Below are positions 1 to 64,000 of a stretch of DNA of 64,000 bases, in pieces. Position 1 is the stretch's first letter. Every line of letters starts with the position of its first letter. The translations under genes were made by a program, and so were the position numbers. Source of the DNA: Deltaproteobacteria bacterium. Lineage in GTDB: Bacteria; Desulfobacterota; Desulfobacteria; Desulfobacterales; SpSt-501. The DNA lies in contig JACRCN010000014.1 in NCBI GenBank assembly GCA_016219005.1, positions 1-64,000 on the forward strand. Reading direction: 5' to 3'. Below the pieces are notes generated by a model. That model did not search any database and was not told where the DNA came from. It worked only from the letters and a program-made list of their open reading frames with translations.

Positions 1-876
1 AAGGATTCCGGCAACGATCACCAGAGCTCCAATTGTTTCTATGAAGGTCAATTTTTCATCCAAAAAGATGTAGGCCAGGATGGCAGAGAATACGATTTCC
101 GACATCGCGACAATGGTAACCACCCCGGCGGACAATCGGCCCAGCCCGAAAATGTATATCAAAAACCCGCCGACGGTGGACAATCCCACCAATCCGACGA
201 ACCAAAGCCAGGTGTTTCCTGGAACGGGCCAGGGGTGAACTTCGTTGAATTGAAGCGGCAAAAGCACCACGGCGGCAACGCCGAAGGCATAGGTGAGAAT
301 AGGGAGCGCGCCATAGTTCCTGCGCATTTTCTTCCCCAAAAGGCTCCAAGCGCCATATAGAGCCGGGATACAAAAACCCGCCAGAACGCCCCCCGTTGAT
401 ACATTTGCTTCTCCGAGGGCCGTCAATCCCGACATCAGGACCGTTCCTGAAAAAATCAGTATAATGGAAATTATTTTATCCCGGGTCAGGGATTCGTGCC
501 AGATGATGCGCTCGACCACGAGAACCATCGCGGGCATCGCCGCTTGTTGGATGGTGGTGACGGCAGCCCCGTTGAGAAAAACGCCGAAATTCAACCCCAC
601 ATGAAAGAGGCCCAGGCTGACACCCAAGGCTGCCAACCAGGGCCAATCCGATCGTTTCACCCCCGGATTGCCGCCGCAAAACGAGATATTGAGGAAGAAA
701 AGCACTAAAAAGGTGGCCAGATCCCGCCAAAACGCCAAGACAATGGCCGAGGCTTGGCTGTGGTTCATTATCAGTTTAATGAAAATCCCCGAGGTTGCCC
801 AAAATGAAGCGGCGGCCAGGATCGCCAGATACCCTGAGAAGTTGGAACGAACTGGTATCGGCGGGGAGGGCGACAT
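1..876 (-). CDS. EamA/DMT-family membrane transporter, 3' end cut by window edge
   Basis: Reading the minus strand from an ATG at 876 gives 292 residues with no stop before the window edge, so the C-terminus is missing. The protein is almost entirely hydrophobic helices (about nine visible) and shows two similar halves, as in EamA drug/metabolite transporters. The second half contains the typical stretch LSAGVVTIVAMSEIVFSAIL followed by a short loop ending in DEKLT. The start lies 3 bp after the stop of the DUF1638-hydantoinase gene, so the two are probably co-transcribed. Substrate cannot be read from the sequence; the context suggests export or import of a small metabolite linked to methylamine breakdown, which is inference only. 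Confidence 0.85.
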   Translation of the reverse strand, partial: MSPSPPIPVRSNFSGYLAILAAASFWATSGIFIKLIMNHSQASAIVLAFWRDLATFLVLFFLNISFCGGNPGVKRSDWPWLAALGVSLGLFHVGLNFGVFLNGAAVTTIQQAAMPAMVLVVERIIWHESLTRDKIISIILIFSGTVLMSGLTALGEANVSTGGVLAGFCIPALYGAWSLLGKKMRRNYGALPILTYAFGVAAVVLLPLQFNEVHPWPVPGNTWLWFVGLVGLSTVGGFLIYIFGLGRLSAGVVTIVAMSEIVFSAILAYIFLDEKLTFIETIGALVIVAGIL

Positions 877-879
877 AGT

Positions 880-3681
880 TCACATCAGATCCGGCATCCC
901 TTGAATCTCGGAAACCACCTGCCTCTCGATGAACACCTCTTCGCCCTGTCCTGTCATGGCCGTGACATCCCTAAACGTCAGCTGCACCGTGTTCTGGCGG
1001 GTTCCCGCTTGGGCGGCCAAACGGCGGGCCTCTTCCGTCAAGACGCGTTGCACATAACCGTTCGCGGCCTCCATGGCCTGGAATCGCTGATGTCCGGACA
1101 GCCCCTCGATGTAGAACCCACCGGCGGGATCGGGCTTGATGGCCACCTGCCGTTTGATGCTGACCTGGCTGACAATGGCGCCTACCGCATTGGCCACATC
1201 GTGAAAATCCGGCATCACGGCGCGCGCGCCCAGCAAGTGCGCGACCTCGGGCAGGAAATGGCCGATGGGCGCGCCCACGCCGATGATCGGGCGGTGCAGC
1301 TCGAAACGCACCGTAAACGCGTGCCCGCCCCCGTCGAGCAGATTGTCGAGGATCCGGTTGCAGGTGGGGCATGTCGCCGGCGGTGAGTCTGAGTCAATTG
1401 GAGCCAGTTGATGGTGAATGACTTCCAGGGTCAGGCGCCGGACGACCTGGCGAAGCAGATCGGCTTGCAGCTGCTCCGGGGTGGTGCCGGACTGGCCGGC
1501 CATTAACGCCAGAAGGCGGGTGGAAGCCGCGGCATCCCAACGCACAAAACGACCCGTGGCATGCAGAACGTCGGTGGGGGTCAAGCCGCAGCGCTGCACG
1601 GCGAAGATCGACTCCAGCCGCGGCAGCGGCAGGAGTCCGACATGCAACACCTGGGCGGCATCCGCCAGCTCCAACAGGCTGTAGGGTCTCCGGCCGAGCA
1701 GGTCCAGAACACGGTCTTCCAGGTCGCTGCGCGGCTTGTCAAGCCTGCGATGGTTCAAGGTGAACATCTGCGTGGCTTCGGAGCTGCCGCCCAGCCTTCG
1801 TCTGTGGGTCGAGAGATACTCGAACGCCGGATCGAGATCGCGCCCTTGGCGGCCGAGCCAGGCCAATGGCGCCACGCGTCGGGGGCCGATCTGCCACGCG
1901 CCGGCCCGGTAAAGAATGAGGCTGTCTCCGCCCAGACCGGTGGTTTGAATATCCAGAGCCCGGACGTGGGTGCGGATGGTCCCGACACGCGACCCGCTTT
2001 CGCACAGACGCACCCGGCCATTTTCCAGGGCTGCCATATCGGTGGTCGTGCCGCCCATGTCGATCACGACGGCATCGTTCAATCCGGTGAGGTGCCGGGC
2101 GCCGGCCACGCTGGCCGCCGGCCCGGAGAGAATGGTCTCCACCGGGCGCTGTATGGCGAGGTGCTGCGACATGAGGGTGCCGTCGCCGCGCACCACCATC
2201 ACCGGCGCGCGGATGCCCATCTGTTTCAGCACGGCGGCGACATCGTTCAGGAGCCTTGCCAGGCGGGGGACGATTCGGGCATTGTGCACCGCCGTCTGAG
2301 CGCGTATCTTGAAATTGAGCAGCTGCGACAATTCATGACCGCACGAGACAAACCGGCCGGTTTCAGACATGAGAATGCGTTTGACCGCCACCTCGTGATC
2401 CGGGTTGATGGCGCCGGCATATCCGGAGACGGCAAAGGCATCGATCCCCTGGTCGTCGCACATGCGGCGGGCGATGCGGCGGACCTGCGCTTCATCAAGT
2501 GCCGCCAGCTCTTTGCCGGTGATATCCAATCGAGCCGTCAGCACGGCCTGGGGCGCATGAAGCGATTCCTGATTTTCGTCGAAGCCCGGCGGCGGCATGA
2601 GCAGCAGCCCCACCTTCTGCCCTTCGTTTTCGACAATGGCGTTGGTGGCCAGCGTCGTGGAAACCGACACGAGCTGGACCGCCAGGATCTGGCGACTCGC
2701 CAGTCCGGCGAGCGCCTCCCGGATCCCGATGGAAAAATCCCATTTGGTGGTCAGGGCCTTGTTCTTGAGCAGCACCTGCTGCGACCTGAAATCATAGATT
2801 ACGGCATCGGTGTAAGTGCCGCCGGCATCGATGCCCAGGCCGACATGAAGCTCGCCCGAAGGCGCCGCCGGCGCGTGGCCCGGCATCACCACTTTCTGGA
2901 CGGTCCCACCCGCCGGACGTGGCGTCGGCGAAACCGGGTGGGCCGTCAGCCGCCCATGCACCCCATCGAATACGGTGATCTGACCGGGAGGCACCACCAG
3001 GATTTCTTCGGTGGTCTCCGTTTCGCTCAACAGCCTTTGCAGCAGGCGGGTGCTTCCCTGTATCTTTTCGAAGCGCCAGCGGTTCTGATCGGCCAGTTGT
3101 TCGGCATACGTCTCGGCGGCCGTATGGGTGCCCACACCGGTGTCGATGAATGCCGCGCGCTGATAATTGGAGCGCCAGCTGTTGAGAAAAGAAAAAGTGG
3201 CCTCCGCATGGCGCAGCCCATACCGCTGCACCAGTTCATCGAAGTAGACCTTGGTGTCCCCCATCCAGGCATGCCGCCGGTCCGCGGCCTGCGACAGGCT
3301 TTTGGCTTCATACCATCCATGGGAAATATAATAGGTTCCGGGGTATTTTTTGAACTGTTCCTGGTAGCGGTCGTCGCCGCCCAGAAACAAGGCGATGCAA
3401 TCGTGCACGCGGGGGATCGCCAGGGGAATGCCGCGTGCTCGGATGTCGACCGTGCCACAGCCGCAGACGCCGTAGCCGATGACCAGGCGGTCCCATTCAC
3501 CGGTGCGCGAGACCCGATCGATGGCGGCCTGCAGTTTGCGGCGCAGCTTATTCGGGCGTTCATGCAGGCCGGCCGGCAGGTAGTGCGTGCCGATGGTCAG
3601 CGGCAGCTTCTTGGCAATGCCTTCAATGTCCCTGGCCAGCACGCCGCAGGCAACGATATAAACGCGCGCGATTGACTTCAT
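880..3681 (-). CDS. DUF1638 - hydantoinase/oxoprolinase (HyuA-like ASKHA ATPase) fusion protein
   Basis: A 933-residue two-part protein. Residues 1 to about 230 match DUF1638: a GYGVCGCG segment with Cys73 and Cys75, and PRVHDCI with His93 and Cys95, plus Cys12, which together look like a metal or corrinoid-related site. After a Pro/Gly-rich linker (about 250-277) comes a HyuA-type ATPase with phosphate-1 motif GIDAGGTYTD (283-292) and phosphate-2 motif MGGTTTD (542-548); a CxxC pair lies near the C-terminus. HyuA partners such as HyuB are absent. DUF1638 proteins are known beside corrinoid methyltransferases in methanogens, and here an MttB homologue lies directly upstream. ASKHA ATPases of another branch (RamA/RACo C-terminal domain) reactivate corrinoid proteins, so reductive or ATP-driven corrinoid activation is a reasonable inference. 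Function is not established. Confidence 0.85.
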   Translation of the reverse strand: MKSIARVYIVACGVLARDIEGIAKKLPLTIGTHYLPAGLHERPNKLRRKLQAAIDRVSRTGEWDRLVIGYGVCGCGTVDIRARGIPLAIPRVHDCIALFLGGDDRYQEQFKKYPGTYYISHGWYEAKSLSQAADRRHAWMGDTKVYFDELVQRYGLRHAEATFSFLNSWRSNYQRAAFIDTGVGTHTAAETYAEQLADQNRWRFEKIQGSTRLLQRLLSETETTEEILVVPPGQITVFDGVHGRLTAHPVSPTPRPAGGTVQKVVMPGHAPAAPSGELHVGLGIDAGGTYTDAVIYDFRSQQVLLKNKALTTKWDFSIGIREALAGLASRQILAVQLVSVSTTLATNAIVENEGQKVGLLLMPPPGFDENQESLHAPQAVLTARLDITGKELAALDEAQVRRIARRMCDDQGIDAFAVSGYAGAINPDHEVAVKRILMSETGRFVSCGHELSQLLNFKIRAQTAVHNARIVPRLARLLNDVAAVLKQMGIRAPVMVVRGDGTLMSQHLAIQRPVETILSGPAASVAGARHLTGLNDAVVIDMGGTTTDMAALENGRVRLCESGSRVGTIRTHVRALDIQTTGLGGDSLILYRAGAWQIGPRRVAPLAWLGRQGRDLDPAFEYLSTHRRRLGGSSEATQMFTLNHRRLDKPRSDLEDRVLDLLGRRPYSLLELADAAQVLHVGLLPLPRLESIFAVQRCGLTPTDVLHATGRFVRWDAAASTRLLALMAGQSGTTPEQLQADLLRQVVRRLTLEVIHHQLAPIDSDSPPATCPTCNRILDNLLDGGGHAFTVRFELHRPIIGVGAPIGHFLPEVAHLLGARAVMPDFHDVANAVGAIVSQVSIKRQVAIKPDPAGGFYIEGLSGHQRFQAMEAANGYVQRVLTEEARRLAAQAGTRQNTVQLTFRDVTAMTGQGEEVFIERQVVSEIQGMPDLM

Positions 3682-3760
3682 CTTGACAAGGCCGTATTGA
3701 GCGGGGTCCCCTTTTTATGCATCGCGGCATCCCCGGGGGCCATGAACGGTTAGCGGAAGA

Positions 3761-5197
3761 TTACTTCCAGCCTTTCTGCATCCGGTCCAATTCCCTTATC
3801 TGCTCCGCCGCCAGCGGAGCCGGGCGATGCTTCATCTTCGCAAGCGTGCTTTGCTGCAGGCGTTGCTCGAAGCGCTTCGATCCCGCCTCTTCCCACTGCG
3901 CGATCACCATGCGCTCAAAAATATCGGAGTATTTCATTTTCTTGAAATTCTGCATCGTATGAGCCTGCTGCAGATAGTGCCCGCCCGGACCCACCTTGTG
4001 GATGAGGTCCAGCGCCAGGGTCTGCTCGCAGACCTCGATGCCCTCCATGAAATGGCGGATGTTGTCGACGATATCGTGCACCAGTACCATGAATTCGGGG
4101 CTGGCCATCGAGCCGTGGTCCATCCAGCTGCTGCAGTCGTGGACCAGGCCGGAGCCCACTGCGGCCGCCGTCAGGCATTGCCAGGCGGCCTCGGCGCCGG
4201 CCTGTGCGTCGCAAAACTTCGCGTCCGTCGCCCCCGCCGTGCCGAAAAAGGGCAGTCGATAGTGCTGGGCCATCTGGGCCAGGGCGCCGGTCATCAGGCT
4301 CATCTCGATGGCGCCGTAGGAAAAGATGGTGCTGCGCATGTCCATGATGGTCGCGAAGGCCCCGTAGATGAAAGGCGCCCCGGGATTGACCAGCTGGTGA
4401 AGGACCAGACCGCTCAAGGATTCGGCGCTCGCCTGCACGATCGCCCCGGCAAGGGTCGCCGGCGAGGAGCCGCAGCACTGCGGCGCCGGGAAATTGATCA
4501 GCGGGATCCGCTGCTCGGCGCAGTAGATCAGCTTGTCGACGGCCGGATCGAAATAGACCAGCGGCGAGATCGGCTCGGTGTACTGCACCACGTAGGGCGC
4601 CGTGTCGAAGTTCTCCTTGCCGCCGCACAACAGCAGCGCCATCTCATAAATGTCCCGGACGCTGCCGGCGTCCTTGCAGCAGAAGACCAGGGGCTTTTCA
4701 CAGAATTCCATTACGTTGCGGGCGATCACCCGGTCGGCGATGTCCGCCGGCACGTCAGCGGCCATGCCGATGGTCATGCACCACTGGAAATTGGGCAGGG
4801 CGTCGCAAAGTGCCGCCGTCACCTTGACATGCTCGCTGGTGAAGCGGCTGCGGGTTTGCGTTAGGGGGTCCAGGTAGTCGATGCAGTCGAGGCTGGGACC
4901 GAAAAAACTCTTGTCCCGTTCCAGAAAGACGGTGCGCTTGCCCGTGCGCGCGCCAAGCACCAGTCGCGAAGGCGCGTTGCGGATCGCCGCCTCCACCATG
5001 AAACCGGGGATCTTCACCCGGTCGCCCCGGACTCGGGCGCCGGCGCTTGAAAGAACCTCCAGCGCCCGCGCGTGGGTGATCTTGATGCCGGTGCGCTCCA
5101 GCACGTCCAGCGTGGCGGCGTGGATCTGTTCGATCTGGTCTGCGTTGATCACCTGCAATGTGGGCTTGAAAGACAGTGTGTCGGTCGTCATTCCCAT
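3761..5197 (-). CDS. MttB-superfamily corrinoid methyltransferase (non-pyrrolysine)
   Basis: A 478-residue member of the trimethylamine methyltransferase family (PF06253). The start ATG at 5197 follows GGGAG by 7 bases; a second ATG is two codons in. The reading frame is uninterrupted, with no in-frame amber codon, so it belongs to the non-pyrrolysine group whose characterised members (MtgB and relatives) demethylate glycine betaine or other quaternary amines. The C-terminal HKVGPGGHYL and HTMQNFKKM segments are typical. It is upstream of the DUF1638-HyuA fusion in the same direction. A corrinoid protein for it is not adjacent; the one at 17858-18481 may serve both methyltransferases. The exact substrate cannot be told from sequence alone. 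Confidence 0.9.
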   Translation of the reverse strand: MGMTTDTLSFKPTLQVINADQIEQIHAATLDVLERTGIKITHARALEVLSSAGARVRGDRVKIPGFMVEAAIRNAPSRLVLGARTGKRTVFLERDKSFFGPSLDCIDYLDPLTQTRSRFTSEHVKVTAALCDALPNFQWCMTIGMAADVPADIADRVIARNVMEFCEKPLVFCCKDAGSVRDIYEMALLLCGGKENFDTAPYVVQYTEPISPLVYFDPAVDKLIYCAEQRIPLINFPAPQCCGSSPATLAGAIVQASAESLSGLVLHQLVNPGAPFIYGAFATIMDMRSTIFSYGAIEMSLMTGALAQMAQHYRLPFFGTAGATDAKFCDAQAGAEAAWQCLTAAAVGSGLVHDCSSWMDHGSMASPEFMVLVHDIVDNIRHFMEGIEVCEQTLALDLIHKVGPGGHYLQQAHTMQNFKKMKYSDIFERMVIAQWEEAGSKRFEQRLQQSTLAKMKHRPAPLAAEQIRELDRMQKGWK

Positions 5198-5260
5198 GGG
5201 GTTTCTCCCTGCTGATGATTGCTATTGCTGTCGCTTGACGCCCGGGCCGGTGCACCGGCC

Positions 5261-5653
5261 TCATCGAGTCGTCACCACCGGGCAATGGGCATTGAGCACG
5301 ACGTATCGGGCATTCGAACCGAAAACCAGCTTGCCGACCCGGGATAACCGTTTGATGCCGACGATGATGTGATCCGCTTTTTGCTCCTGGGCGAACCGGA
5401 CGATATCCTCCCCGGGCATGTTGCCGCGTACCAGAAGGTGGGTTTCACAGGCAACCTGGTTTTTCGCAAAAAGCTCTTCGGCAAAGCTCAACTGCTTCCG
5501 GGCTTCGATGATTTTCTCTTCCGGGCTGTCTTCGCCGCCCACCTGAGAGTTAACCACCATCACTGCGGCCTTGAACGCCTTGGCGTACGTCACGGCCAGC
5601 TTCAAGGCGCTCAGGCACGCCTTGGATCCTTCGTATCCGACCACGATCTTCAT
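5261..5653 (-). CDS. Universal stress protein, single UspA domain
   Basis: I place the start at 5653, where ATG overlaps the TGA of the upstream YbaK-like gene (ATGA) and AAGGA lies 8 bases before it; a longer reading from 5692 would overlap that gene more and adds an unrelated leader. The 130-residue product begins MKIVVGYEGS, typical of the first UspA strand, and ends in the ATP-binding-type region HIIVGIKRLSRVGKLVFGS, followed by NAHCPVVTT. Usp proteins of this type bind ATP or related nucleotides and act in stress adaptation. Its position between a YbaK domain and a methyltransferase suggests it is carried along in the operon; no specific partner is evident. Confidence 0.88.
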   Translation of the reverse strand: MKIVVGYEGSKACLSALKLAVTYAKAFKAAVMVVNSQVGGEDSPEEKIIEARKQLSFAEELFAKNQVACETHLLVRGNMPGEDIVRFAQEQKADHIIVGIKRLSRVGKLVFGSNARYVVLNAHCPVVTTR

Positions 5654-6126
5654 GGCATCCGTCCTTGTGCGGAATCCATCTTCGGTTGGCACAGCTTCTT
5701 TAAGTCCCGGGATCTCACCTTGTAGGATTTATGATGGACGCCGGGGTTGAAATAGACGAATTCTTTTTGGGTGATGTCCGGGTCCAGGTAAATCGGCAGC
5801 GGCACCCATTGGCCGAACGGCGGGACGCAGCCGACCTCGCAGCCCACCTTTTCCAGGACCTCCTCCGGCTTGGCAAAGGAGACCTTCTTGGTGCCGATGC
5901 CGGCGGCCGCCTTCTTCCAGTCCACCTTCTTGTCGCCCGGAAGCACGAGCACGACCATCTGCTTTTCGCGGGTCAACAGGACAAGGGACTTGACGGTCTC
6001 GGATTCGCTGACCCCCAGTGCCGCGGCCATGGTGGGATTGGTGTAGACCGGTTCGTGCTCGAAGACCTGATAATCAATTTGCTGCTCTTTCAAAATGCCG
6101 ATGATCTTTTCTTCTACTGCTGACAT
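5650..6126 (-). CDS. YbaK/EbsC-family aminoacyl-tRNA deacylase-like protein
   Basis: A 158-residue single-domain protein of the YbaK/ProX family, which hydrolyse mischarged aminoacyl-tRNAs (for example Cys-tRNA-Pro). Visible family features are EHEPVYTNP, a VKSLVL strand, LPGDKKVDWKK with the conserved lysine region, and VGCVPPFGQ near the C-terminus. The start ATG is preceded by GGAGGG with 5 bases of spacing. It overlaps the following UspA gene by four bases, so the two are translationally coupled. Which mischarged tRNA is the substrate cannot be decided. Confidence 0.88.
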   Translation of the reverse strand: MSAVEEKIIGILKEQQIDYQVFEHEPVYTNPTMAAALGVSESETVKSLVLLTREKQMVVLVLPGDKKVDWKKAAAGIGTKKVSFAKPEEVLEKVGCEVGCVPPFGQWVPLPIYLDPDITQKEFVYFNPGVHHKSYKVRSRDLKKLCQPKMDSAQGRMP

Positions 6127-6152
6127 ACAACCCTCCGGGATGAAGATCTCGT

Positions 6153-6183
6153 GAAAAGAGACCGGCTTCCCTGGAAGCCGGTC
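6153..6183 (-). terminator. Rho-independent terminator after the EMO-like gene
   Basis: A perfect 11-bp stem (GACCGGCTTCC / GGAAGCCGGTC) with a 2-base loop begins within the stop codon of the Fe-S oxidoreductase and is followed on the minus strand by TCTTTTC. The stem is strong and the T-tract moderate. Confidence 0.7.
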
Positions 6184-8197
6184 AGGCCGTCACCTCGTCG
6201 ACGATTTCGGCGATATCCTTGACGCTCCTGGGGGTCTGGCAATCGCGCAGCCCGTCGGAGAGCATGGTGGCGCAGAACGGGCAGGCGGTGGCGATGAGGG
6301 CCGCGCCGCTGGCGATCACCTCCTCGGCTCGTTCGATGTTGATGCGCTTGCCGATAGTCTCTTCCATGAACATGCGGCCGCCGCCGGCACCGCAGCAGAA
6401 GCCCTTCGCGCCGTGCCGGCGCATCTCGGCCAGACGGATGCCCGAGCCCGCGGCGCGCAAGAGATCGCGCGGCGCATCGTAAATCCCATTCCAGCGCCCC
6501 AGGTAGCAGGAGTCATGGAAGGCCAAAGGCCCGGCGGCCGAGCCGGTTGCTTCCAACTCTTTAATTCCCTTGACACTCTTCAGGCGCCCCTGCCTGAAAA
6601 GCGCGCGCAGCCATTCGCTGTGATGCACCACCGGATAAGCGGCCCCGAACTGCGGATATTCGTTTTTGATGATATTGAAGCAGTGCGGGCAGCCGGTGAG
6701 GATTTTTTGGGGCTTGTACCGGTTGAGCACTTCGACGTTCTGCTTGATCAGCGTCTGGGCCAGATACTCGTTGCCGGCCCGGCGCGCCAGATCGCCGTTG
6801 CAGGCCTCTTCCGGGCCCAGAATGGCGAAGTCCACACCGGCGCGCTGCAGCACGCGCGCCATGGCCTGGGCGATTTTTTTTCCGCGGTCGTCGAAAGCGC
6901 CGGCGCACCCCACGAAATATAATATCTCGGCCTCCGGGCGGTCGCACATCAGGGGAACGTTCATCCCCTTGCTCCAGTCGGCCCGGGTGTCAGCGCTGAA
7001 GCCCCAGGGGTTGGCCTGGTTTTCCAGGTTGGTGAAAGTCGCCTGCATCTCCGGCGGGAAGCTCGCCTGCATGAGCACCTGATGCTTGCGGGTTTCCAGG
7101 ATGAAATCCAGCTGCTCGATGTTGACCGGGCAGATGTCCTCGCAGGCCCGGCAGGTGGTGCAGGACCAGATCACATCGGCGGTGATGGGGGAGCCTTCCC
7201 GGACGATGGGGTCGACGGCGTCGCCCTTGCCGGCTAGAATCGCGTCGGCGTGGGCCAGGAGGTCCCGCTTGAAGTCGTGGATCACCTTTTTCGGCGACAA
7301 CGGCTTGCCCGTCTGATCGGCCGGGCACTGCTCCTCGCAGCGGCCGCACTCGGTGCAGGCGTAGAGGTTGAGCACGTTTTTCCAGTTCAGCTCGCTCACC
7401 TTGCCCAGGCCGAAGGTCTCCGCGCTCTCATCCTCGATGTCGGTCTTGGGCATGGCCTTTTCCCGCTGCAGCGGCTTGAGAAAGACGTTGGGCGCGGCGG
7501 CAAGCAGGTGCAGGTGCTTGGAGCCCGGAATGTAAACCAGGAATCCCAGGATGGTGGCCATGTGCAGCCAATAGGCGATCTCATAGCCTGCCGTGATCTG
7601 CCCGGCGCCAAGCCGTTCCAATCCCAGCAGGCCGATCCAGAGGCCGGATACGGGGAAGGCCGCGACGTGGACGGGCAGCAGCGTCTGGAAGGCATTGATG
7701 AACTGGAAGGTGACGATGATCACGCAGGTGAATAGAATGATCAGGTTGGCATCGGTATTCAGGGTCAGATACTTGGGCCGTTCCACGACCCGGCGGTAAA
7801 CGGCATAGGCGAGGCCGATCAGCACCAGGGCCGCCAGGACGTCGGCCACGAAGAGATAGCCGCCGTAAACGGCCGGGAACCATTTGGCCGGGTCGAAGGC
7901 CGGGCACACCCCCTTGAGCATCAGCTCCAGCGAGTGGGGCTGTACTGCCAGAAACCCGAAGAAAATCAAGGTGTGCGCCACACCCGGCAGGGCCTTGCGG
8001 CGCACGTTGGACTGCCCCACCACGTCGGTGAGCAGCACCACCAGGCGCTCCTTGACGCGGTCGAGCGTGAAAGGCAGCTTGCCCCGAACCGAGCGTATGA
8101 GTCGGAAAAGCCGCCGGCTGCGTATGAAGAAAACGGAGAAGGCGGCGCTGAGAGCCGCCAGCATCAGAACCGATTTGACAATGACATACGAATCCAT
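6182..8197 (-). CDS. Membrane-bound Fe-S oxidoreductase of the ETF:menaquinone oxidoreductase (EMO/DUF224) class
   Basis: I choose the ATG at 8197 (671 residues) because GGAG precedes it by about 6 bases; the ATG at 8224 has no ribosome site. The N-terminal third holds about five to six membrane helices with histidines that could ligate heme b, as in nitrate-reductase-gamma-like domains. Then come two [4Fe-4S] motifs, [12 protein letters not shown] and [12 protein letters not shown] (about residues 281-356), and two CCG domains ([10 protein letters not shown]...CPHC and HDSCYLG...CCGAGGG) toward the C-terminus. This architecture is that of HdrD/GlpC-like proteins and of EMO described in Geobacter and Syntrophomonas, which pass electrons from ETF to menaquinone. 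Its place immediately downstream of etfBA supports that role here: draining electrons from amine dehydrogenases into the quinone pool. Confidence 0.9.
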
Positions 8198-8327
8198 AAA
8201 AACTCCACTCCGGAGAGCCATCACTTATTCCGGATCCGTCGAGCCGCTAATGCCTGGATCGTCTGGGGTTCTCGGGCCGCAGCGCTATGGTAGCACACGA
8301 TCCTCTTGACCGACCATCTCTTCAGAT

Positions 8328-8350
8328 AAAAAACAGCCGGGCAACCGGCT
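8328..8350 (-). terminator. Rho-independent terminator after etfA
   Basis: Directly downstream of the etfA stop the minus strand forms AGCCGG-TTGC-CCGGCT followed by GTTTTTTAT, a textbook intrinsic terminator. It separates the livKGFHM/dehydrogenase/etfBA unit from the EMO gene, which must then use its own promoter or readthrough. Confidence 0.85.
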
Positions 8351-8351
8351 A

Positions 8352-9308
8352 TTATTTTTGCGTGAGGGCTTCGGTCAGCATCGGCACGACTTCAAACAGG
8401 TCGCCGATGATGCCGTAATCGCATTTCTCGAAGATGGGCGCATCCTTGTCGGTATTGATGGCAACGATGACCTTGGAGGTCTTCATGCCGGCAAAATGCT
8501 GGACGGACCCGGACAGCCCGCAGGCGATGTAAAGTCTGGGGCTGACCGTCTTGCCGGTCTGACCGACCTGCATGGAGTGCGGGGCGAAGCCGGCATCCAC
8601 CGCGGCGCGCGAGGCCCCCACGGCCCCTCCGAGCGCCTGGGCGCACGCTTCCAGGATTTTATAGTTTTCCGCCGAGCCGATCGGCCGTCCGCCGGTTATG
8701 ATGATGCCGGCCTCGGCCAAATCGATCTTCCCGCCGCCGGCTTTCCTGACTTCGAGCACCCTGACCCGTCCGGGGTCCTGAACCGTAACGGTGAGGGGGA
8801 CGATCTCCGGGCGGACGGCGGCCGGTTGCGCTTCCACGGCATTGGGCCGCAGGGCGCAGAGCATCACGGAGGCTTTCATCCGGATGGTGGCGACGGTCTT
8901 GCCGGAGAAGTGCGACTTGCATACCGTCTGCCGGGCGACGTCCACGGAAATGCAGTCCGAAGCCAGCGGCAGTTTCAAATAGGCCGCCAGGCGGGCGAAC
9001 AGATCGCGGCCCGGTGTCGTTGCCAACCCCAGCAGGGCGTTCAACGACAACTTTTCGACGGCGGCCGCCAGCGCGCGGGCGCGCGCATCCGGGCTTTGAT
9101 CCAGGTCGGCGCCCTCGGCCGTCAGCGGTACGATTTTGTGGACGCCGTACGGGGCCAGGGCTTCCTGGGCCGCTTCCGCCGAGCCGTCCAGCAGCAGGGC
9201 CAAAAGGGTGTTTTCACCGCCGCCGCCTCTGGCGGCGGTGATCACTCCGAAATTGGCTTCCTTGACTTTTCCGCCCTCGGTTTCAATCCATATTCCGATA
9301 GTGGCCAT
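8352..9308 (-). CDS. etfA: Electron transfer flavoprotein alpha subunit (first ETF pair)
   Basis: A 318-residue EtfA. The C-terminal FAD-binding domain is clear: [10 protein letters not shown], then [41 protein letters not shown] and CDYGIIGDL. The usual GGRG...GEN element reads [10 protein letters not shown] here, a small deviation. It pairs with EtfB encoded 12 bp upstream. ETFs carry electrons from flavin dehydrogenases; upstream is a dimethylglycine/sarcosine dehydrogenase and downstream a membrane ETF-quinone-type oxidoreductase, so this pair probably links those two. Whether it is bifurcating cannot be decided by eye. Confidence 0.95.
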
Positions 9309-9320
9309 GCATTCATGCTC

Positions 9321-10091
9321 CTAGATCACTTTTTCGACGTTTCTAAGTATGTGCACCAGCGCCTGGGCGGCTTCCCGGGACGGGCCCGGAATTATTTTGG
9401 CGCCGCTGCGGTCCGGCGCCTTCTCCAGCTTGACCAGCTCGATCCTGGCGGCGGCGGCCGACAGGCCTAAATCGGCCAACGTCATTTGCTTAACCTCTTT
9501 TTTCTTGGCTTTCATGATATCCGGAAACTTCGGGTACCGGGGCTCGTTGAGCCCCTTGGTGGCGCCCAGCACGCAGGGCAGCCCCGCCTCCAGCACTTCG
9601 CGCGACCCGCCGCCGATCTCCCGTTCCACCACGGCCTTGCCGTCGCGAAGCTCCATCTTGAGGATCTCGTTGACCACCGGCAGGCTCATGGCCTCCGCCA
9701 ACCGGTAGGCGGTTTGAAAGCCTTCGGTATCCACGGCGACCTTGCCGGTGAAAATCAGATCGGGTTTGCCGTCCTTTTCGATGGCGGCCTTCAGCGCCTG
9801 GCTGGTGATTTCGCTGTCCAAAAACTGGCTCTCCACTGTGACCAGGATGCCGCGGGTGGCCCCCATGGCCATGGCGCTGCGCAGCGTCGCCATGGCCGCC
9901 TCCTTGCCTACGCTGACGACCACCACTTCGCCGCCCTGGCTCTCCATCAGGCGCACGGCCTGCTCGACGGCGTACTCGTCGTAAGGATTGGCGATGAACT
10001 TGCAAACGGCATCGTCGAACCCGTTCGCACCCGCCGTTTTGATGTTGGCGGCCGTGTCCGGAACGTGTTTGACGCACACATAAATCTTCAT
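9321..10091 (-). CDS. etfB: Electron transfer flavoprotein beta subunit (first ETF pair)
   Basis: A 256-residue EtfB beginning with KIYVCVKHVPDTAANI and containing the family segments NPYDEYAVEQA, VVVSVGKEAAMATLRSAMAM, FTGKVAVDTEGFQ and LPCVLGATKGLNEPRYP. It is the first gene of the etfBA pair, 47 bp after the dehydrogenase gene and in the same direction. EtfB contributes the AMP/second-flavin site. The TEGFQTAYRLAE loop is ordinary for the family, and nothing is truncated. Confidence 0.95.
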   Translation of the reverse strand: MKIYVCVKHVPDTAANIKTAGANGFDDAVCKFIANPYDEYAVEQAVRLMESQGGEVVVVSVGKEAAMATLRSAMAMGATRGILVTVESQFLDSEITSQALKAAIEKDGKPDLIFTGKVAVDTEGFQTAYRLAEAMSLPVVNEILKMELRDGKAVVEREIGGGSREVLEAGLPCVLGATKGLNEPRYPKFPDIMKAKKKEVKQMTLADLGLSAAAARIELVKLEKAPDRSGAKIIPGPSREAAQALVHILRNVEKVI

Positions 10092-10137
10092 CTTCAGTTA
10101 TCCTTCCACTAAGCTTTGATGAATTCGAGAAACGTCG

Positions 10138-12555
10138 TCATGCTTTCATGCGCTCGTTGCCGGGGTCATACAGCGGCATGGCGGCCACGGTGGCTGCCAG
10201 TTTCCGGCCCAGGACTTCCACTTCCAGCCGGGTGCCGGGAGTGGCCAGCGCCGGCGCGACATAGCCGAAGGCGATGCTCTTGCCGACGCGGTGGCCGAAG
10301 CCGCCGGAGCTTGTCATGCCCACGCGCTTTTCACCGTGGAAGATCGGGTTGTAGCCCCACGGGTCGGATTCATCCGCCGCCACCACCAGACAGACCAGTT
10401 TTTGTTTGATGCCGGCCTTCTTCTGCTTTTCCAGGGCGGATTTCCCGATAAAGTCTTTGTCCCACTTGACGGTCCAATCCAGGTGGGTTTCGAGTGGGGT
10501 GTGGTGCAGGTTCATCTCGCTCTTCCAGGCGAGATAGCCTTTTTCCAGGCGCATGGAATCCATGGCGTGCAGGCCGAACATCTTCAGATTGAACTTCTGC
10601 CCGGCGGCCGAAAGCGTCTGGTACACGGCGACCTGCTGCGAAACGGGATGGAAGATCTCGTATCCCAGCTCGCCCACGTAGTTCATGCGGTTGACCCGGC
10701 ATCGGGTGCGCCCCACGTATAGTTCCCGGCTGGTGGCGAAAGGAAACGCCGGGTTGGAGACATCGCCGTCGGTCACCGCCGCCAGCAGATCGCGGCTCTT
10801 GGGGCCGGCGATGATCAAACACCCCATGGCATAGGTCAGGTCTTCCATCTGAACGGACCCGTCGGCGGGCAGATTCTGCATCAGCCAGTGCTGATCGTGG
10901 CGTTTGCCCAGGCTGGCCGTCACGCACAGGTAGTCATTCTCCTTGAGCTTGGTCACGGTCATATCGGTTTTGAAGACGCCCTTTTCGGTCAGCATGGGCG
11001 CCAAGGCGATGCGGCCCGTTTGGGCCGGCACCCGCTGGCAGGTAAGCTGGCCCAGCCAGGCTTCAGCGCCCGGCCCGCTGATCCGGGTCTTGGCAAACCG
11101 GGTCAAATCCAGCAACCCCACGTGATTCATCACGTGGCGGCACTCTTCGGCCACGTGATTGAAGGCGTTGGAACGCCGCCAGGACGGTTTCTCATAGCGG
11201 TCGGCCTCCGTCCGGGTGAAGTAATTGGGGCATTCCCACCCGAAGTAGTCGCCGAACACGGCGCCGGCCTGCTTCTGATATTCGTAGATGGGGCTTACGC
11301 GGTTCGGTCGGGCGGCGTCCCGGAATTCATTGGGGAAGAAGATGCTGTAGAGACGCGGGTAGGTGTCGGCGATCTTCTCGTGATTATAGGCCCAGGTCGC
11401 ATAGCTCCCGTAACGGCGGCTGTCCACGGACCACAGATCGATTTCCGGCTCGCCTTCCATGATCCAGCCGGCGAGGTAGTGGCCGATGCCGCCGGCCTGG
11501 GTGATGCCGAAGCTGTAGCCGCAAGCATGGAAGAAATTCTTCAACGGATAGGCCGGTCCGACCAGCGGGTCGCCGTTGGGGGTGTAGGTGATGGGGCCGG
11601 CGGTCACGTGCTTGAAGCCCGTCTCCCCCATGATGGGCATCCGGAAGATGCCGTGCTCGATGTTTTCGGCGATGTTGTCGATGTCCGGAGTCAGTTCGGC
11701 CTGGGCGTAGTCCCAGGGCACGCCCTTGGGGTACCACTGCTTGCCGTTTTTCTCGTACATGCCGAGGAGCAGGCTGTCCATTTCCTGGCGGATGTAGATG
11801 GAGCGGTCCGGATCGCGTACCAGCGGCAGGGGGGTCTTGCGGTTCTTGACGGCGTCGATGGCCTCGAAGAGGATGTGCGTGTGCTCGATGGCAATGGAGG
11901 GTATTTCAAGCCCCACCATGCGCGCCACCTCGGGGGCCCACAAACCCGCGGCATTGACCACATGTTCACAGGTGATATCGCCCTTGTCGGTATGCACCAG
12001 CCATTCGTCATTGGCCTTGCGGCGGATGCCGGTGACCCGGGTGTGGGTGTTGATTTCGGCGCCGAGCTTTTTGGCGCCGATCGACATGGCGAGCGTGATG
12101 CTGCTGGGGTCCACGTCGCCGTCATCGGGCCAATAAAGACCGCCCATGAGACCCTCCACGTTCATCAGGGGGTGCAGTTGGGCGATCTCGGAGGGGGTCA
12201 CCCGCAGGACGTTCAACCCCAGACAGCGGTTCATGCTGTAGTAATAGCCCAACTCGTCCATCCGGTCGGGGTTGTCAGCGGTGCGAATGGAGCCGGTGGT
12301 ATGCCAGCCGGTGGACTGGCCGGTCTCGGCTTCGAGTTTCTGATACAACTCGATGCTTTTCATGTTGACCTGGGTGCAGTAGTAATTGGAGTGGTAAAAG
12401 GAACAGTTGCCCGCCGCCATCCAGGTGGAGCCGGACGTCAGCTCGTGCTTTTCAACCAGGACGACCTCCTTCCACCCATATTTGGCCAGGTGATAGGCCA
12501 CGCTCACACCGATGGCTCCGCCTCCAATGACCAAGACTCTAGCCTGCTTCCTCAT
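10138..12555 (-). CDS. Dimethylglycine/sarcosine dehydrogenase-type flavoprotein (DAO + GcvT domains)
   Basis: An 805-residue fusion of an N-terminal FAD oxidoreductase (dinucleotide motif GGGAIG at 11-16) with a C-terminal aminomethyltransferase-like (GcvT) half from about residue 430, the layout of dimethylglycine and sarcosine dehydrogenases. Such enzymes oxidise an N-methyl group and transfer the one-carbon unit to tetrahydrofolate, passing electrons to ETF. AAGGAG precedes the start by about 10 bases. In mammalian enzymes FAD is bound covalently to the histidine of a TWHAAG motif; here the motif reads STWMAAG, with Met46, so covalent attachment at that place is not possible. His55 is nearby. 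The gene sits between the liv permeases and etfBA, matching a catabolic role. Confidence 0.92.
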   Translation of the reverse strand: MRKQARVLVIGGGAIGVSVAYHLAKYGWKEVVLVEKHELTSGSTWMAAGNCSFYHSNYYCTQVNMKSIELYQKLEAETGQSTGWHTTGSIRTADNPDRMDELGYYYSMNRCLGLNVLRVTPSEIAQLHPLMNVEGLMGGLYWPDDGDVDPSSITLAMSIGAKKLGAEINTHTRVTGIRRKANDEWLVHTDKGDITCEHVVNAAGLWAPEVARMVGLEIPSIAIEHTHILFEAIDAVKNRKTPLPLVRDPDRSIYIRQEMDSLLLGMYEKNGKQWYPKGVPWDYAQAELTPDIDNIAENIEHGIFRMPIMGETGFKHVTAGPITYTPNGDPLVGPAYPLKNFFHACGYSFGITQAGGIGHYLAGWIMEGEPEIDLWSVDSRRYGSYATWAYNHEKIADTYPRLYSIFFPNEFRDAARPNRVSPIYEYQKQAGAVFGDYFGWECPNYFTRTEADRYEKPSWRRSNAFNHVAEECRHVMNHVGLLDLTRFAKTRISGPGAEAWLGQLTCQRVPAQTGRIALAPMLTEKGVFKTDMTVTKLKENDYLCVTASLGKRHDQHWLMQNLPADGSVQMEDLTYAMGCLIIAGPKSRDLLAAVTDGDVSNPAFPFATSRELYVGRTRCRVNRMNYVGELGYEIFHPVSQQVAVYQTLSAAGQKFNLKMFGLHAMDSMRLEKGYLAWKSEMNLHHTPLETHLDWTVKWDKDFIGKSALEKQKKAGIKQKLVCLVVAADESDPWGYNPIFHGEKRVGMTSSGGFGHRVGKSIAFGYVAPALATPGTRLEVEVLGRKLAATVAAMPLYDPGNERMKA

Positions 12556-12604
12556 AGTTCGTTTCTCCTTAATCGATGGTTAATTGAGCACGATGGGTGC
12601 GGCG

Positions 12605-13684
12605 TTACCTGATAGGGTTTGAGATGATCGCGGCCGCCTGCCGGTCGGAAATCGCATCCGGCCGATTACGCCCCCCGTTGACCAGATAGCCGAGGAGGCG
12701 GCTGCGGGTTCGGCGGAAGTACGTATCGAAGAACTGCGCGAAGCCGCCGGGGTAGTAGATCATCACCGCCATGAGCAGCAGGCCGTAAATCACCAGGTTC
12801 AGACCCGGCAGGTTTGAAAGCGAGGAGCGCACCAGCTCCATGGCGCAGATGAAGGGAAAGGCGATAACCGCCCCGCCCCACAGGCTGCCCCGTCCCCCGA
12901 TATAGGCCACCGCCAAGACCTCCACCGTCTTGGCCGTGGCCATCACGTCCGGGGTCAGGATGCCGTAAAAATGGGCGTAAAAGCCTCCCAGCCAGCCGGC
13001 CAGCATACAGGAGAGTGTAAAGTTGACGATGCGGTAGAAGACCGGGTTGATCCCGGAGGTGCGCGCGGCCTCCATGTTCTGGCCGATGGCCTTGAAGGCC
13101 AGCCCCATTTTCGTGCGCGTGGTCCAGCGCGTGATCACGTAGATGATCACCATCATGGTCAGAATCAGATAGTAGAAGGACACGTTGGAGGAGGAGGCGA
13201 ACAGCCGGTCGACCCGCAGGCCCAGCGGGCCGCGCGTCAGCCACATCAGCTTGGTCGCCAGCCCCATCAGCGCCAGGCCGAAGAACCAGGCCAGACAGGC
13301 GGCGAAGATGCCGCGCAGCCGCAGGGTTACGATGCCGATAACAAAGCCCAGCACGGCGGCGGCGAGCGCCCCGGCCAGCATCCCGAGCCAGGGGGTGAGC
13401 CCGATGCGATCGGCCAGGATCGCCGAGGTGTAGCCTCCCAGGCCCATGATGGCGCAATAGCCGAAATTGACGATGCCGATGTAGCCGGCCGTGAAATCAA
13501 AGGCGATCGACAGCGCCGCGATGAAGGCGGCGCTGATCAGCCAGCGGATCAGATACTCCTGGTTGAAGGGCGGGATCAGCGGCAGCAGGGCCAGCAGGAT
13601 CAGTGCTGAAATCCCCAGCGGGGTCAGGCACAGCAGGTCGAGCAGCCGGTCCAGCGGATTGCCCGATGGCGTTGTTTTCTCCAT
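12605..13684 (-). CDS. livM: Liv-type ABC transporter permease
   Basis: A 359-residue hydrophobic permease of the LivM family, with about nine or ten helices and family segments NFGYCAIMGLGGYTSAIL, RLRGIFAACLAWFFGLA, KAIGQNMEAARTSGINP and IGGRGSLWGG. It follows livH by 10 bp. Liv-type importers carry branched-chain and many other amino acids; because this operon continues into a methylamine dehydrogenase and ETF, glycine betaine, dimethylglycine, sarcosine or a related N-methyl compound is the likelier cargo, by inference. Confidence 0.92.
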   Translation of the reverse strand: MEKTTPSGNPLDRLLDLLCLTPLGISALILLALLPLIPPFNQEYLIRWLISAAFIAALSIAFDFTAGYIGIVNFGYCAIMGLGGYTSAILADRIGLTPWLGMLAGALAAAVLGFVIGIVTLRLRGIFAACLAWFFGLALMGLATKLMWLTRGPLGLRVDRLFASSSNVSFYYLILTMMVIIYVITRWTTRTKMGLAFKAIGQNMEAARTSGINPVFYRIVNFTLSCMLAGWLGGFYAHFYGILTPDVMATAKTVEVLAVAYIGGRGSLWGGAVIAFPFICAMELVRSSLSNLPGLNLVIYGLLLMAVMIYYPGGFAQFFDTYFRRTRSRLLGYLVNGGRNRPDAISDRQAAAIISNPIR

Positions 13685-13694
13685 GCATCCTCCG

Positions 13695-14723
13695 TTACTT
13701 GTCCAGGATCCCGCGCACCTCGGAGCCGAAAAGACCGCTCGGTTTGAACACCAAGATGACGATGATCAGCGCCGAGGGCACCACAAAATCCCACCCCGAG
13801 CCGATGTACTCCACGGTCAGCACCTTGAGCAGGGACACGATGAAGGCCCCCACCACGGCCCCCAGCACGTTGCCCAGACCGGCAATGATCACCACGAACC
13901 AGGCCATGTACAGCGGCTCCAGGCCCACCGATGGGTAGGAGGGGTACATGAACAGCAGGCTGGCGCCGGCCACCGCCGCCAGGGCGCAGGAGAGCGCCAT
14001 GGTCAGCATCAGGATGCCGTTCAAACCGATGCCCACCATCAGCGCGCCGGTCTCATCCTGGGAAACGGCCCGTATCGCGCGGCCGGTGCGCGTATAGCTG
14101 ATGAACAGCCAGAAGGAAAGCACCACCAGAACGGCCAGGAAAAAGGCCATGGCCCGGTCGCGCGAGATGAACACGTCTAAAATCGAAAACGGCGCACCGC
14201 TCCAAAAACGCACGATGCCCTTGAAATCGGCGCCGAAGAAAAGCTGGTGACCGTTGATCAGCACCACCGAAAGACCGACGGTCAGCAGAAAGGAGTTCAT
14301 CACCCAGTTCTCGCGGCTGCGCTTGCGCAGCTGGCTGAACACCAGCACCTCGGAGGCCACCCCGGCGATCGCCCCCACGAGCATGGCGGCTACAATGGTG
14401 ATCAGAGGCCCCAGGGCGCTCAGCATACTGTCGGGATGAGTGCTGATGTGGGTATTGATCGGAGTGAAAACATAGTAGGCCACCAGGGTTCCGATCATGA
14501 AATACTCGCCGTGGGCGAACATGGGGATGTTCATCACCCCGAAAACCAGGGCAAGCCCCATCGAGACCAGCGCCAGCATCCCGCCCATGACCACCGCGTT
14601 GACCAGAACGTGCGGACCCCGGTCCATCGTGGCCATTGCGGCCGCGGCAACGGCCGTCAGGATCGAAATGCCGGCGGCCGACTTCAGCCACCTCAACAGC
14701 CGATCGGGTTCAATCTTCCACAT
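13695..14723 (-). CDS. livH: Liv-type ABC transporter permease
   Basis: A 342-residue LivH-family permease. Characteristic are the region GGMLALVSMGLALVFGVMNIP with FAHGEYFMIG after it, the cytoplasmic loop YTRTGRAIRAVSQDETGALM, and IIAGLGNVLGAVVGAF near the end. It forms the membrane channel with LivM. It is separated from livF, upstream in the operon, by a 125-bp repeat element rather than by the usual few bases. Confidence 0.92.
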   Translation of the reverse strand: MWKIEPDRLLRWLKSAAGISILTAVAAAAMATMDRGPHVLVNAVVMGGMLALVSMGLALVFGVMNIPMFAHGEYFMIGTLVAYYVFTPINTHISTHPDSMLSALGPLITIVAAMLVGAIAGVASEVLVFSQLRKRSRENWVMNSFLLTVGLSVVLINGHQLFFGADFKGIVRFWSGAPFSILDVFISRDRAMAFFLAVLVVLSFWLFISYTRTGRAIRAVSQDETGALMVGIGLNGILMLTMALSCALAAVAGASLLFMYPSYPSVGLEPLYMAWFVVIIAGLGNVLGAVVGAFIVSLLKVLTVEYIGSGWDFVVPSALIIVILVFKPSGLFGSEVRGILDK

Positions 14724-14760
14724 AATGTACTATCCCTTCGACGCTAAAACGCTGCAATTT

Positions 14761-14885
14761 GATGACGTCGCCCGAGGGCCGGGTTCAAGGCGCGCGATCC
14801 TCGCGGAGGCAGGCGTACGGATCGTACGCCGCAGCAACGGCGAAGTGAAGCGCAACGCCGAAATCGGCTTTCCGGCGACGTCGTC
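14761..14885. repeat. Intergenic repeat family A, copy 1 (between livF and livH)
   Basis: A 125-bp element with imperfect terminal inverted repeats of about 20 bp (GATGACGTCGCC at the left, GGCGACGTCGTC at the right). Its interior aligns with the element at 60719-60843: both share a TCAAGGCGCG block, a central CGCCGC block and GCCGAAAT(C/T)GG before the right end. The right end lies two bases from the livF stop codon, so the element splits the liv operon. No ORF or transposase is inside. Confidence 0.75.
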
Positions 14886-14887
14886 GG

Positions 14888-15595
14888 CTATACCCCCAGA
14901 AACACCTTGCGCACGTGATCGTTGCAGGCCAGCTCCCGGCTCCTGCCCTCCAGCTCGATGCGCCCGTTTTCCAAAACGTAACCGCGGTCGGTCACCGCCA
15001 GGGCCTTGGTTACATTCTGCTCCACCAGCATGATGGTCATCCCGCGCTTCTTAAGCGCATTCAGGCTCTCAAACACGCTCTCGGTCAGCTGGGGGGCCAG
15101 CCCGAAGGAGGGCTCGTCCACCAGCAACAGCTCCGGGTCGGACATCAGCCCGCGGCCGATCGCGAGCATCTTGCGCTCGCCGCCGCTCATCGTGCCCGCC
15201 AGCTGGTTCTGGCGCTCCACCAGCCGTGGAAACAGCGCGTAGACAAACTCCAGCCGGTCCTTGCGCAGGCCCTTGTCCCTGAGGGTGTAGGCGCCCATGG
15301 ACAGGTTTTCCTGAACGGTCATGTTGACGAACAGGTTCATGGCCTCGGAGACATAGGCGATGCCCTGGCGCGCCACCTTGTTGCCGGCAAGACCTTCGAT
15401 CGGCTCGCCCTTGAAGCGGATTTCGCCGCTCATGGGCCGCAGCAGACCGGCAATCGTCCTCAAGGTCGTGCTCTTGCCAGCCCCGTTGGGGCCCACCAGG
15501 GCAACGTACTCCCCCCGATCCACCGTGAGCGAGACCTCGCGCAGGATCTGCAGAAACCCGTATCCGGCGTTCAGATTCTTGACTTCCAGTAGCAT
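14888..15595 (-). CDS. livF: Liv-type ABC transporter ATP-binding protein
   Basis: The frame is open upstream to 16174, but that part overlaps livG out of frame, and the protein proper starts at the ATG at 15595 (MLLEVKNLNAGYG), with GGAG 5 bases before it. The 235-residue ATPase shows Walker A GPNGAGKST, signature MSGGERK, Walker B LLLVDEPSFGLAP and the switch LVEQNV. It energises the LivHM permease together with LivG. Length and motifs are normal for LivF. Confidence 0.93.
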   Translation of the reverse strand: MLLEVKNLNAGYGFLQILREVSLTVDRGEYVALVGPNGAGKSTTLRTIAGLLRPMSGEIRFKGEPIEGLAGNKVARQGIAYVSEAMNLFVNMTVQENLSMGAYTLRDKGLRKDRLEFVYALFPRLVERQNQLAGTMSGGERKMLAIGRGLMSDPELLLVDEPSFGLAPQLTESVFESLNALKKRGMTIMLVEQNVTKALAVTDRGYVLENGRIELEGRSRELACNDHVRKVFLGV

Positions 15596-15657
15596 CGCGG
15601 CTCCATAATCTCTTAGAGGGGTGGGTGCCCTTGGATGCGGCCGGCAACGGCCTGCCC

Positions 15658-16398
15658 TCAGGCCGTCGGGCAGCTGATCGAGGCATCCCCCAGATAGGCC
15701 TTGGTGACAGCCGGGTCGCGGGCCACCTCTGCGGTTGCGCCCTCGGCGATCTTCTTGCCGAACTGGATGCACACCAGCCGGTTGCACACCGACATGATCA
15801 GCTGCATGATGTGCTCGATCATCAGGATGGTGATCCCCTGGCCGCTGATCTTGCGGATCAGCTTCATCATGTCCTGCAGTTCGGCTTCGCTCAGCCCCGA
15901 GGCGAGCTCGTCCAGGAAGAGCAGCTGGGGGTGGCTTGCCAGCGCACGGGCCAAATCCAGGCGCTTGAGCTGCACGGTGTTGAGCTTCTCTGAAATGGTG
16001 TCCTCGGCCAGGGGAAAGTCCACGAAGGCGAGCATCTCGCGGCTGTGCGCAACCGGATCGTCGACCTTGCCGGCCTTGTTGCCGAAGATGGCCGCGGTCT
16101 TCACGTTCTCCAGCACCGTCATCTTGGGAAAGGGGATCGGGATCTGAAACGTGCGCGACAGCCCCCGGCGGCACATCCGCTCCGGCGTAAAACCGGTGGT
16201 CTCCCGGCCGAACATCATCACCCGCCCGGAAGTCGGCGGATTCAACCCGGAGATGGCGTTGACCAGCGTCGTCTTGCCCGCCCCGTTGGGTCCGATCAGA
16301 CCCACGATGTCGCCCTCTTCGATGTGCATGGACACCCTGTCGATCGCCGTCAAGCCCCCGAACCTCTTTGTCAACTCCCTGGTCTCCAGTAGGATCAT
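15658..16398 (-). CDS. livG: Liv-type ABC transporter ATP-binding protein
   Basis: A 246-residue LivG-type ATPase with Walker A GPNGAGKTT, Walker B LLFLDELASGLSEAE and switch IEHIM. The ABC signature is LNTVQLKRLDLARAL rather than the canonical LSGGQ form; such degenerate signatures are known in some LivG-like subfamilies, so this is not evidence of decay. It is the first ATPase after the substrate-binding protein gene, separated from it by a strong hairpin at 16430-16463. Confidence 0.92.
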   Translation of the reverse strand: MILLETRELTKRFGGLTAIDRVSMHIEEGDIVGLIGPNGAGKTTLVNAISGLNPPTSGRVMMFGRETTGFTPERMCRRGLSRTFQIPIPFPKMTVLENVKTAAIFGNKAGKVDDPVAHSREMLAFVDFPLAEDTISEKLNTVQLKRLDLARALASHPQLLFLDELASGLSEAELQDMMKLIRKISGQGITILMIEHIMQLIMSVCNRLVCIQFGKKIAEGATAEVARDPAVTKAYLGDASISCPTA

Positions 16399-16429
16399 AT
16401 GCTTAGCGCCTGACGTGAAAGGTGGTTTC

Positions 16430-16463
16430 TCCGCCGGGGGCTGCCACGGCAGCCCCCGGCGGA
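16430..16463 (-). promoter_or_regulatory. Strong intercistronic hairpin between livK and livG
   Basis: A perfect 16-bp GC-rich stem (TCCGCCGGGGGCTGCC and its complement) with a 2-base loop lies between livK and livG. On the transcribed strand it is followed by GAGAAACC, not a T-tract, so full termination is unlikely. Such hairpins after binding-protein genes usually protect the upstream mRNA from 3' decay and keep the binding protein more abundant than the permease; that role is inferred. Confidence 0.7.
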
Positions 16464-16504
16464 AAGCAGGATTGGTTTTGAATCCTTAAGCCGCCGGCGG
16501 CAGC

Positions 16505-17764
16505 TCACGGCGCCATGAAATCGGCTTCGGCCCAATCGGCCGGGTAGACGATCTTGCCGACCCCGCCCTTGTACTGGATCACCGGGAAGAAGTAGCCGTC
16601 GCGCGCCACCACCGGGTCCGGTGCCGTATCCTTGTTGTAGCGGTACTCGTTCATGATGATGGCGCCGTCGGCCTTGGAGTAGGTCAGTTTGCCGGTGTTG
16701 ACCTCCTCCACGATCACCTTGTGAATGGTCTCCTTGTCCAGCTTGCCGGATTTCTCCAGAGCCCTTTTAAGGATCTTGACGAAAAAATTGACGCCGTCAT
16801 AGGAAAGCCCGCCCGCCGAGGGGCTCGGCTTCATGTTGAAGCGTTTCTCGAAGGCTTCCGCCCAGGCCTTGGCCTCCTTGGTGGTCAGCTGCGGGATCAT
16901 GTCGAGCACCCCGTCGGAGGCCGCGCCCGACATGGCGTACCAGTCACCGGACCAGCCCAGACCGTCGATGATGATCAGCGACTTCAGCCCCACTTCCCGG
17001 GTCTGCTTGATGAAGGCCGAGGTGATGGGCGCTGCCGTGCTGGTGCTGAACAAGACCGCAACGTCCTCTTTCTTGTATTTGCTCAGCAGCGGGTAGAAGT
17101 CGGTCTGGGTGATGGCAAAAAAGTCCTTGGCCGCTATCTTCCAGCCTCTTTTCTCGAATTCCTTCGCCATGGCCTCACCGGCGCTGTGCCCCCAGTCGGT
17201 GTCCTCGCAGGCGATCGCCGCCACCTTGGCCTTGGGTTTGTACTTTCCGCTCTGGACCGCGGCGTCGATGCTCTCGGCATACCCGGACATCAGCTTGGCC
17301 GGAACCGGCCAGCCCTTGGCGCTCCAGTAGTTGTATTTTTCGGGGTTGCTCAGCCACTTCTGGTTGACCACCTCGGTGGCGCCGAAACCGAAGATGTGCG
17401 GCACCTTGTATTGGGCGGAAATATCCATGGCCGCCACCGCCGTTGAGCTGTGCCAGTTCAACACGCCTGCCTGAACTCCCAGGCGCTCGCACGCTTCGGC
17501 ATAAGCCGAGGTGACCTTGGCCGGGTCGCTCTGGCTGTCAATGAAGACCGGCTCGAGCTTGTAATCGCCCACTTTGTAGTTGATCTTCTCGAGCGCCAGC
17601 GTCACGGAGCCCTTGAATTCGGCGCCCGTTTTGGCCGACGGCCCGGTGAACGGCCCGATGATGCCGATCTTCAGGGGCTTCTCCTGCGCCGGGGCGAGGC
17701 CGGCGAAAACACCGAGCAAGAAACATGCGATCATCACGCAAATGAAGCTACTCTTCCTTTTCAT
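16505..17764 (-). CDS. livK: Liv-type ABC transporter periplasmic substrate-binding protein
   Basis: A 419-residue periplasmic binding protein of the LivJ/K type (Peripla_BP_6). It starts with a classic signal peptide (MKRKSS, hydrophobic core, cleavage likely after APAQ near residue 27), followed by PLKIGIIGPFTGPSAKTGAE, the usual first strand and ligand loop. It is the first gene of the livKGFHM set, about 90 bp after the corrinoid protein gene. The cargo is probably an N-methylated amino acid or betaine-like compound, since the same strand carries the methyltransferase and dehydrogenase for such compounds, but the ligand residues cannot be interpreted by eye. Confidence 0.92.
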   Translation of the reverse strand: MKRKSSFICVMIACFLLGVFAGLAPAQEKPLKIGIIGPFTGPSAKTGAEFKGSVTLALEKINYKVGDYKLEPVFIDSQSDPAKVTSAYAEACERLGVQAGVLNWHSSTAVAAMDISAQYKVPHIFGFGATEVVNQKWLSNPEKYNYWSAKGWPVPAKLMSGYAESIDAAVQSGKYKPKAKVAAIACEDTDWGHSAGEAMAKEFEKRGWKIAAKDFFAITQTDFYPLLSKYKKEDVAVLFSTSTAAPITSAFIKQTREVGLKSLIIIDGLGWSGDWYAMSGAASDGVLDMIPQLTTKEAKAWAEAFEKRFNMKPSPSAGGLSYDGVNFFVKILKRALEKSGKLDKETIHKVIVEEVNTGKLTYSKADGAIIMNEYRYNKDTAPDPVVARDGYFFPVIQYKGGVGKIVYPADWAEADFMAP

Positions 17765-17857
17765 GACTACCTCCTTGGTTGGGTTGATGTTTACTGCAGC
17801 TCCTTACTTTGATGATCCTGACCGATTCCCCCTGTCTGCGGCACGCCGGCCCTTCGT

Positions 17858-18481
17858 TCAGGCCATCAGCTTCTTGACCAGCTTGACCGCGCCGGGAGCA
17901 TCCGGGCTGTAGCCGTCGGCGCCGATCTGATCGGCGAATCCCTGGGTCACCGGTGCCCCGCCGATGATCGTGCGGCTGGCCAGCCCGGCCTCCTTCACCG
18001 CCGTCACCGTGGTCTGCATGGCAGGCATGGTGGTGGTCAAAAGCGCCGAAAGCGCGATCACGTCGGCCTTCTTCTCCGCGGCCGTCTGCACGAACTTCTC
18101 GCTGGCCACGTCCACCCCCAGGTCGACCACGTCGAAGCCGGCCCCCTCCATCATCATCGCCACTAGGTTCTTGCCGATGTCGTGCAAGTCCCCCTTGACC
18201 GTGCCGATCACCACCCGCCCCCGCGACTGCGCCTGGCCGGCGGAGAGCAGCGGCTTGAGGATCTCAAGTCCCGCCTTCATCGCCTGTGCCGCCATGAGCA
18301 TCTCGGGCACGAAGAGCTCCCCGGCGCTGAATCTCTCGCCCACCGTGTCCATCGCGCCGATCAGGCCCTGGTTGAGGATGGCGCCGATCTCCGTGCCCGC
18401 GGCCACCTCCGTCTGCGTCAACTGCTTGACCTTGTCTTCGTCGAAGGCCATCACCGCGTTGAAAATGTCCTGTATCGCCAT
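17858..18481 (-). CDS. Corrinoid (B12-binding) protein partner of MttB-type methyltransferase
   Basis: A 207-residue two-domain corrinoid protein: an N-terminal helical cap (about 1-85) and a Rossmann B12 domain with the His-on motif D98-x-H100-x-x-G103 (GDLHDIGKNL), SALLTTTM near 145 and a GG near 174. This is the MtbC/MttC/MtgC type, which accepts the methyl group from MttB-family enzymes on Co(I). It lies 69 bp after the methyltransferase at 18551-19972, the standard order for a methyltransferase-corrinoid pair. The methylcorrinoid:tetrahydrofolate methyltransferase that would complete the system is not in the window. Confidence 0.95.
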   Translation of the reverse strand: MAIQDIFNAVMAFDEDKVKQLTQTEVAAGTEIGAILNQGLIGAMDTVGERFSAGELFVPEMLMAAQAMKAGLEILKPLLSAGQAQSRGRVVIGTVKGDLHDIGKNLVAMMMEGAGFDVVDLGVDVASEKFVQTAAEKKADVIALSALLTTTMPAMQTTVTAVKEAGLASRTIIGGAPVTQGFADQIGADGYSPDAPGAVKLVKKLMA

Positions 18482-18550
18482 TGCGTCCTCCTTCCATATC
18501 AGCGTAGGTTGTCAGTGTCAGAGATGCGTCGTGGGGCCACCCGACGGCGG

Positions 18551-19972
18551 TCATGCCCCATACTTGCGCTCGATGTAACGCCGCAGCGCCTTGTCCGTCT
18601 CGGCGGGCAGTTGCGGTTCCTGGTAGTCCTTGAGAATCTCCTTCCACTTCCGGTTGGCGCGCCGATCGATGGACATGGCCCCTTTTTGCTGCCAATTGGC
18701 GTAGGTATCCTTCTCTTCCACTATGTTGGCGTAGATCTCCTTGCGGAAATTCTGGAAGGTGTGCTTCTGGGTCAGGTATTCACCGCCGGGGCCGACCTGC
18801 CGGATCAGCTCGAAGGCCAGCCGATCCTCGTCGGCGCGCTCGCCGCGCTTGATGCGCTTGCACATGCCGCAGATCTCGTCGTCGAGGACGAATTTTTCGT
18901 AAGAGGAAACCATGTAGCCTTCGAGGATGCCGGCGGAATGCAGCACGAAATGGACTCCGGACAGTGTCGCCATCAGCTGGCTCATCATGGCTTCGAAGCC
19001 GGCCTGGGCATCCGGCAGCTTGGCGTCGGACAGTGCGCCGCCGCCGCGGCTGGGGATCCCGTAAAAGCGCGCCATCTGGGCCGTGGCGGCCGTGTTCACG
19101 GCCATTTCGGGTGCGCCGATGCTCAGGGTGCCGTAGCGCATGGCCGAGCATGAAGAGGACCCGGCGAAGACCACCGGAGTGCCCTCGCGGATCAACTGGG
19201 TCAGGACGATACCGGCCAGCACCTCTGTGTTTTGAACCACCAGGGTGCCTTCCATGGTCACCGGCGCGGTGGCGCCGGCAATGGACAGGGAGGAGATCAG
19301 CTGGGGCATGCCGGACTTGGCGTACTCCATGATCGCGCCCAGCATGCGGTCGTCATAGGCGAGCGGCGTGCGCGCGCACAGGATGCTGATGATCGGCCGC
19401 TTTTCAGCCAGCTCGGCCTCGCTGCAGCCAAAGAGGATGGCGGCCATTTCGACGGTCTCCCGGGCGGCCTCGGCACCGATGGCCCCGCCCATGAAGGGCT
19501 TGTCCGAATAGCGCATGGAAGCGTACATCATCTCCGCGTTGCGCCGTTCGTGGGGGATGTCGTTGGGCTCGGCCATCATGCCGCCGGTGATGTCCATGCT
19601 GCGGCTGGCATGGCCCAGTTTGACGAAATTGATGTAATCCTCGAGCGTGGACGCCCGGCGGCCGCGATCCAGGTCCGTCACAAAGGGCGGGCCGTAACAG
19701 GGAATGAAGGCGATATGCTCGCCGCCGATGACGACGCTCTTATCCGGATTGCGGGCCTGCAGGGTGTATTGCGCGGGGGCTTTGGCCACTTGTGCTTCCA
19801 CCAGCCGGGGGGGGAAGAATACGCGCTGGCCCTCAACCTTGCACCCGGCCTTCTTCAGGACCTCGAGCGCCGGCTCAAAGCTGAAGTCGACGCCGACGGT
19901 TTCGAGCAGGCGCAGACACGTCTCGTGAATACGCCGGACTTCTTGCTCCGAGAAATATTCAAAATACCGCAT
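18551..19972 (-). CDS. MttB-superfamily methyltransferase, likely glycine-betaine type (MtgB-like)
   Basis: A 473-residue MttB-family protein without any in-frame amber codon, hence non-pyrrolysine. The C-terminal signature IRQVGPGGEYLTQKHTFQNF matches the family. Compared with the copy at 3761-5197 it is clearly diverged along its length, so the two are paralogues with possibly different substrates. Its gene is followed by its corrinoid partner and the liv importer, which makes uptake plus demethylation of a quaternary amine such as glycine betaine, proline betaine or carnitine the likely job. The residue distinguishing these substrates cannot be assigned by eye. Confidence 0.9.
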   Translation of the reverse strand: MRYFEYFSEQEVRRIHETCLRLLETVGVDFSFEPALEVLKKAGCKVEGQRVFFPPRLVEAQVAKAPAQYTLQARNPDKSVVIGGEHIAFIPCYGPPFVTDLDRGRRASTLEDYINFVKLGHASRSMDITGGMMAEPNDIPHERRNAEMMYASMRYSDKPFMGGAIGAEAARETVEMAAILFGCSEAELAEKRPIISILCARTPLAYDDRMLGAIMEYAKSGMPQLISSLSIAGATAPVTMEGTLVVQNTEVLAGIVLTQLIREGTPVVFAGSSSCSAMRYGTLSIGAPEMAVNTAATAQMARFYGIPSRGGGALSDAKLPDAQAGFEAMMSQLMATLSGVHFVLHSAGILEGYMVSSYEKFVLDDEICGMCKRIKRGERADEDRLAFELIRQVGPGGEYLTQKHTFQNFRKEIYANIVEEKDTYANWQQKGAMSIDRRANRKWKEILKDYQEPQLPAETDKALRRYIERKYGA

Positions 19973-20062
19973 GCGCCCACCTCCCTGGGGTGAAAACCAT
20001 ATCGTTTGCTGTGTGGATAGGGTTCCGTGACGCCTTCTTTGGACTGCGAGGGCCCCCCGCCG

Positions 20063-20956
20063 CTACCGCGCCACCCGACCGACCCCCAACTCTTCCCGGG
20101 CAAAGCGGATGCTTTGCACTACGGATTCATATTCGCGGCGCCGGGCCTCCGCCGGCCCGTCGGGGCCGGGATCGAGCTCGATTTCCAGGTTCAACCGCCG
20201 CATGTTGGGATTGCTGCGAATGACCTGGTAGGCTTCCCGCATGGGTACGTCCCCGGTGCCGGTCGCCACCCCGCAGATCCGGCATCCATACTGTTCGAAA
20301 ACGATGCGATGGTCGGAGAAATGATTGGTGAAGGCCACCGGCGCGAGCTTACGGGTAGCCGCGAGCGGGTCTTCCCCCACCATCAGCGAATTGTTGGTGT
20401 CCACGCACCCCCCGACGCAGGGATGGTCGGCGCGATGGATCACCCACAGCACCTCGTCGCTGAAGGCCTCGGTGTGGTTCTCGAAGCAAAGCCGCACGCC
20501 GGCACCCTCGGCCAGCGGAGCTGCCGCCGCGGCCAGGCGGGCGACGCGTTCGAGCTGCGGGATCACCCGGGGATGGAAGGCCGAACCGCAAACCGGGTGC
20601 GGACGATGCAAGTCCATGGACACCTTGGCGATGTCCGATCCGATCTTCTCGGCGATGGCGATCCCTTCCTCCAGGGTGTTCGTCAGGCGGGGGTCGTAGG
20701 AGGAGGCATCCAAGGAAAAGTTGTACTCCAGGTAAAGCCCCCGCTCCTCTGCCGCCCGCCGGACGTCCTTCAGGTGCGCATTGTCGGTGGCGCCCAAGTC
20801 AACGGCCGTCAGGTGCAGCCCTTCCAGGCCGAGCTTCCTGGCCTCGTCCATGAGACCGAAGATATCCCAGACCCGTTCCCAGGCCAGTTGGTGTCCACCC
20901 CAGTTCTGCCCCATGCCGTGCAGGTGGAAACTGTAGGTGTGCAGACCCAACAGCAT
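20063..20956 (-). CDS. Sugar-phosphate isomerase/epimerase-like TIM barrel protein (AP endonuclease family 2 fold)
   Basis: A 297-residue protein of the xylose-isomerase-like TIM barrel family (PF01261). It begins LLGLHTYSFHLHGMG and shows the metal-ligand style strands LCFENHTEAF, GCVDTNNSLM, TNHFSDHR and LNLEIEL, with Glu, Asp, His and Glu in the expected places. Family members isomerise or epimerise sugars and inositols. It is the first gene upstream of the second MttB gene (90 bp) in the same direction. A role in handling a polyol or sugar-like part of a methylated substrate is possible but unproven. Confidence 0.85.
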   Translation of the reverse strand: MLLGLHTYSFHLHGMGQNWGGHQLAWERVWDIFGLMDEARKLGLEGLHLTAVDLGATDNAHLKDVRRAAEERGLYLEYNFSLDASSYDPRLTNTLEEGIAIAEKIGSDIAKVSMDLHRPHPVCGSAFHPRVIPQLERVARLAAAAAPLAEGAGVRLCFENHTEAFSDEVLWVIHRADHPCVGGCVDTNNSLMVGEDPLAATRKLAPVAFTNHFSDHRIVFEQYGCRICGVATGTGDVPMREAYQVIRSNPNMRRLNLEIELDPGPDGPAEARRREYESVVQSIRFAREELGVGRVAR

Positions 20957-20980
20957 GCGACCTCCTTTATTGACAACTGC

Positions 20981-21016
20981 GTAAGAAGCCCAATTCCGGC
21001 GTTGCGTTTCGCCCCG
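20981..21016. repeat. Family A repeat fragment (half copy, reverse orientation)
   Basis: About 35 bases beginning GTAAGAAGCCCAATTCCGGC match the right end of the family A element at 60719-60843 read on its other strand (GTCAGAAGCCCAATTTCGGC). The match stops inside, so this is a partial copy. It lies between the isomerase gene and the DUF2284 gene. Confidence 0.5.
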
Positions 21017-21037
21017 CGCTCGCTGCAGCTAACGTTG

Positions 21038-21072
21038 AAATCAGCGGCACGGTTTTTTGCGTCCGCTGATTT
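21038..21072. repeat. Inverted repeat downstream of the DUF2284 gene
   Basis: AAATCAGCGG (21038-21047) and CCGCTGATTT (21063-21072) form a 10-bp stem with a 15-base loop. It lies about 40 bp past the stop of the DUF2284 gene. On the minus strand it lacks a T-run, so it could be a weak terminator or a remnant of the adjacent repeat. Confidence 0.5.
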
Positions 21073-21114
21073 TATTGGTTCGCTCATTGATGCAATTTGT
21101 ATGAACCAGTTCTC

Positions 21115-21621
21115 CTATTCAATAAGGACAAATCCGTATCGGTTTTGAACATCCTCTTTGTTTTGAAGTACATTGCATGGCAACCCCTGGTTCCTTGCCG
21201 TTTTGTACACATCAATACCAAAACTTTGATCACAGGGTCTTACTTTCTCTGGGGTTGGACAGGATTTGCCCTGATCGACTGCACAGCTTTTACAAAGCTT
21301 GCAAGATCTGATTGCAAAAGAAAAATAGCACCCATCGAGAAACGCGGACCTTTCAATCTCAAGAACCGCTTTGCTCAATTCCCTTGCATCATGGGAATGG
21401 ACAAGCAAAATATTCTGGTATGCTTTAATCATTTCAGCTCGTTCCTGATATGATGTATTCCTTGTATTACATTTTATTGTTTGATTGAAAAAGTCTTCAC
21501 ACCCCCACCTACACTTCAATATAGCCCTAATGTCAAAATGTATGTCGTCAGGGGAGATGATTCTGGCATTAGCCATTTTTAGCTCTTTTGCCATTTGAAT
21601 GTATTTATCCAACTTTGACAC
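21115..21621 (-). CDS. DUF2284 predicted metal-binding protein, AT-rich
   Basis: A 168-residue cysteine-rich protein. The segment CKLCKSCAVDQGKSC followed by P-rich EKVRPCDQSFGIDV is the hallmark of DUF2284 (a predicted metal or Fe-S binding family), and further cysteines occur at RWGC and IKC. Its coding sequence is much more AT-rich than its neighbours and uses many A/T-ending codons, which suggests recent acquisition. It lies between the isomerase gene and the AOR operon, all on the minus strand. DUF2284 proteins have no established activity. Confidence 0.8.
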   Translation of the reverse strand: MSKLDKYIQMAKELKMANARIISPDDIHFDIRAILKCRWGCEDFFNQTIKCNTRNTSYQERAEMIKAYQNILLVHSHDARELSKAVLEIERSAFLDGCYFSFAIRSCKLCKSCAVDQGKSCPTPEKVRPCDQSFGIDVYKTARNQGLPCNVLQNKEDVQNRYGFVLIE

Positions 21622-21703
21622 AGTTCTCCTCCAAGTTGTTAGACCGAACTGTGAGTACGCCTCACTCGTCGGGACCTCGTGCGTCTTGAATAAGAAGTCA
21701 TCC

Positions 21704-23617
21704 TTACATGGCGCCGATGGCCTCGGCCGCCTCGGGCAATCCGCAGCGCAGCAGCGTGGCCCGGGTGGGAATGCCGTTGGCGTCCCAGCCCCGCGCCTGG
21801 TAATACCAGTCCAGTAACTGATCCAGTTTCTCCTTGGAAAGGAAGTACCCCGCGCTGGGGCCGTCCGGGATGGGTTCGCTGTAAAAGCGCGCCGGCGGGT
21901 AGTCCCACGCGCGGCCGAAGCCGGGGATTTCGCGTATGGAAATGACGCGGGTCAGATTCCAGATGCGCTCGCTGATTCCCAGCATCTCATCCCAGGAGAG
22001 CTTGCGGCCGGTGATGCGGTGAAAGAGCGTCTCGTAGTGGTGTTCCTCAAACCCCAGCTCCATGTACTGAAGCCGGCAGACGCCGAGTGCATCGAAGAGC
22101 GGACGGGTGTGCTGCGAGTCGATCACGTAGCGGGCGCATTCGGGCCTGATCACGGCCGGCGGCTGCTTGGCGCCGCCGCGGCCCGAGCTGATCAGGTCGT
22201 GCACGCTGGTCCAGGCGCCGGCTAAATCGTGGCCCAGCACCCAGGCGCGGGAGTGATGGGCGCCCACGTCCGCCGTCATGTAGGCCAGCATCATGGCTGG
22301 GGCGTTGCGGGTTTCGTAACCGGTCCACTCCAGGCCTTTCACGTGGATGGCGAAGCATTCGGAACCCTGCCCGATCTCCCGGGCCGCGCGCTTGACCCCC
22401 TCGGCCAGGAGATCCCCGATGCCGTCGCGCACGGCGATCCTGCGCAGCAGGTAGGCAACACTTTCCAGATCGGCGAACGCGATGGGCCGGCCGATCCGGC
22501 TTTCGGCGATCAGGCCTTTTTCGAAGCATTCGATGGCCCAGGAGATCACCGCGCCGGCCGAGATGGTGTCGATGCCGAGCTCATCGCACAGGTAGTTGGC
22601 ATAAGCTACTTCTTCTATGCTCGGCAGCAGGCAGTTGCCGCCGAAAAGGGCGATGGTTTCATATTCCGGCCCTTCGACATAGGCTTCGCCCATTCGGGTT
22701 TTGGTATGGCCGTATTTGCCGCAGGGAGTGGGGCAGCAATAGCAACCCTTGTCGGTGATTTTGAGCCGCTCCAGTACCGCCTTGCCGTTGATGCGGGCGG
22801 AATGGCCGGCAAAAGACGTCTTGAAATTGCGGGTCGGGAACACCCCGACCTCGTTGCACCAGTTGGTGATGCCCGCGGTTCCCTCAGGCGTCCAGGCCTT
22901 GAATCCGGTCTTTTCGGAGACTTTCCGAAAGGCTTCCTTGCCGGCGGCGAACGCCTCGGCCACATCGGGAACCGGCAGGCTTCCGCTGCCCCTGACGGCA
23001 ATCGCCTTGATGTTCTTGGACCCTAAAACGGCGCCGATCCCGGTACGGCCGGCCTGCCGTCCGAAATCATGGGAGATGCAGGCATAGCGCACCCGGTGCT
23101 CGCCGGCCGGCCCGATGGTCAGAACCTGGAAATCTTCGCCCACCTCGGTCTTGAGCTGCTTTTCGGCGCTGAGCGCACCCTGGCCCCAGAGGTGTTGCGC
23201 CGGCCGGATTTCGGCCTTCTGGTCGTCGATCAGCAGATAGCTTGGTCTTGCGGCGCGGCCGCTGAGCACCAGCACGTCCTGGCCGGCATACTTCAGGGCC
23301 GGGCCGAAATGGCCGCCCATGTTGCTGTCGGCATAACCGCCGGTGGCCGGAGACTTGGTCCCGAAATGGGTCTTGCCGCTGGATGGCAGCAGATGGCCGC
23401 TCAAAGGCCCGGTGGCGATGACCAGCAGATTCTCCGCGCTGAAGGGATCGATGCCCGGCGGCAGCTCGTCGAACAGCAGCTTGGCGACGAATCCGCGGCC
23501 GCCGAGGTAGCGTTGCGCCAAATCCTCGTCCAGAGGTTCTTTCCGGACCTCGCCGTGGGTCAGGTCGACGCGCAGTATCCACCCGCTGTAGCCGTAAAGA
23601 AATTTATTCTTTTTCAC
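21704..23617 (-). CDS. aor: Tungsten-type aldehyde:ferredoxin oxidoreductase
   Basis: The open frame extends to 23854, but the upstream part overlaps the polyferredoxin gene out of frame; the GTG at 23617 overlaps that gene's TGA (GTGA) and gives a normal 637-residue AOR starting with KKNKFLYGYSGWILRVDL. Family features are GGRGFVAKLL, GPLSGHLLPSSGKTHFGTKSP, the cluster motif CYCCPTPC (CxxCxxxC) and the distal cysteine in DALGVC. AORs bind a tungsten-bis-pterin cofactor and oxidise aldehydes to acids, or the reverse, using ferredoxin. The four-cluster ferredoxin encoded upstream is the probable electron carrier. Oxidation of formaldehyde or another aldehyde made by the amine-demethylating enzymes is a plausible but inferred role. 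Confidence 0.93.
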   Translation of the reverse strand: MKKNKFLYGYSGWILRVDLTHGEVRKEPLDEDLAQRYLGGRGFVAKLLFDELPPGIDPFSAENLLVIATGPLSGHLLPSSGKTHFGTKSPATGGYADSNMGGHFGPALKYAGQDVLVLSGRAARPSYLLIDDQKAEIRPAQHLWGQGALSAEKQLKTEVGEDFQVLTIGPAGEHRVRYACISHDFGRQAGRTGIGAVLGSKNIKAIAVRGSGSLPVPDVAEAFAAGKEAFRKVSEKTGFKAWTPEGTAGITNWCNEVGVFPTRNFKTSFAGHSARINGKAVLERLKITDKGCYCCPTPCGKYGHTKTRMGEAYVEGPEYETIALFGGNCLLPSIEEVAYANYLCDELGIDTISAGAVISWAIECFEKGLIAESRIGRPIAFADLESVAYLLRRIAVRDGIGDLLAEGVKRAAREIGQGSECFAIHVKGLEWTGYETRNAPAMMLAYMTADVGAHHSRAWVLGHDLAGAWTSVHDLISSGRGGAKQPPAVIRPECARYVIDSQHTRPLFDALGVCRLQYMELGFEEHHYETLFHRITGRKLSWDEMLGISERIWNLTRVISIREIPGFGRAWDYPPARFYSEPIPDGPSAGYFLSKEKLDQLLDWYYQARGWDANGIPTRATLLRCGLPEAAEAIGAM

Positions 23618-24015
23618 CGGGCACTCTCCCGGGTTTCCACCACTGCGATGGCCTCGCGGGGGCAGATAGCGGCGCATTCGCCGCATCGCGTGCACTTGGA
23701 CGGGGTCTGGTCCCCGGGCAGCGCCATCATAACCCCGTATGGGCAGGCGTCGACACAGGTCATGCAGCTGGAGCAGCGCTCCGGTATCACGCGGTGGACT
23801 CCATCCACCTGCGCGATCGCCCCCTCCGGGCAGGCCTCCGCACAGGCGCCGCACTGATCGCAGAGATGGATCCGATAGTCGCCCGGGCCGGGAAATCGCC
23901 CCTCGATGGTCAACAGCGCCCTGGCGGGCCTGACCTCATTGAAATTGGCGATGGCGCAAGCCAGGCGGCATGCGCCGCACCCCGAGCAGTTCTGGTGGAT
24001 GGCCTTCAAATACAT
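23614..24015 (-). CDS. Polyferredoxin with four [4Fe-4S] motifs, AOR partner subunit
   Basis: A 133-residue protein with four cysteine clusters in order: CSGCGACRLAC, CDQCGACAEACP, CSSCMTCVDACP and CTRCGECAAICP. Proteins of this size next to AOR genes act as the electron-transfer subunit. It overlaps the start of aor by four bases, so the two are translationally coupled. The operon probably starts from the sigma-54-like promoter in the AT-rich stretch just upstream. Confidence 0.92.
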   Translation of the reverse strand: MYLKAIHQNCSGCGACRLACAIANFNEVRPARALLTIEGRFPGPGDYRIHLCDQCGACAEACPEGAIAQVDGVHRVIPERCSSCMTCVDACPYGVMMALPGDQTPSKCTRCGECAAICPREAIAVVETRESAR

Positions 24016-24130
24016 TGATGAAAGAAGCCTTTCACCACGATCATGTTCGTTTTTTAATTTTTAATTAGTGATTTTTTCGTGTTACATCATGGACGGTCAC
24101 AAATGATGAATGGATAACGAAACCAGACTA

Positions 24131-24146
24131 ATCAAATTTCATGCCA
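24131..24146 (-). promoter_or_regulatory. Candidate sigma-54 (-24/-12) promoter for ferredoxin-aor
   Basis: On the minus strand TGGCAT-GAAAT-TTGAT matches the sigma-54 consensus TGGCAC-N5-TTGCA with correct spacing; the deviations are T for C in the -24 box and A for the conserved C in the -12 box. It lies about 116 bp upstream of the ferredoxin start, and the gene upstream encodes a sigma-54 activator. Confidence 0.4.
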
Positions 24147-24224
24147 CAAATCAAAACGATGGGCAACTGGCTGAAAATTGACACAAAAAGTTTCATCCAC
24201 CTGCAGCGATGCGGCTATCGATTG

Positions 24225-24308
24225 GGACAATAATGTCCTTAAAAATCAGGTGAATTGCCTTATATGTCTGAATTAAATTCAATATTTTTAATAATACATT
24301 AATGTCCT
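24225..24308. promoter_or_regulatory. Candidate upstream activator sites for the adjacent sigma-54 regulator
   Basis: GGACA-ATAA-TGTCC (24225-24238) is a perfect 5+4+5 inverted repeat, and TAATGTCCT recurs exactly at 24231-24239 and 24300-24308. They lie about 80-165 bp upstream of the -24/-12 element, the usual distance for enhancer sites bound by bacterial enhancer-binding proteins. Confidence 0.4.
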
Positions 24309-24317
24309 AAATTAGGT

Positions 24318-26087
24318 CTAGTTAAGACCATGACTTTTCATTTTGCGCTGCAGGGTCTTGTAGTTCAATTTCAACGCCACAGCGGTTTTGCCCCGATGCC
24401 AGCGGTTTTGTTCCAGGGTCTTGTGGATCAGATGCTTCTCGATGGCTGTCATGCATTCATCGAGCCCCTGGTGCAGCAGTTCCATCTCGGCGAGCGCCAG
24501 CGCCCTGTCGCCGGTGGAGGGAATGGAGAGCTTGCCCATCAAATTGAGCTTGCCGAGGGTCAGGTAGCTGTGCAGCGCGTTCTGCAGCTCCCGCACGTTG
24601 CCGGGCCAATCGTATTGGACCAAGGCCTCGCGGACCCGAACGGGCAGCTCGGGCGGCGATTCGCCCGGCCGCGCGTGCCCGGCGAGAAAATGGTCGATGA
24701 GCAGCGGGATGTCTTCCTTGCGCTCGCGCAGGGGAGGGATGTGGATGGGCAGGATGCGGATCCGATAAAAAAAATCCTCCCGCATGCGCCCCTCCTTGAC
24801 GAGCTTGATCAGGTCGCGGTTGGTGGCCGCGATCACACGGAAGTCGCTCTTCTTGACTTTGGTGCCGCCCAACGGGGTGTAGCCCACCCCGTCCAGGACC
24901 CGCAGCAGCTTGACCTGCATTTCCGTGCTGATTTCACCGATCTCGTCCAGAAAGAGCGTCCCGCCGTCCGCGAGATCCAGCAGCCCGGCCTGATCTGCAT
25001 TGGCGCCGGTGAAGGCGCCCTTGAGATGTCCGAAGAACTCGCGCTCCATCAGGCTCTTGGGGATGGCGCCGCAGTTGACGGGCACGAAGGCGCGCTGCTG
25101 CTGGTCGCTCAGTTCGTGGATGGCTCTCGCCACCAGTTCCTTTCCGGAGCCGGACTCGCCGTGGATGATCACCCCGGCCTTGGAAGACGCCGCTTTGAGA
25201 ATCAGGTCGTAGACCTCCTGCATCGGAGCGCTCTTGCCGATGATCTTGCCGAACTTGTAGCGCTCGCTGATGGTGGAGCGCAGCCGCAGGTTCTCTTTGC
25301 GCAGATCGAGTTCGACCTCCTTATAGGCGGTCACATCGGTGATGAACCCTTCCAGCGCGACCAGCCGGCCGTTCTCATCGCAAACGCCCTCGCCCTGCTC
25401 CCAGACCCATTTCTCCAGGCCGTCGGCGGTGCGCACCCGGTTGATGAAGCTGAAAGGACGTTTGGCCGCCACCGATTTCTCCACCTGCCGGATCATGTCC
25501 TTGCGATCCTGAGGATGGACGATCCGCTGATAGGCGTTCGGGCCGCTGCCGAGCAGCTCGGCCGGCTCGTAGCCGAGAAGCCTGACGCTGCCCTGGCTGG
25601 CAAACTCCATGGTATAGGTTTCATCGGCCTTGCAGCGGTAGACGATCCCTGGCAGGTTGTTCATAAGGGTGCTGATCCGCCGCTGGCTTTCCAGCAGGTC
25701 GTTTTCGGCGCGTTTTTTCTCCGTGATGTCGAAGCACAGGGTCAGTTTGGAAATGGAACCGTCCGGATCGGCGATGGGGGTGGCCATGATGTAGTACCAG
25801 TGCCCGTCGCGGGGGTTCTTGTATTCATAGCGGACGGCCTGGCCATTGAAGGCCGATTGCTCCACGCACCAGGGGCAGATCCCCTCCAGCCCGTAGAGCC
25901 CCTGGTGGCATTTTTCGCCGACCACATCCCGCCCCGCAAAGTCGATCGCCTGCCGGTTGGCGAATTCGATGCGGTTGTCCGGCGAGCAGACATAGATGAA
26001 GCCCTCGAAAGCCTCCACGATGGCCTCGAAATAGGCCTGCCGGCTTTTGGCCATTTGCCCGGCTGTGCTCGGACGCCGACGGTTCAT
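24318..26087 (-). CDS. PAS-PAS-AAA+-HTH sigma-54-dependent transcriptional activator
   Basis: The frame is open to 26213, but the ATG at 26087 has AGGAT 6 bases before it and starts the conserved part, giving 589 residues. Two PAS domains (about 15-125 and 135-255) precede an AAA+ domain with Walker A GESGSGKE, GAFTGA loop and Walker B GGTLFLDEIGE (285-515), and a Fis-type HTH ends the protein (NRWHRGKTAVALKLNYKTL). The first PAS carries GEKCHQ...GICPWCVEQ, a Cys-rich insertion common in deltaproteobacterial PAS sensors, possibly binding a cofactor. The gene lies directly upstream of ferredoxin-aor, in whose leader a -24/-12 element and inverted repeats occur, so it likely activates that operon. 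Confidence 0.92.
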   Translation of the reverse strand: MNRRRPSTAGQMAKSRQAYFEAIVEAFEGFIYVCSPDNRIEFANRQAIDFAGRDVVGEKCHQGLYGLEGICPWCVEQSAFNGQAVRYEYKNPRDGHWYYIMATPIADPDGSISKLTLCFDITEKKRAENDLLESQRRISTLMNNLPGIVYRCKADETYTMEFASQGSVRLLGYEPAELLGSGPNAYQRIVHPQDRKDMIRQVEKSVAAKRPFSFINRVRTADGLEKWVWEQGEGVCDENGRLVALEGFITDVTAYKEVELDLRKENLRLRSTISERYKFGKIIGKSAPMQEVYDLILKAASSKAGVIIHGESGSGKELVARAIHELSDQQQRAFVPVNCGAIPKSLMEREFFGHLKGAFTGANADQAGLLDLADGGTLFLDEIGEISTEMQVKLLRVLDGVGYTPLGGTKVKKSDFRVIAATNRDLIKLVKEGRMREDFFYRIRILPIHIPPLRERKEDIPLLIDHFLAGHARPGESPPELPVRVREALVQYDWPGNVRELQNALHSYLTLGKLNLMGKLSIPSTGDRALALAEMELLHQGLDECMTAIEKHLIHKTLEQNRWHRGKTAVALKLNYKTLQRKMKSHGLN

Positions 26088-26276
26088 TTGCGATCCTGCC
26101 TTCCCGCCCGATGGTCGTTGCGGTCGATGATCACCCCTTCTCCGAAACCGTTGCAGACCGGCAGCAGGTCGCCGCAATCCAGATCCGGCAATAGGGGGGC
26201 AAAGCTCCGGCATGCCGACATCCCGGATGACTCTTTTTTAAGGATCATCTCCCGTGCAGCGGGCATGGTCCGCGCC

Positions 26277-27176
26277 TTAGAGCATTTTTATTCGATCGGC
26301 ATACATGCTGAACAGAATATCGTTTTCGCGGTAGACCTGTTCGAGCCGCTCCTGGTGGGCCTTGAGCCTTTCATCCTTGAGGGTGGCCAGTTCGAGAATC
26401 AGGTAGTTGATGATGCAGGCGATGGCCGTGGGGTAGCCAATGAGCGGGATGGACTTGGACGGCGCAACCAGGCTGCCGTGCGCAAAAGGAATCAGGGGGC
26501 AAAGGGTGCTGTCGGTGATCACCATCAGCGTGTGATCGAGCCGCCGGGCCACCTTGCCCATGCGGATCAGCTCGTTCGGGTAGCGCGAGACGGCAAAAAG
26601 CACCACCAGGCTTTTGTCCGGTGCGTTGTTGAGCCAGTCGATGGCCGCGCTGTCGCTGCCCTTGAGGATATGAACCCCCTTGCGCACCTTGGTGAGCGAC
26701 CAGCCCAGATAATAGGCGAAGGCAAAGGATATCCTGGAGCCGATCACATACACGGCCGGGCTTTCCCGCAGGTGGGCCACCAGTTGGCCCAGCACCTCCA
26801 TGTCAATGGTTTCGTAGAGCTGCCTCAGATTGCTCATCTCCTCCAGCAGCACATGCTGCAGGCGGGCCGAGCCGGGCCCGTTCATCCCGGGCAGATCCAC
26901 GCGATCCGGCAGCGAGAGCCCCGTGTCGACGAAGTCCCTGAGGGCCTGCAGGAAATCGGCGTAGCCGTCGAAGTCCAATTGGCTGACGAAGCGGACCACG
27001 GTCGCTTCGCTGACCCGGCAGGCCTCGGCCAGTTCCTTGGTGGTCATGAAGACGGCCTTGCGCGGGTGCTGGATGATGAAGTCACCCAGGACTCTCCCCT
27101 TGGGCGTCAGGGCTTCCCGGTGGTCGATGATTCTCTTGATCACCGGGTGGGCGGAATGCTCGGACATAGTTGACAT
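26277..27176 (-). CDS. RpiR/MurR-family transcriptional regulator
   Basis: A 299-residue regulator with an N-terminal HTH_6 domain (TTKELAEACRVSEATVVRFVSQLDFDGY) and a C-terminal SIS domain (YVIGSRISFAFAYYLGWSL, VVLFAVSRYPNELI, VITDSTLCPL). RpiR proteins normally sense phosphosugars with the SIS domain. It is transcribed away from soxBDAG with 226 bp between, so it probably controls those genes and itself. The absence of any sugar pathway here suggests a different ligand, which is an inference. The ATG at 27176 is used; a second ATG three codons in is also possible. Confidence 0.92.
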   Translation of the reverse strand: MSTMSEHSAHPVIKRIIDHREALTPKGRVLGDFIIQHPRKAVFMTTKELAEACRVSEATVVRFVSQLDFDGYADFLQALRDFVDTGLSLPDRVDLPGMNGPGSARLQHVLLEEMSNLRQLYETIDMEVLGQLVAHLRESPAVYVIGSRISFAFAYYLGWSLTKVRKGVHILKGSDSAAIDWLNNAPDKSLVVLFAVSRYPNELIRMGKVARRLDHTLMVITDSTLCPLIPFAHGSLVAPSKSIPLIGYPTAIACIINYLILELATLKDERLKAHQERLEQVYRENDILFSMYADRIKML

Positions 27177-27302
27177 CCTTGCTTAAGATTTTGATGAAAG
27201 ACATATGACATCTTTTTTTTATTTGCAACAGTTTAAATTAATGCATGAAATCTAATTTGAAGTACTGGGTGAATAAAACTCTTTCATATAGCGATTTTGA
27301 TC

Positions 27303-27331
27303 TTGACATGTTTTGTTTCATTGTGCATAAA
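27303..27331 (+). promoter_or_regulatory. Candidate sigma-70 promoter for soxBDAG
   Basis: TTGACA (27303-27308), a 17-base spacer and CATAAA (27326-27331) lie about 72 bp before soxB in the AT-rich divergent region 27177-27402. The -35 box is perfect and the -10 box matches 4 of 6. Confidence 0.55.
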
Positions 27332-27402
27332 AGGGCTTCCGTCATTCCGTTGCAGGCGCCGATCAACCCTTCACGGGTAAACACAAAAGGTAGGGGGCAG
27401 GT

Positions 27403-28626
27403 ATGTTTCGACGATTCAAACCCCTTTGGGGAAAGAAGCCCGGTCTCAAATCCACCTATGACGCGGTGATCATCGGAGGCGGACTGCACAGTCTGGCAAC
27501 CGCCTATTATCTTGCCAAAGAGCAGGGTATGAGCAACGTGGCGATCCTGGAGAAGAACTTCATCGGGTTCGGCGGGGCCGGCCGGAACACCGCCATCGTG
27601 CGCGCCAATCAGCGCACCCAGGAAAACGTGCCCCTTTACAAGGAGGCCCTGGATCTGTGGCCCATCCTGACCAAAGAGCTGGATTACAACCTGATGTTCA
27701 ACAACTGCGGCAATTTGAACCTGATGCACAGCGAGGCGGCCATGAACGCGGCGCGCATGAACGTCTGCACGGCGCAGTTTCATGGTGTCGAAAGCCATCT
27801 GCTGGACCCCCGGCAGATCAAGGAACTGGAGCCGGCCATCAACATCTCCCCGGACATCACCTACCCCATTCACGGCGCCATGTTCCATCCGCCCGGCGGC
27901 GTCATCCGGCACGACGCGGTGGTCTGGGGGTTGGCCAAGGGGGCGGCCGCGCACGGGGTGCATATCCATCAGCAGACCGAGGCTACGGCGATCCACACCG
28001 ACGGCGGTAAAATCACCGGTGTGGAAACCCACCGCGGCCGGATCAACAGCCCCCGGGTGCTGGTTTCCGCCGGAGGCTATTCGGCCGGCATCATCAACAA
28101 GATGATGGGCGTCAAGCTGCCCATCAGCGTCCTGACGATTCAGGCCATGGTCACCCAGCCGCTCAAACCGGTGCTGCACCACGTGGTCTCCTCGGGCATG
28201 TACCACGCCTATGCCAACCAGACCTTGAAGGGTGAAATCGCCACGGGCGCCCACATGGATCAATGGCCCAACTACACGACCCTCACCACGGCCCACTACA
28301 TCAAACACCAGGCCGAGGCGCTGTCCGAGTTTCTGCCTTTCCTGCGGGGTGTGAAGTTCATGCGCCATTGGGCCGGGCTGGCCGATATGACCCCCGACAT
28401 GGCGCCCATCATGGACGGCAACGATCCCGTCGAGGGGTTTTACATGAACTGCGGCTGGGGATATTTCGGCTTCAAGTCCTGCACGGCCGCCGGCCGGCAC
28501 ATGGCGTCCTTCATCGCCAAGGGCGAGTGCCCGGAGCGGCTCAAGCCCTTCGGCCTGCGGCGCTACGAAAACCATCGGCTGATGGGCGAGACCGCCGCCC
28601 TGGTCACCTATACCCCGGACAACTAA
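27403..28626 (+). CDS. soxB: Heterotetrameric sarcosine oxidase beta subunit
   Basis: A 407-residue DAO-type flavoprotein: dinucleotide motif VIIGGGLHSLATAYYLA at 22-38 and the segment VIRHDAVVWG at 168-176. In known heterotetrameric enzymes the His of this RHDAVAWG motif binds FMN covalently; here it is His170 and conserved. The subunit oxidises sarcosine. The start is preceded by a G-rich AGGGGGCAGG. soxD follows after 12 bp and then soxA and soxG, the complete standard order. The enzyme classically uses O2, which is surprising beside so many anaerobic markers. Confidence 0.95.
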   Translation: MFRRFKPLWGKKPGLKSTYDAVIIGGGLHSLATAYYLAKEQGMSNVAILEKNFIGFGGAGRNTAIVRANQRTQENVPLYKEALDLWPILTKELDYNLMFNNCGNLNLMHSEAAMNAARMNVCTAQFHGVESHLLDPRQIKELEPAINISPDITYPIHGAMFHPPGGVIRHDAVVWGLAKGAAAHGVHIHQQTEATAIHTDGGKITGVETHRGRINSPRVLVSAGGYSAGIINKMMGVKLPISVLTIQAMVTQPLKPVLHHVVSSGMYHAYANQTLKGEIATGAHMDQWPNYTTLTTAHYIKHQAEALSEFLPFLRGVKFMRHWAGLADMTPDMAPIMDGNDPVEGFYMNCGWGYFGFKSCTAAGRHMASFIAKGECPERLKPFGLRRYENHRLMGETAALVTYTPDN

Positions 28627-28638
28627 GGAGATCGGAAC

Positions 28639-28899
28639 ATGGCACTGACGATTACCTGCCCCGTTTGCGGCAAGCGCAACGGGTACGAATTCCGGTATGG
28701 CGGCGAGGACAAGGGCCCGCGGCCGGTTGAGGAAGGGATGACACCGCGCAGCTGGTGCGACTACGTCCACATGAACGCTTGTGTCGCCGGCGTGCAAAAG
28801 GAGTGGTGGTGCCACAAGAACGGGTGCGGCGCCTGGTTCACCATCCACCGCAACACCTTAACCAACCTTGAAGTGGAAGGGGTGGAGGTGACATCATGA
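28639..28899 (+). CDS. soxD: Heterotetrameric sarcosine oxidase delta subunit
   Basis: An 86-residue SoxD. It begins ALTITCPVCGKRNGYEF and ends with WWCHKNGCGAWF, giving the Cys-Cys and His-Cys zinc ligands of the family. SoxD is a small zinc-containing structural subunit that caps the SoxA/SoxB assembly. Its stop overlaps the start of soxA (ATGA), so translation is coupled. Confidence 0.95.
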   Translation: MALTITCPVCGKRNGYEFRYGGEDKGPRPVEEGMTPRSWCDYVHMNACVAGVQKEWWCHKNGCGAWFTIHRNTLTNLEVEGVEVTS

Positions 28900-31811
28900 G
28901 ATTAGACCGATTGCCGACGTTGCGCATCAATCCGTCGGAGACATGCACCCTGCACTACAACGGGAAGACCTCCGCAGGGGTCGCCGGCGATACCGTGGCA
29001 ACCGCCCTCTATGCCAACGGCGTGCGCGTCTTCGGGCGCAGCTTGAAGTATCACCGCCCCCGCGGTCTCTACAGCCTCGACGGGGAATGCAGCAACACCT
29101 GCATGGCGGTGGACGGAATCCCCAACGTGCGCGCCGAGAACACCCCGGCGAAAAACGGGATGCATATCGACGCGCAGAACGTCCAGGGTTCGGCCGACTT
29201 TGACTGGATGGGATTCATGGACAAGCTGGACTGGCTGATGCCGGCCGGTTTTTACTACCGCACCCTGCACAAGCCCGCCTGCTTGTGGCCCTTTGCCCTG
29301 AAGCAGGTGCGCAAAGTCGCCGGTTTGGGCAAGATCTCTCCGGATTTCAAGATGAAGGGCCGGTACGCCGAAATCTATCCCACGGCGGATGTGTGCGTGA
29401 TCGGCGGCGGTGCGGCCGGGATGAGCGCGGCGCTGGCGGCGGCCGAAGGCGGTCTGCGGGTGATTCTGCTGGAAGCGCGGCCCTGGCTGGGCGGCAGCTT
29501 CGATTATCGGGTAAGCCCTTACGACGGGGAAAAAGCGCTTTATCAACGAGCGCGCGAGCTGGCCGCCCAGGTGGAGGCCGCGGCCAACATCCGGGTTTTC
29601 AAGCACGCGGCCAACGTGGGGCTTTACAACAACAACCTGGTCACGGCCTTTCAGGTCGGCCCGGAGGGTGGGGCTTTCGACGAACGCTACATCGAGATCC
29701 GGGCAGCCAGCGTAGTCGTGGCTACCGGCTGCATCGAAAGACCGTTGCTGTTTGAAAACAACGAGCGCCCGGGGGTCATGCAGGTCGGCTGCGCCCACCG
29801 GCTGGCGCGCACTTACGGATTGCTGCCGGGCCGCCGGGCGGTCTTCAGCATCGGGCACGATCTGGGCCTGGAAGCGGCCGTCGACCTGTGCGATCTGGGA
29901 ATGGAGATCGCCTGTGTCGCCGATATTCGCGAAGACGGCCAGAACCCCGACCTGCTGCTGGCCCTGGCCGAACGCGAGATCCCCCTCCTGCGCGGCTGGG
30001 TAGCGGCCAAGGCGTACGGCGCCAAACAGGTCAAGAAGGTCACCCTGCGCACCCTAGAGGGCAGCGTCAAGCGCCAGCTCGAATGCGACCTGCTGGTGGC
30101 CTCCGCCGGCCGCACGCCGCTCACGGGTCCCCTGACCCTGGCCCAGGCCCGGCTGCGTTTCGACGCACACACGGGCTATTTCCTGCCGGCCGACCTGCCG
30201 GCCAAAATGCACGCCGCCGGCAGCCTGACCGGCCGGAATCATCCGCTGGCGATCGAGGCCTCCGGCCGGCTGGCCGGCCTGAAGGCGGCGGCGGATTGCG
30301 GCGCCAACACGGCTGAAGCCGTTGCCGCGGCCGCGGCCCGTCTCAGCCAGCTTCCCGGACCCGAGCGGGGCACCAAACTGGTGATGGCGCCGGTCAAGGG
30401 ACGCAAGAGCTTCATCTGCTTCGACGAGGACACCACCGTCAAGAACATCAAGCAGGCCATCGACATGGGCTTCGATGTCCCCGAGCTGATCAAACGCTTC
30501 ACCTCGGCCGGCACCGGCCCGGGCCAGGGGGGTATCCCCGGCCACAACCTGCCCCTGTTCGCCGCACGATACCAGGCACTGGCGGGCGCCACCCCGGTTC
30601 CCACCACCGCACGGGTGCCCCTGGTGCCCACCTTGCTCGCCACCTATGCCGGAGCCCATCACGACATGTGCAAGCGCACGCCGCTCGACGAGCTGCAGAA
30701 GCGCGACGGCGGGGTGTTCCGCAGGATCGGCGTGTGGCAGCGGGCGCGCTACTTCTCGGAGGACTTCAGCTGCCGCGAAGAGGTTCTCAACGTGCGCAAC
30801 AACGTGGGCATGCTGGACGGCTCCACCCTGGGCAAATTCCGCCTCCACGGTCCCGACGCCCTCAAGGCGCTCCAGCGCGTCTACGTCGGCAACATGGTCA
30901 AGCTGACGCCGGGCAAGATCAAGTATTCGGCCATGTGCAACGAAGACGGTTGCGTGATCGACGACGGCGTGGTGGTAAAAATCGCGGAAAACGATTACTA
31001 CTTTACAACCTCCACCGTTCGCGCCGGCGAAACCGCGGAGTGGTTCCGTTATCACACCCGCTATGACGGCTGGGACTACCATATCGTCAACTTCACTGAC
31101 GCCCTGGGGGTGATCAACGTATCGGGCCCGAATGCGCGCAAGGTCCTCCAGAAGGTCGCCGATGCGGATCTCTCCAACGAGGCCTTCCCCTTCGGCGGTT
31201 ATCGCGAATTCGTGATCCAAGGGGGGATTCCGGTGCGCGCCATGCGCCTGGGCTTCGTGGGCGAGCTTTCCTACGAGCTGCACGCACCCGCCTCCTACAT
31301 GGTCTGCCTGTGGCAGATACTGGCCGCGGCCGGCAAGGAGTTCGGCATCCGCAACTTCGGCGTGGAAGCGCAGAACGTCCTGCGCATGGAAAAGTGCCAC
31401 ATCATCCTGGGGGTGGAATCCGAGCAGCGCACCAACCTGCTCGACCTGGGGCTGGGCTTTTTGTGGGATCGCCACAAGACCGAGACCAAAACCGTCGGGA
31501 CCGTGGCCCTGCGCCAGGTCGAAGCCGATCCCGCCCGCTTGCGTCTGGTGGGCATCGAGATGGACGACCCCCGGCGGGCGCCGCGCGACGGCTCCATCCT
31601 CGTGGACAAGCGCATACGTGGCTACGTCTGCACCGCGCGCCGCAGCTTTACCCTGGAGCGATCGGTGGGCATGGCCCTCGTGGAAGCCGAGATGGCCGCA
31701 CTGGGCACCCGCCTCGAGATATACGAAGACGAGTGCAACGGTCAAAAGCTGGCGGCACGGGTCGTACCCATGCCGTTTTACGATCCTCAGGGCAACCGCA
31801 TGAGAATGTGA
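28896..31811 (+). CDS. soxA: Heterotetrameric sarcosine oxidase alpha subunit
   Basis: A 971-residue SoxA. An N-terminal beta-grasp domain (about 20-95, with GRSLKYHRPRGL) is followed by a dinucleotide-binding domain (VIGGGAAG at 168-175), a central NAD/FAD region, and a C-terminal GcvT-like half (from about 580) with the folate-binding type fold, ending in MPFYDPQGNRMRM. The subunit holds NAD+ and shuttles the methylene group to tetrahydrofolate, giving 5,10-methylene-THF. Full length and colinear with known SoxA. In this position an anaerobe would use it to channel the methyl group of sarcosine into the folate pool. Confidence 0.95.
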   Translation: MRLDRLPTLRINPSETCTLHYNGKTSAGVAGDTVATALYANGVRVFGRSLKYHRPRGLYSLDGECSNTCMAVDGIPNVRAENTPAKNGMHIDAQNVQGSADFDWMGFMDKLDWLMPAGFYYRTLHKPACLWPFALKQVRKVAGLGKISPDFKMKGRYAEIYPTADVCVIGGGAAGMSAALAAAEGGLRVILLEARPWLGGSFDYRVSPYDGEKALYQRARELAAQVEAAANIRVFKHAANVGLYNNNLVTAFQVGPEGGAFDERYIEIRAASVVVATGCIERPLLFENNERPGVMQVGCAHRLARTYGLLPGRRAVFSIGHDLGLEAAVDLCDLGMEIACVADIREDGQNPDLLLALAEREIPLLRGWVAAKAYGAKQVKKVTLRTLEGSVKRQLECDLLVASAGRTPLTGPLTLAQARLRFDAHTGYFLPADLPAKMHAAGSLTGRNHPLAIEASGRLAGLKAAADCGANTAEAVAAAAARLSQLPGPERGTKLVMAPVKGRKSFICFDEDTTVKNIKQAIDMGFDVPELIKRFTSAGTGPGQGGIPGHNLPLFAARYQALAGATPVPTTARVPLVPTLLATYAGAHHDMCKRTPLDELQKRDGGVFRRIGVWQRARYFSEDFSCREEVLNVRNNVGMLDGSTLGKFRLHGPDALKALQRVYVGNMVKLTPGKIKYSAMCNEDGCVIDDGVVVKIAENDYYFTTSTVRAGETAEWFRYHTRYDGWDYHIVNFTDALGVINVSGPNARKVLQKVADADLSNEAFPFGGYREFVIQGGIPVRAMRLGFVGELSYELHAPASYMVCLWQILAAAGKEFGIRNFGVEAQNVLRMEKCHIILGVESEQRTNLLDLGLGFLWDRHKTETKTVGTVALRQVEADPARLRLVGIEMDDPRRAPRDGSILVDKRIRGYVCTARRSFTLERSVGMALVEAEMAALGTRLEIYEDECNGQKLAARVVPMPFYDPQGNRMRM

Positions 31812-31826
31812 TGTGAGGTGGCAACC

Positions 31827-32507
31827 ATGACGCGTATTGAGAGACGATCACCCGTTCAATTCAAAGGACGCATCAAGAAATGGGAGGTGCGCGACAACTG
31901 GACCGTGGCGCTGGCCTACGAGGACGAGGGCCAGGGACCCTTCCTCGTGGACCTCTCCCACATCACCCGTTGGGACCTTCAGGACAAAAGCCTCTCCCGG
32001 TTCAACCAGCCTCCGGGGAAAGAGGTCCCTGAATTACCCGGCTCATGCCGGCTGCAAGACGGCGTCTTGGTCACCCGTATGAACCGCACTCAGGCGGTGA
32101 TCTGGCATCTGTTGTCCGGCGCCCCGGACCTGCCGGCGGAATCGGGCTACACCGATGTGAGCGATGCGACGATCTGCCTGGCCCTGTTCGGCCCGAACGC
32201 CCTGGCCGTGGCCGAGAAGCTCTGCGCGCTGGATTTCCTCGACCCCGGCAAACAGGTGCCTTTCCTGCTGCAGGGTCCCTTTTCCCACGTCCCCTGCCAG
32301 TTGGTGCTCATGGAAAGGGGACGGGGGTTTGACGGGGGGCTGCTGCTCACCTGCTCCCGCGGGTATGCGGAGAGCATGGTCCACGCTATCCTGGGGGCCG
32401 GCGCCGAGTTCGGGCTCAAGCCGGCCGGCAAAGAGCGCTTTACCGATTGGCTGGGCACGGCTTTTCCCGCGCAAGACACGTCCAGCCGCAAGGGCAAACC
32501 GGCCTGA
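31827..32507 (+). CDS. soxG: Heterotetrameric sarcosine oxidase gamma subunit
   Basis: I choose the ATG at 31827, because GAGGTG lies 6 bases before it; a GTG at 31818 falls within that ribosome site. The 226-residue SoxG has the GcvT-like fold of the family, with CLALFGPNALAVAEKL and CQLVLMERGRGFDGGLLLTC as recognisable segments. SoxG completes the SoxABDG tetramer. It follows soxA by 15 bp. Conservation of this subunit is usually weak, and the identification rests partly on the operon. Confidence 0.88.
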   Translation: MTRIERRSPVQFKGRIKKWEVRDNWTVALAYEDEGQGPFLVDLSHITRWDLQDKSLSRFNQPPGKEVPELPGSCRLQDGVLVTRMNRTQAVIWHLLSGAPDLPAESGYTDVSDATICLALFGPNALAVAEKLCALDFLDPGKQVPFLLQGPFSHVPCQLVLMERGRGFDGGLLLTCSRGYAESMVHAILGAGAEFGLKPAGKERFTDWLGTAFPAQDTSSRKGKPA

Positions 32508-32572
32508 GGCTGTTTGATGAACCCCGCTTTCTAATTGTACAATAAACCATCGAAAGACAAGGAGGGTGCATT

Positions 32573-33910
32573 ATGGACAAGAAGTACGATGCCATCATCA
32601 TCGGGGCCGGCGTGATCGGCTGCCCCATTGCCTATGAACTGGCGAAGAAGGGGTATAAAACGCTCACCGTGGACAAGCTGGCCGATGCCGGCGAGGGCTC
32701 CACGGCCGGCTCCTGCGCCATCGTGCGCGCCCACTACTCAACGGTGGACGGCGTCGCCATGGCCTACGAAGGCTTCAAATACTGGCTCGATTGGAGGAAC
32801 TACCTCGGCAACGTGAAGGACGAAAAGGGGCTGGCCAAGTTCATGAACACCGGCTCGGTCCTGCTTAAATCCAAGGGCCACGACTGGCGCAAGGTCAAGC
32901 GCAACTACGACGTGGTCGGCGTGAAATATGAAGAGTGGGGTCTCGACAAGATCAAGATGCAGATCCCCGTGTATGACCTGCATGAGTTCTGGCCGGTCAA
33001 GCGGCCCGAAGACCCTTCCTTCTTTGACGATCCCACCAACCTCCTCGAAGGCGCCATTTTCTGTCCCGAGGGCGGCTACGTCAACGACCCGGTGCTGTCG
33101 GCTCACAACATCATGCGCGCCGCCGAAACCAAGGGCGCCGAGTTCATGTTCAAGGTCGAAGTGACGGGCATCCGCAGCCAGAACGGCAAGGTTCAGGGCA
33201 TCACCCTGAAGGACGGCCGCCGGTTCGACGCCCCCATCGTGGTCAACGTGGCCGGTCCGCACTCCTTCAAGATCAACCAGATGGCCGAGGGGGTCTGGCA
33301 GGGCTGCAACATCAAGACCAAGTCCCTGCGGCACGAGGTGATGCACTGCCCCTCGCCCGAGGGCTATGACTATTTGAACGACGGCTACCACACCTCCGAC
33401 GGCGATCTCGGGATCTATTACCGCCCCGAGGTGGGCAACATGTTCCTGATCGGCAGCGAAGACCCCAAGTGCGACCGCCAGGAATGGGTGGATCCGGATG
33501 CGTTTTACGCCGGCCAGGGCGGTCGCGGCCGCGACAATCAGTTGAGCGAAGCACAGTGGAAGGCGCAGTGCTACCGGCTGGGCCGGCGCGTCCCCAGCCT
33601 GCAGGTGCCCAACCAGCCCAAGGGCGTCTGCGATCTTTACGACTGCTCCGACGACTGGATCCCCATCTACGACAAATCGGACCTGGGCGGGTTTTACATG
33701 GCCGTCGGTACCAGCGGCAACCAGTACAAAAACGCTCCGGTGGTGGGCCACATGATGGCCGAGCTCATCGACACCTGCGAAAAGGGGCTGGATCACGACA
33801 AGAAGCCCCTGCAGTACAAACTGCCGCACATCGGCCGCCTGATCGACGTAGGCTTTTTCTCGCGCAAGCGCGAAATCAACCGCAGCTCCAGCTTCTCGGT
33901 CAACGGATAA
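32573..33910 (+). CDS. FAD-dependent amine oxidoreductase (DAO family)
   Basis: A 445-residue single-domain DAO flavoprotein with the ADP-binding motif DAIIIGAGVIGCPIAYELA near 6-24 and the C-terminal FAD signature GGFYMAVGTSGNQYKNAPVVG. It has no GcvT half, unlike the 10138-12555 enzyme. RBS AAGGAGG lies 8 bases before the ATG. It is encoded 65 bp after soxG and its transcript ends in two hairpins; ETF genes follow. Related enzymes oxidise sarcosine, dimethylglycine, glycine or other N-methyl amines. The substrate is unassigned, but co-location with soxBDAG and a second ETF pair points to another step in amine demethylation. Confidence 0.9.
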   Translation: MDKKYDAIIIGAGVIGCPIAYELAKKGYKTLTVDKLADAGEGSTAGSCAIVRAHYSTVDGVAMAYEGFKYWLDWRNYLGNVKDEKGLAKFMNTGSVLLKSKGHDWRKVKRNYDVVGVKYEEWGLDKIKMQIPVYDLHEFWPVKRPEDPSFFDDPTNLLEGAIFCPEGGYVNDPVLSAHNIMRAAETKGAEFMFKVEVTGIRSQNGKVQGITLKDGRRFDAPIVVNVAGPHSFKINQMAEGVWQGCNIKTKSLRHEVMHCPSPEGYDYLNDGYHTSDGDLGIYYRPEVGNMFLIGSEDPKCDRQEWVDPDAFYAGQGGRGRDNQLSEAQWKAQCYRLGRRVPSLQVPNQPKGVCDLYDCSDDWIPIYDKSDLGGFYMAVGTSGNQYKNAPVVGHMMAELIDTCEKGLDHDKKPLQYKLPHIGRLIDVGFFSRKREINRSSSFSVNG

Positions 33911-33939
33911 TTTCATCCGCCTCTGGCGGATGAAATTAT
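33907..33939 (+). terminator. Perfect 15-bp hairpin at the end of the sox operon
   Basis: ATAATTTCATCCGCC, a 3-base loop TCT and the exact complement. The first bases overlap the stop codon of the flavoenzyme gene. The T-tract after it is missing, so it is a weak terminator or mRNA 3' end protector in series with the next hairpin. Confidence 0.6.
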
Positions 33940-33953
33940 CTAGGGGTAATAAC

Positions 33954-33987
33954 AAAAACGGGCCTGTGGTGCGCAGGCCCGTTTTTT
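33954..33987 (+). terminator. Rho-independent terminator after the sox operon
   Basis: AAAAACGGGCCTG, a 7-base loop and CAGGCCCGTTTTTT form a 13-bp stem running directly into a T-tract. This is the main stop for the soxBDAG-flavoenzyme transcript. Confidence 0.85.
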
Positions 33988-34092
33988 ATGGTAAGAACTG
34001 AAAAGATCCGCTGGCAGCGGAGGAATGCCGACGCCTCGGATTTCTACAAGAAGTCACCTTCAGGGCATCACTTCTCTGGGCGGGATTCAACC

Positions 34093-34869
34093 ATGAGCCT
34101 ATTCAAAATCTATGTTTGCGTCAAGCATGTGCCGGACTCCGCGGCCACCATCACCGTGCTCGGCTCGGACCGGATCGACGCGAATGTCACCTTTCTCATC
34201 AATCCGTATGACGAGCACGCCCTCACCGAGGCCGCCCGGATCCGACAGCAACATGCACCGGCCGAGGTGGTGGCGGTTTGTCTGGGCCCGTCTGCCGCCG
34301 AAAACACTCTGCGCTCGGCCATGGCCATGGGAGCGGATCGCAGCATTCTGGTGGTTACGCCGCAGGACCATGACAGCATCTTCACCGCCCGCGCACTGAA
34401 AAGCGCCATCGCCCAGGACGGCGAACCGGGGATCATTTTGACCGGCAAGGAGGCTATCGACACCGAGGGCATGCAGACCCTTTTTCGCTTGGCGGCCAAT
34501 TTCGGCCTGCCGGCGGCCACTAATGTAGTGAAGCTCCAGCTGCAGGACGCTGCGGCCCTGGTGGAATGCGAAAAGGAATCCGGGGCCGTCGATGTGATCC
34601 GCATGGGTCTGCCCTGCGTGGTAGGCGCCGGCAAGGGGCTCAATACCCCCCGGTATCCCACCTTTCCTGAGATTGTGAAGTCCCGCAAGAAAGAGGTCAA
34701 AAAGATTGACGTGGCGGCGTTGGGTATCGCAAGACCCGCCAGCCGGGTGGAGATCATCGAACTCAAACCGGCCGTGGAGAACCGCGCACCCAGGGCACTG
34801 ACCGGCAGCGCGGCGGAGATCGCGCGTCAAATTGCAGCTATTTTAAAAGAAGAGGCCCGGGTGATCTGA
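34093..34869 (+). CDS. etfB: Electron transfer flavoprotein beta subunit (second ETF pair)
   Basis: I choose the ATG at 34093 (MSLFKIYVCVKHVPDS); an earlier ATG adds an unrelated leader crossing the terminator region. The 258-residue EtfB has NPYDEHALTEA, GADRSILVV, LTGKEAIDTEGMQ and LPCVVGAGKGLNTPRYP. It is a paralogue of the copy at 9321-10091 but clearly diverged, and sits just after soxBDAG and the second DAO enzyme. It most likely takes their electrons. Confidence 0.94.
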   Translation: MSLFKIYVCVKHVPDSAATITVLGSDRIDANVTFLINPYDEHALTEAARIRQQHAPAEVVAVCLGPSAAENTLRSAMAMGADRSILVVTPQDHDSIFTARALKSAIAQDGEPGIILTGKEAIDTEGMQTLFRLAANFGLPAATNVVKLQLQDAAALVECEKESGAVDVIRMGLPCVVGAGKGLNTPRYPTFPEIVKSRKKEVKKIDVAALGIARPASRVEIIELKPAVENRAPRALTGSAAEIARQIAAILKEEARVI

Positions 34870-35838
34870 ATGGAAAAGGTCGCTTTGTTGATCGAGTTCA
34901 AAGCCGGGCGGGTGAAGAAGGCCAACTTCGGCATGGCCACGTTGGTGCGTCGCTCCGGAAAAGCGATGTGTGCCTTCGTGGTCAACGACTCAGCCGCCGA
35001 AGCCCAGGCGGCGTTGGAGCCCTACGGCGTGCAGCAGGTCGTCGCCATCCGGTCCGGGGGCCCGGGCGCCGCTTGGGACCCGGCCCGGTGGGCCAGAGCC
35101 ATTGCGGCGGCCATGGACCGTTTCGGCATCACCCAACTGGTCGGTCTGACCACCCCCCAGGGGCGCGATCTGCTGCCGCGCATCGCCGCGCAGCTGGATG
35201 CCCCCCTGATCATGGATTGCCTCGAAGTGGACCTGGATCGACAGATGGTCAAAACCAGCCGGTATTCGGGCAAGACCGTCGCCACCATCCGGCTGAGCGG
35301 CCGCCACTTCATCTACGGTCTGCGGGGCAACGCGGTCGAAGCGCAAAAGGCGCCCGTAGCGGCGGAACGCCTATCCTTTGACGATACTCCTGGCGGCGAC
35401 GGAGGTTTCGAAGTGCTCGAAACCCGTTCGGACGGGGGAGAGGCCCTGAACCTGGCCGAGGCGGACGTGATTATCTCCGGCGGGCGCGGCATGAAGAGCG
35501 GGGAGAATTTCCGGCTGCTTTTCGACTGCGCGCGGCTGATCAACGGCGCAGCGGTGGGCGCCTCGCGGGTGGCCGTGGACCTGGGCTGGGTGCCCTACCG
35601 TATGCAGGTCGGCCAGACCGGTGTCAAGGTCAACCCCAAGGTCTACATCGCCTGCGGCATCTCCGGCTCCGTTCAGCACTTTGCCGGCATGAAGAGCTCA
35701 GGCATGATCATCGCCCTCAACACGGACCCCAACGCGGCCATCCTGGCCCACTGCGATTACTATGCGGTAGCAGACCTGTTCGACGTCCTACCCGAATTGA
35801 AAAGGCAGCTGACGGCTTCTATGTCGAGCGCGGAATGA
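34870..35838 (+). CDS. etfA: Electron transfer flavoprotein alpha subunit (second ETF pair)
   Basis: A 322-residue EtfA with the regular motifs [40 protein letters not shown] and [16 protein letters not shown]. The start directly follows the stop of etfB. Compared with the first EtfA (8352-9308), it has the classical GGRG...GEN element. Together they form a second ETF heterodimer, presumably dedicated to the sarcosine branch. Confidence 0.94.
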
Positions 35839-35886
35839 CCGTTTCTTGGGCCTGCTCGCCTGCGCGAGTCGGCATGTACGGCGGAC

Positions 35887-38064
35887 TCAACTGAAACCGA
35901 ACAGTCGTCCGCCCTGGTAGACGACAAACGCCATCCCCCACGCCACTGCCGTGCTGTAGCCGATGCTGAAGACCATCCACCGGGTGGAGGTCTCCCTCCG
36001 GATGGCGGCCGTGGTGGCCAGGCAGGGCAGGTACAGCAGTACGAACACCATCATGGACAGGGCCGATAGGGGCGTCATGCCCGCGGCGATCAGCGCCTTG
36101 CCGAGTGCCCCCTCCTCGTCGCTCTCCCCTGCCGCGTGCAGCACCCCGAGGGTGCTGACCACGATTTCCTTGGCCACAAAGCCCGAGAGCAGGGCGACTC
36201 CGCCCTGCCAGTCGATGCCGAGCGGCGCGAAGATCGGCGCGACGAAGCGGCCGATGCGGCCGATGTAGGACTGCCGGGTCTGCTCGGCCATCTGCTCCCG
36301 GCGCAGGTCACTCACCGCCTGGGCCGCCTGCTCCTCGATCCGGCGCCGCTCGCTGCCGTCTGCGGTCGCCTTCTGCGAATCGGCCGTGGCGGTGACCCGC
36401 GCGATCTCGGCGGCATAGTCGCGGCTCGTCGCCACGTCGCGCGGGAAGTTCGAAAGGCTCCAGATCACGATCGAGCCGACCAGGATCACTTTGCCCATTT
36501 TCTGCAGGAAGAGCTTGCTGCGGTCCCACATGTGGATCAGCAGGCTTTTCGCCATCGGCATGCGGTAGGGGGGCAGTTCCATGACGAACGGTGCGTCGGC
36601 CCCCTTGAGCAGCGTGGAGCGGAAAATGCGGCCCGTGACGATGGACAGAACGACTCCCAGCAGGTAGATGCCGAAGATCACCGTCCCGGCCTGGGCCCCG
36701 AAGAAGGCGCCGGCCAGGATCACATACACCGGCAGCTTCGCCGAGCAGGACATGAACGGCGTGATGAGGATGGTCAGGATGCGGTCCTTCTCGCTCTCCA
36801 GGGTGCGGGCGGCCATGATCGCCGGCACATTGCAGCCGAACCCCATGAGCATCGGGATGAAGGATTTGCCGTGCAGCCCGATCAGGTGCATGATCCTGTC
36901 CATCAGGAAGGCCGACCGGGCCATGTATCCCGTGTCCTCGAAGAGCGCGATGCAGAAAAAGAGGACCAGAATGTTGGGCAGGAACTTGATCACACTGCCG
37001 ACTCCGGCGACGACCCCGTCCACGAGCAGGCTGCGCAGGATCCCTTCCGGCAGGGCCGCTCCCACGGCCCCGGACAGCCCGTCCACACCGGCCCCAATCC
37101 ACTGCACGGGGTATTCGCCCAGGGTGAAGGTCAGCTGGAACATGGCCCAGATGAAAAAGACAAAGATCGGAAAACCGAACAGCCGGTGCGTGAGCACGAG
37201 GTCGATGTTGCGGGAGATGTCCACCCGCTGCTGGACGGTAGCGGATTGGACCTCGCGGATGATGCCGGCGATGAACCCGTAGCGTTCATCGGTCATCACG
37301 ATCTGGGGGTCCTCGTCGAAGCGTTGCGTGAGGTGTGTGCGCAGGGCTTGAGCGGCCTGCAGGATTTGGCGCCCGGTTTCCGGGGCGGCCGCGACCAGGC
37401 GTTCCTTGACAATCTTGTCGTCCTCCAGGAGCTTGATGGCCATCCAGCGCGTGTCGTAGGGCATGCCGCCGGCCTTCATCTCCATGAATTCCTGGAGCCG
37501 GCCGATGGCCTCCTCGATGTCGTGGCTGTACTTTACCTGTCGGGTGCGTGCTGCGGGCGTGGCGGACTCGGCGAGCTCGATGGCCTGCTGCAGCAGGTCG
37601 TCCATGCCTTCCTTGCGGTTGCCGACAGTGAACACCACCGGCACGTCCAGCAGCTCGGACAACTTCGGGGCGTCGATTTTCGTGCCCCGGCTGCCGGCGA
37701 TATCGGCCATGTTGAGGGCGAAGAGCACCTTGCAGTCGAGTTCCCGGATCTGGGTCGCCAAATACAGGCTGCGCTCGAGATTGGAGGCGTCGATGATGTC
37801 AATGACGACGTCCGGCCGCTCGTCCAGCAGGTAGTTGCGGGCGACCACCTCCTCGATCGAAAACGGAGTCAAACTATAGGTGCCGGGCAGGTCGACGATG
37901 GTCAGGTCGTATCCGTTGCGGGACACGTGCCCTTCCTTCTTCTCAACGGTGACTCCTGGCCAGTTCCCGACTTTCTGGCGGGTGCCGGTGAGGTTGTTGA
38001 AAACGGTCGTTTTGCCGGCGTTGGGATTGCCGGCCAGGGCGATAACAAGACATTTAATCGGCAT
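35887..38064 (-). CDS. feoB: Ferrous iron transport protein B
   Basis: A 725-residue FeoB. The cytosolic GTPase has G1 GNPNAGKTT (12-20), VTVEKKEG, the DLPGTYSL G3 region and N-A/N-x-x-D-type nucleotide contacts (ALNMAD). The C-terminal half has the Gate-type helices with [12 protein letters not shown] and [19 protein letters not shown]. It imports Fe2+ across the inner membrane. It follows feoA by 11 bp; no FeoC is visible. The gene converges with etfA of the second pair, with a 48-bp gap and no clear terminator. Confidence 0.96.
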
Positions 38065-38075
38065 AGGGGAACAGT

Positions 38076-38303
38076 CTATCGGACATTATCGACCAGGATG
38101 TGGCCTGCTTCCTCTACCCGCAGGGAGATATGATAGCCCTTGACGATCAACTCCATGGGGTCCTTCAACGGGGCGTATTTTTCGACCCGCACCTCGGCAC
38201 CTCTGAGAATCCCCATTTCGAGAATTCTCCGCCGCAGCAGGCTCTCTCCGCCGATGCGCACAACGGTGGCACTCTGGCCTTCTTTCAGTTCACTGAGCAG
38301 CAT
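38076..38303 (-). CDS. feoA: Ferrous iron transport protein A
   Basis: A 75-residue SH3-like FeoA starting [19 protein letters not shown] and ending [15 protein letters not shown]. FeoA assists the FeoB transporter. A good sigma-70 promoter lies about 78-106 bp upstream. GAGG precedes the ATG by 8 bases. Confidence 0.92.
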
Positions 38304-38380
38304 GTGGAGATCCTCAACGCAAACGATAGCCGGGTCGGCCCAGCGCTCCCCTCGATTTTTGGTCTGTAATTCAACAGAAT

Positions 38381-38409
38381 AGTTTAAACTCCGGCTCCGG
38401 TATTGTCAA
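38381..38409 (-). promoter_or_regulatory. Candidate sigma-70 promoter for feoAB
   Basis: On the minus strand a perfect TTGACA is followed after exactly 17 bases by TAAACT. An AGTTTAAACT palindrome overlaps the -10 box and may be an operator. No convincing classical Fur 19-mer was seen. Confidence 0.6.
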
Positions 38410-38439
38410 CCGGTGCCGGATGGCGCGGGGGGGGGCCGT

Positions 38440-38703
38440 TTATGGCAGGGGCGGTTTGGTAGTGGATTGAAGCACGGCGTGAAGCTTGCGGGAAAACGCC
38501 GCCGGGACCGACCGCTCACCCGCCTGTCGGCAGAGGGCGATGGTCTGTTTAAGGGTCTGAAGACACGCAGAGCAGGCCAGGCACTCGGCCACGTGGGCCT
38601 CGACGTGGCGGTGCGTCTCCGACTCCAATTCCTGATCGATGTATTCCGAAAGCTTTTCAAACAGCTCGAGGCAATGCCGGTGCTCGGGGTTGTCACAGGC
38701 CAT
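38440..38703 (-). CDS. Soluble zinc-finger anti-sigma factor (zf-HC2)
   Basis: An 87-residue protein with the zinc anti-sigma signature H-x3-C-x2-C (HVAECLAC), plus Cys at the start. It has no membrane helix, so it is a cytoplasmic ZAS-type factor. It overlaps the upstream ECF sigma gene by 11 bp. Zinc or thiol oxidation is the classic trigger for release of the sigma factor in this family, which would suit the nearby metal and oxidative stress genes. Confidence 0.85.
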   Translation of the reverse strand: MACDNPEHRHCLELFEKLSEYIDQELESETHRHVEAHVAECLACSACLQTLKQTIALCRQAGERSVPAAFSRKLHAVLQSTTKPPLP

Positions 38704-39313
38704 GGGCGAAATATCCTTTCAGCTTTTCTCGCAGGAACAGCCGCGCACGGTGCAGCCGGACTTTGACGTTGGTGCTCGAAATGTTCATAATCTGGGCCGT
38801 CTCCTCCGTGCTGAAGCCTTCCATATCCCTTAAGACAACCACCATCCGGTATTGCTCGGGCAGGGACAGGATCGCCTGGTGGAGAGTCTGAACCAACTCC
38901 TCGTTCAGTAGCTTTTCCAGCGGTATCTGGGCCCAATCCGGCACCTGGGCGGCCGCCCCGGGCTCTTCACCCGACACGAATTCTTCGAGCGAAAGCTCCC
39001 GTTCGGGGGCAAACTTCGATCGGCGGCGCTTCTTGATGCAGGTGCTGGCGGCCACCCGGTAGAGCCAGTTCTTGAACTTGGTCTCGTGCCGGAAGTCCTT
39101 CAGGTAGCGAAAGACGTTGAGAAACGTGTCCTGGACGAGGTCTTCGGCGTCGGCGGCATCCCCGCACATCCGGCGGCCGAAGTTGTAAAGTTTCTGCTCG
39201 TAACGCCGGACCAGCTCTGAAAACTTTTCCGTCTGGCCCGAGTTGATGGCCTCGATCAACTCGGTGTCGTTATCGTTGATCTTTGGGCGATTCGAGGGAG
39301 GTGCCGCTGTCAT
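38693..39313 (-). CDS. ECF-family RNA polymerase sigma factor
   Basis: A 206-residue ECF sigma factor. Region 2 (SELVRRYEQKLYNFGRRMCGDAADAEDLVQDTFLNVFRYL) and region 4 (LPEQYRMVVVLRDMEGFSTEETAQIMNISSTNVKVRLHRAR) are complete. It is encoded with the anti-sigma factor and just downstream of a 29-residue membrane peptide gene. Its regulon cannot be read here; the flanking feoAB and copA genes suggest metal or redox stress. Confidence 0.93.
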   Translation of the reverse strand: MTAAPPSNRPKINDNDTELIEAINSGQTEKFSELVRRYEQKLYNFGRRMCGDAADAEDLVQDTFLNVFRYLKDFRHETKFKNWLYRVAASTCIKKRRRSKFAPERELSLEEFVSGEEPGAAAQVPDWAQIPLEKLLNEELVQTLHQAILSLPEQYRMVVVLRDMEGFSTEETAQIMNISSTNVKVRLHRARLFLREKLKGYFAHGL

Positions 39314-39344
39314 CTTTTCTTGTCACCTGACAAGAATTCCGCAG

Positions 39345-39434
39345 TCAGGTCGATAGTCCCAGTTTGGGCAGAAGGTAGGCCTGCAGAAAATACCACAGGC
39401 CCACCACCGCCAGCAGGATCAGGATATCCTTCAT
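39345..39434 (-). CDS. 29-residue single-pass membrane peptide upstream of the ECF sigma gene
   Basis: ATG at 39434 with GGAGAG 6-7 bases before it opens a 29-codon frame ending in TGA. The product is a hydrophobic helix (MKDILILLAVVGLWYFLQAY) ended by the short basic tail LLPKLGLST. The strong ribosome site, the clean amphipathic end and location 31 bp before the sigma gene in the same direction argue for a real small protein. Its function is unknown; small membrane peptides next to ECF genes can be regulators. It is easily missed by automatic callers. Confidence 0.6.
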   Translation of the reverse strand: MKDILILLAVVGLWYFLQAYLLPKLGLST

Positions 39435-39542
39435 TGCATCTCTCCGTTGCCGGTTATAGTGAAATCGGGTGGGTGGTGTCCACTCTTTTCTGGGCCAACC
39501 ATCTCGACCGGGTCGCGGCCCGCCGATGGGTTCAATTTGCTC

Positions 39543-42035
39543 CTACCGAGCCCGGCCCGGCGGATCGGTTACAGTTCCCGCTGTTCGATAAATATCGGCC
39601 TTGTACAGGCGCAGGCTGTTTGAGACCACCGATATGCTGCTGAAGGCCATGGCCAGGGCGGCGAGAATCGGATGGAACTGGCGCAGCATCGCCGGCAGAA
39701 AGACCAGGGGATAGAGCGCGCCGGCTGCAATCGGCACCAGGATGACATTGTAGCCGAAAGCCCAGAAAAGATTCTGAGCGATGGTGCGCATGGTGGCGCG
39801 GCTTAGCCGGATGGCACTGGGGATACCGTTCAGGCTGCCGCTTGAAAGGATGACGCCGGCGCTTTCGATGGCCACGTCCGTTCCCGTACCGATGGCAAGC
39901 CCCACATCGGCCTGCGCCAGGGCCGGGGCGTCGTTGATGCCGTCGCCCACCATCCCGACCTTTTCGCCGGCCGCCTGCAGCTCCTTTACCTTCAGTGCTT
40001 TCTCATCCGGCCGCACCTCGGCGAAAATGCGGTCGATCGCCACCCGGGAGGCGATGGTCCGCGCCGTTTCGAGGTTGTCGCCGGTCAGCATGACGGTCTT
40101 CAACCCGAGTTCATGCAGCCGAGCTATCGCCTGCGCGGAATCGGGTTTCAGCTGATCGGAGACCGCGATCACTCCGGCCGGCTCGCCGTCGCGCGTTACC
40201 ACCATCACGGTCTTGCCCTCCGACTGAAGCCTGTGGATGCTCTCGCGCGCGGCAGCGATGGCGACCCCCAGTTCCTTTTCTATCCAGGCCGCTTTCCCCA
40301 CCGCCACCCTGACGCCATCCACCGTTCCCTGGACGCCGCTTCCACCGGCGGCTTGAAATTCCGCGGGAACCTGAAGCGTTCGCCCCGCGTCCTCGGCAGC
40401 CCGGACGATCGCTTTGCCCAGCGGGTGTTCCGACCCCTTTTCAGCGGAGGCCGCCAGGTGCAGCAGGTCGTCTTGCGATCGGCAGGCGGGGGCGATCGGG
40501 ACCAGATCGGTGACCGTCGGCCGACCGCTGGTGATGGTGCCGGTCTTGTCGAGCACGATGGTGGTGAGCTTGCTCGCCGATTCCAGGGCTGCGCTCGATT
40601 TGAACAGGATACCGTGCTCGGCCCCCTGGCCGGTGCCCGCCATGATGGCCGTCGGCGTGGCCAGGCCCAGCGCGCAGGGACAGGCGATGACCAGGACCGC
40701 CACGAGGCGGATCATGGCCTCGACGAAATCCCCGCTCAGCACCCACCACAGGCCGAAGACGATCAGCGCCAGCCCGATGATGGCCGGCACGAACACCGCC
40801 GCCACTCGGTCGGCCAGCGCCTGGATCGGCGCCTTGCTGCCCTGGGCCTCCTGGACCAGGCGGATGATCTGGGCCAGAACCGTATCGCGGCCCACCGCCC
40901 TGGCCTCGCAGGTCAGCAGGCCCTGACCGTTGATGCTGCCCCCAACCAGCGTGTCCCCGGGGAGTTTGTCCACCGGCAGCGGCTCGCCGCTCAGCATGGA
41001 TTCGTCCACAGCGGATTCCCCGGTCAGGACGACGCCGTCCACCGGCATGCGTTCACCGGGCCGCACGACGACCACGTCCCCGATTTTGACCCGGGCGAGC
41101 GGGATCTCCTTCTCGACGCCGCCGTCGAGAATGAACGCCGTCTTGGGGCGCAGGCCGATCAGCTTGCGGATCGCCCCCCCGGTACGGCCCTTGGTCCGCG
41201 ACTCGAGCATCTTGCCCAGCTTGATGAGGGTGATGATGACCGCCGAGGTTTCGAAGTACACGTGATGTCCGAGGACCGGCGCCAGCAGCACGCTGAGCGA
41301 GTAGACATATGCCACGGAGGATCCCATGGCGACCAGTACATCCATGTTGGCGCTGCGGTTGCGAAGGCTTTTGAACCCGCCGGTGTAGTAATCCCAGCCG
41401 GTGTAAAACTGAACCGGGGTCGCCAGGGCCCAGAAGAGCCAGCTCACCCACGGGGCGTGGCTCCAGACGCCGGTGATCCCGAAATCGCGCCCCATGCTCA
41501 ACAGAAAAAGCGGCAGCGAGCAGCCCACGCCGACGATGAACTTGCGGGTCTGATCGGCAATCTCGCGCCCGCGCGCCCGGGCTTCGGCATCCTCGGCCTC
41601 CGGTGAGTCTCCGGGAACAGCCGCCCCGAAGCCGGCGCCCGCCACCGCAGCGATCAGGTCGTCCACCGAGACCGCCTGAGGCACATATTCAACGGCCGCC
41701 CGCTCGGAGGCGAAATTCACGGCCGCCTGGACCACTCCGGGGACCTTCCGGTTCAGCGTGCGCTCGATGGTGGCCGAACAGTTCGCGCAGGTCATGCCGG
41801 TGACCGCCAGTTCGACCCTGGCGGTGGGGACGGAATATCCCGCCGCCTGGACCTGCCGGACGATCTGCGGCAGCGTCACCGCCTTCGGATCGAAGTTGAC
41901 GGCCGCCTGCTCGCTTGCGAAATTGACCCGCACGTCGTCAACGCCGGCGAGCTTTTTTACGACCCGCTCGACCGTTGCCGCACAGTTGGCGCAGGTCATG
42001 CCTTGAATGGGGATGTGGAGGGTTTGGATGGGCAT
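39543..42035 (-). CDS. copA: Copper-exporting P-type ATPase
   Basis: The ATG at 42035 lies one base after the stop of the cysQ-like gene, giving 830 residues; a longer start at 42068 overlaps that gene. Two N-terminal HMA domains each carry GMTCANC. Then follow the CPC membrane metal site ([12 protein letters not shown]), the phosphorylation site DKTGTIT, and the hinge [10 protein letters not shown]. It is a P1B-1 ATPase, driving Cu(I) export. The HMA chaperone gene at 42894 is just upstream in the same operon, with cysQ between. Confidence 0.95.
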
Positions 42036-42036
42036 T

Positions 42037-42891
42037 TTACTCTTTACGGAGCACTTTCCGAGTGACAACGTGCCATGGGTTGAGGAGATCTTCCTTGTTG
42101 TAAGTCATCGGCCCGCCGGTGTCGTGGCGGATGACCGTCGCTCCCGCTGCTTCGGCGATGACCTGACCGGCGGCCGTGTCCCATTCCATGGTCGGCCCCA
42201 ACCGGGGGTAGACATCGGCGCGGCCCTCGGCCACCAGGCAGTACTTGAGCGAGCTGCCGGCCGACACGAACGTCACCGCCCCCAGCTCGCGCCGCTTCTG
42301 GTCGACATAGGCGTGCAGCTCGGGGGTGGCGTGGGACCGGCTGCCGACGATCACGAAGGGCGTGTGGGCGCCAGGGTCGAGGGGCAGCCGTGTGGAGCGC
42401 GCTTTCAGCTGCCGGGTCGCCCCGCGCGCATCGCCGGCGGCATCGGCATGGGCCAGCCCGGCAAGGGCCTGAGGGTCATCGAGGCGGTAGGAGCCATCCT
42501 CGAGCCGGCCGAAGTAAAGAACGTTTTTCACCGGAACGAATATGGCGCCCAGCGTCGGCCGTTCGTTTTCGACCAGGGCGATGTTGATGGTGAACTCGCC
42601 CATATGCTTGATGAACTCCTTGGTCCCGTCCAGGGGGTCGACCACCCACAGCCGTTGCCAGCGGCGGCGCTCAGCGGCAGGGATGGTTTTGCCTTCTTCG
42701 CTTAACACCGGCACACCGGTATGCTTCAGGTAACCGGCGATGATCTCGTGGGACCGCGTGTCCGCCAGGGTGAGCGGTGAGCGGTCCTCCTTGTAGTCCA
42801 CGTGAAGATCGGAATCGTAAACCTCCAGTGTCGCGAGCCCCGCCCGGATGGTTGCCTGGACTGCCGTCATGAGAAGACCGTCGCGCTGCAT
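42037..42891 (-). CDS. cysQ: 3'(2'),5'-bisphosphate nucleotidase-like phosphatase
   Basis: I take the ATG at 42891, two bases after the stop of the upstream HMA gene; 284 residues. Inositol-monophosphatase-fold motifs are present: SEEGKTIP (Glu metal ligand), [13 protein letters not shown] (DPLDGT metal motif) and the C-terminal [16 protein letters not shown]. CysQ removes the 3'-phosphate from PAP made during sulfate activation and sulfotransfer. Its presence between a copper chaperone and the copper ATPase looks incidental but puts sulfur metabolism and copper export in one transcript. Confidence 0.9.
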
Positions 42892-42893
42892 CG

Positions 42894-43097
42894 TCAGGCC
42901 GCCGGGAAATCGATGTCGTTGAGCGCGGCACGGATCTGAGCCTCCGTGGCCGGTGCATCCCATTGCACGTCCACGGTTTTAGACTGCGGGCTGCCTTCCA
43001 CCTTGCGGACGCCCTTCAGTTCGTTCAACTCCTTGGTGATGGTCATCACGCAGTGGCCGCAGGAAATCTTGGGAATTGAAAACGTTTTGTGTTCCAT
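42894..43097 (-). CDS. CopZ-like heavy-metal-associated (HMA) domain protein
   Basis: A 67-residue single HMA domain starting at the ATG at 43097, which GGGGTGAG precedes. The motif ISCGHC (GxHC variant: Cys-Gly-His-Cys) carries the two copper cysteines. The rest is a standard beta-alpha-beta HMA fold ending IRAALNDIDFPAA. It likely delivers Cu(I) to the CopA ATPase encoded two genes downstream. Confidence 0.9.
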   Translation of the reverse strand: MEHKTFSIPKISCGHCVMTITKELNELKGVRKVEGSPQSKTVDVQWDAPATEAQIRAALNDIDFPAA

Positions 43098-43176
43098 GGT
43101 CTCACCCCCTCGTGCAATCGATCTGGAAAAAATTAATGCGCCTCGAAAGCTGATAGTAGTGTCGGCCGGCGACATG

Positions 43177-43986
43177 TCAAACGGCGGCAGCGCAGAACCG
43201 CCGCGAGATCTCCTCGAAGTCGCGGTCCTGAAAGAGCTGCGAGAAACGCTCTCCGTGGAGGCTGCGCTCTTTGTAGAGCTTCAGACAGTCCTGAAGGATC
43301 TCGATCACCTGATCCTCGCTGAAAATTCCCGGCAGCTCACGGGCGAGCCGGGGATGGCGGCCGAGCCGGCCGCCCAACTGGACCCGAAACCCCCTCCAGG
43401 CCTCGGCGATGGTTCCCGTGGGGCAGGCCCGGATGCACCGGCCGCAATTCAGGCAGCGAACCGTATCGATCCCTGGGGGGCGGCCCTCCGCGGCGAATGC
43501 GATCGCCTGCTCGGGGCAGGACTCGACACAGGCTTGGCACTGGGAGCAGGCCGCGTTGGTGGTTTCCGGCACGGCAGCGCCGATGATACCCACATCCTTG
43601 ATCTGCGGCTGCGAGCAGGCGTTCGGGCAGTCGGCCAGGGTGACTCGGAATTCGTGATGGAACTTGAGGTTCCCCGGGACCCGGGATTTCAAAAAGCTCA
43701 GAAGATCGGCGGCCTTGATCACCATTTCCACCCGCGCGAGCAGTGGGTCGCTCGCCACGGCGCGGTTCGGGCAGCCGCTGGGGCCGAAACAGGTGTCGAG
43801 CTGGTAGCCCTTGATGTCGGCGTGCATGCCCGATAGGTAGCGCGCCTGGGTGGCCTTGACGTCGGCCAAGGCGACCCCCTTTTTTCCGGCCTCCACCGCC
43901 TCTTTCTCCACGCGGGCGCGAACCCGCTTGCGGACGAAGAAGGGAACGTGCTGCAGCGCGGCCTTGGCCTCAGGAGTCCATTCCAT
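43177..43986 (-). CDS. Compact siroheme/[4Fe-4S] sulfite-reductase-like protein with ferredoxin domain
   Basis: The ATG at 43986 has AAGGGGAG 6 bases before it, so the 269-residue reading is used. It has the siroheme-cluster cysteine set C-x5-C (CFGPSGC) and C-x3-C (CPNAC), then two ferredoxin motifs CSQCQACVESCP and CLNCGRCIRACP inserted after it, then a long C-terminal part. This is the small nitrite/sulfite reductase type seen in anaerobes (AsrC-like). Dissimilatory DsrAB is far larger. It overlaps the HEAT-repeat gene by 17 bp. Activity is probable but the substrate is open. Confidence 0.85.
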   Translation of the reverse strand: MEWTPEAKAALQHVPFFVRKRVRARVEKEAVEAGKKGVALADVKATQARYLSGMHADIKGYQLDTCFGPSGCPNRAVASDPLLARVEMVIKAADLLSFLKSRVPGNLKFHHEFRVTLADCPNACSQPQIKDVGIIGAAVPETTNAACSQCQACVESCPEQAIAFAAEGRPPGIDTVRCLNCGRCIRACPTGTIAEAWRGFRVQLGGRLGRHPRLARELPGIFSEDQVIEILQDCLKLYKERSLHGERFSQLFQDRDFEEISRRFCAAAV

Positions 43987-44701
43987 GCAAGGCTCCCCTT
44001 TCCACAGAACCCATCCGTGTCCACCGCAACGCCTGCGCGGCCAACTCGCCCACCGAGCACGCCTCCAGCCGCTCCCCGCGATAGAGCTGGAAGGATGCGC
44101 TGTCTGCCGCCAGCTTTTCCAGCAACGGTGCCAGACGTGCATCCGCCAGAGGCCCGCAGGCCCGGGCGGCAAGTCCCCGCAGGGCCGCCTCGGGCGAACC
44201 TAGGAAGGGCGTGAGGAGCTCGGCGCAGTCGATCGACATCGATGGCCAGGCATGCGCCAGGCGCCCGGCCCCCCACAACACCCCTTGCTGCAAGGCGGGG
44301 TGCTCGATGAAATTGCGCTCCGGGTGCAGATAGGACCAGAGGATGCAGCCGTATTCATCGGCCAGCCGTTCGTTGCGCGCCATGCACTCGCCCATGGCTT
44401 CCGGGCAGCCCCAGCCGATCCCGCCGGATTCCTCGTTCAGGTTCCACATGAACCGCCGCATGACGACCCGCGCGGATTCCATGTTCTCATCGGCCAAGCG
44501 GGACACTACCAGTCCCATCGCGGTCACGGAGCGCCAGCGCAGCAGGGGGTCGCGACCGCAAAAGCCGGCAAACAGGGGGTTGATGACCTGGCGGCCGGGC
44601 AGGTGACGGATGGATTCCCATGATGCCGGAAAGCGCTCGGACCCCAAAAGGCTCGCGACGATGCGTTTGAGCTCACGACCGCCGGGGGTTTGCGCTGTCA
44701 T
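43970..44701 (-). CDS. HEAT-repeat protein of the DVU0298-like family
   Basis: A 243-residue helical protein with HEAT-like repeats; no signal peptide or membrane segment. It resembles a family I recall from Desulfovibrio (DVU0298-like) that is often found beside redox genes in sulfate reducers; this is memory, not a search. It overlaps the ferredoxin gene upstream (ATGA) and the sulfite-reductase-like gene downstream, so the three form one tightly packed unit. A protein-binding or assembly role is the safest inference. Confidence 0.7.
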   Translation of the reverse strand: MTAQTPGGRELKRIVASLLGSERFPASWESIRHLPGRQVINPLFAGFCGRDPLLRWRSVTAMGLVVSRLADENMESARVVMRRFMWNLNEESGGIGWGCPEAMGECMARNERLADEYGCILWSYLHPERNFIEHPALQQGVLWGAGRLAHAWPSMSIDCAELLTPFLGSPEAALRGLAARACGPLADARLAPLLEKLAADSASFQLYRGERLEACSVGELAAQALRWTRMGSVERGALHGMDS

Positions 44702-44895
44702 ATTTGTTCATCTTCCCAGGCGATGCAATGCGCCGGGCAGTTCTTGATGGCTTCGTCGACCTCGTCTTCGGGATAGCCCAACAGGTCCGCCACCGCAACG
44801 AAGCCCGCGTCGTTCATGCGGAAAACCTTCGGGCAGCACTCTCTGCACACCTCGCAGCGGATGCAGTCGCTCAGCTCCACAACAGGTCGTTTCAT
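44698..44895 (-). CDS. Small [4Fe-4S] ferredoxin
   Basis: The ATG at 44895 starts MKRPVVELSDCIRCEVC; 65 residues. The cysteines form CIRCEVCRECCP and a distal CPAHC, consistent with one [4Fe-4S] (or [3Fe-4S]) cluster. A longer open frame extends upstream into the repeat at 44938-45080 but has no family similarity. It overlaps the HEAT protein start by four bases. Likely electron donor for the sulfite-reductase-like protein. Confidence 0.85.
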   Translation of the reverse strand: MKRPVVELSDCIRCEVCRECCPKVFRMNDAGFVAVADLLGYPEDEVDEAIKNCPAHCIAWEDEQI

Positions 44896-44937
44896 GGGTG
44901 TTCCCGGCAAAAGGGGCTGCGGCATGATACGCCGGAT

Positions 44938-45080
44938 CAGGGTGTTGAAAAGCCGCGCCGCAGGCCTTGAGCCGGCGTCGTGCGGCTTTTGCACGTGCGC
45001 ACCTATCGCTGAATAGGCGGCGCTTTCCAAAACGCCGCAAGCCTTGACTGACGCCCGGATGCTTCTCTTTCAACACCCTG
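44938..45080. repeat. Intergenic repeat family C, copy 1
   Basis: A 143-bp element bounded by perfect 13-bp terminal inverted repeats CAGGGTGTTGAAA / TTTCAACACCCTG. Its interior aligns with the copy at 57838-57993, including the block TGCGCACCT(A/G)TCGCT. It abuts the stop codon of the flavodiiron gene exactly, so read from that gene the DNA is TAA-CAGGGTGTT. Confidence 0.75.
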
Positions 45081-46268
45081 TTATGGGCCGCTCACCGCGC
45101 GGCCGATCTTGCGGCCGAACTCATGACAGGCGTCGAGGTTCGGCCTTTCCGGTACGAACTGGACTTTGAGCCCCGCCTGGGCCAGTTCGATCTTTACGCC
45201 CGTCAACTCATTTTCGATCAGCTTGACCGCCTCGCCGCTCCACCCGTAGGACCCGAAGGCCGCCCCGATCTTGTTCTTGGGCTTGAGCCCTTTCATGTAG
45301 CAGAGAAAATCCGCGACCGTGGGGAACAGGTTGTTGTTCAGGGTCGGGGATCCCACGACCACGGCCTTGGCGTCAAAAACCTCGGTCATCACTTCGCTGC
45401 GATGCCAGGCTCGCAGATGCATCGGCTTTGACGGAACGCCTTCCGCCATGATCCCCGCATTGATGGCCTCCGCCATCTTCTCTGTGCTGTGCCACATGGT
45501 ATCGTAGATCACGACGGCCTTTTTCTCCGGCTCCTGGCGGCACCAGTTCAGATAGGCCTTTACGATCTTGCCGGGATCGCTGCGCCAGATCACCCCGTGA
45601 TCCGGGCAGATCATGCGCAGATTCAGCTTCATCTCCGCCACCTGCCGGATCAATTTTTCGATGTGCGTCGCGTAGAGCAGCAGGATGTTGGCGAAGTATT
45701 TTTTGGCGTGGACCATGATGCGGTCCCCGATCTCATCGTCGAACCTCTCAGGACCGGCGTAGTGCTGGCCGAAGCCGTCGCTTGAAAAGAGGATGCCGTC
45801 CTCCTTGAGATAGGAGAACATGCTGTCCGGCCAGTGGATCATGCGGGTTTCCAGGAATGCCAGCGTGCGCCTGCCCAGCTTCAGTTCGTCGCCCGAGCCG
45901 ACGGCCTGGTAGTTCCACTTTTGAGGGAAATGGCGCACCAGGTTTTTCGCCCCCATTTTTGAGCAATAGAGAGGTTTGTCTTCGCCGATCCGGTGCATGA
46001 TTCGGGCGAGGCTCCCGGAGTGGTCGAGTTCGGTGTGATTGCTGATCACCACGTCGATTTTCCGCGGGTCCACGATACGGCTGATGTTGTCGATCAGCGC
46101 GTCGGCAAATTCCTTCTTGACCGAGTCGATCAGGGCGATCTTTTCGTCCACGACCAAAAAGGCGTTGTAGGTCGTCCCCAGGTCGGTGGAGTATCCGTGG
46201 AAGTCCCGGATGTTCCAGTCCGTCACGCCGACGTCGTAGACCCCGGGGGCAATTTCGATCGGATTCAT
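45081..46268 (-). CDS. fprA: Flavodiiron protein (A-type flavoprotein, O2/NO reductase)
   Basis: The ATG at 46268 with GAGGTAA 4-5 bases before it gives 395 residues. The metallo-beta-lactamase-like domain has the diiron ligands HTELDHSGSL (H-x-E-x-D-H) and CPDHG; the C-terminal flavodoxin domain begins VVIYDTMWHSTEKMA and includes SPTLNNN. FDPs reduce O2 to water or NO to N2O using rubredoxin. The rubredoxin encoded just upstream (46466-46627) is the obvious electron donor. Part of the oxidative stress island. Confidence 0.95.
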   Translation of the reverse strand: MNPIEIAPGVYDVGVTDWNIRDFHGYSTDLGTTYNAFLVVDEKIALIDSVKKEFADALIDNISRIVDPRKIDVVISNHTELDHSGSLARIMHRIGEDKPLYCSKMGAKNLVRHFPQKWNYQAVGSGDELKLGRRTLAFLETRMIHWPDSMFSYLKEDGILFSSDGFGQHYAGPERFDDEIGDRIMVHAKKYFANILLLYATHIEKLIRQVAEMKLNLRMICPDHGVIWRSDPGKIVKAYLNWCRQEPEKKAVVIYDTMWHSTEKMAEAINAGIMAEGVPSKPMHLRAWHRSEVMTEVFDAKAVVVGSPTLNNNLFPTVADFLCYMKGLKPKNKIGAAFGSYGWSGEAVKLIENELTGVKIELAQAGLKVQFVPERPNLDACHEFGRKIGRAVSGP

Positions 46269-46389
46269 TGGGTTACCTCGCATCGTTGTCTGAGCCGGCA
46301 CGGCTCGAGCCGGCTCGAAACTTAATCATGATCGGGTCAACTGCAAGCCGCGCGGCCATCACCGTGCTGCCTGCGAAATAATAAATGCG

Positions 46390-46437
46390 GATGCCCTTTT
46401 TTTTTCGGCCCGCGGGGGCTGAACGAAAAAGGGCATC
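46390..46437 (-). terminator. Inverted repeat after rubredoxin
   Basis: GATGCCCTTTTT (46390-46401) and AAAAAGGGCATC (46426-46437) are exact complements with a GC-rich inner loop. On the transcribed strand the element lies 30 bp after the rubredoxin stop. It may partly terminate or attenuate before the flavodiiron gene. Confidence 0.5.
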
Positions 46438-46465
46438 ATCCGGAAATGGGCCGGAAAAAGCGAAA

Positions 46466-46627
46466 CTAGGCTTCCTTGGTGAAATCGGCCTTCGAGGCAC
46501 CGCACACCGGGCATTCCCAGCTGTCCGGCAGCTTTGCGAAAGGGGTGCCGGCGGCAATCCCGTTGTCGGGGTCGCCCTGGGCGGGGTCGTAGATGTAACC
46601 GCAGACTTGGCACACGTATCTCTCCAT
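46466..46627 (-). CDS. Rubredoxin
   Basis: A 53-residue rubredoxin below the usual length cut-off for ORF lists. ATG at 46627 is preceded by AAGGAGG with 6 bases of spacing. The product begins [15 protein letters not shown] and ends [15 protein letters not shown], giving both CxxCG iron knuckles. It is encoded just upstream of the flavodiiron protein and is its likely electron donor. Confidence 0.95.
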
Positions 46628-46753
46628 GTTTTTCCTCCTTGGTGGATGTGGGGTTTTGAAAATCCGTTGGCGTCGTTTGCTTGTGACCGTGTTACCGGCA
46701 GCGCGCCGGTCTATGCGTTTTCGTCACGCCGCTGCGCACATCGCTGCCGTGTA

Positions 46754-47728
46754 TCATGGTACGAGTGTAGCGATCAACTGTTTTACACGGGTCTCGATCT
46801 CGTCCCGGACCTGGCGCATGACCTCGATCGGCTTGCCGGCCGGATCCGGCACATCCCAGGCCTGGCGCTGCGCTCCGGGGACGACCGGGCACGGTGCGTC
46901 GCCGCCCATGGTGATGATCGCATCCGGCGCGCCGTTGGCCAGGGCCGCGTCGATTCCTTGGGGCGTGCGGAACGCCATGTCGACGCCCTGCTCCGCCATG
47001 ACGCGGGTCATGCCCGAATCGGTCCGTTCGGCGGGCTCGCTCCCGCCGGTGGCCACATCGAGCCGGCCGCCGGCCAGATGCTGCGCCCAGGCGCCCGCCA
47101 TCGGACTCAGGCAGGCGTTCCGGCGGCAGAGGAACAGAACTTTCTTGCGTGAGGTGTAATGGGCCATCAGCCTGGCCACCGCCCGGTCCACGTCCTCCCG
47201 GACCGTGGGGTGGTTCGCCATGTCTTTCGGCCCCTCGATCCCACGGTAGACGAGGCTGTCCTCGAAGCGGGCGTCGATGGCATCGAAGAAGTATTTAGCG
47301 GTCAGCTGGAGTCCATCGAAAAGCGTTTTCCCGCGGGTGGCCGCCACGCTGAGCAGAAACCCGCGGCGTGTTGCTTTCAGGGGGTCGCTCAGTTTCAAAC
47401 GATACTTGCGCGCCCAGAAGACCTGGCAGCGGTCCACCATGGCCTTGAGCTGGGAGGTCATGTTGTAGAAGAAGATCGGGCTGGCGAGCACGACGACTTC
47501 CGCCTGACGCAACCATCCGTAAATCTCGCCCGCCATATCGTCGTCGATGGGGCAGGTGCCCTTCTTCTCGCAGACGACGTACTCCTTGCAGGGCAGGATG
47601 TTGCGCTCGGTAACCGGGATGATCCGGGTGGCGGCCCCCTTCTGCTCCGCTGCCTGCAGGAAGGTGGAGAGCAGGAAATTCGTATTGCCCTTTTTGCGCG
47701 GGCTGCCCTGCAATCCCAGTATCAGCAT
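46754..47728 (-). CDS. NADPH-dependent FMN reductase - ArsC/LMW-phosphatase fusion with degenerate P-loop
   Basis: 324 residues. Residues 1-190 are an iron-sulfur flavoprotein-like domain, with GLQGSPRKKGNTNFLL and a cysteine triad C47-C53-C59. Residues 195-324 are a low-molecular-weight phosphatase/arsenate reductase fold: VLFLCRRNACLSPMAG (201-212) and WDVPDP near 290. In LMW-PTP and ArsC the loop is C-x4-C-R-S; here the catalytic Arg is Leu207 (CRRNACLS), so the domain is likely inactive as a phosphatase or has changed activity. It is encoded 14 bp after the triheme cytochrome gene. Redox or arsenate/thiol-related signalling is possible; the fusion itself is the main point. Confidence 0.85.
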   Translation of the reverse strand: MLILGLQGSPRKKGNTNFLLSTFLQAAEQKGAATRIIPVTERNILPCKEYVVCEKKGTCPIDDDMAGEIYGWLRQAEVVVLASPIFFYNMTSQLKAMVDRCQVFWARKYRLKLSDPLKATRRGFLLSVAATRGKTLFDGLQLTAKYFFDAIDARFEDSLVYRGIEGPKDMANHPTVREDVDRAVARLMAHYTSRKKVLFLCRRNACLSPMAGAWAQHLAGGRLDVATGGSEPAERTDSGMTRVMAEQGVDMAFRTPQGIDAALANGAPDAIITMGGDAPCPVVPGAQRQAWDVPDPAGKPIEVMRQVRDEIETRVKQLIATLVP

Positions 47729-47741
47729 GGCGAGCGCCTTC

Positions 47742-48104
47742 TCATCCCTTGACGTGGCAGGTGGTGCAGGTGGTCGGACCGGCCTTCTCGCCCGCCTTCT
47801 GTCTTTCCTTGTGGCACTTGGTACACTGGGTGTTCATGATTTGTTTTTTGGCCAGCTTGCCCTGCGCCTGCAGGGCTTCGATGGCGCCGGGCTTTTGCGG
47901 AAAAACCGAATGGCAGACGTTGCAATCCACAAGTTTTTGCTGGTGGCGCAGGTGGGGGAAGGTCACATTGCCGCTGGTGCCTCCGTTCAGCACGATCTCC
48001 GGCGCCCCCGCATTCGGGGTCTGCGCCGAAGCCGAGATCCACGAGCCTGCCACTCCCGCAACCAGACAAAGTGCCGCTGCCATTCTGAAGCCGAGACAAG
48101 TCAT
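47742..48104 (-). CDS. Triheme c-type cytochrome (cytochrome c7/c3 family)
   Basis: The ATG at 48104 with GGGAGA 4 bases before it starts a 120-residue pre-protein: signal peptide (TCLGFRMAAALCLVAGVAGS, cleavage near SASA-QTP) and three CxxCH heme sites (CNVCH, CTKCH, CTTCH), with FPHLRHQQ supplying distal His ligands. Periplasmic low-potential electron carrier of the cytochrome c3/c7 kind typical of Desulfobacterota and Geobacter. It precedes the FMN reductase fusion by 14 bp. Confidence 0.9.
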   Translation of the reverse strand: MTCLGFRMAAALCLVAGVAGSWISASAQTPNAGAPEIVLNGGTSGNVTFPHLRHQQKLVDCNVCHSVFPQKPGAIEALQAQGKLAKKQIMNTQCTKCHKERQKAGEKAGPTTCTTCHVKG

Positions 48105-48148
48105 ATCGTCTCCCGCCCTAAACCGAGCCGGTCGCCGCGCCAGACAAG

Positions 48149-48286
48149 AACCTATCTTAAAAATGCATCTGACAGTCGATAGCGGCGTGGCCCGCCTCTT
48201 AAAAATGCCCATCACCTGACGCGGCTTGCGCTTTTCATCGGCGTGCGCCTTGCCCTCGGCTGTGATCTGCTATTGTTGAGATGGCT
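48149..48286. repeat. Intergenic repeat family B, copy 1
   Basis: A 138-bp element aligning over its whole length with 62811-62951. Shared blocks include AAAAATGCATCT, GACAGTCGA/AACAGTCGA, AAAAATGC and GGCGTGCGCCTTGC. The ends are imperfect inverted repeats (CTATCTTAAAAAT / ATTGTTGAGATGG). Confidence 0.7.
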
Positions 48287-48359
48287 TTAAAACACATCCG
48301 CCACCGGGTGCGCGCCACCGGCGCTCCCGTCGGCTACGGAACGGCTGCCCGTGCACCCA

Positions 48360-48575
48360 TCAGCGTGGGGACACGCTTTTGCCTTCACCCGCAAGCTGGC
48401 ACTGGTTAAAGTCGATCGGCTTGCCGCATTTTGCGCACTGGTGCGGCCGCTCGAATTCATCGGAGAAAATCTCCTTCTCCGCTCCGCACCCGGGGCAGCT
48501 GCAGGTGAAGGATTTCAAGCTCTTGAAATTGGCGTAGCCGGGGCAATGCATTGGGGTGCTTTCATTCTGAGGCAT
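48360..48575 (-). CDS. Small zinc-ribbon protein
   Basis: 71 residues starting MPQNESTPMHCPGYANF, with CSCPGC and CAKC cysteine pairs spaced as a zinc ribbon. GGGAGG precedes the ATG by 5 bases. It lies after the flavodoxin gene in the same direction. It resembles small proteins encoded near rubredoxin-type genes in sulfate reducers, but no function is known. Confidence 0.75.
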   Translation of the reverse strand: MPQNESTPMHCPGYANFKSLKSFTCSCPGCGAEKEIFSDEFERPHQCAKCGKPIDFNQCQLAGEGKSVSPR

Positions 48576-48603
48576 AGGTTCCTCCCGTATCCGTTATGAT
48601 CGT

Positions 48604-49041
48604 TTAGGCTTTCAGCTTCATGGCGATCTGGCGACCGTATTCCTGGGCCATTTGGACTCCGCCGCCGAGACTGCCAGATTTCAACCTCAGACAATCTCCG
48701 ACCATGTCCATTTTGAACACGGTCTTCATGGTCTGAAATATGCGGTAGTTGGCCTCTCCGCTCCATCCGAAAGCACCGAAGGCGCCGCCGGCTTTTCCTT
48801 CCAGGTCGGCCTTTTCAGCCATGAACAGGAAGGTTTTCATCGCTTGAAGCATTTCGCCGTGATAGGTGGCGGAGCCGAAAGCGTAGCCGTCGTATCCGGC
48901 AAGGGCGGCTTCGCTCTTGAGGTTCTTGAGATTGACGACATCGGCCTGATGACCGGCCATCCGGATCCCCTCGCCGATGAGTTCCGCAATCTGCTGAGAC
49001 TCGCCTGTTCGGGTAGCGTAGGCGACAAGGACTTTTCCCAT
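48604..49041 (-). CDS. Flavodoxin
   Basis: A 145-residue flavodoxin: FMN phosphate loop VAYATRTGESQQIAEL near the N-terminus and isoalloxazine loops GSATYHGEML and GAFGWSGEAN. AGAGGTG precedes the ATG. Flavodoxins replace ferredoxin under iron limitation or feed oxygen-defence enzymes; the gene sits among rubrerythrin, desulfoferrodoxin and rubredoxin genes. Confidence 0.92.
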   Translation of the reverse strand: MGKVLVAYATRTGESQQIAELIGEGIRMAGHQADVVNLKNLKSEAALAGYDGYAFGSATYHGEMLQAMKTFLFMAEKADLEGKAGGAFGAFGWSGEANYRIFQTMKTVFKMDMVGDCLRLKSGSLGGGVQMAQEYGRQIAMKLKA

Positions 49042-49119
49042 GGGGGCACCTCTTCTGGCTTGCGATGCCTTCAGGCCGGCATGCGCCGCCTGAAGACGTG
49101 CGGTCGGGCCCGCGGCCGG

Positions 49120-49287
49120 TCAGGGTTTGGGTTTTCCGATGCGGGTGTCGATCCCTTCGGCCGCGCAGTCCGGCGTGTAGCACGTGTTGTCCAGAAACTC
49201 GCACTTTTCCCGGCAACTCGGGCACTGGTTCGGATGCGCATCCGAATCGAATGTATATCCGCAATTGGAACATTTCCAGCTCGGCAT
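49120..49287 (-). CDS. Rubredoxin-like protein with extra cysteine pair
   Basis: The ATG at 49287 has GGAGGTG 6 bases before it; 55 residues. It begins MPSWKCSNCGYTF and shows CPSCREKC and later CYTPDC. The first two pairs form a rubredoxin-like iron knuckle, with short spacing between pairs and additional cysteines beyond, so it is not a standard rubredoxin. It lies between desulfoferrodoxin and flavodoxin genes. Confidence 0.8.
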   Translation of the reverse strand: MPSWKCSNCGYTFDSDAHPNQCPSCREKCEFLDNTCYTPDCAAEGIDTRIGKPKP

Positions 49288-49453
49288 GGTCACACCTCCA
49301 GGGGCGGACCCTGAATGCGCCGGGCGCAGGATCGCTCGGCTGCATTTCGATCCGCCGGATGAATTCCCCGCAGCCTGCGGCCCGGGCGGGCGGATGCCCG
49401 CGAGCGGCAAGCCCGGCGGTTGGCCGTTACCGGCAACCGTCTGGGTCGGGGCA

Positions 49454-49828
49454 TTAGGCCTTCCACAGGCCGTGCAGGTTGCAGTACTCGCGGGCGCTGA
49501 CCTTGTCGCCCTTGATGCAGAAGGCGGCTTCGGGCGCCTGCCCGGGTTTCAGGAACTGGCGGTAGGCCTTGCCGTCCACGATGATTTCGACCCACTCGAT
49601 ATAGTGCTTCTCTTCCATGGGGTGGGCGACGCTGCCGACCTTGACCTTGAAGCCGTCCGCGGTTTTTTCGACTACCGGCACGTGCTTCTCTTTGGCGGCG
49701 TCCACGGTGTTTTCCTTGATAAGCTTCATTGGCTGACCGCAGCAGACCAGTTCGCCCTCGCCGCCGTGAAGGACCTCGATGATGTTACCGCAAACCTCGC
49801 ATTTGTAGACTTGAAGCTGTTCGGCCAT
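49454..49828 (-). CDS. dfx: Desulfoferrodoxin (superoxide reductase, two-iron type)
   Basis: 124 residues, with the N-terminal desulforedoxin knuckle (YKCEVCGNI and CCGQPM) and the C-terminal SOR site: [23 protein letters not shown] and CNLHGLW. The His and Cys ligands of the catalytic iron are all present. It reduces superoxide to peroxide without producing O2, with rubredoxin as donor. AAAGGAG precedes the start. Confidence 0.95.
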
Positions 49829-49870
49829 GATGTATCTCCTTTCGTTTTGGTTTCATGCGAGCGACACGGC

Positions 49871-50446
49871 TTACCAGTTTTCCCCCAGCAGCTCGAAGTG
49901 CGCCTGGGGATGCAGGCATGCCGGGCAAATTTCGGGTGCGCTCGTGCCCGCGTGCAGGTACCCGCAGTTGCGGCAGCGCCAGGTCACGTTGGCGTCGCGC
50001 TTGAACACGCGGCCGGCTTCGATGTTGGCGGCCAGGTCGAGGTAGCGCTTTTCGTGCTGCTTCTCCGCGACCGAGATCGCCCGGAAGGCCGCGGCCACGT
50101 CCTTGAAGCCCTCGTCGTCGGCGATTTTGGCCAACCCCGGGTACATGGTGGTGTGCTCGTGGTGCTCGCCCGCGGCGGCGGCCTTCAGGTTGGCCAGCGT
50201 TGTTCCGGTCACGCCGGCCGGAAACGCGCAGGCGATCTCGACCTCGCCACCCTCCAGAAAATTATAGAAGCGCTTGGCGTGCTCCTTCTCCTGGTCAGCG
50301 GTCTCAAGGAAAATATCGGCGATCTGAACGAGGCCTTCTTTTCTGGCCTGGCCGGCAAAATAGGTGTAGCGGTTGCGCGCCTGCGATTCCCCGGCAAAAG
50401 CGGTCAACAGGTTTTTTTCGGTGCGGGTGCCTTTCAGTTTAATCAT
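49871..50446 (-). CDS. rbr: Rubrerythrin
   Basis: 191 residues. The four-helix diiron domain carries the ExxH/ExxR-like motifs (FAGESQARNRYTYFA, EKEHAKRF, ISVAEKQHEKRY) and the C-terminal rubredoxin knuckle CRNCGYLHAG and CPACLHPQ. Rubrerythrin reduces hydrogen peroxide in anaerobes. GGAGGAG precedes the ATG. It belongs to the same unit as desulfoferrodoxin. Confidence 0.95.
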   Translation of the reverse strand: MIKLKGTRTEKNLLTAFAGESQARNRYTYFAGQARKEGLVQIADIFLETADQEKEHAKRFYNFLEGGEVEIACAFPAGVTGTTLANLKAAAAGEHHEHTTMYPGLAKIADDEGFKDVAAAFRAISVAEKQHEKRYLDLAANIEAGRVFKRDANVTWRCRNCGYLHAGTSAPEICPACLHPQAHFELLGENW

Positions 50447-50494
50447 GCAAACTCCTCCGCGTCGGAATCATCAAGGGGGGATGGATGATCGAAA

Positions 50495-50707
50495 TTAGTC
50501 GCGCTCCTTCGTCCACCACCCTTTGCGGATGTGGTTGCGTTTCTCCGCCTCGGCCAGCTGTTTCAGCTTGAATGCCGAATCTCGCAACACGCCATACAAG
50601 ATTCCGCAGCCGTTGTCTTCCCGGTCGGCATCCCCTTGGTCGGCCAGGTCGATCATTTCGTTCACCAGTTGCAGGGTTCTGGCAATGTGCAGGTTACAGG
50701 GTCTCAC
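50495..50707 (-). CDS. Small conserved-looking protein before rubrerythrin
   Basis: 70 residues starting from GTG at 50707, with GGGAG about 7 bases before it. The product (MRPCNLHIARTLQLVNEMIDL...) is a soluble, mostly helical, charged protein with a C-terminal KGWWTKERD. It is the first gene of the rubrerythrin-desulfoferrodoxin set. I do not recognise a named family. Confidence 0.65.
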   Translation of the reverse strand: MRPCNLHIARTLQLVNEMIDLADQGDADREDNGCGILYGVLRDSAFKLKQLAEAEKRNHIRKGWWTKERD

Positions 50708-50970
50708 GGTCGTTCTCCCGGCCTTGCGGTACGTGATGCGCGTCCGTCACAGCGCGCCTCAACCCTGCTTTTCGGCGGCGTCTTCCGCATTTCTTCAAGT
50801 TCTGTGCCAGGAGAGTTCTCAGAGCCGCTGCTCAACGGCCGTTTTTTACCAGGAGGCTTGTTGACGTTGCGCTTGCGCCGGTTGGAGGCTTCCGCCGGTG
50901 TGAAGAGCGCCGATCCGATCCTATCGGCGGCGAACACCGGTTGGCCGGCAGCAATAGGTGAAGCAATATC

Positions 50971-50999
50971 TCAATATCACGGCGAAAAACATATTTCAA
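50971..50999 (-). promoter_or_regulatory. Candidate sigma-70 promoter for the rubrerythrin operon
   Basis: On the minus strand TTGAAA (50999-50994), a 17-base spacer and TATTGA (50976-50971). It would give a 5' leader of about 260 bases before the 70-residue gene. Confidence 0.45.
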
Positions 51000-51030
51000 G
51001 ACAGTATCGGGTTCATTTATGAAACACCCC

Positions 51031-51044
51031 TGTCTCATAAGACA
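51031..51044. promoter_or_regulatory. Operator-like palindrome
   Basis: TGTCT-CATA-AGACA is a perfect 5+4+5 inverted repeat, 32 bp upstream of the -35 box above; an overlapping TTATGA-N12-TCATAA (51017-51040) also occurs. It could bind a redox regulator such as PerR or a Crp/Fnr-type protein, but the regulator is not identifiable from the site. Confidence 0.4.
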
Positions 51045-51168
51045 CGGCGGGAGAGCGCTTCAGTGAAACGTCCGGAAGGCAGGAATTAGGAGCCGCGCCG
51101 GGCGATCCTGCGCCGTGGCCAGGCAGGCGCAGGCGGCAGCCCGGCCTTCGCCCCTCCGGCCCTGACGA

Positions 51169-51945
51169 TCAGGCAGCTTGCACCCGCCGGCGTTCGAGGA
51201 TTTTTCCGCGGACACTGATGATCACCTCTTCCATGGGGATGCTCGCCCCGGCCAGTTTCAGGCCCTTTTGAACGATGACGGGCAGGGCCGCGCAGCAGGG
51301 GACCTCCATGACCACGGCGGTGATGCTGCGGATGCCGGAGTGCCGAGCGATCTGCGCGAACTTTTCAATGTAGGCCTGGGAGTTGTCGAACTTGGGGCAA
51401 CCCATCATGACGGCCTTGCCCTCCAGAAAATCCCGGTGCAGGGTCGGGAAAGCCACGGGTACGCAGTCCGCCAGCACGAGCAGGTCGGCCCCCTTTAGAA
51501 ACGGCGCCGTCGGCGGCACCAGCATGATTTGGACCGGCCAGTGGCTCAGGGCCGACTCAGCCGGCGCGCCGGTTGCCGCCGGCGAGCCTGACCCCGGCCC
51601 GGCGGCCGTCGGCCCGAAGCTTTGCATCATCCGGGACGAGGGGCAGCCGCCCGAGGCCATGGGGAGAACCGTGCGCGCGCTCGGCTGCGGCTCCTTTTTA
51701 TCTTCGGCCAGCCGTTTTTCTACAGCCTGCTCATCAAACTCGTCGGCCTCGCGCTCCGCAATAGTGAGGGCGCCGGTCGGGCATTCCCCCAGGCAAGCCC
51801 CCAGGCCGTCGCAGAAGAAATCGGCGATCACGCGGGCCTTGCCATCTACGATCTCCAGGGCCCCTTCGGCGCAGGATGGGACGCAGTTGCCGCACCCGGT
51901 GCACAGTTCCTCGTCGATGTGGATGATTTTACGAATGACTTTCAT
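51169..51945 (-). CDS. Fe-S protein with ferredoxin-type clusters (hcp-associated)
   Basis: 258 residues. N-terminal CTGCGNCVPSC (15-25) binds one [4Fe-4S] cluster; a second motif CDGLGACLGECP near 45-56 has one fewer cysteine but is typical for this family. A linker rich in Ser/Ala/Pro follows, then a globular C-terminal half with CVPVAFP, GCPKFDN and VPCCAAL. The type is common beside hybrid-cluster protein genes of anaerobes. The gene overlaps the HD-hydrolase gene by 17 bp and may be an electron donor to Hcp, by inference. Confidence 0.85.
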   Translation of the reverse strand: MKVIRKIIHIDEELCTGCGNCVPSCAEGALEIVDGKARVIADFFCDGLGACLGECPTGALTIAEREADEFDEQAVEKRLAEDKKEPQPSARTVLPMASGGCPSSRMMQSFGPTAAGPGSGSPAATGAPAESALSHWPVQIMLVPPTAPFLKGADLLVLADCVPVAFPTLHRDFLEGKAVMMGCPKFDNSQAYIEKFAQIARHSGIRSITAVVMEVPCCAALPVIVQKGLKLAGASIPMEEVIISVRGKILERRRVQAA

Positions 51946-52687
51946 GCGGACACCTCGCGTTCAGAAGAATATCCCGCGCCGCCTGGCGGCCGGCTTCGGT
52001 GAAAAACGCGCCTTCGATGCGTTCGGCCAGTGACCCTGCCGCGAGCGGGGCGGATTTGTGCTGTTCATCCATAATTTCTAAAAGATCCGCGTCACGTACC
52101 ACCTGCAAGTTAATCGTGTCGCCGGGGCGGGGTTGGTGAAGGCGGGCGACGATCTCGCAGACTTCGGCGATCAGTTCCTCCCGGGCGCCGAGCTTTTCCA
52201 GGATGGCCCGCGCCACGCCCGGGCCTGCCGTCTCCGGATGCTCGGAGGCGGTGCTGCCGTCCTGGCGCCCGGCGTCCCTATAGCCGATATCGTGCAGGTA
52301 GGCGGCCGAGAGAATCACCGCGAGGTTGCCTTGTTGCACGGCCCTGCCGATCCGCTCGGCGTGCCGCGCCACCCGGCTGGCATGGCCGATGCGCTTGAAG
52401 TCGTTCTTGAAATAGCGCTTCATCTCGACCGCCACCCGGTCCTTCAACAGGTTCTCCTTCCGGGCCGCCAGCCCGTCCGGCAGCGTGCCCAGACACTGCT
52501 CGGCATACGGGCAGTAGGCAGCGCAGCCGAAGTCCATCTGCGGGTTGACGAAGCGGTGGCCGCATTTCCCGCACTTGCGGGCGGTGTCGTCCTTGAAAAA
52601 CTCCACGGTCTGGCCGCATTGGGGACAGTTCGCCTCGAAAATCGCCCCTGGTTTCCAATACTGCATGTCCTGTCCCGGGCACCGCAT
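51929..52687 (-). CDS. Zinc-ribbon - HD-domain phosphohydrolase
   Basis: 252 residues, AAGGAG 7 bases before the ATG. An N-terminal zinc ribbon (CPQCGQ, CGKCGH) precedes a segment with CAAYCPYAEQC, then an HD domain with His in RIGHASRVARHAERIG and the HD pair in YLHDIGY, plus a distal Asp in VVRDADLLE. Such HD proteins are metal-dependent phosphohydrolases of unknown nucleotide substrate. It lies between hcp and the Fe-S protein gene. Confidence 0.85.
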   Translation of the reverse strand: MRCPGQDMQYWKPGAIFEANCPQCGQTVEFFKDDTARKCGKCGHRFVNPQMDFGCAAYCPYAEQCLGTLPDGLAARKENLLKDRVAVEMKRYFKNDFKRIGHASRVARHAERIGRAVQQGNLAVILSAAYLHDIGYRDAGRQDGSTASEHPETAGPGVARAILEKLGAREELIAEVCEIVARLHQPRPGDTINLQVVRDADLLEIMDEQHKSAPLAAGSLAERIEGAFFTEAGRQAARDILLNARCPHESHS

Positions 52688-52734
52688 ATCTTGCTCCTTC
52701 GATGACTTGGTATAATGCCCAATTTCTGCGTTGA

Positions 52735-52762
52735 AGCCGGCCGGGGTCCCGGCCGGCTTTTC
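52735..52762. terminator. Strong hairpin between hcp and the HD-hydrolase gene
   Basis: AGCCGGCCGGG and CCCGGCCGGCT form an 11-bp stem with a 2-base loop. TTTTCTT follows on the plus side, while on the minus strand, in the direction of hcp, the tail is CTTCAAC. It can end or reduce hcp transcription before the HD gene. Confidence 0.6.
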
Positions 52763-52778
52763 TTGCTCTTCTTCAGCA

Positions 52779-54407
52779 CTACCCGAGGATTGCCTTGAGG
52801 TCCTCGTCCGGTGTCTTGATGGGGGCGATGTTGAACTTCTCCACCAGGACGTTCAGCACGTTCGGCGTGATAAAGGCCGGCAGACTGGGGCCCAGGCGGA
52901 TGTTCTTGATGCCCAGGAAGAGCAGCGTCAGCAGAATCGCCACCGCCTTCTGCTCGTACCAAGACAGGATCATGGACAGCGGCAGGTCATTGACACCGCA
53001 GTTGAAGGCCTTGGACAGGGCGACGGCGATCTGGATCGCCGAGTAGGCGTCGTTGCACTGCCCGACATCGAGCAGGCGCGGGATGCCGTCGATCTCCCCG
53101 AGGTCCTGGTCGAAGAACCGGAACTTGCCGCAGGCGAGCGTCAGCACGACGCAGTCCTGGGGCACCTTCTCGACGAACTCGGTGTAGTAGCTGCGGCCCG
53201 GTTTGGCGCCGTCGCAGCCGCCCACCAGGAAGAAGTGCTTGATCTTGCCGGCCTTGACCAGCTCCACCACCTTGCCGGCCACACTCATCACGGTGTTGCG
53301 CCCAAAGCCGACCATGACCTCCTTGCCGGGGGCATCCGCGGTGAAGCCGGTCAGCCCCAGGGCCTTGTCGATGACCGGCTTGAAGTTCGTGTCGGCGATG
53401 TGCCGCACACCGGGCCAGCCCACCAGACCGGCGGTGAAGATGTTGTCCCGGTAGGCGTCGGTGGGTTTCTGGAGGCAGTTGGTGGTCATGAGGATCGCCC
53501 CGGGGAACTTGGCGAACTCTTTGGCCTGGTTCTGCCAGGCCGTGCCGTAGTGGCCGAAGAAATGGGGATACTTCTGCTTCAGCTCGGGATACCCGTGGCA
53601 GGGCAGCATCTCGCCATGGGTGTAGACGTTAATGCCCTTGCCGGCGCTCTGCTTAAGGATCTCCTCCAGGTCCTTCAGGTCGTGGCCGGATACCAGGATG
53701 GCCTTGCCCTGCCTCTGGCCCAGCGGGACCTTGGTCGGCGTCGGGTGTCCGTAGGCGCCGGTGTTGCCCGCGTCCAGGAGTTCCATGGCTTTCAGGTTCG
53801 TCTCGCCGCACTTGAGCACCAGGCCCAGGTAATCGTTCACGCCGAGGGCCGGGTTCAGCGTGGCGGCCAGGGCCTCGTGGATGAAGGTGTAGACGCTCTC
53901 GTCCTTCTTGCCCAGGATCCAGGCGTGGTCGGCATAGGCGGCCACCCCTTTGAGCCCGTAAATCAAAAGCTCCCGCAGGGCCTGGGCATCGGCATCCGCC
54001 GCCGGCGCTTTCACGCCGACCTTTTCGCCCTGGGCCGCCATGGCCTCGGAAGTCGCCGCCGGAGTGAATGCAGCGGCCGCGTGGCCGAACTCCGCCTTGC
54101 CGCCGGCCTGCTTCACCTTCTGCTTGAGGCCCTCGCGCAAGGCGACGCATTTGGCGATGAGGGCCACAAAACGGGCCGGGTCGAAATCCACATTGGTGAG
54201 TGTAGAGAACGCGGCCTGCAGGGTGAAGCGGCTCACCTCCGTAACGTCGAGCTTGTGTTGGCGGGCCGCGTTGGCAACAAGCGACAGCCCCTTGAGCGTG
54301 TAGATGAGAAGATCCTGAAGGGCGGCCACGTCGGCGGTCTTCCCGCACACGCCTATCTTGGTGCAGCCCTCGCCTTTGGACGTCTGTTCGCACTGGTAGC
54401 AAAACAT
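52779..54407 (-). CDS. hcp: Hydroxylamine reductase (hybrid-cluster protein)
   Basis: 542 residues. The N-terminal cubane cluster motif is CYQCEQTSKGEGCTKIGVC (Cys3, 6, 15, 21). Later segments carry the hybrid [4Fe-2O-2S] cluster ligands, including ETNLK, TNCLQKPTDAY, GGCDGAK and LACGKFRF. Hcp reduces hydroxylamine or, in vivo, nitric oxide to N2O and is typical in nitrosative stress defence of anaerobes. A Crp/Fnr regulator is divergent and an FNR-like box lies between. Confidence 0.95.
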   Translation of the reverse strand: MFCYQCEQTSKGEGCTKIGVCGKTADVAALQDLLIYTLKGLSLVANAARQHKLDVTEVSRFTLQAAFSTLTNVDFDPARFVALIAKCVALREGLKQKVKQAGGKAEFGHAAAAFTPAATSEAMAAQGEKVGVKAPAADADAQALRELLIYGLKGVAAYADHAWILGKKDESVYTFIHEALAATLNPALGVNDYLGLVLKCGETNLKAMELLDAGNTGAYGHPTPTKVPLGQRQGKAILVSGHDLKDLEEILKQSAGKGINVYTHGEMLPCHGYPELKQKYPHFFGHYGTAWQNQAKEFAKFPGAILMTTNCLQKPTDAYRDNIFTAGLVGWPGVRHIADTNFKPVIDKALGLTGFTADAPGKEVMVGFGRNTVMSVAGKVVELVKAGKIKHFFLVGGCDGAKPGRSYYTEFVEKVPQDCVVLTLACGKFRFFDQDLGEIDGIPRLLDVGQCNDAYSAIQIAVALSKAFNCGVNDLPLSMILSWYEQKAVAILLTLLFLGIKNIRLGPSLPAFITPNVLNVLVEKFNIAPIKTPDEDLKAILG

Positions 54408-54512
54408 AATAAGCCCCTTTCGTTTGAAGTGTTAGCGTGCTGTGAAACACCGGAACTCAAACCATTGAACCCCGCTTGGCCTGGAGAATAGCGGACCTCG
54501 CGCGCATGCGCT

Positions 54513-54526
54513 TTGACCTATATCAA
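54513..54526. promoter_or_regulatory. FNR/HcpR-like box between hcp and the Crp/Fnr gene
   Basis: TTGAC-CTAT-ATCAA matches the FNR consensus TTGAT-N4-ATCAA at 9 of 10 half-site positions. It lies 106 bp upstream of hcp and about 167 bp before the Crp/Fnr start. HcpR-type regulators use related inverted repeats. Confidence 0.6.
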
Positions 54527-54692
54527 GAAAGAATAAAATTTCTTTCGCCGCAGGAAGCGATGGTCTATTTCCGCAGATGCCGGCGCACTCCGCGCGGGTC
54601 GCCGGGGTGCCTTGCAACGCCGGGGCGCTCCTATCGTCCTCCCCACGGCCACGCTTCTTGACTTGGCTCAAAATTGCTGCAACAAAGAGGGT

Positions 54693-55382
54693 ATGGACAA
54701 GTCATTGGCGATCATCTCCTCGATTCCCTTTTTCAGCGGCCTGAGTCGTGAACAGCTGGCCGACGTCGGGCGAATCGCCGTCGAAAAGCGCTACCGCAAG
54801 GGGGAAGTCATCTTTTCCGAAGGGGATGAGGGCGACGGCTTCTACCTGGTCATCGACGGCAGGATCAAAGTCTTCAAACTCTCGGCCGACGGGAAAGAGC
54901 ACATCCTGCATTTCTTCGCAGCGGGACAGCTGTTCGGCGAGGTCCCGGTATTTGCGGGGGAGCAATTTCCGGCCAACGCCGCGGCGGTCGCCGACACCCG
55001 CGCGATGTTCTTTCCCCGGTCCGCTTTCCTGGCCCTCATCGGCAAAAACCCCCTGCTCGCCATGAAGATGCTCTCGGACCTCTCCCACAAGCTGCGGCAG
55101 TTCTCCTCGCAGATCGAGAACCTCTCCCTGAAAGAGATCCCGGCGCGGCTGGCGAGCTACCTGCTCTACCTGGCCAGCGAGCAGTCTCAGACCGATCAGG
55201 TGGATTTGAACATATCCAAAGGCCAGCTGGCCAGTCTGATCGGGACGATCCCCGAAACCCTTTCGCGGATATTCGCAAAGCTCTCCACCCAGGGCCTCAT
55301 CAAGGTTGAGGGTCGCAGGATTTTCCTTCTGGACCCCGGCGGACTGCAGGAATTGGCAGAGGCGGGCAAGGGACCTGCCTGA
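54693..55382 (+). CDS. Crp/Fnr-family transcriptional regulator (HcpR-like)
   Basis: The ATG at 54693 (MDKSLAIIS) is used because the cyclic-nucleotide-type beta barrel starts right there; the frame is open to 54612. 229 residues: effector domain FYLVIDGRIKVFKLSADGKEHILHFF...GEVPVFAG and a C-terminal HTH (ISKGQLASLIGTIPETLSRIFAKL). No Fnr-type N-terminal cysteine cluster is visible. Because it is divergent from hcp and a TTGA..TCAA box lies between, it probably is the NO-responsive regulator HcpR or a close equivalent. Confidence 0.88.
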   Translation: MDKSLAIISSIPFFSGLSREQLADVGRIAVEKRYRKGEVIFSEGDEGDGFYLVIDGRIKVFKLSADGKEHILHFFAAGQLFGEVPVFAGEQFPANAAAVADTRAMFFPRSAFLALIGKNPLLAMKMLSDLSHKLRQFSSQIENLSLKEIPARLASYLLYLASEQSQTDQVDLNISKGQLASLIGTIPETLSRIFAKLSTQGLIKVEGRRIFLLDPGGLQELAEAGKGPA

Positions 55383-55541
55383 GAGGGAACCAAGCGGCTG
55401 TTGGACAACTGCGCCTCAGACCGTGATCCGAAGTCCATCGCCTTCAAGCGGCGCGATGGCAGATCGACTATACTAGTGGCCAAAACCGGAAATGTAAAGC
55501 GACTGGCACCAACACTCTGCGGGACATCGCCGCTTTTGCGG

Positions 55542-55581
55542 TTGACAACCGTTGACAACCGTGGCGGGGTGGGATTATATA
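55542..55581 (+). promoter_or_regulatory. Promoter with duplicated -35 box before the Cys-rich secreted protein
   Basis: TTGACAACCG occurs twice in tandem (55542-55551, 55552-55561). The second TTGACA, 18 bases and TATATA (55576-55581) form a good promoter that ends only about 10 bp before the ATG at 55592, with no ribosome site between. The message would be nearly leaderless. Confidence 0.5.
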
Positions 55582-55591
55582 CTGCATCAGT

Positions 55592-55993
55592 ATGAAATCT
55601 CGCGGCCCTAAATTTTTGCAAATCTTCCTGGTGCTGGTCGTCATCGCCTCCGGCTCCGCCTACGCCTGCACGGGGTCGGAGTCAAGCAGCATGCCGTGCT
55701 GCCGGCATAGCGCCAAGGATACGAACCATCACGGCGCAGCCGGCAATGCCAAGGGCTGCTGCGAAACCACGAATGCCGCTGCCAGCGGAGCCGGAACGGC
55801 CTGCCGCCTGGCCGCGAAGGATTTCGCCGCCAATCCTGAAATCAAGACCTATGTCGGCCTATCGGCCTGCGTCGTGGCAAATTTCGACGACGCGCTGCTC
55901 GGCCGCACGTCCTTTCGCGCACCGGCGCTGTCACGGGAGCCAATCCCACACCCCATACCCATTTTTCTCCAGGTTCAAGCGCTTCTGATCTGA
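55592..55993 (+). CDS. Secreted cysteine-rich protein of unknown function
   Basis: 133 residues. A basic N-terminus and hydrophobic stretch (FLQIFLVLVVIASGSAYA) form a signal peptide or anchor. The mature part has repeated cysteine pairs (MPCCRH, GCCETT, further Cys) and a His pair, then a C-terminal PHPIPIF segment. Such Cys/His-rich secreted proteins often bind copper or other metals. It is next to the DUF2318-FtsX-ATPase cluster, which also may handle a metal. No family was recognised. Confidence 0.6.
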   Translation: MKSRGPKFLQIFLVLVVIASGSAYACTGSESSSMPCCRHSAKDTNHHGAAGNAKGCCETTNAAASGAGTACRLAAKDFAANPEIKTYVGLSACVVANFDDALLGRTSFRAPALSREPIPHPIPIFLQVQALLI

Positions 55994-56123
55994 TCCGTTC
56001 TGCTCTGCCACCGTTCGGAAATTTCGATCGCGTACACTCGGATTCCACGCACAATGGCTTTTCCGACCGCCGCAGGCGGTGGGAATCATATGTCTTTTTC
56101 AATGATTGAAAGGAATCATCCGC

Positions 56124-56675
56124 ATGTCCACAAAACAGACCCATGACAAACTGGCGGCCAAAAAGGCTGCTGTGCTAGGAAGCTCATCCAAAAGCCGGGC
56201 GCCCTTGTGGGCCGGCCTGGCCTGCGCCGCCGTGCTGTCCGCCGGCGCCTACTGGTATTTCTCGGCCGGGAGCGCCACGTCCCCGATCGCCCCTGCAGCG
56301 GTCGCCCCGGTTGTCGGCCGGACGGTATCCATGCCGGCCGCTATGTTCGAGGACGGCAAGGCCCGCTACTTCGGACACAAGGACGGCAGCATCACCATTC
56401 GCTATTTCGTGCTCAAGAGCGCCGATGGAGTGATCCGCGCGGCCTTCGACGCCTGCGACGTATGCTGGCCGGCCGGCAAGGGCTACGCCCAGGACGGCGA
56501 CTTCATGGTGTGCCGCAACTGCGGCCAGCGCTTCAAGTCCACCCAGGTGAACGAGGTCAAGGGCGGCTGCAACCCGGCGCCTCTCGATCGCCGGGTGGAG
56601 AACGATACGGTCGTCATCCAGGTCAGCGACATCCTGGGCGGCGAGGGTTATTTCGATTATTCCAAAAAGGGCTGA
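56124..56675 (+). CDS. DUF2318 membrane-anchored cysteine protein
   Basis: AAGGA 8-9 bases before the ATG at 56124 supports this start. 183 residues: one N-terminal transmembrane helix (about 30-50) and a periplasmic DUF2318 domain with CDVCW, CRNCGQ and a final GGCNP. DUF2318 proteins such as Cj1660 in Campylobacter are part of the P19-type iron uptake locus next to FtsX-like permeases and ABC ATPases. The same neighbours occur here, though P19 and Ftr1 are not in the window. A redox or metal-binding role is the inference. Confidence 0.85.
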   Translation: MSTKQTHDKLAAKKAAVLGSSSKSRAPLWAGLACAAVLSAGAYWYFSAGSATSPIAPAAVAPVVGRTVSMPAAMFEDGKARYFGHKDGSITIRYFVLKSADGVIRAAFDACDVCWPAGKGYAQDGDFMVCRNCGQRFKSTQVNEVKGGCNPAPLDRRVENDTVVIQVSDILGGEGYFDYSKKG

Positions 56676-56679
56676 TCCG

Positions 56680-57837
56680 ATGACACTCAAACTCATATCC
56701 ATACGCAACCTCATGCGCCGCAAGGGCAAGGCGGCCTTCATTCTGGCCGGACTGGTGATCGGGGTCGCAACCGTGGTCGGCATCATCAGCTTCGTGGACG
56801 CCACGACCCACGACATCGCCCACAAGCTTGAACAATACGGGGCTAACATCCTGATCGTTCCCCGCACCGAAAACCTCTCCCTGACTTACGGCGGAATGTC
56901 CATGGGCGGGGTTTCCTTCGAGCTCGAGGAGATCCGCGAATCCGAGTTGGTCAAGCTGACCTCCATCCGAAATGCCCGCAACATCGCCGCGGTGGGCCCG
57001 ATGGTTCTGGGCGTGGTGCCCGTCGACGGCCGCCGGATCCTGATGGCAGGGATCGACTTCAAAGCCGCCGGCATCCTGAAACCCTGGTGGCATGTCCAGG
57101 GCGGGCTGCCGGATGAAAACGGTGTCCTCCTGGGGGCGGAAGCAGCAAGGGTCCTGAATCTCACGACCGGCGATTCCCTGGTCGTGAACGACCGTAGCCT
57201 CACGGTCTCCGGGGTGCTGGAGTCCACGGGCTCCCAGGACGATCAACTGGCCTTTGCGATGCTGGCCACCGCGCAGCGGGTGTTCCACAAGCCCGGCCGA
57301 ATTTCCATGGCGGAGGTGGCGGCCCTGTGCAAGGACTGCCCGATCGAGGACATGGTGCAGCAGATCTCCGAGGCGCTTCCCGGCGCCAAGGTCATGGCCA
57401 TCCAGCAGGTGGTCAAGAGCCGCATGGAAATGCTGGCGCAGTTCAAGCATTTCTCCTACGGTATTTCCGGCGTCATTCTCTTCATCGGGGGGCTCGTCGT
57501 GCTCGTGACCATGATGGGCAGCGTGCGCGAGCGCACCGATGAGATCGGCATCTTCCGCGCTATCGGGTTCCGCCGGTCCCACATCATGCGGATCGTCTTT
57601 TTGGAGGCCGGAATCATCTCCGGACTGGCCGGGGTCATCGGATATTTCCTGGGGATGGGATCGGCCCGCGCAGCGCTCGCCCTTTTCGGTGAGGGTCACT
57701 CGGGGCATGTGCCGTTCAATCCCGGGCTGGCGGCCGAGGCCCTGATCCTGGCCCTGACGCTGGGCTTGATCGCCAGCGCCTACCCGGCGGCCATGGCCGC
57801 GCGCATGGACCCGAACGAAGCCCTGCGTTCGCTTTAA
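56680..57837 (+). CDS. FtsX/MacB-like ABC permease
   Basis: 385 residues. An N-terminal helix with RNLMRRKGKAAFILAG, a large periplasmic domain, then three helices near the C-terminus (around GVILFIGGLVVLVTMMGSV, AGIISGLAGVIGYFLG and ALILALTLGLIASAYPA). This is the FtsX-fold of MacB/LolCE-type transporters. It works with the ATPase at 58011-58703; both follow the DUF2318 gene. Repeat copy C2 begins directly at its stop codon. Confidence 0.9.
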   Translation: MTLKLISIRNLMRRKGKAAFILAGLVIGVATVVGIISFVDATTHDIAHKLEQYGANILIVPRTENLSLTYGGMSMGGVSFELEEIRESELVKLTSIRNARNIAAVGPMVLGVVPVDGRRILMAGIDFKAAGILKPWWHVQGGLPDENGVLLGAEAARVLNLTTGDSLVVNDRSLTVSGVLESTGSQDDQLAFAMLATAQRVFHKPGRISMAEVAALCKDCPIEDMVQQISEALPGAKVMAIQQVVKSRMEMLAQFKHFSYGISGVILFIGGLVVLVTMMGSVRERTDEIGIFRAIGFRRSHIMRIVFLEAGIISGLAGVIGYFLGMGSARAALALFGEGHSGHVPFNPGLAAEALILALTLGLIASAYPAAMAARMDPNEALRSL

Positions 57838-57993
57838 CAGGTTGTTAAAAAACCGCACCTGAGGTCGCGGTCCGGCGTAGTGCTGCTTTTGTAAATGCGC
57901 ACCTGTCGCTCTGAACAGGCTGCGCGTTCCAATTCGCTGCACGCCTTGGCGGACGGCCCGGTGCTTGTTTTTCAACACCCTTTCAACACCCTG
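57838..57993. repeat. Intergenic repeat family C, copy 2
   Basis: Begins CAGGTTGTTAAAA directly after the TAA of the permease gene and ends with two tandem TTTCAACACCC(TG) blocks. The interior aligns with copy 1 at 44938-45080. It separates the permease from its ATPase gene. Confidence 0.75.
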
Positions 57994-58010
57994 CTTGGGA
58001 GAGGTGCCAC

Positions 58011-58703
58011 ATGAGCTACATCATCGCAGAGAGCCTGGAGAAGACCTTCGGCAACGGGGGCGCTGCGGTCAACGCCGTCTCCGGGATCAGTTTTAACATC
58101 GCCCCGGGCGAGTTCGTCGGAGTCATGGGCGAGTCCGGGGCCGGCAAATCAACCCTGCTGGGAATGCTCGGCGCGATGAACGCGCCGAGCTCGGGCCGGC
58201 TTCGGGTGGACGGCATCGATGTGTATGGACTGAAACAGGAGCAGCGGGCCGATTTCCGACGCGAATACCTGGGTTTCGTCTTCCAGAGCTTCCATCTCGT
58301 CGCCTATCTTACGGTCATCGAAAACGTGATGCTGCCCTTGGCCGTGACCCGGCGCGCAGGCAAGCAAAAGCGGGCGATGGCCCTGGAAGCACTCTCCCAG
58401 GTCGGTCTGGCCGACAAGGCGGATCGGCTCCCGGGCGAGATTTCGGGCGGCGAGAAGGAGCGCGTGGCGGTGGCGCGGGCGATCGTCAACGAGCCGCCCG
58501 TGCTGCTGGCCGACGAGCCGACCGGCAACCTGGACTCGCGCAACAGCCGCGAGATAATGAACATGTTCCAGCGGCTCAACGCCACCGGGATGACGATCAT
58601 CATGGTGACCCACAGCCCGGAGTGCGCCGGCTATGCCCGGCGGATCTTGCAGATGTCGGACGGCCGGCTGGTGGGCGACGGCACCCCGGCTGATAAAAAT
58701 TGA
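58011..58703 (+). CDS. LolD/MacB-type ABC ATPase
   Basis: 230 residues. Walker A GESGAGKST, the LFHxVAYLTVIENVML-like Q-loop region, signature ISGGEKERVAVARA, Walker B LLADEPTGNLD and switch VTHSPEC. It is the cytoplasmic partner of the FtsX-type permease just before it, and the unit could export or import a metal complex, lipid or protein, with the DUF2318 protein as an accessory. The gene starts after repeat C2 with GGAGAGG 8 bases before its ATG. Confidence 0.93.
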   Translation: MSYIIAESLEKTFGNGGAAVNAVSGISFNIAPGEFVGVMGESGAGKSTLLGMLGAMNAPSSGRLRVDGIDVYGLKQEQRADFRREYLGFVFQSFHLVAYLTVIENVMLPLAVTRRAGKQKRAMALEALSQVGLADKADRLPGEISGGEKERVAVARAIVNEPPVLLADEPTGNLDSRNSREIMNMFQRLNATGMTIIMVTHSPECAGYARRILQMSDGRLVGDGTPADKN

Positions 58704-58839
58704 CCTCGCGCGTCGGAATCGCTATGGTACCCGCCGATGATTGTGAGCCTCCGGGATCGGGCGAAAACCCTTCGCATTTCGGCGAAGACTTCGGTTCGAT
58801 CGTATTCCGACCTCATTGGAGAGGAGCAAGCGCCTACGT

Positions 58840-59682
58840 ATGGTTTTCGGTTACAGCACCAACGCTTTTGTGAAGTTTCCGTTGATCGACGCGGTGGCGA
58901 GAATCGCGCGCCTGGGGTTCAAGGGAGTGGAGATCATGGCCGACCGGCCCCACCTCTACCCGCCGGACGTCGACGAGAGCGAGTTTCAGCGGCTCAAGCA
59001 GACCCTGGACACCTGCAGCCTCAAGGTGACCAACTTGAACAGTTTCACGCTGTTTGCCGTGGGCGACACCTATCTGCCCTCCTGGATCGAGCCCGAAAAG
59101 CAGCAACGGGAGATCCGTATTCAACACACCCGCGACTGTCTGCGTGTTGCCAAGCGCCTCGGGTGCGCCAATATATCGGTGCCGCCCGGCGGACCGCTCG
59201 CCGGAATCCACCGCCCGACGGCGGAGCGCCGGTTCTACGCGGGGCTCGAGCAAGTGATCCCGCTGGCCGAGGAGTTGGGGGTGAAACTGCTGGTCGAACC
59301 GGAGCCCGGGCTGATGATCGAGACCACCCCCCAGTTCCAAGCCTTCATGAAGGGGATTCGCTCCCGAGCCGTGGGGATCAATTTCGACATCGGACATTTC
59401 TTCTGCGCCGGCGAGGAACCCCAGGCGGCCTTCGAGGCGCTGTTCGAATGGGTGGGCCACGTACACCTGGAGGACATCGCCCCCACGCGGGTGCACCGGC
59501 ACCTCATCGCCGGCCAGGGGTCCATCCCGCTCAAAGCAGTGCTGACGCGGATGCGGGAGCTCGCGTACACGGGCGACATCAGCCTCGAGTTATATCCCTA
59601 CGTGGACACCCCGGAGGAGGCCGGTCGGGAGAGTCTGGCCTGCCTGCGCCCGATGTTCCGCGACGCCGGGTGGGCTGTTTAA
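58840..59682 (+). CDS. Sugar-phosphate isomerase/epimerase-like TIM barrel protein
   Basis: The ATG at 58840 is used; an earlier TTG adds eight residues. 280 residues: barrel strands include MVFGYSTNAF, GVEIMADRP, VPPGGP, LLVEPEPGLM, INFDIGHFF and HVHLEDIAP, with Glu, Asp and His in the metal positions of the xylose-isomerase-like family. The substrate is unknown. It stands alone between the ABC unit and the Usp gene. Confidence 0.82.
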   Translation: MVFGYSTNAFVKFPLIDAVARIARLGFKGVEIMADRPHLYPPDVDESEFQRLKQTLDTCSLKVTNLNSFTLFAVGDTYLPSWIEPEKQQREIRIQHTRDCLRVAKRLGCANISVPPGGPLAGIHRPTAERRFYAGLEQVIPLAEELGVKLLVEPEPGLMIETTPQFQAFMKGIRSRAVGINFDIGHFFCAGEEPQAAFEALFEWVGHVHLEDIAPTRVHRHLIAGQGSIPLKAVLTRMRELAYTGDISLELYPYVDTPEEAGRESLACLRPMFRDAGWAV

Positions 59683-59700
59683 CACCCTGCTATTTCCGGC

Positions 59701-60624
59701 TCAGGTGCGGCGCTCGTCCGGGCTATGCACCTGGGCACTCACCGTCAGCACTGAACAGGGGGCGTTGCGGACGACGCGGTCGGTGGTCGATCCCATGAGA
59801 AAGGACCGCACCAGACCGTAGCCCCGCACGCCCAGCACGATCATGTCCATGTCCTGCACATGAGCGTAGGCAACCAGTTCCTCATAGGGCCGCCCGCGCA
59901 AGATTTCGGCCTGCAGCGAGCACCAGAGGCGCGCCTCGCCGGGCACCAGCCTCTCCAGTTTCTCCTTGAGCACATCGGTGAGCGCTATGTCCTGGGTTTG
60001 CTCGGAAGGCTTGAGCAGGTCGTGGTAGACCGGCGGCTCCATCACGTGGATCAGATGTACCTCGGCCTCGAACTCCTGGGCCAGGCTCAGCCCGTATTTC
60101 AGTGCCAGCACGGAATCCTCGGAGAAGTCGCAGCCGATCAGGATTTTTTTCAGGCGGATGCCGGCCGTGCCCGGATCGATGATCCCCTGTTCGGGGCCTT
60201 GGACCGCGAGCAGCGGGCAGCTTAGGGTGCGCATCAGGCGCTGGGTCACCGACCCGAGAATCAGCCGCTTCAGACCGGACCGCCCCCGGGTCGCCGAAAC
60301 GACGAGATCGATCCCCTTTTCGTCGACGAGCCGGGTGATTTCCGCCGCCGGTTGGCCGACCGCGATCAGCGGCTCCCACTGGATGCGGTGGGGCCCGAGC
60401 ATTTTTTCGAGCTGCTCGTTCGCCTCCTGCCGGATCCGGGTTTGCTGGCCGACCGGGTCGATCTGAAACTCGCCGTAGATCGTCAGCGCTGTAAGGTCGA
60501 TCACGTGGCACAGGTAGAGCTTGGCGCCGAACTCGCGGGCGATCGCCACCCCGTAAGGGATGGTGCGGTTGGAATGCTCCGAAAAGTCAGTCGCGCAAAC
60601 GATGCTTCGGAATTGCATTCGCAT
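59701..60624 (-). CDS. Tandem universal stress protein (two Usp domains)
   Basis: 307 residues comprising two UspA domains (about 1-150 and 155-300). Each ends in a nucleotide-binding stretch: SATRGRSGLKRLILGSVTQ in the first and LGVRGYGLVRSFLMGSTTD in the second (GxxGxnnn-GS). AAGGAGG precedes the ATG. Tandem Usp proteins respond to energy or redox stress. Its transcript runs toward the isomerase gene, which ends 18 bp away. Confidence 0.92.
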   Translation of the reverse strand: MRMQFRSIVCATDFSEHSNRTIPYGVAIAREFGAKLYLCHVIDLTALTIYGEFQIDPVGQQTRIRQEANEQLEKMLGPHRIQWEPLIAVGQPAAEITRLVDEKGIDLVVSATRGRSGLKRLILGSVTQRLMRTLSCPLLAVQGPEQGIIDPGTAGIRLKKILIGCDFSEDSVLALKYGLSLAQEFEAEVHLIHVMEPPVYHDLLKPSEQTQDIALTDVLKEKLERLVPGEARLWCSLQAEILRGRPYEELVAYAHVQDMDMIVLGVRGYGLVRSFLMGSTTDRVVRNAPCSVLTVSAQVHSPDERRT

Positions 60625-60718
60625 GTTGGGACCTCCTTTCAGTGGGGGTCAGCCCGTCATCCTGTCTGCCGGCCGGCCCATTCAGAATTCGTCGCTCCCG
60701 CAAAACTTCACCGGCTGC

Positions 60719-60843
60719 GATGGCTTCGTCAGAAGCCCACGGTCAAGGCGCGTAAGCCCCGCGGAACGAGGCGAATTCATGGTCCGCCGCGGTGACGATG
60801 GGGCGAAGGGCAAGGCCGAAATTGGGCTTCTGACGAAGCCATC
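60719..60843. repeat. Intergenic repeat family A, copy 2
   Basis: 125 bp with perfect 21-bp terminal inverted repeats, starting GATGGCTTCGTCAGAAGCCCA. The right end overlaps the rtcB stop codon by two bases. Copy 1 is at 14761-14885, and a half copy is at 20981. Confidence 0.8.
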
Positions 60844-62293
60844 ATCCCTTGATGACGGCGAGTGGCGTCAGCCGCGCCACGCGCCGGGCGATGCCGGCGC
60901 CGTGAACCACCTCCACCACCCGGTCGACGTCCTTATACGCACCCGGGGCTTCCTCCGCCAGGCCGGACAGGCTTCCCGCCCGCACCTTGATTCCACGGGT
61001 TTCCAGCTCCTCACGCAGGCCGGCGCCGTGAACCGATCGTTTGGCCTGGTGCCGGCTCATCGTCCGGCCTGCACCGTGGCAGGTGGACCCGAAGGTCTGG
61101 TCCATGGCGCCCGCGGTGCCGACGAGCACCCAGCTGGAGGTGCCCATGGACCCCGGGACCAGGACGGGTTGACCGATGTCGCGGTAGGCCGCGGGCAGCA
61201 CCGCGGAGCCGGGGCCGAAGGCCCGGGTGGCTCCTTTGCGGTGCACGCACAGCGTCAGCCGCCGGCCGTCGACCGTGTGGGATTCGATCTTGGCCATGTT
61301 GTGGGCGATATCGTAGATCTGAAAGAGGTGGTGGTTTTTGACTCGTCCGGCCAGAACCTGCTCGAAGCTGCGCCGGATGTGAAACGCCAGCACCTGCCGG
61401 TTGGCGAAGGCGTAGTTGGCTGCGGCCTGCATGGCCGCCAGGTAATTCCGGCCCTCGGGACTGCCGGCCGGGGCGCACACCAGTTCGCGGTCGGGCAGCG
61501 TCAGGCCGTATTTTCGCACGGTCTTCTGGAAGAGGTTGACGTAGTCGGTGCAAACCTGGTGGCCGAGCCCGCGCGAGCCGCAGTGAATCTGGGCGACGAC
61601 CTGGCCGGAAAAAAGCCCGAGGCGTCGGGCGGTGTCCTCGTCCTGGACGCGGTCTACCACATCGACCTCGATGAAGTGGTTGCCCGCGCCGAGGGTGCCC
61701 ACCTGGCCTCGGCCCCGGTCCCGAGCGCGGGCGCTGACCCTGTCGGCGTCGGCCCCCGCCAGACAGCCGCCTTCCTCGGTGCGGTCGAGGTCCGCCTCGG
61801 TGGCGAATCCCCGCTTGAGCGCCCAGCGCGCGCCATTTTGCATGACCTCATCCAACTCGCCCGGCTTGAGCTTCACCGGGCCGCCCTGGCCCACACCGCT
61901 CGGGCAGTTGGCGTAGAGGACGGTGGCGAGTTGGTCGAGGTGGGGTTGCACGGCGTCGGCTTCCAGCGGGCTTGCCAGCAGACGCACCCCGCAGTTGATG
62001 TCGTAGCCGACGCCGCCGGGGGAGATGACGCCGTCCGGGAGCTCGGTGGCGGCGACACCGCCGATGGGAAACCCGTAGCCCTGGTGGATGTCCGGCATGG
62101 CCAACACATAGCGGACGACGCCGGGCAGGGTCGCGGTGTTCACCAACTGCTCGAGGCTGCGATCACCCGTGATGCCGTCGAGCAGTCGGTCGTCGGCGTA
62201 GAACCGCGCCGGTACCCGCATGTCCGAGCGGTGAGAGGTCGGGATCTCGTAAAGAAAATCACCGATTTTTTTGAGGTCGCGCGCGCCGACCAT
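60842..62293 (-). CDS. rtcB: RNA-splicing ligase RtcB
   Basis: 483 residues, with all diagnostic motifs: DINCGVRLL (Mn ligand Cys), [45 protein letters not shown] and CHGAGR with the guanylylated His. RtcB joins 2',3'-cyclic phosphate and 5'-OH RNA ends using GTP. The archease gene lies 32 bp upstream in the same direction, a conserved pair. No RtcA or RtcR is in the window. Confidence 0.96.
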
Positions 62294-62325
62294 GGTGCCC
62301 TCCTGGCGCAGGATAGAGGCCGGCT

Positions 62326-62763
62326 TCAGACGTCGAAAACGACGGTCGCCGTTAGTCCATGCGGGGTTTGCACGATGTCGAGATTGTGGAAAGTGACCGC
62401 CTTGACGTGCCTTTCGAGGCGGTCCGCTCGGCCTCCCCGGGCGACGGCGCGAAGATGGGTCGAGCTGATCTGCTCAACCTCGAACCGGTCAAAGACCAGC
62501 ATTTCGGTTTCTGCCCAGAACGCGAGCTCGCTCAGCCAATTTACCAGGAGCGTCTCGGCGTCCACCGCAGCGAGGTCGATCACCCGGGTGGCGGTCCTGC
62601 CGCCGGCTGAGGGCACGGGGTCCATGATGTTGAGCAGGCCCCGGGCCGCATTGACCAGAAGCTCCTCGAGATTGCATCCGCGGATTCGCAGCGCCCGGTC
62701 GGCGGTGTGCTCGATTTCTTCAAAAGCGGCTCCCGATGCACCGGTATCGACCACGTCGCTCAT
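62326..62763 (-). CDS. Archease (RtcB activator)
   Basis: 145 residues. The family signature [12 protein letters not shown] is near the N-terminus, and [25 protein letters not shown] with the conserved Lys/His and final Asp ends the protein. Archease promotes RtcB guanylylation and multiple turnover. It precedes rtcB by 32 bp. Confidence 0.95.
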
Positions 62764-63131
62764 GGGAAGAGTTTCCTGGGATTCGGCGTGAATTCCGCCA
62801 TCCCCTATGCAGCTATCTCAAAAATGCATCTAACAGTCGACGGCGGCGTTGCGCGCCTCTGAAAAATGCTCACAACCTGCCGCGATTGCGGCGCTTTTTC
62901 AGCGGCGTGCGCCTTGCTCTCGGCTTATGATCTGCGATTTTTGAGATGGCTTCATGTCAATATCTAACGACTGGGCCTGGGATGTCAAGATTATCGGCGC
63001 GGCAGGCGGGCTGCCTCCGGCACGGGGCTTTACAAGGCATGGCCGATTTTTTATAAACAGAGAACGCGTGCCCGCCGGCCCGACCGGCGGCGGGGTTCTG
63101 CATCGACGGATCCGCACACGGAGGTGAAACG
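62764..63131. other. Divergent intergenic region between archease and the dehydrogenase gene
   Basis: 368 bp. Contains repeat B2 (62811-62951) and a GC-rich inverted repeat around 63072-63098. No small ORF with a ribosome site was seen. The promoters for both flanking genes must lie here, but none is convincing. Confidence 0.5.
62811..62951. repeat. Intergenic repeat family B, copy 2
   Basis: A 141-bp element with near-perfect 15-bp terminal inverted repeats (AGCTATCTCAAAAAT / ATTTTTGAGATGGCT, one mismatch). It aligns throughout with 48149-48286. Confidence 0.75.
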
Positions 63132-64000
63132 ATGAAAGCCGTCTATTTTGAACGGCACGGTGAACTGGAGGTGCTGCATTACGGTGATGTGCCCGATCCC
63201 GAGCTAACGGCCGGCCAGGCGGTGGTCCGCGTGCGCGCCTGCGCCCTGAACTACCTGGACATCTGGGTCCGGCGCGGATGGCCGGGGCTGAGGCTGCAGA
63301 TGCCCCACTGGTGCGGTGCGGACGTGGCGGGCGAGATCTTGGCCCTGGGCACCGGCGTCACCGGTTGGAGCATCGGCCAGCGCGTGGTGATCGACCCCGG
63401 GATCAGCCTCGTCGAAGACGAGTTCACGCGGCGGGGCGAGTGCTCCGTCAGCCCCGGCTACCACATCATCGGGGAGCACGTCCGCGGCGGGGCGGCCGAG
63501 TACATTTCCGTTCCGGCCGGGAACTTGGCCGCCCTGCCCGATGGGATGGGTTTCCCGGAAGCCGCCGCGCCCCTGCTGGTGGGTCTGACCGCTTGGCGCA
63601 TGCTCATCCACCGGGCCGGCCTGCGGGCAGGGGAATCCGTCCTTGTGGTCGGTTCCGGGGGCGGGGTGAACAGCATGGCCATTCAAATCGCGAAGCTTGC
63701 CGGCGCTTTCGTTTTGGTCGTGGCAGGCAATCCGGACAAGGCCGAAAAGGCCAAGGCTCTCGGTGCCGACGTCGTCGTGGACCGGTCCACCGCGGACTGG
63801 GTCCGGGAGGTGTTGAAAATGACCGGCAAGCGCGGGGTGGATGTGGTGGTGGACAACGTCGGGCAAGCCACCCTCATGGGCAGCATGCAGGCCGCGGCCC
63901 GCGGCGGGCGCATTGTCATCGTCGGCAACACCAGCGGCCCTCACGCGCAGATCGACATCCGCTTCATCTTCGGCAAGCAGATCAGCGTGATCGGAAGCAC
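63132..64000 (+). CDS. Zinc-type alcohol dehydrogenase/quinone oxidoreductase-like protein, 3' end cut by window edge
   Basis: ATG at 63132 with GAGGTGAAAC before it; 289 residues are visible up to the window edge. The MDR fold is clear: MKAVYFERHGELEVL, CALNYLDIWVRRG, GADVAGEI, LLVGLTAWRML and the NAD(P) motif VVGSGGGVNSMAIQIAKLAG, followed by GRIVIVGNTSG. The four structural-zinc cysteines expected near residues 95-115 are not present (only Cys in GECSVSPGY), so it is either non-zinc or has lost that site. Function unassigned. Confidence 0.85.
   Translation, partial: MKAVYFERHGELEVLHYGDVPDPELTAGQAVVRVRACALNYLDIWVRRGWPGLRLQMPHWCGADVAGEILALGTGVTGWSIGQRVVIDPGISLVEDEFTRRGECSVSPGYHIIGEHVRGGAAEYISVPAGNLAALPDGMGFPEAAAPLLVGLTAWRMLIHRAGLRAGESVLVVGSGGGVNSMAIQIAKLAGAFVLVVAGNPDKAEKAKALGADVVVDRSTADWVREVLKMTGKRGVDVVVDNVGQATLMGSMQAAARGGRIVIVGNTSGPHAQIDIRFIFGKQISVIGS

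Follow-up and report, generated by a model that had tools for sequence, protein, structure and literature searches.

A single 933-aa protein encoded in the window (the whole stretch of 64,000 nt that was analysed) consists of a DUF1638 domain followed by a HyuA-type ASKHA ATPase. The two parts are functionally linked: in different genomes they are found fused, fused in the reverse order, or separate in one operon. Both were known beforehand; the new element is their fusion, undescribed in the open-access literature searched, where the separate parts are described. The fusion is associated with corrinoid systems, and it probably acts as an ATP-dependent accessory factor that helps to activate or repair corrinoid methyltransferase proteins, working together with RACo.

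The fusion gene is located on the minus strand, 79 bp downstream of a gene for an MttB-superfamily methyltransferase (Table 1), directly after it as the initial annotation had stated. It lies near the end of a same-strand run of ~20 kb, which reaches a second MttB gene and a corrinoid protein gene at 17858-19972. Between the fusion with its adjacent MttB and this second MttB, the run encodes a branched-chain-type ABC transporter, a DAO-GcvT demethylase, EtfAB and an Fe-S oxidoreductase. Judging from these known families, the run is probably a gene cluster for the demethylation of quaternary or tertiary amines. Two smaller genes, for a universal stress protein (5261-5692) and a YbaK-type tRNA-editing protein (5650-6126), lie between the Fe-S oxidoreductase and the first MttB; a YbaK-like ORF is also present near two operons of other genomes in which the DUF1638 and HyuA parts are split (L154, L155). 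On the plus strand, 27403-35838 encodes a sarcosine-oxidase-like set, with FAD oxidoreductases and the large ORF 28896-31811, together with another EtfBA pair. This region faces the minus-strand run, so that two demethylation gene sets are opposed.

Table 1. Features of the fusion gene and its neighbourhood, in window coordinates.
Feature	Coordinates	Strand	Basis
DUF1638-HyuA-type ATPase fusion	880..3681	-	933 aa; Pfam above curated cut-offs, 76 distinct full-length homologous fusions, AlphaFold2 model
HyuA-type ASKHA ATPase half, residues 279-933	883..2847	-	PF05378/PF01968, fold match, phosphate loops
DUF1638 domain, residues 1-250, two-lobed alpha/beta	2932..3681	-	PF07796 E 4e-38, model, residue conservation
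MttB-superfamily (non-pyrrolysine) methyltransferase	3761..5197	-	PF06253 E 5e-91; TIGR02369 below equivalog cut-off
Fe-S oxidoreductase (CCG/Fer4, HdrD/TfrB-like)	6182..8224	-	PF02754, PF13183
EtfA and EtfB electron-transfer flavoprotein genes	8352..10091	-	EtfA PF00766/PF01012; EtfB by sequence and order
FAD (DAO)-GcvT demethylase	10138..12555	-	PF01266/PF01571
Corrinoid (B12-binding) protein, MtbC/MttC type	17858..18481	-	PF02310, PF02607
Second MttB-superfamily methyltransferase	18551..19972	-	PF06253 E 4e-158

The reading frame of the fusion has no internal stops, and the Pfam domains of both parts are found within it, as expected if DUF1638 is truly joined to a HyuA-like ASKHA ATPase. 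The AlphaFold2 model of the whole protein has a pLDDT of 87.8 and a pTM of 0.76. Chance or misassembly is excluded, since type strains, and Desulfosarcina widdelii in its complete chromosome, carry homologous fusions of 880-1090 aa. When named genomes were scanned using nine fusions as queries, the fusion was found in Thermodesulfobacteriota, Planctomycetota, Spirochaetota, Omnitrophota, Armatimonadota, candidate division WS1, Zipacnadia, Kiritimatiellota, Lentisphaerota, Latescibacterota and Abditibacteriota. Of 146 same-order relatives, 73 carry DUF1638 and about a dozen the fusion. In the tree of the ATPase half, nearly all fusions fall into a single group with good support, within which DUF1638 has been lost here and there. 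The family of fusions is old and recurrent. One protein with the two domains in the opposite order (L043) is sister to a stand-alone HyuA of its own genome and, because of this grouping, most likely arose separately.

Some related sequences depart from this architecture. In one genome (G040, L157:6271-9296), DUF1638 and HyuA are encoded in two frames that overlap, and the fusion gene looks frameshifted. An acidobacterial sequence (L101:9833-12433) starts with a 4Fe-4S ferredoxin-like stretch that replaces the first DUF1638 lobe and is joined to the later part of the fusion. A true exchange of domains is possible, but the sequence was left out of account as probably truncated or chimeric. A HyuA-like protein of ~570 aa (G000:C52:84267-85256; L162:8241-9962) is present in most of the 142 same-order genomes searched, and is ~33% identical to the first 330 residues of the ATPase half.

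The DUF1638 domain is the only one in the genome. The Pfam match (PF07796) covers residues 35-218 with an E-value of 4e-38 and 131.2 bits, against a cut-off of 27, and the model of this N-terminal part of the protein (pLDDT 93.6) exhibits a two-lobed alpha/beta shape. Cys73, Cys75, His93 and Cys95 had been put forward as a metal or corrinoid-contact set. Two of these, Cys73 and Cys95, hold throughout, but Cys75 is not kept: among the 76 fusions, position 75 is R in 43 and K in 16, and Cys is rare. Position 93 is His in most fusions (68/76) but mostly Asp in stand-alone DUF1638 copies. Conservation points to Cys12, His40, Cys73, Asp94 and Cys95 as a better candidate set, these residues being invariant or nearly so in the 76 fusions and in 19 stand-alone copies. 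In the model, they directly follow strands 1, 2, 3 and 4 in the first lobe, and this topology suggests that they meet at the usual ligand edge of the sheet. When the model was compared with known structures by Foldseek and VIA-align, no relative reached significance (best E 5.6e-3, Z ≤8.8, in the noise band), and no match was found in a profile search of solved structures with DUF1638. The hydantoin racemase 2eq5 falls inside the noise band (Z 8.3, rmsd 3.4 over 101 residues). A role like that of the Asp/Glu/hydantoin racemases was rejected because the second-lobe Cys is absent; racemases have one catalytic Cys per lobe, whereas no column of residues 96-250 contains Cys in more than 20% of the fusions.

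The second half is recognized by Hydant_A_N (PF05378; residues 282-439, E 3e-31, 108.9 bits vs. a cut-off of 25.2) and Hydantoinase_A (PF01968; residues 460-601, E 2e-31, 110 bits vs. 22.9). Only the first half of PF01968 aligns with the fusion; its second half is unmatched. The two phosphate loops, DAGGTYTD and DMGGTTTD, are present, with loop residues at or near invariance in 52 fusions. Two other sites were discarded: a CPxC motif around residues 771-774, considered for metal binding, is kept in under half of the fusions, and Cys447/His449, as a defining site, loses its Cys in several stand-alone HyuA copies.

The best fold match of the ATPase half is the beta subunit of acetone carboxylase (Z 30.1). 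Over ~480-520 residues the fold is shared with this protein, acetophenone carboxylase, caprolactamase and N-methylhydantoinase (Z 17.6-30.1, 18-25% identity). The activator of 2-hydroxyacyl-CoA dehydratase (4ehu) gives a Z of 17.8 and the diol dehydratase reactivase (2d0o) a Z of 15.5. Diol dehydratase reactivase and MutL/GlmL are ASKHA proteins serving corrinoid enzymes, the adenosylcobalamin mutases and dehydratases. The likeness of the ATPase half to them is at the superfamily level, and the sequence matches to MutL/GlmL are weak. That the closest folds are carboxylase and hydantoinase subunits, not reactivases, counts against a role in corrinoid upkeep, as does the lack of a clear structural relative for DUF1638, and favors its main rival, a substrate-side enzyme belonging to one methylated-substrate pathway. 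The HyuA half would then spend ATP on an N-methylated amide, lactam or carbonyl compound, phosphorylating or opening it, and DUF1638 would replace HyuB. In Desulfobacterota the fusion does adjoin DAO-GcvT demethylases and MttB, and in Ca. Formimonas warabiya the induction of the glycine betaine MttB cluster is accompanied by that of a HydA-type protein (PMC9768040). This HyuA-type protein, on which DUF1638 is not reported, clusters with MttB, a corrinoid protein and MTII, like the HyuA genes of several loci described below (L154, L155, L158-L161). The fusion differs, on the other hand, from the carboxylase and hydantoinase systems: the second half of PF01968 is unmatched, the equivalog cut-offs are missed by far, and a HyuB or alpha partner is lacking. 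The only HyuB of the genome is on another contig (C11), next to its own conventional HyuA, which agrees with the initial annotation on the absence of a HyuB partner beside the fusion. With the gene neighbourhoods of other genomes also taken into account, the substrate-side role appears rather unlikely.

These neighbourhoods tie the fusion to corrinoid proteins and their activator. One cassette (L071) has the order fusion-PAS/sigma54-MttB-corrinoid-MTR-RACo. In Desulfofustis glycolicus (L125) the order is MTR-corrinoid-UroD-RACo-DUF6951-fusion, and a third cassette (L115) is composed of fusion-corrinoid-RACo. The HyuA half alone shares a cassette with RACo in L092. These last three are UroD/MTR/corrinoid/RACo cassettes without MttB, contrary to what a substrate-side enzyme would predict. 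The DUF6951 protein (112 aa, L125:9628-9966), encoded between RACo and the fusion, is a possible further part of the corrinoid system. In two genomes, the split pair occurs in one operon (L154, L155: MTR-corrinoid-MttB-corrinoid-DUF1638-MttB-HyuA-GntR-MttB), and in four others (L158-L161) HyuA without DUF1638 is found among MttB genes. In a genome of the same genus (L054), genes for an MTR-type protein, a corrinoid protein and a ferredoxin-type RACo lie downstream of a stand-alone DUF1638. Homologues of the DAO-GcvT demethylase directly adjoin the fusion in seven other loci.

The survey of proximity called for by the initial annotation gave a positive result. MttB lies within 10 kb of 9/50 fusions (0.96 expected from genome-wide counts), RACo of 4/50 (0.36 expected) and corrinoid proteins of 3/50 (0.49 expected); probabilities based on these counts are optimistic because MttB genes cluster and the genomes are related. 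A point against the role in corrinoid upkeep is that, in the named-genome scan, the flank examined lacks genes for MttB, corrinoid proteins, MTR, RACo and UroD at 51 of the 72 fusion loci. At the genome level, the fusion tracks the corrinoid protein and its activator rather than one substrate enzyme, since RACo is present in 47 and a B12-binding_2 protein in 48 of the 50 fusion genomes, and 15 lack any MttB, an absence that also argues against the substrate-side role. The three genomes without RACo look like draft MAGs. The proposed link to corrinoid methyltransferases is supported by gene order, by the split versions in one operon and by the co-occurrence of DUF1638 and RACo.

This co-occurrence bears on the suggestion that the fusion is an activator in place of RamA/RACo. 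No PF14574 (RACo) match is found within the window, as first noted, but the genome-wide search revealed three RACo/RamA-type loci, on contigs C3, C75 and C37, the last in a UroD/corrinoid neighbourhood. A RamA homologue elsewhere in the genome is the first half of what had been named beforehand as evidence against such a role; the other half is hydantoinase activity alone. Among 292 Planctomycetota genomes drawn evenly, RACo occurs in 31/31 genomes with DUF1638 vs. 62/261 others (Fisher P 7e-18, kinship ignored). In all 31, the RACo matches include one of the lower-scoring class (about 160-275 bits), and in seven of them DUF1638 lies ~1 kb from RACo (G230, G248, G291, G304, G307, G354, G456). 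A RACo-independent reductive activator, in which the fusion itself would pass an electron to Co(II) with ATP, is consistent with an ASKHA ATPase near MttB, with the lack of RACo in the window and with conserved Cys/His residues that could hold a metal or a cluster. RACo, RamA and AcsV are, like the fusion, ASKHA ATPases of corrinoid methyltransferase systems, and they co-occur with it. RACo, however, has an N-terminal 2Fe-2S ferredoxin domain (C39..C45..C48..C65 in the alignment) and PF14574, and neither was found in the fusion with Pfam. The profile of the HyuA half matches RACo over 51 columns only, at the phosphate loop (probability 56%). Given also the three RACo genes of this genome and the presence of RACo in nearly all fusion genomes, such an activator is very improbable. 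The module most likely works with RACo and not instead of it, because RACo is present in this genome, in nearly all fusion genomes, in shared cassettes and in every sampled Planctomycetota genome with DUF1638.

Experimental data on stand-alone DUF1638 proteins point the same way. PGA1_c13340 of Phaeobacter inhibens and SPO2162 of Ruegeria pomeroyi have the same domain and the same tie to RACo/RamA and corrinoid; they are unfused and differ from the present protein by the attached HyuA-type ATPase. The set Cys12/His40/Cys73/Asp94/Cys95 is likewise kept in the stand-alone relatives tested. DUF1638 mutants of P. inhibens cofit with a split B12 methionine synthase and a RamA-like protein, and the phenotype is rescued by methionine; for alpha-Proteobacteria, the same co-occurrence of DUF1638 with the activator as in Planctomycetota is reported (Price et al., PMC5764234). 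The need for DUF1638 in B12-dependent methionine synthesis, where no methylated amide, lactam or carbonyl substrate is involved, is a further point against a substrate-side enzyme. In R. pomeroyi, growth on N-osmolytes raises DUF1638 and RamA in parallel (PMC12478193). Neither DUF1638 nor a HyuA domain is mentioned for the mlp gene clusters (PMC10418091).

A factor for corrinoid loading, synthesis or the lower ligand, which would insert the cofactor into the corrinoid protein or mature it, would show the same genomic association, and the conserved pocket residues of DUF1638 and the ATP loops would suit it as well; gene order alone cannot separate loading from repair. B12 synthesis was, however, judged unlikely for DUF1638, the synthesis genes being probably essential in P. 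inhibens and DUF1638 not (PMC5764234), and this role is improbable. As an accessory factor working with RACo, the fusion would act as follows. DUF1638 would dock on the corrinoid protein or its cofactor via the edge bearing the conserved Cys, His and Asp residues, and the ASKHA ATPase would spend ATP on a conformational or ligand-removing step. An oxidised or wrongly ligated corrinoid would thereby be brought to a state reducible to Co(I) by RACo/RamA, and RACo would complete the reduction. The repair or unliganding step before RACo is a conjecture. A bolder, tentative version is that DUF1638 and the HyuA-type ATPase may constitute a second ATP-driven machine of corrinoid maintenance, chemically distinct from RACo, that clears Co(III) or alkylated dead-ends via the Cys/His/Asp site in more than eight phyla.

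In anoxic sediment, glycine betaine and related methylamines are broken down by corrinoid methyltransferase systems. To our knowledge, RACo/RamA is the only case in which the upkeep of corrinoid proteins as active Co(I) is understood. Mutants of DUF1638 have a clear phenotype, and its partner can be named from the fusion, the reversed fusion and the operons that the two share: it is a HyuA-type ATPase. This partner is usually annotated as a hydantoinase, and such annotations in MttB operons may mislead. With the fusion, the question of DUF1638 becomes testable with one protein and ATP.
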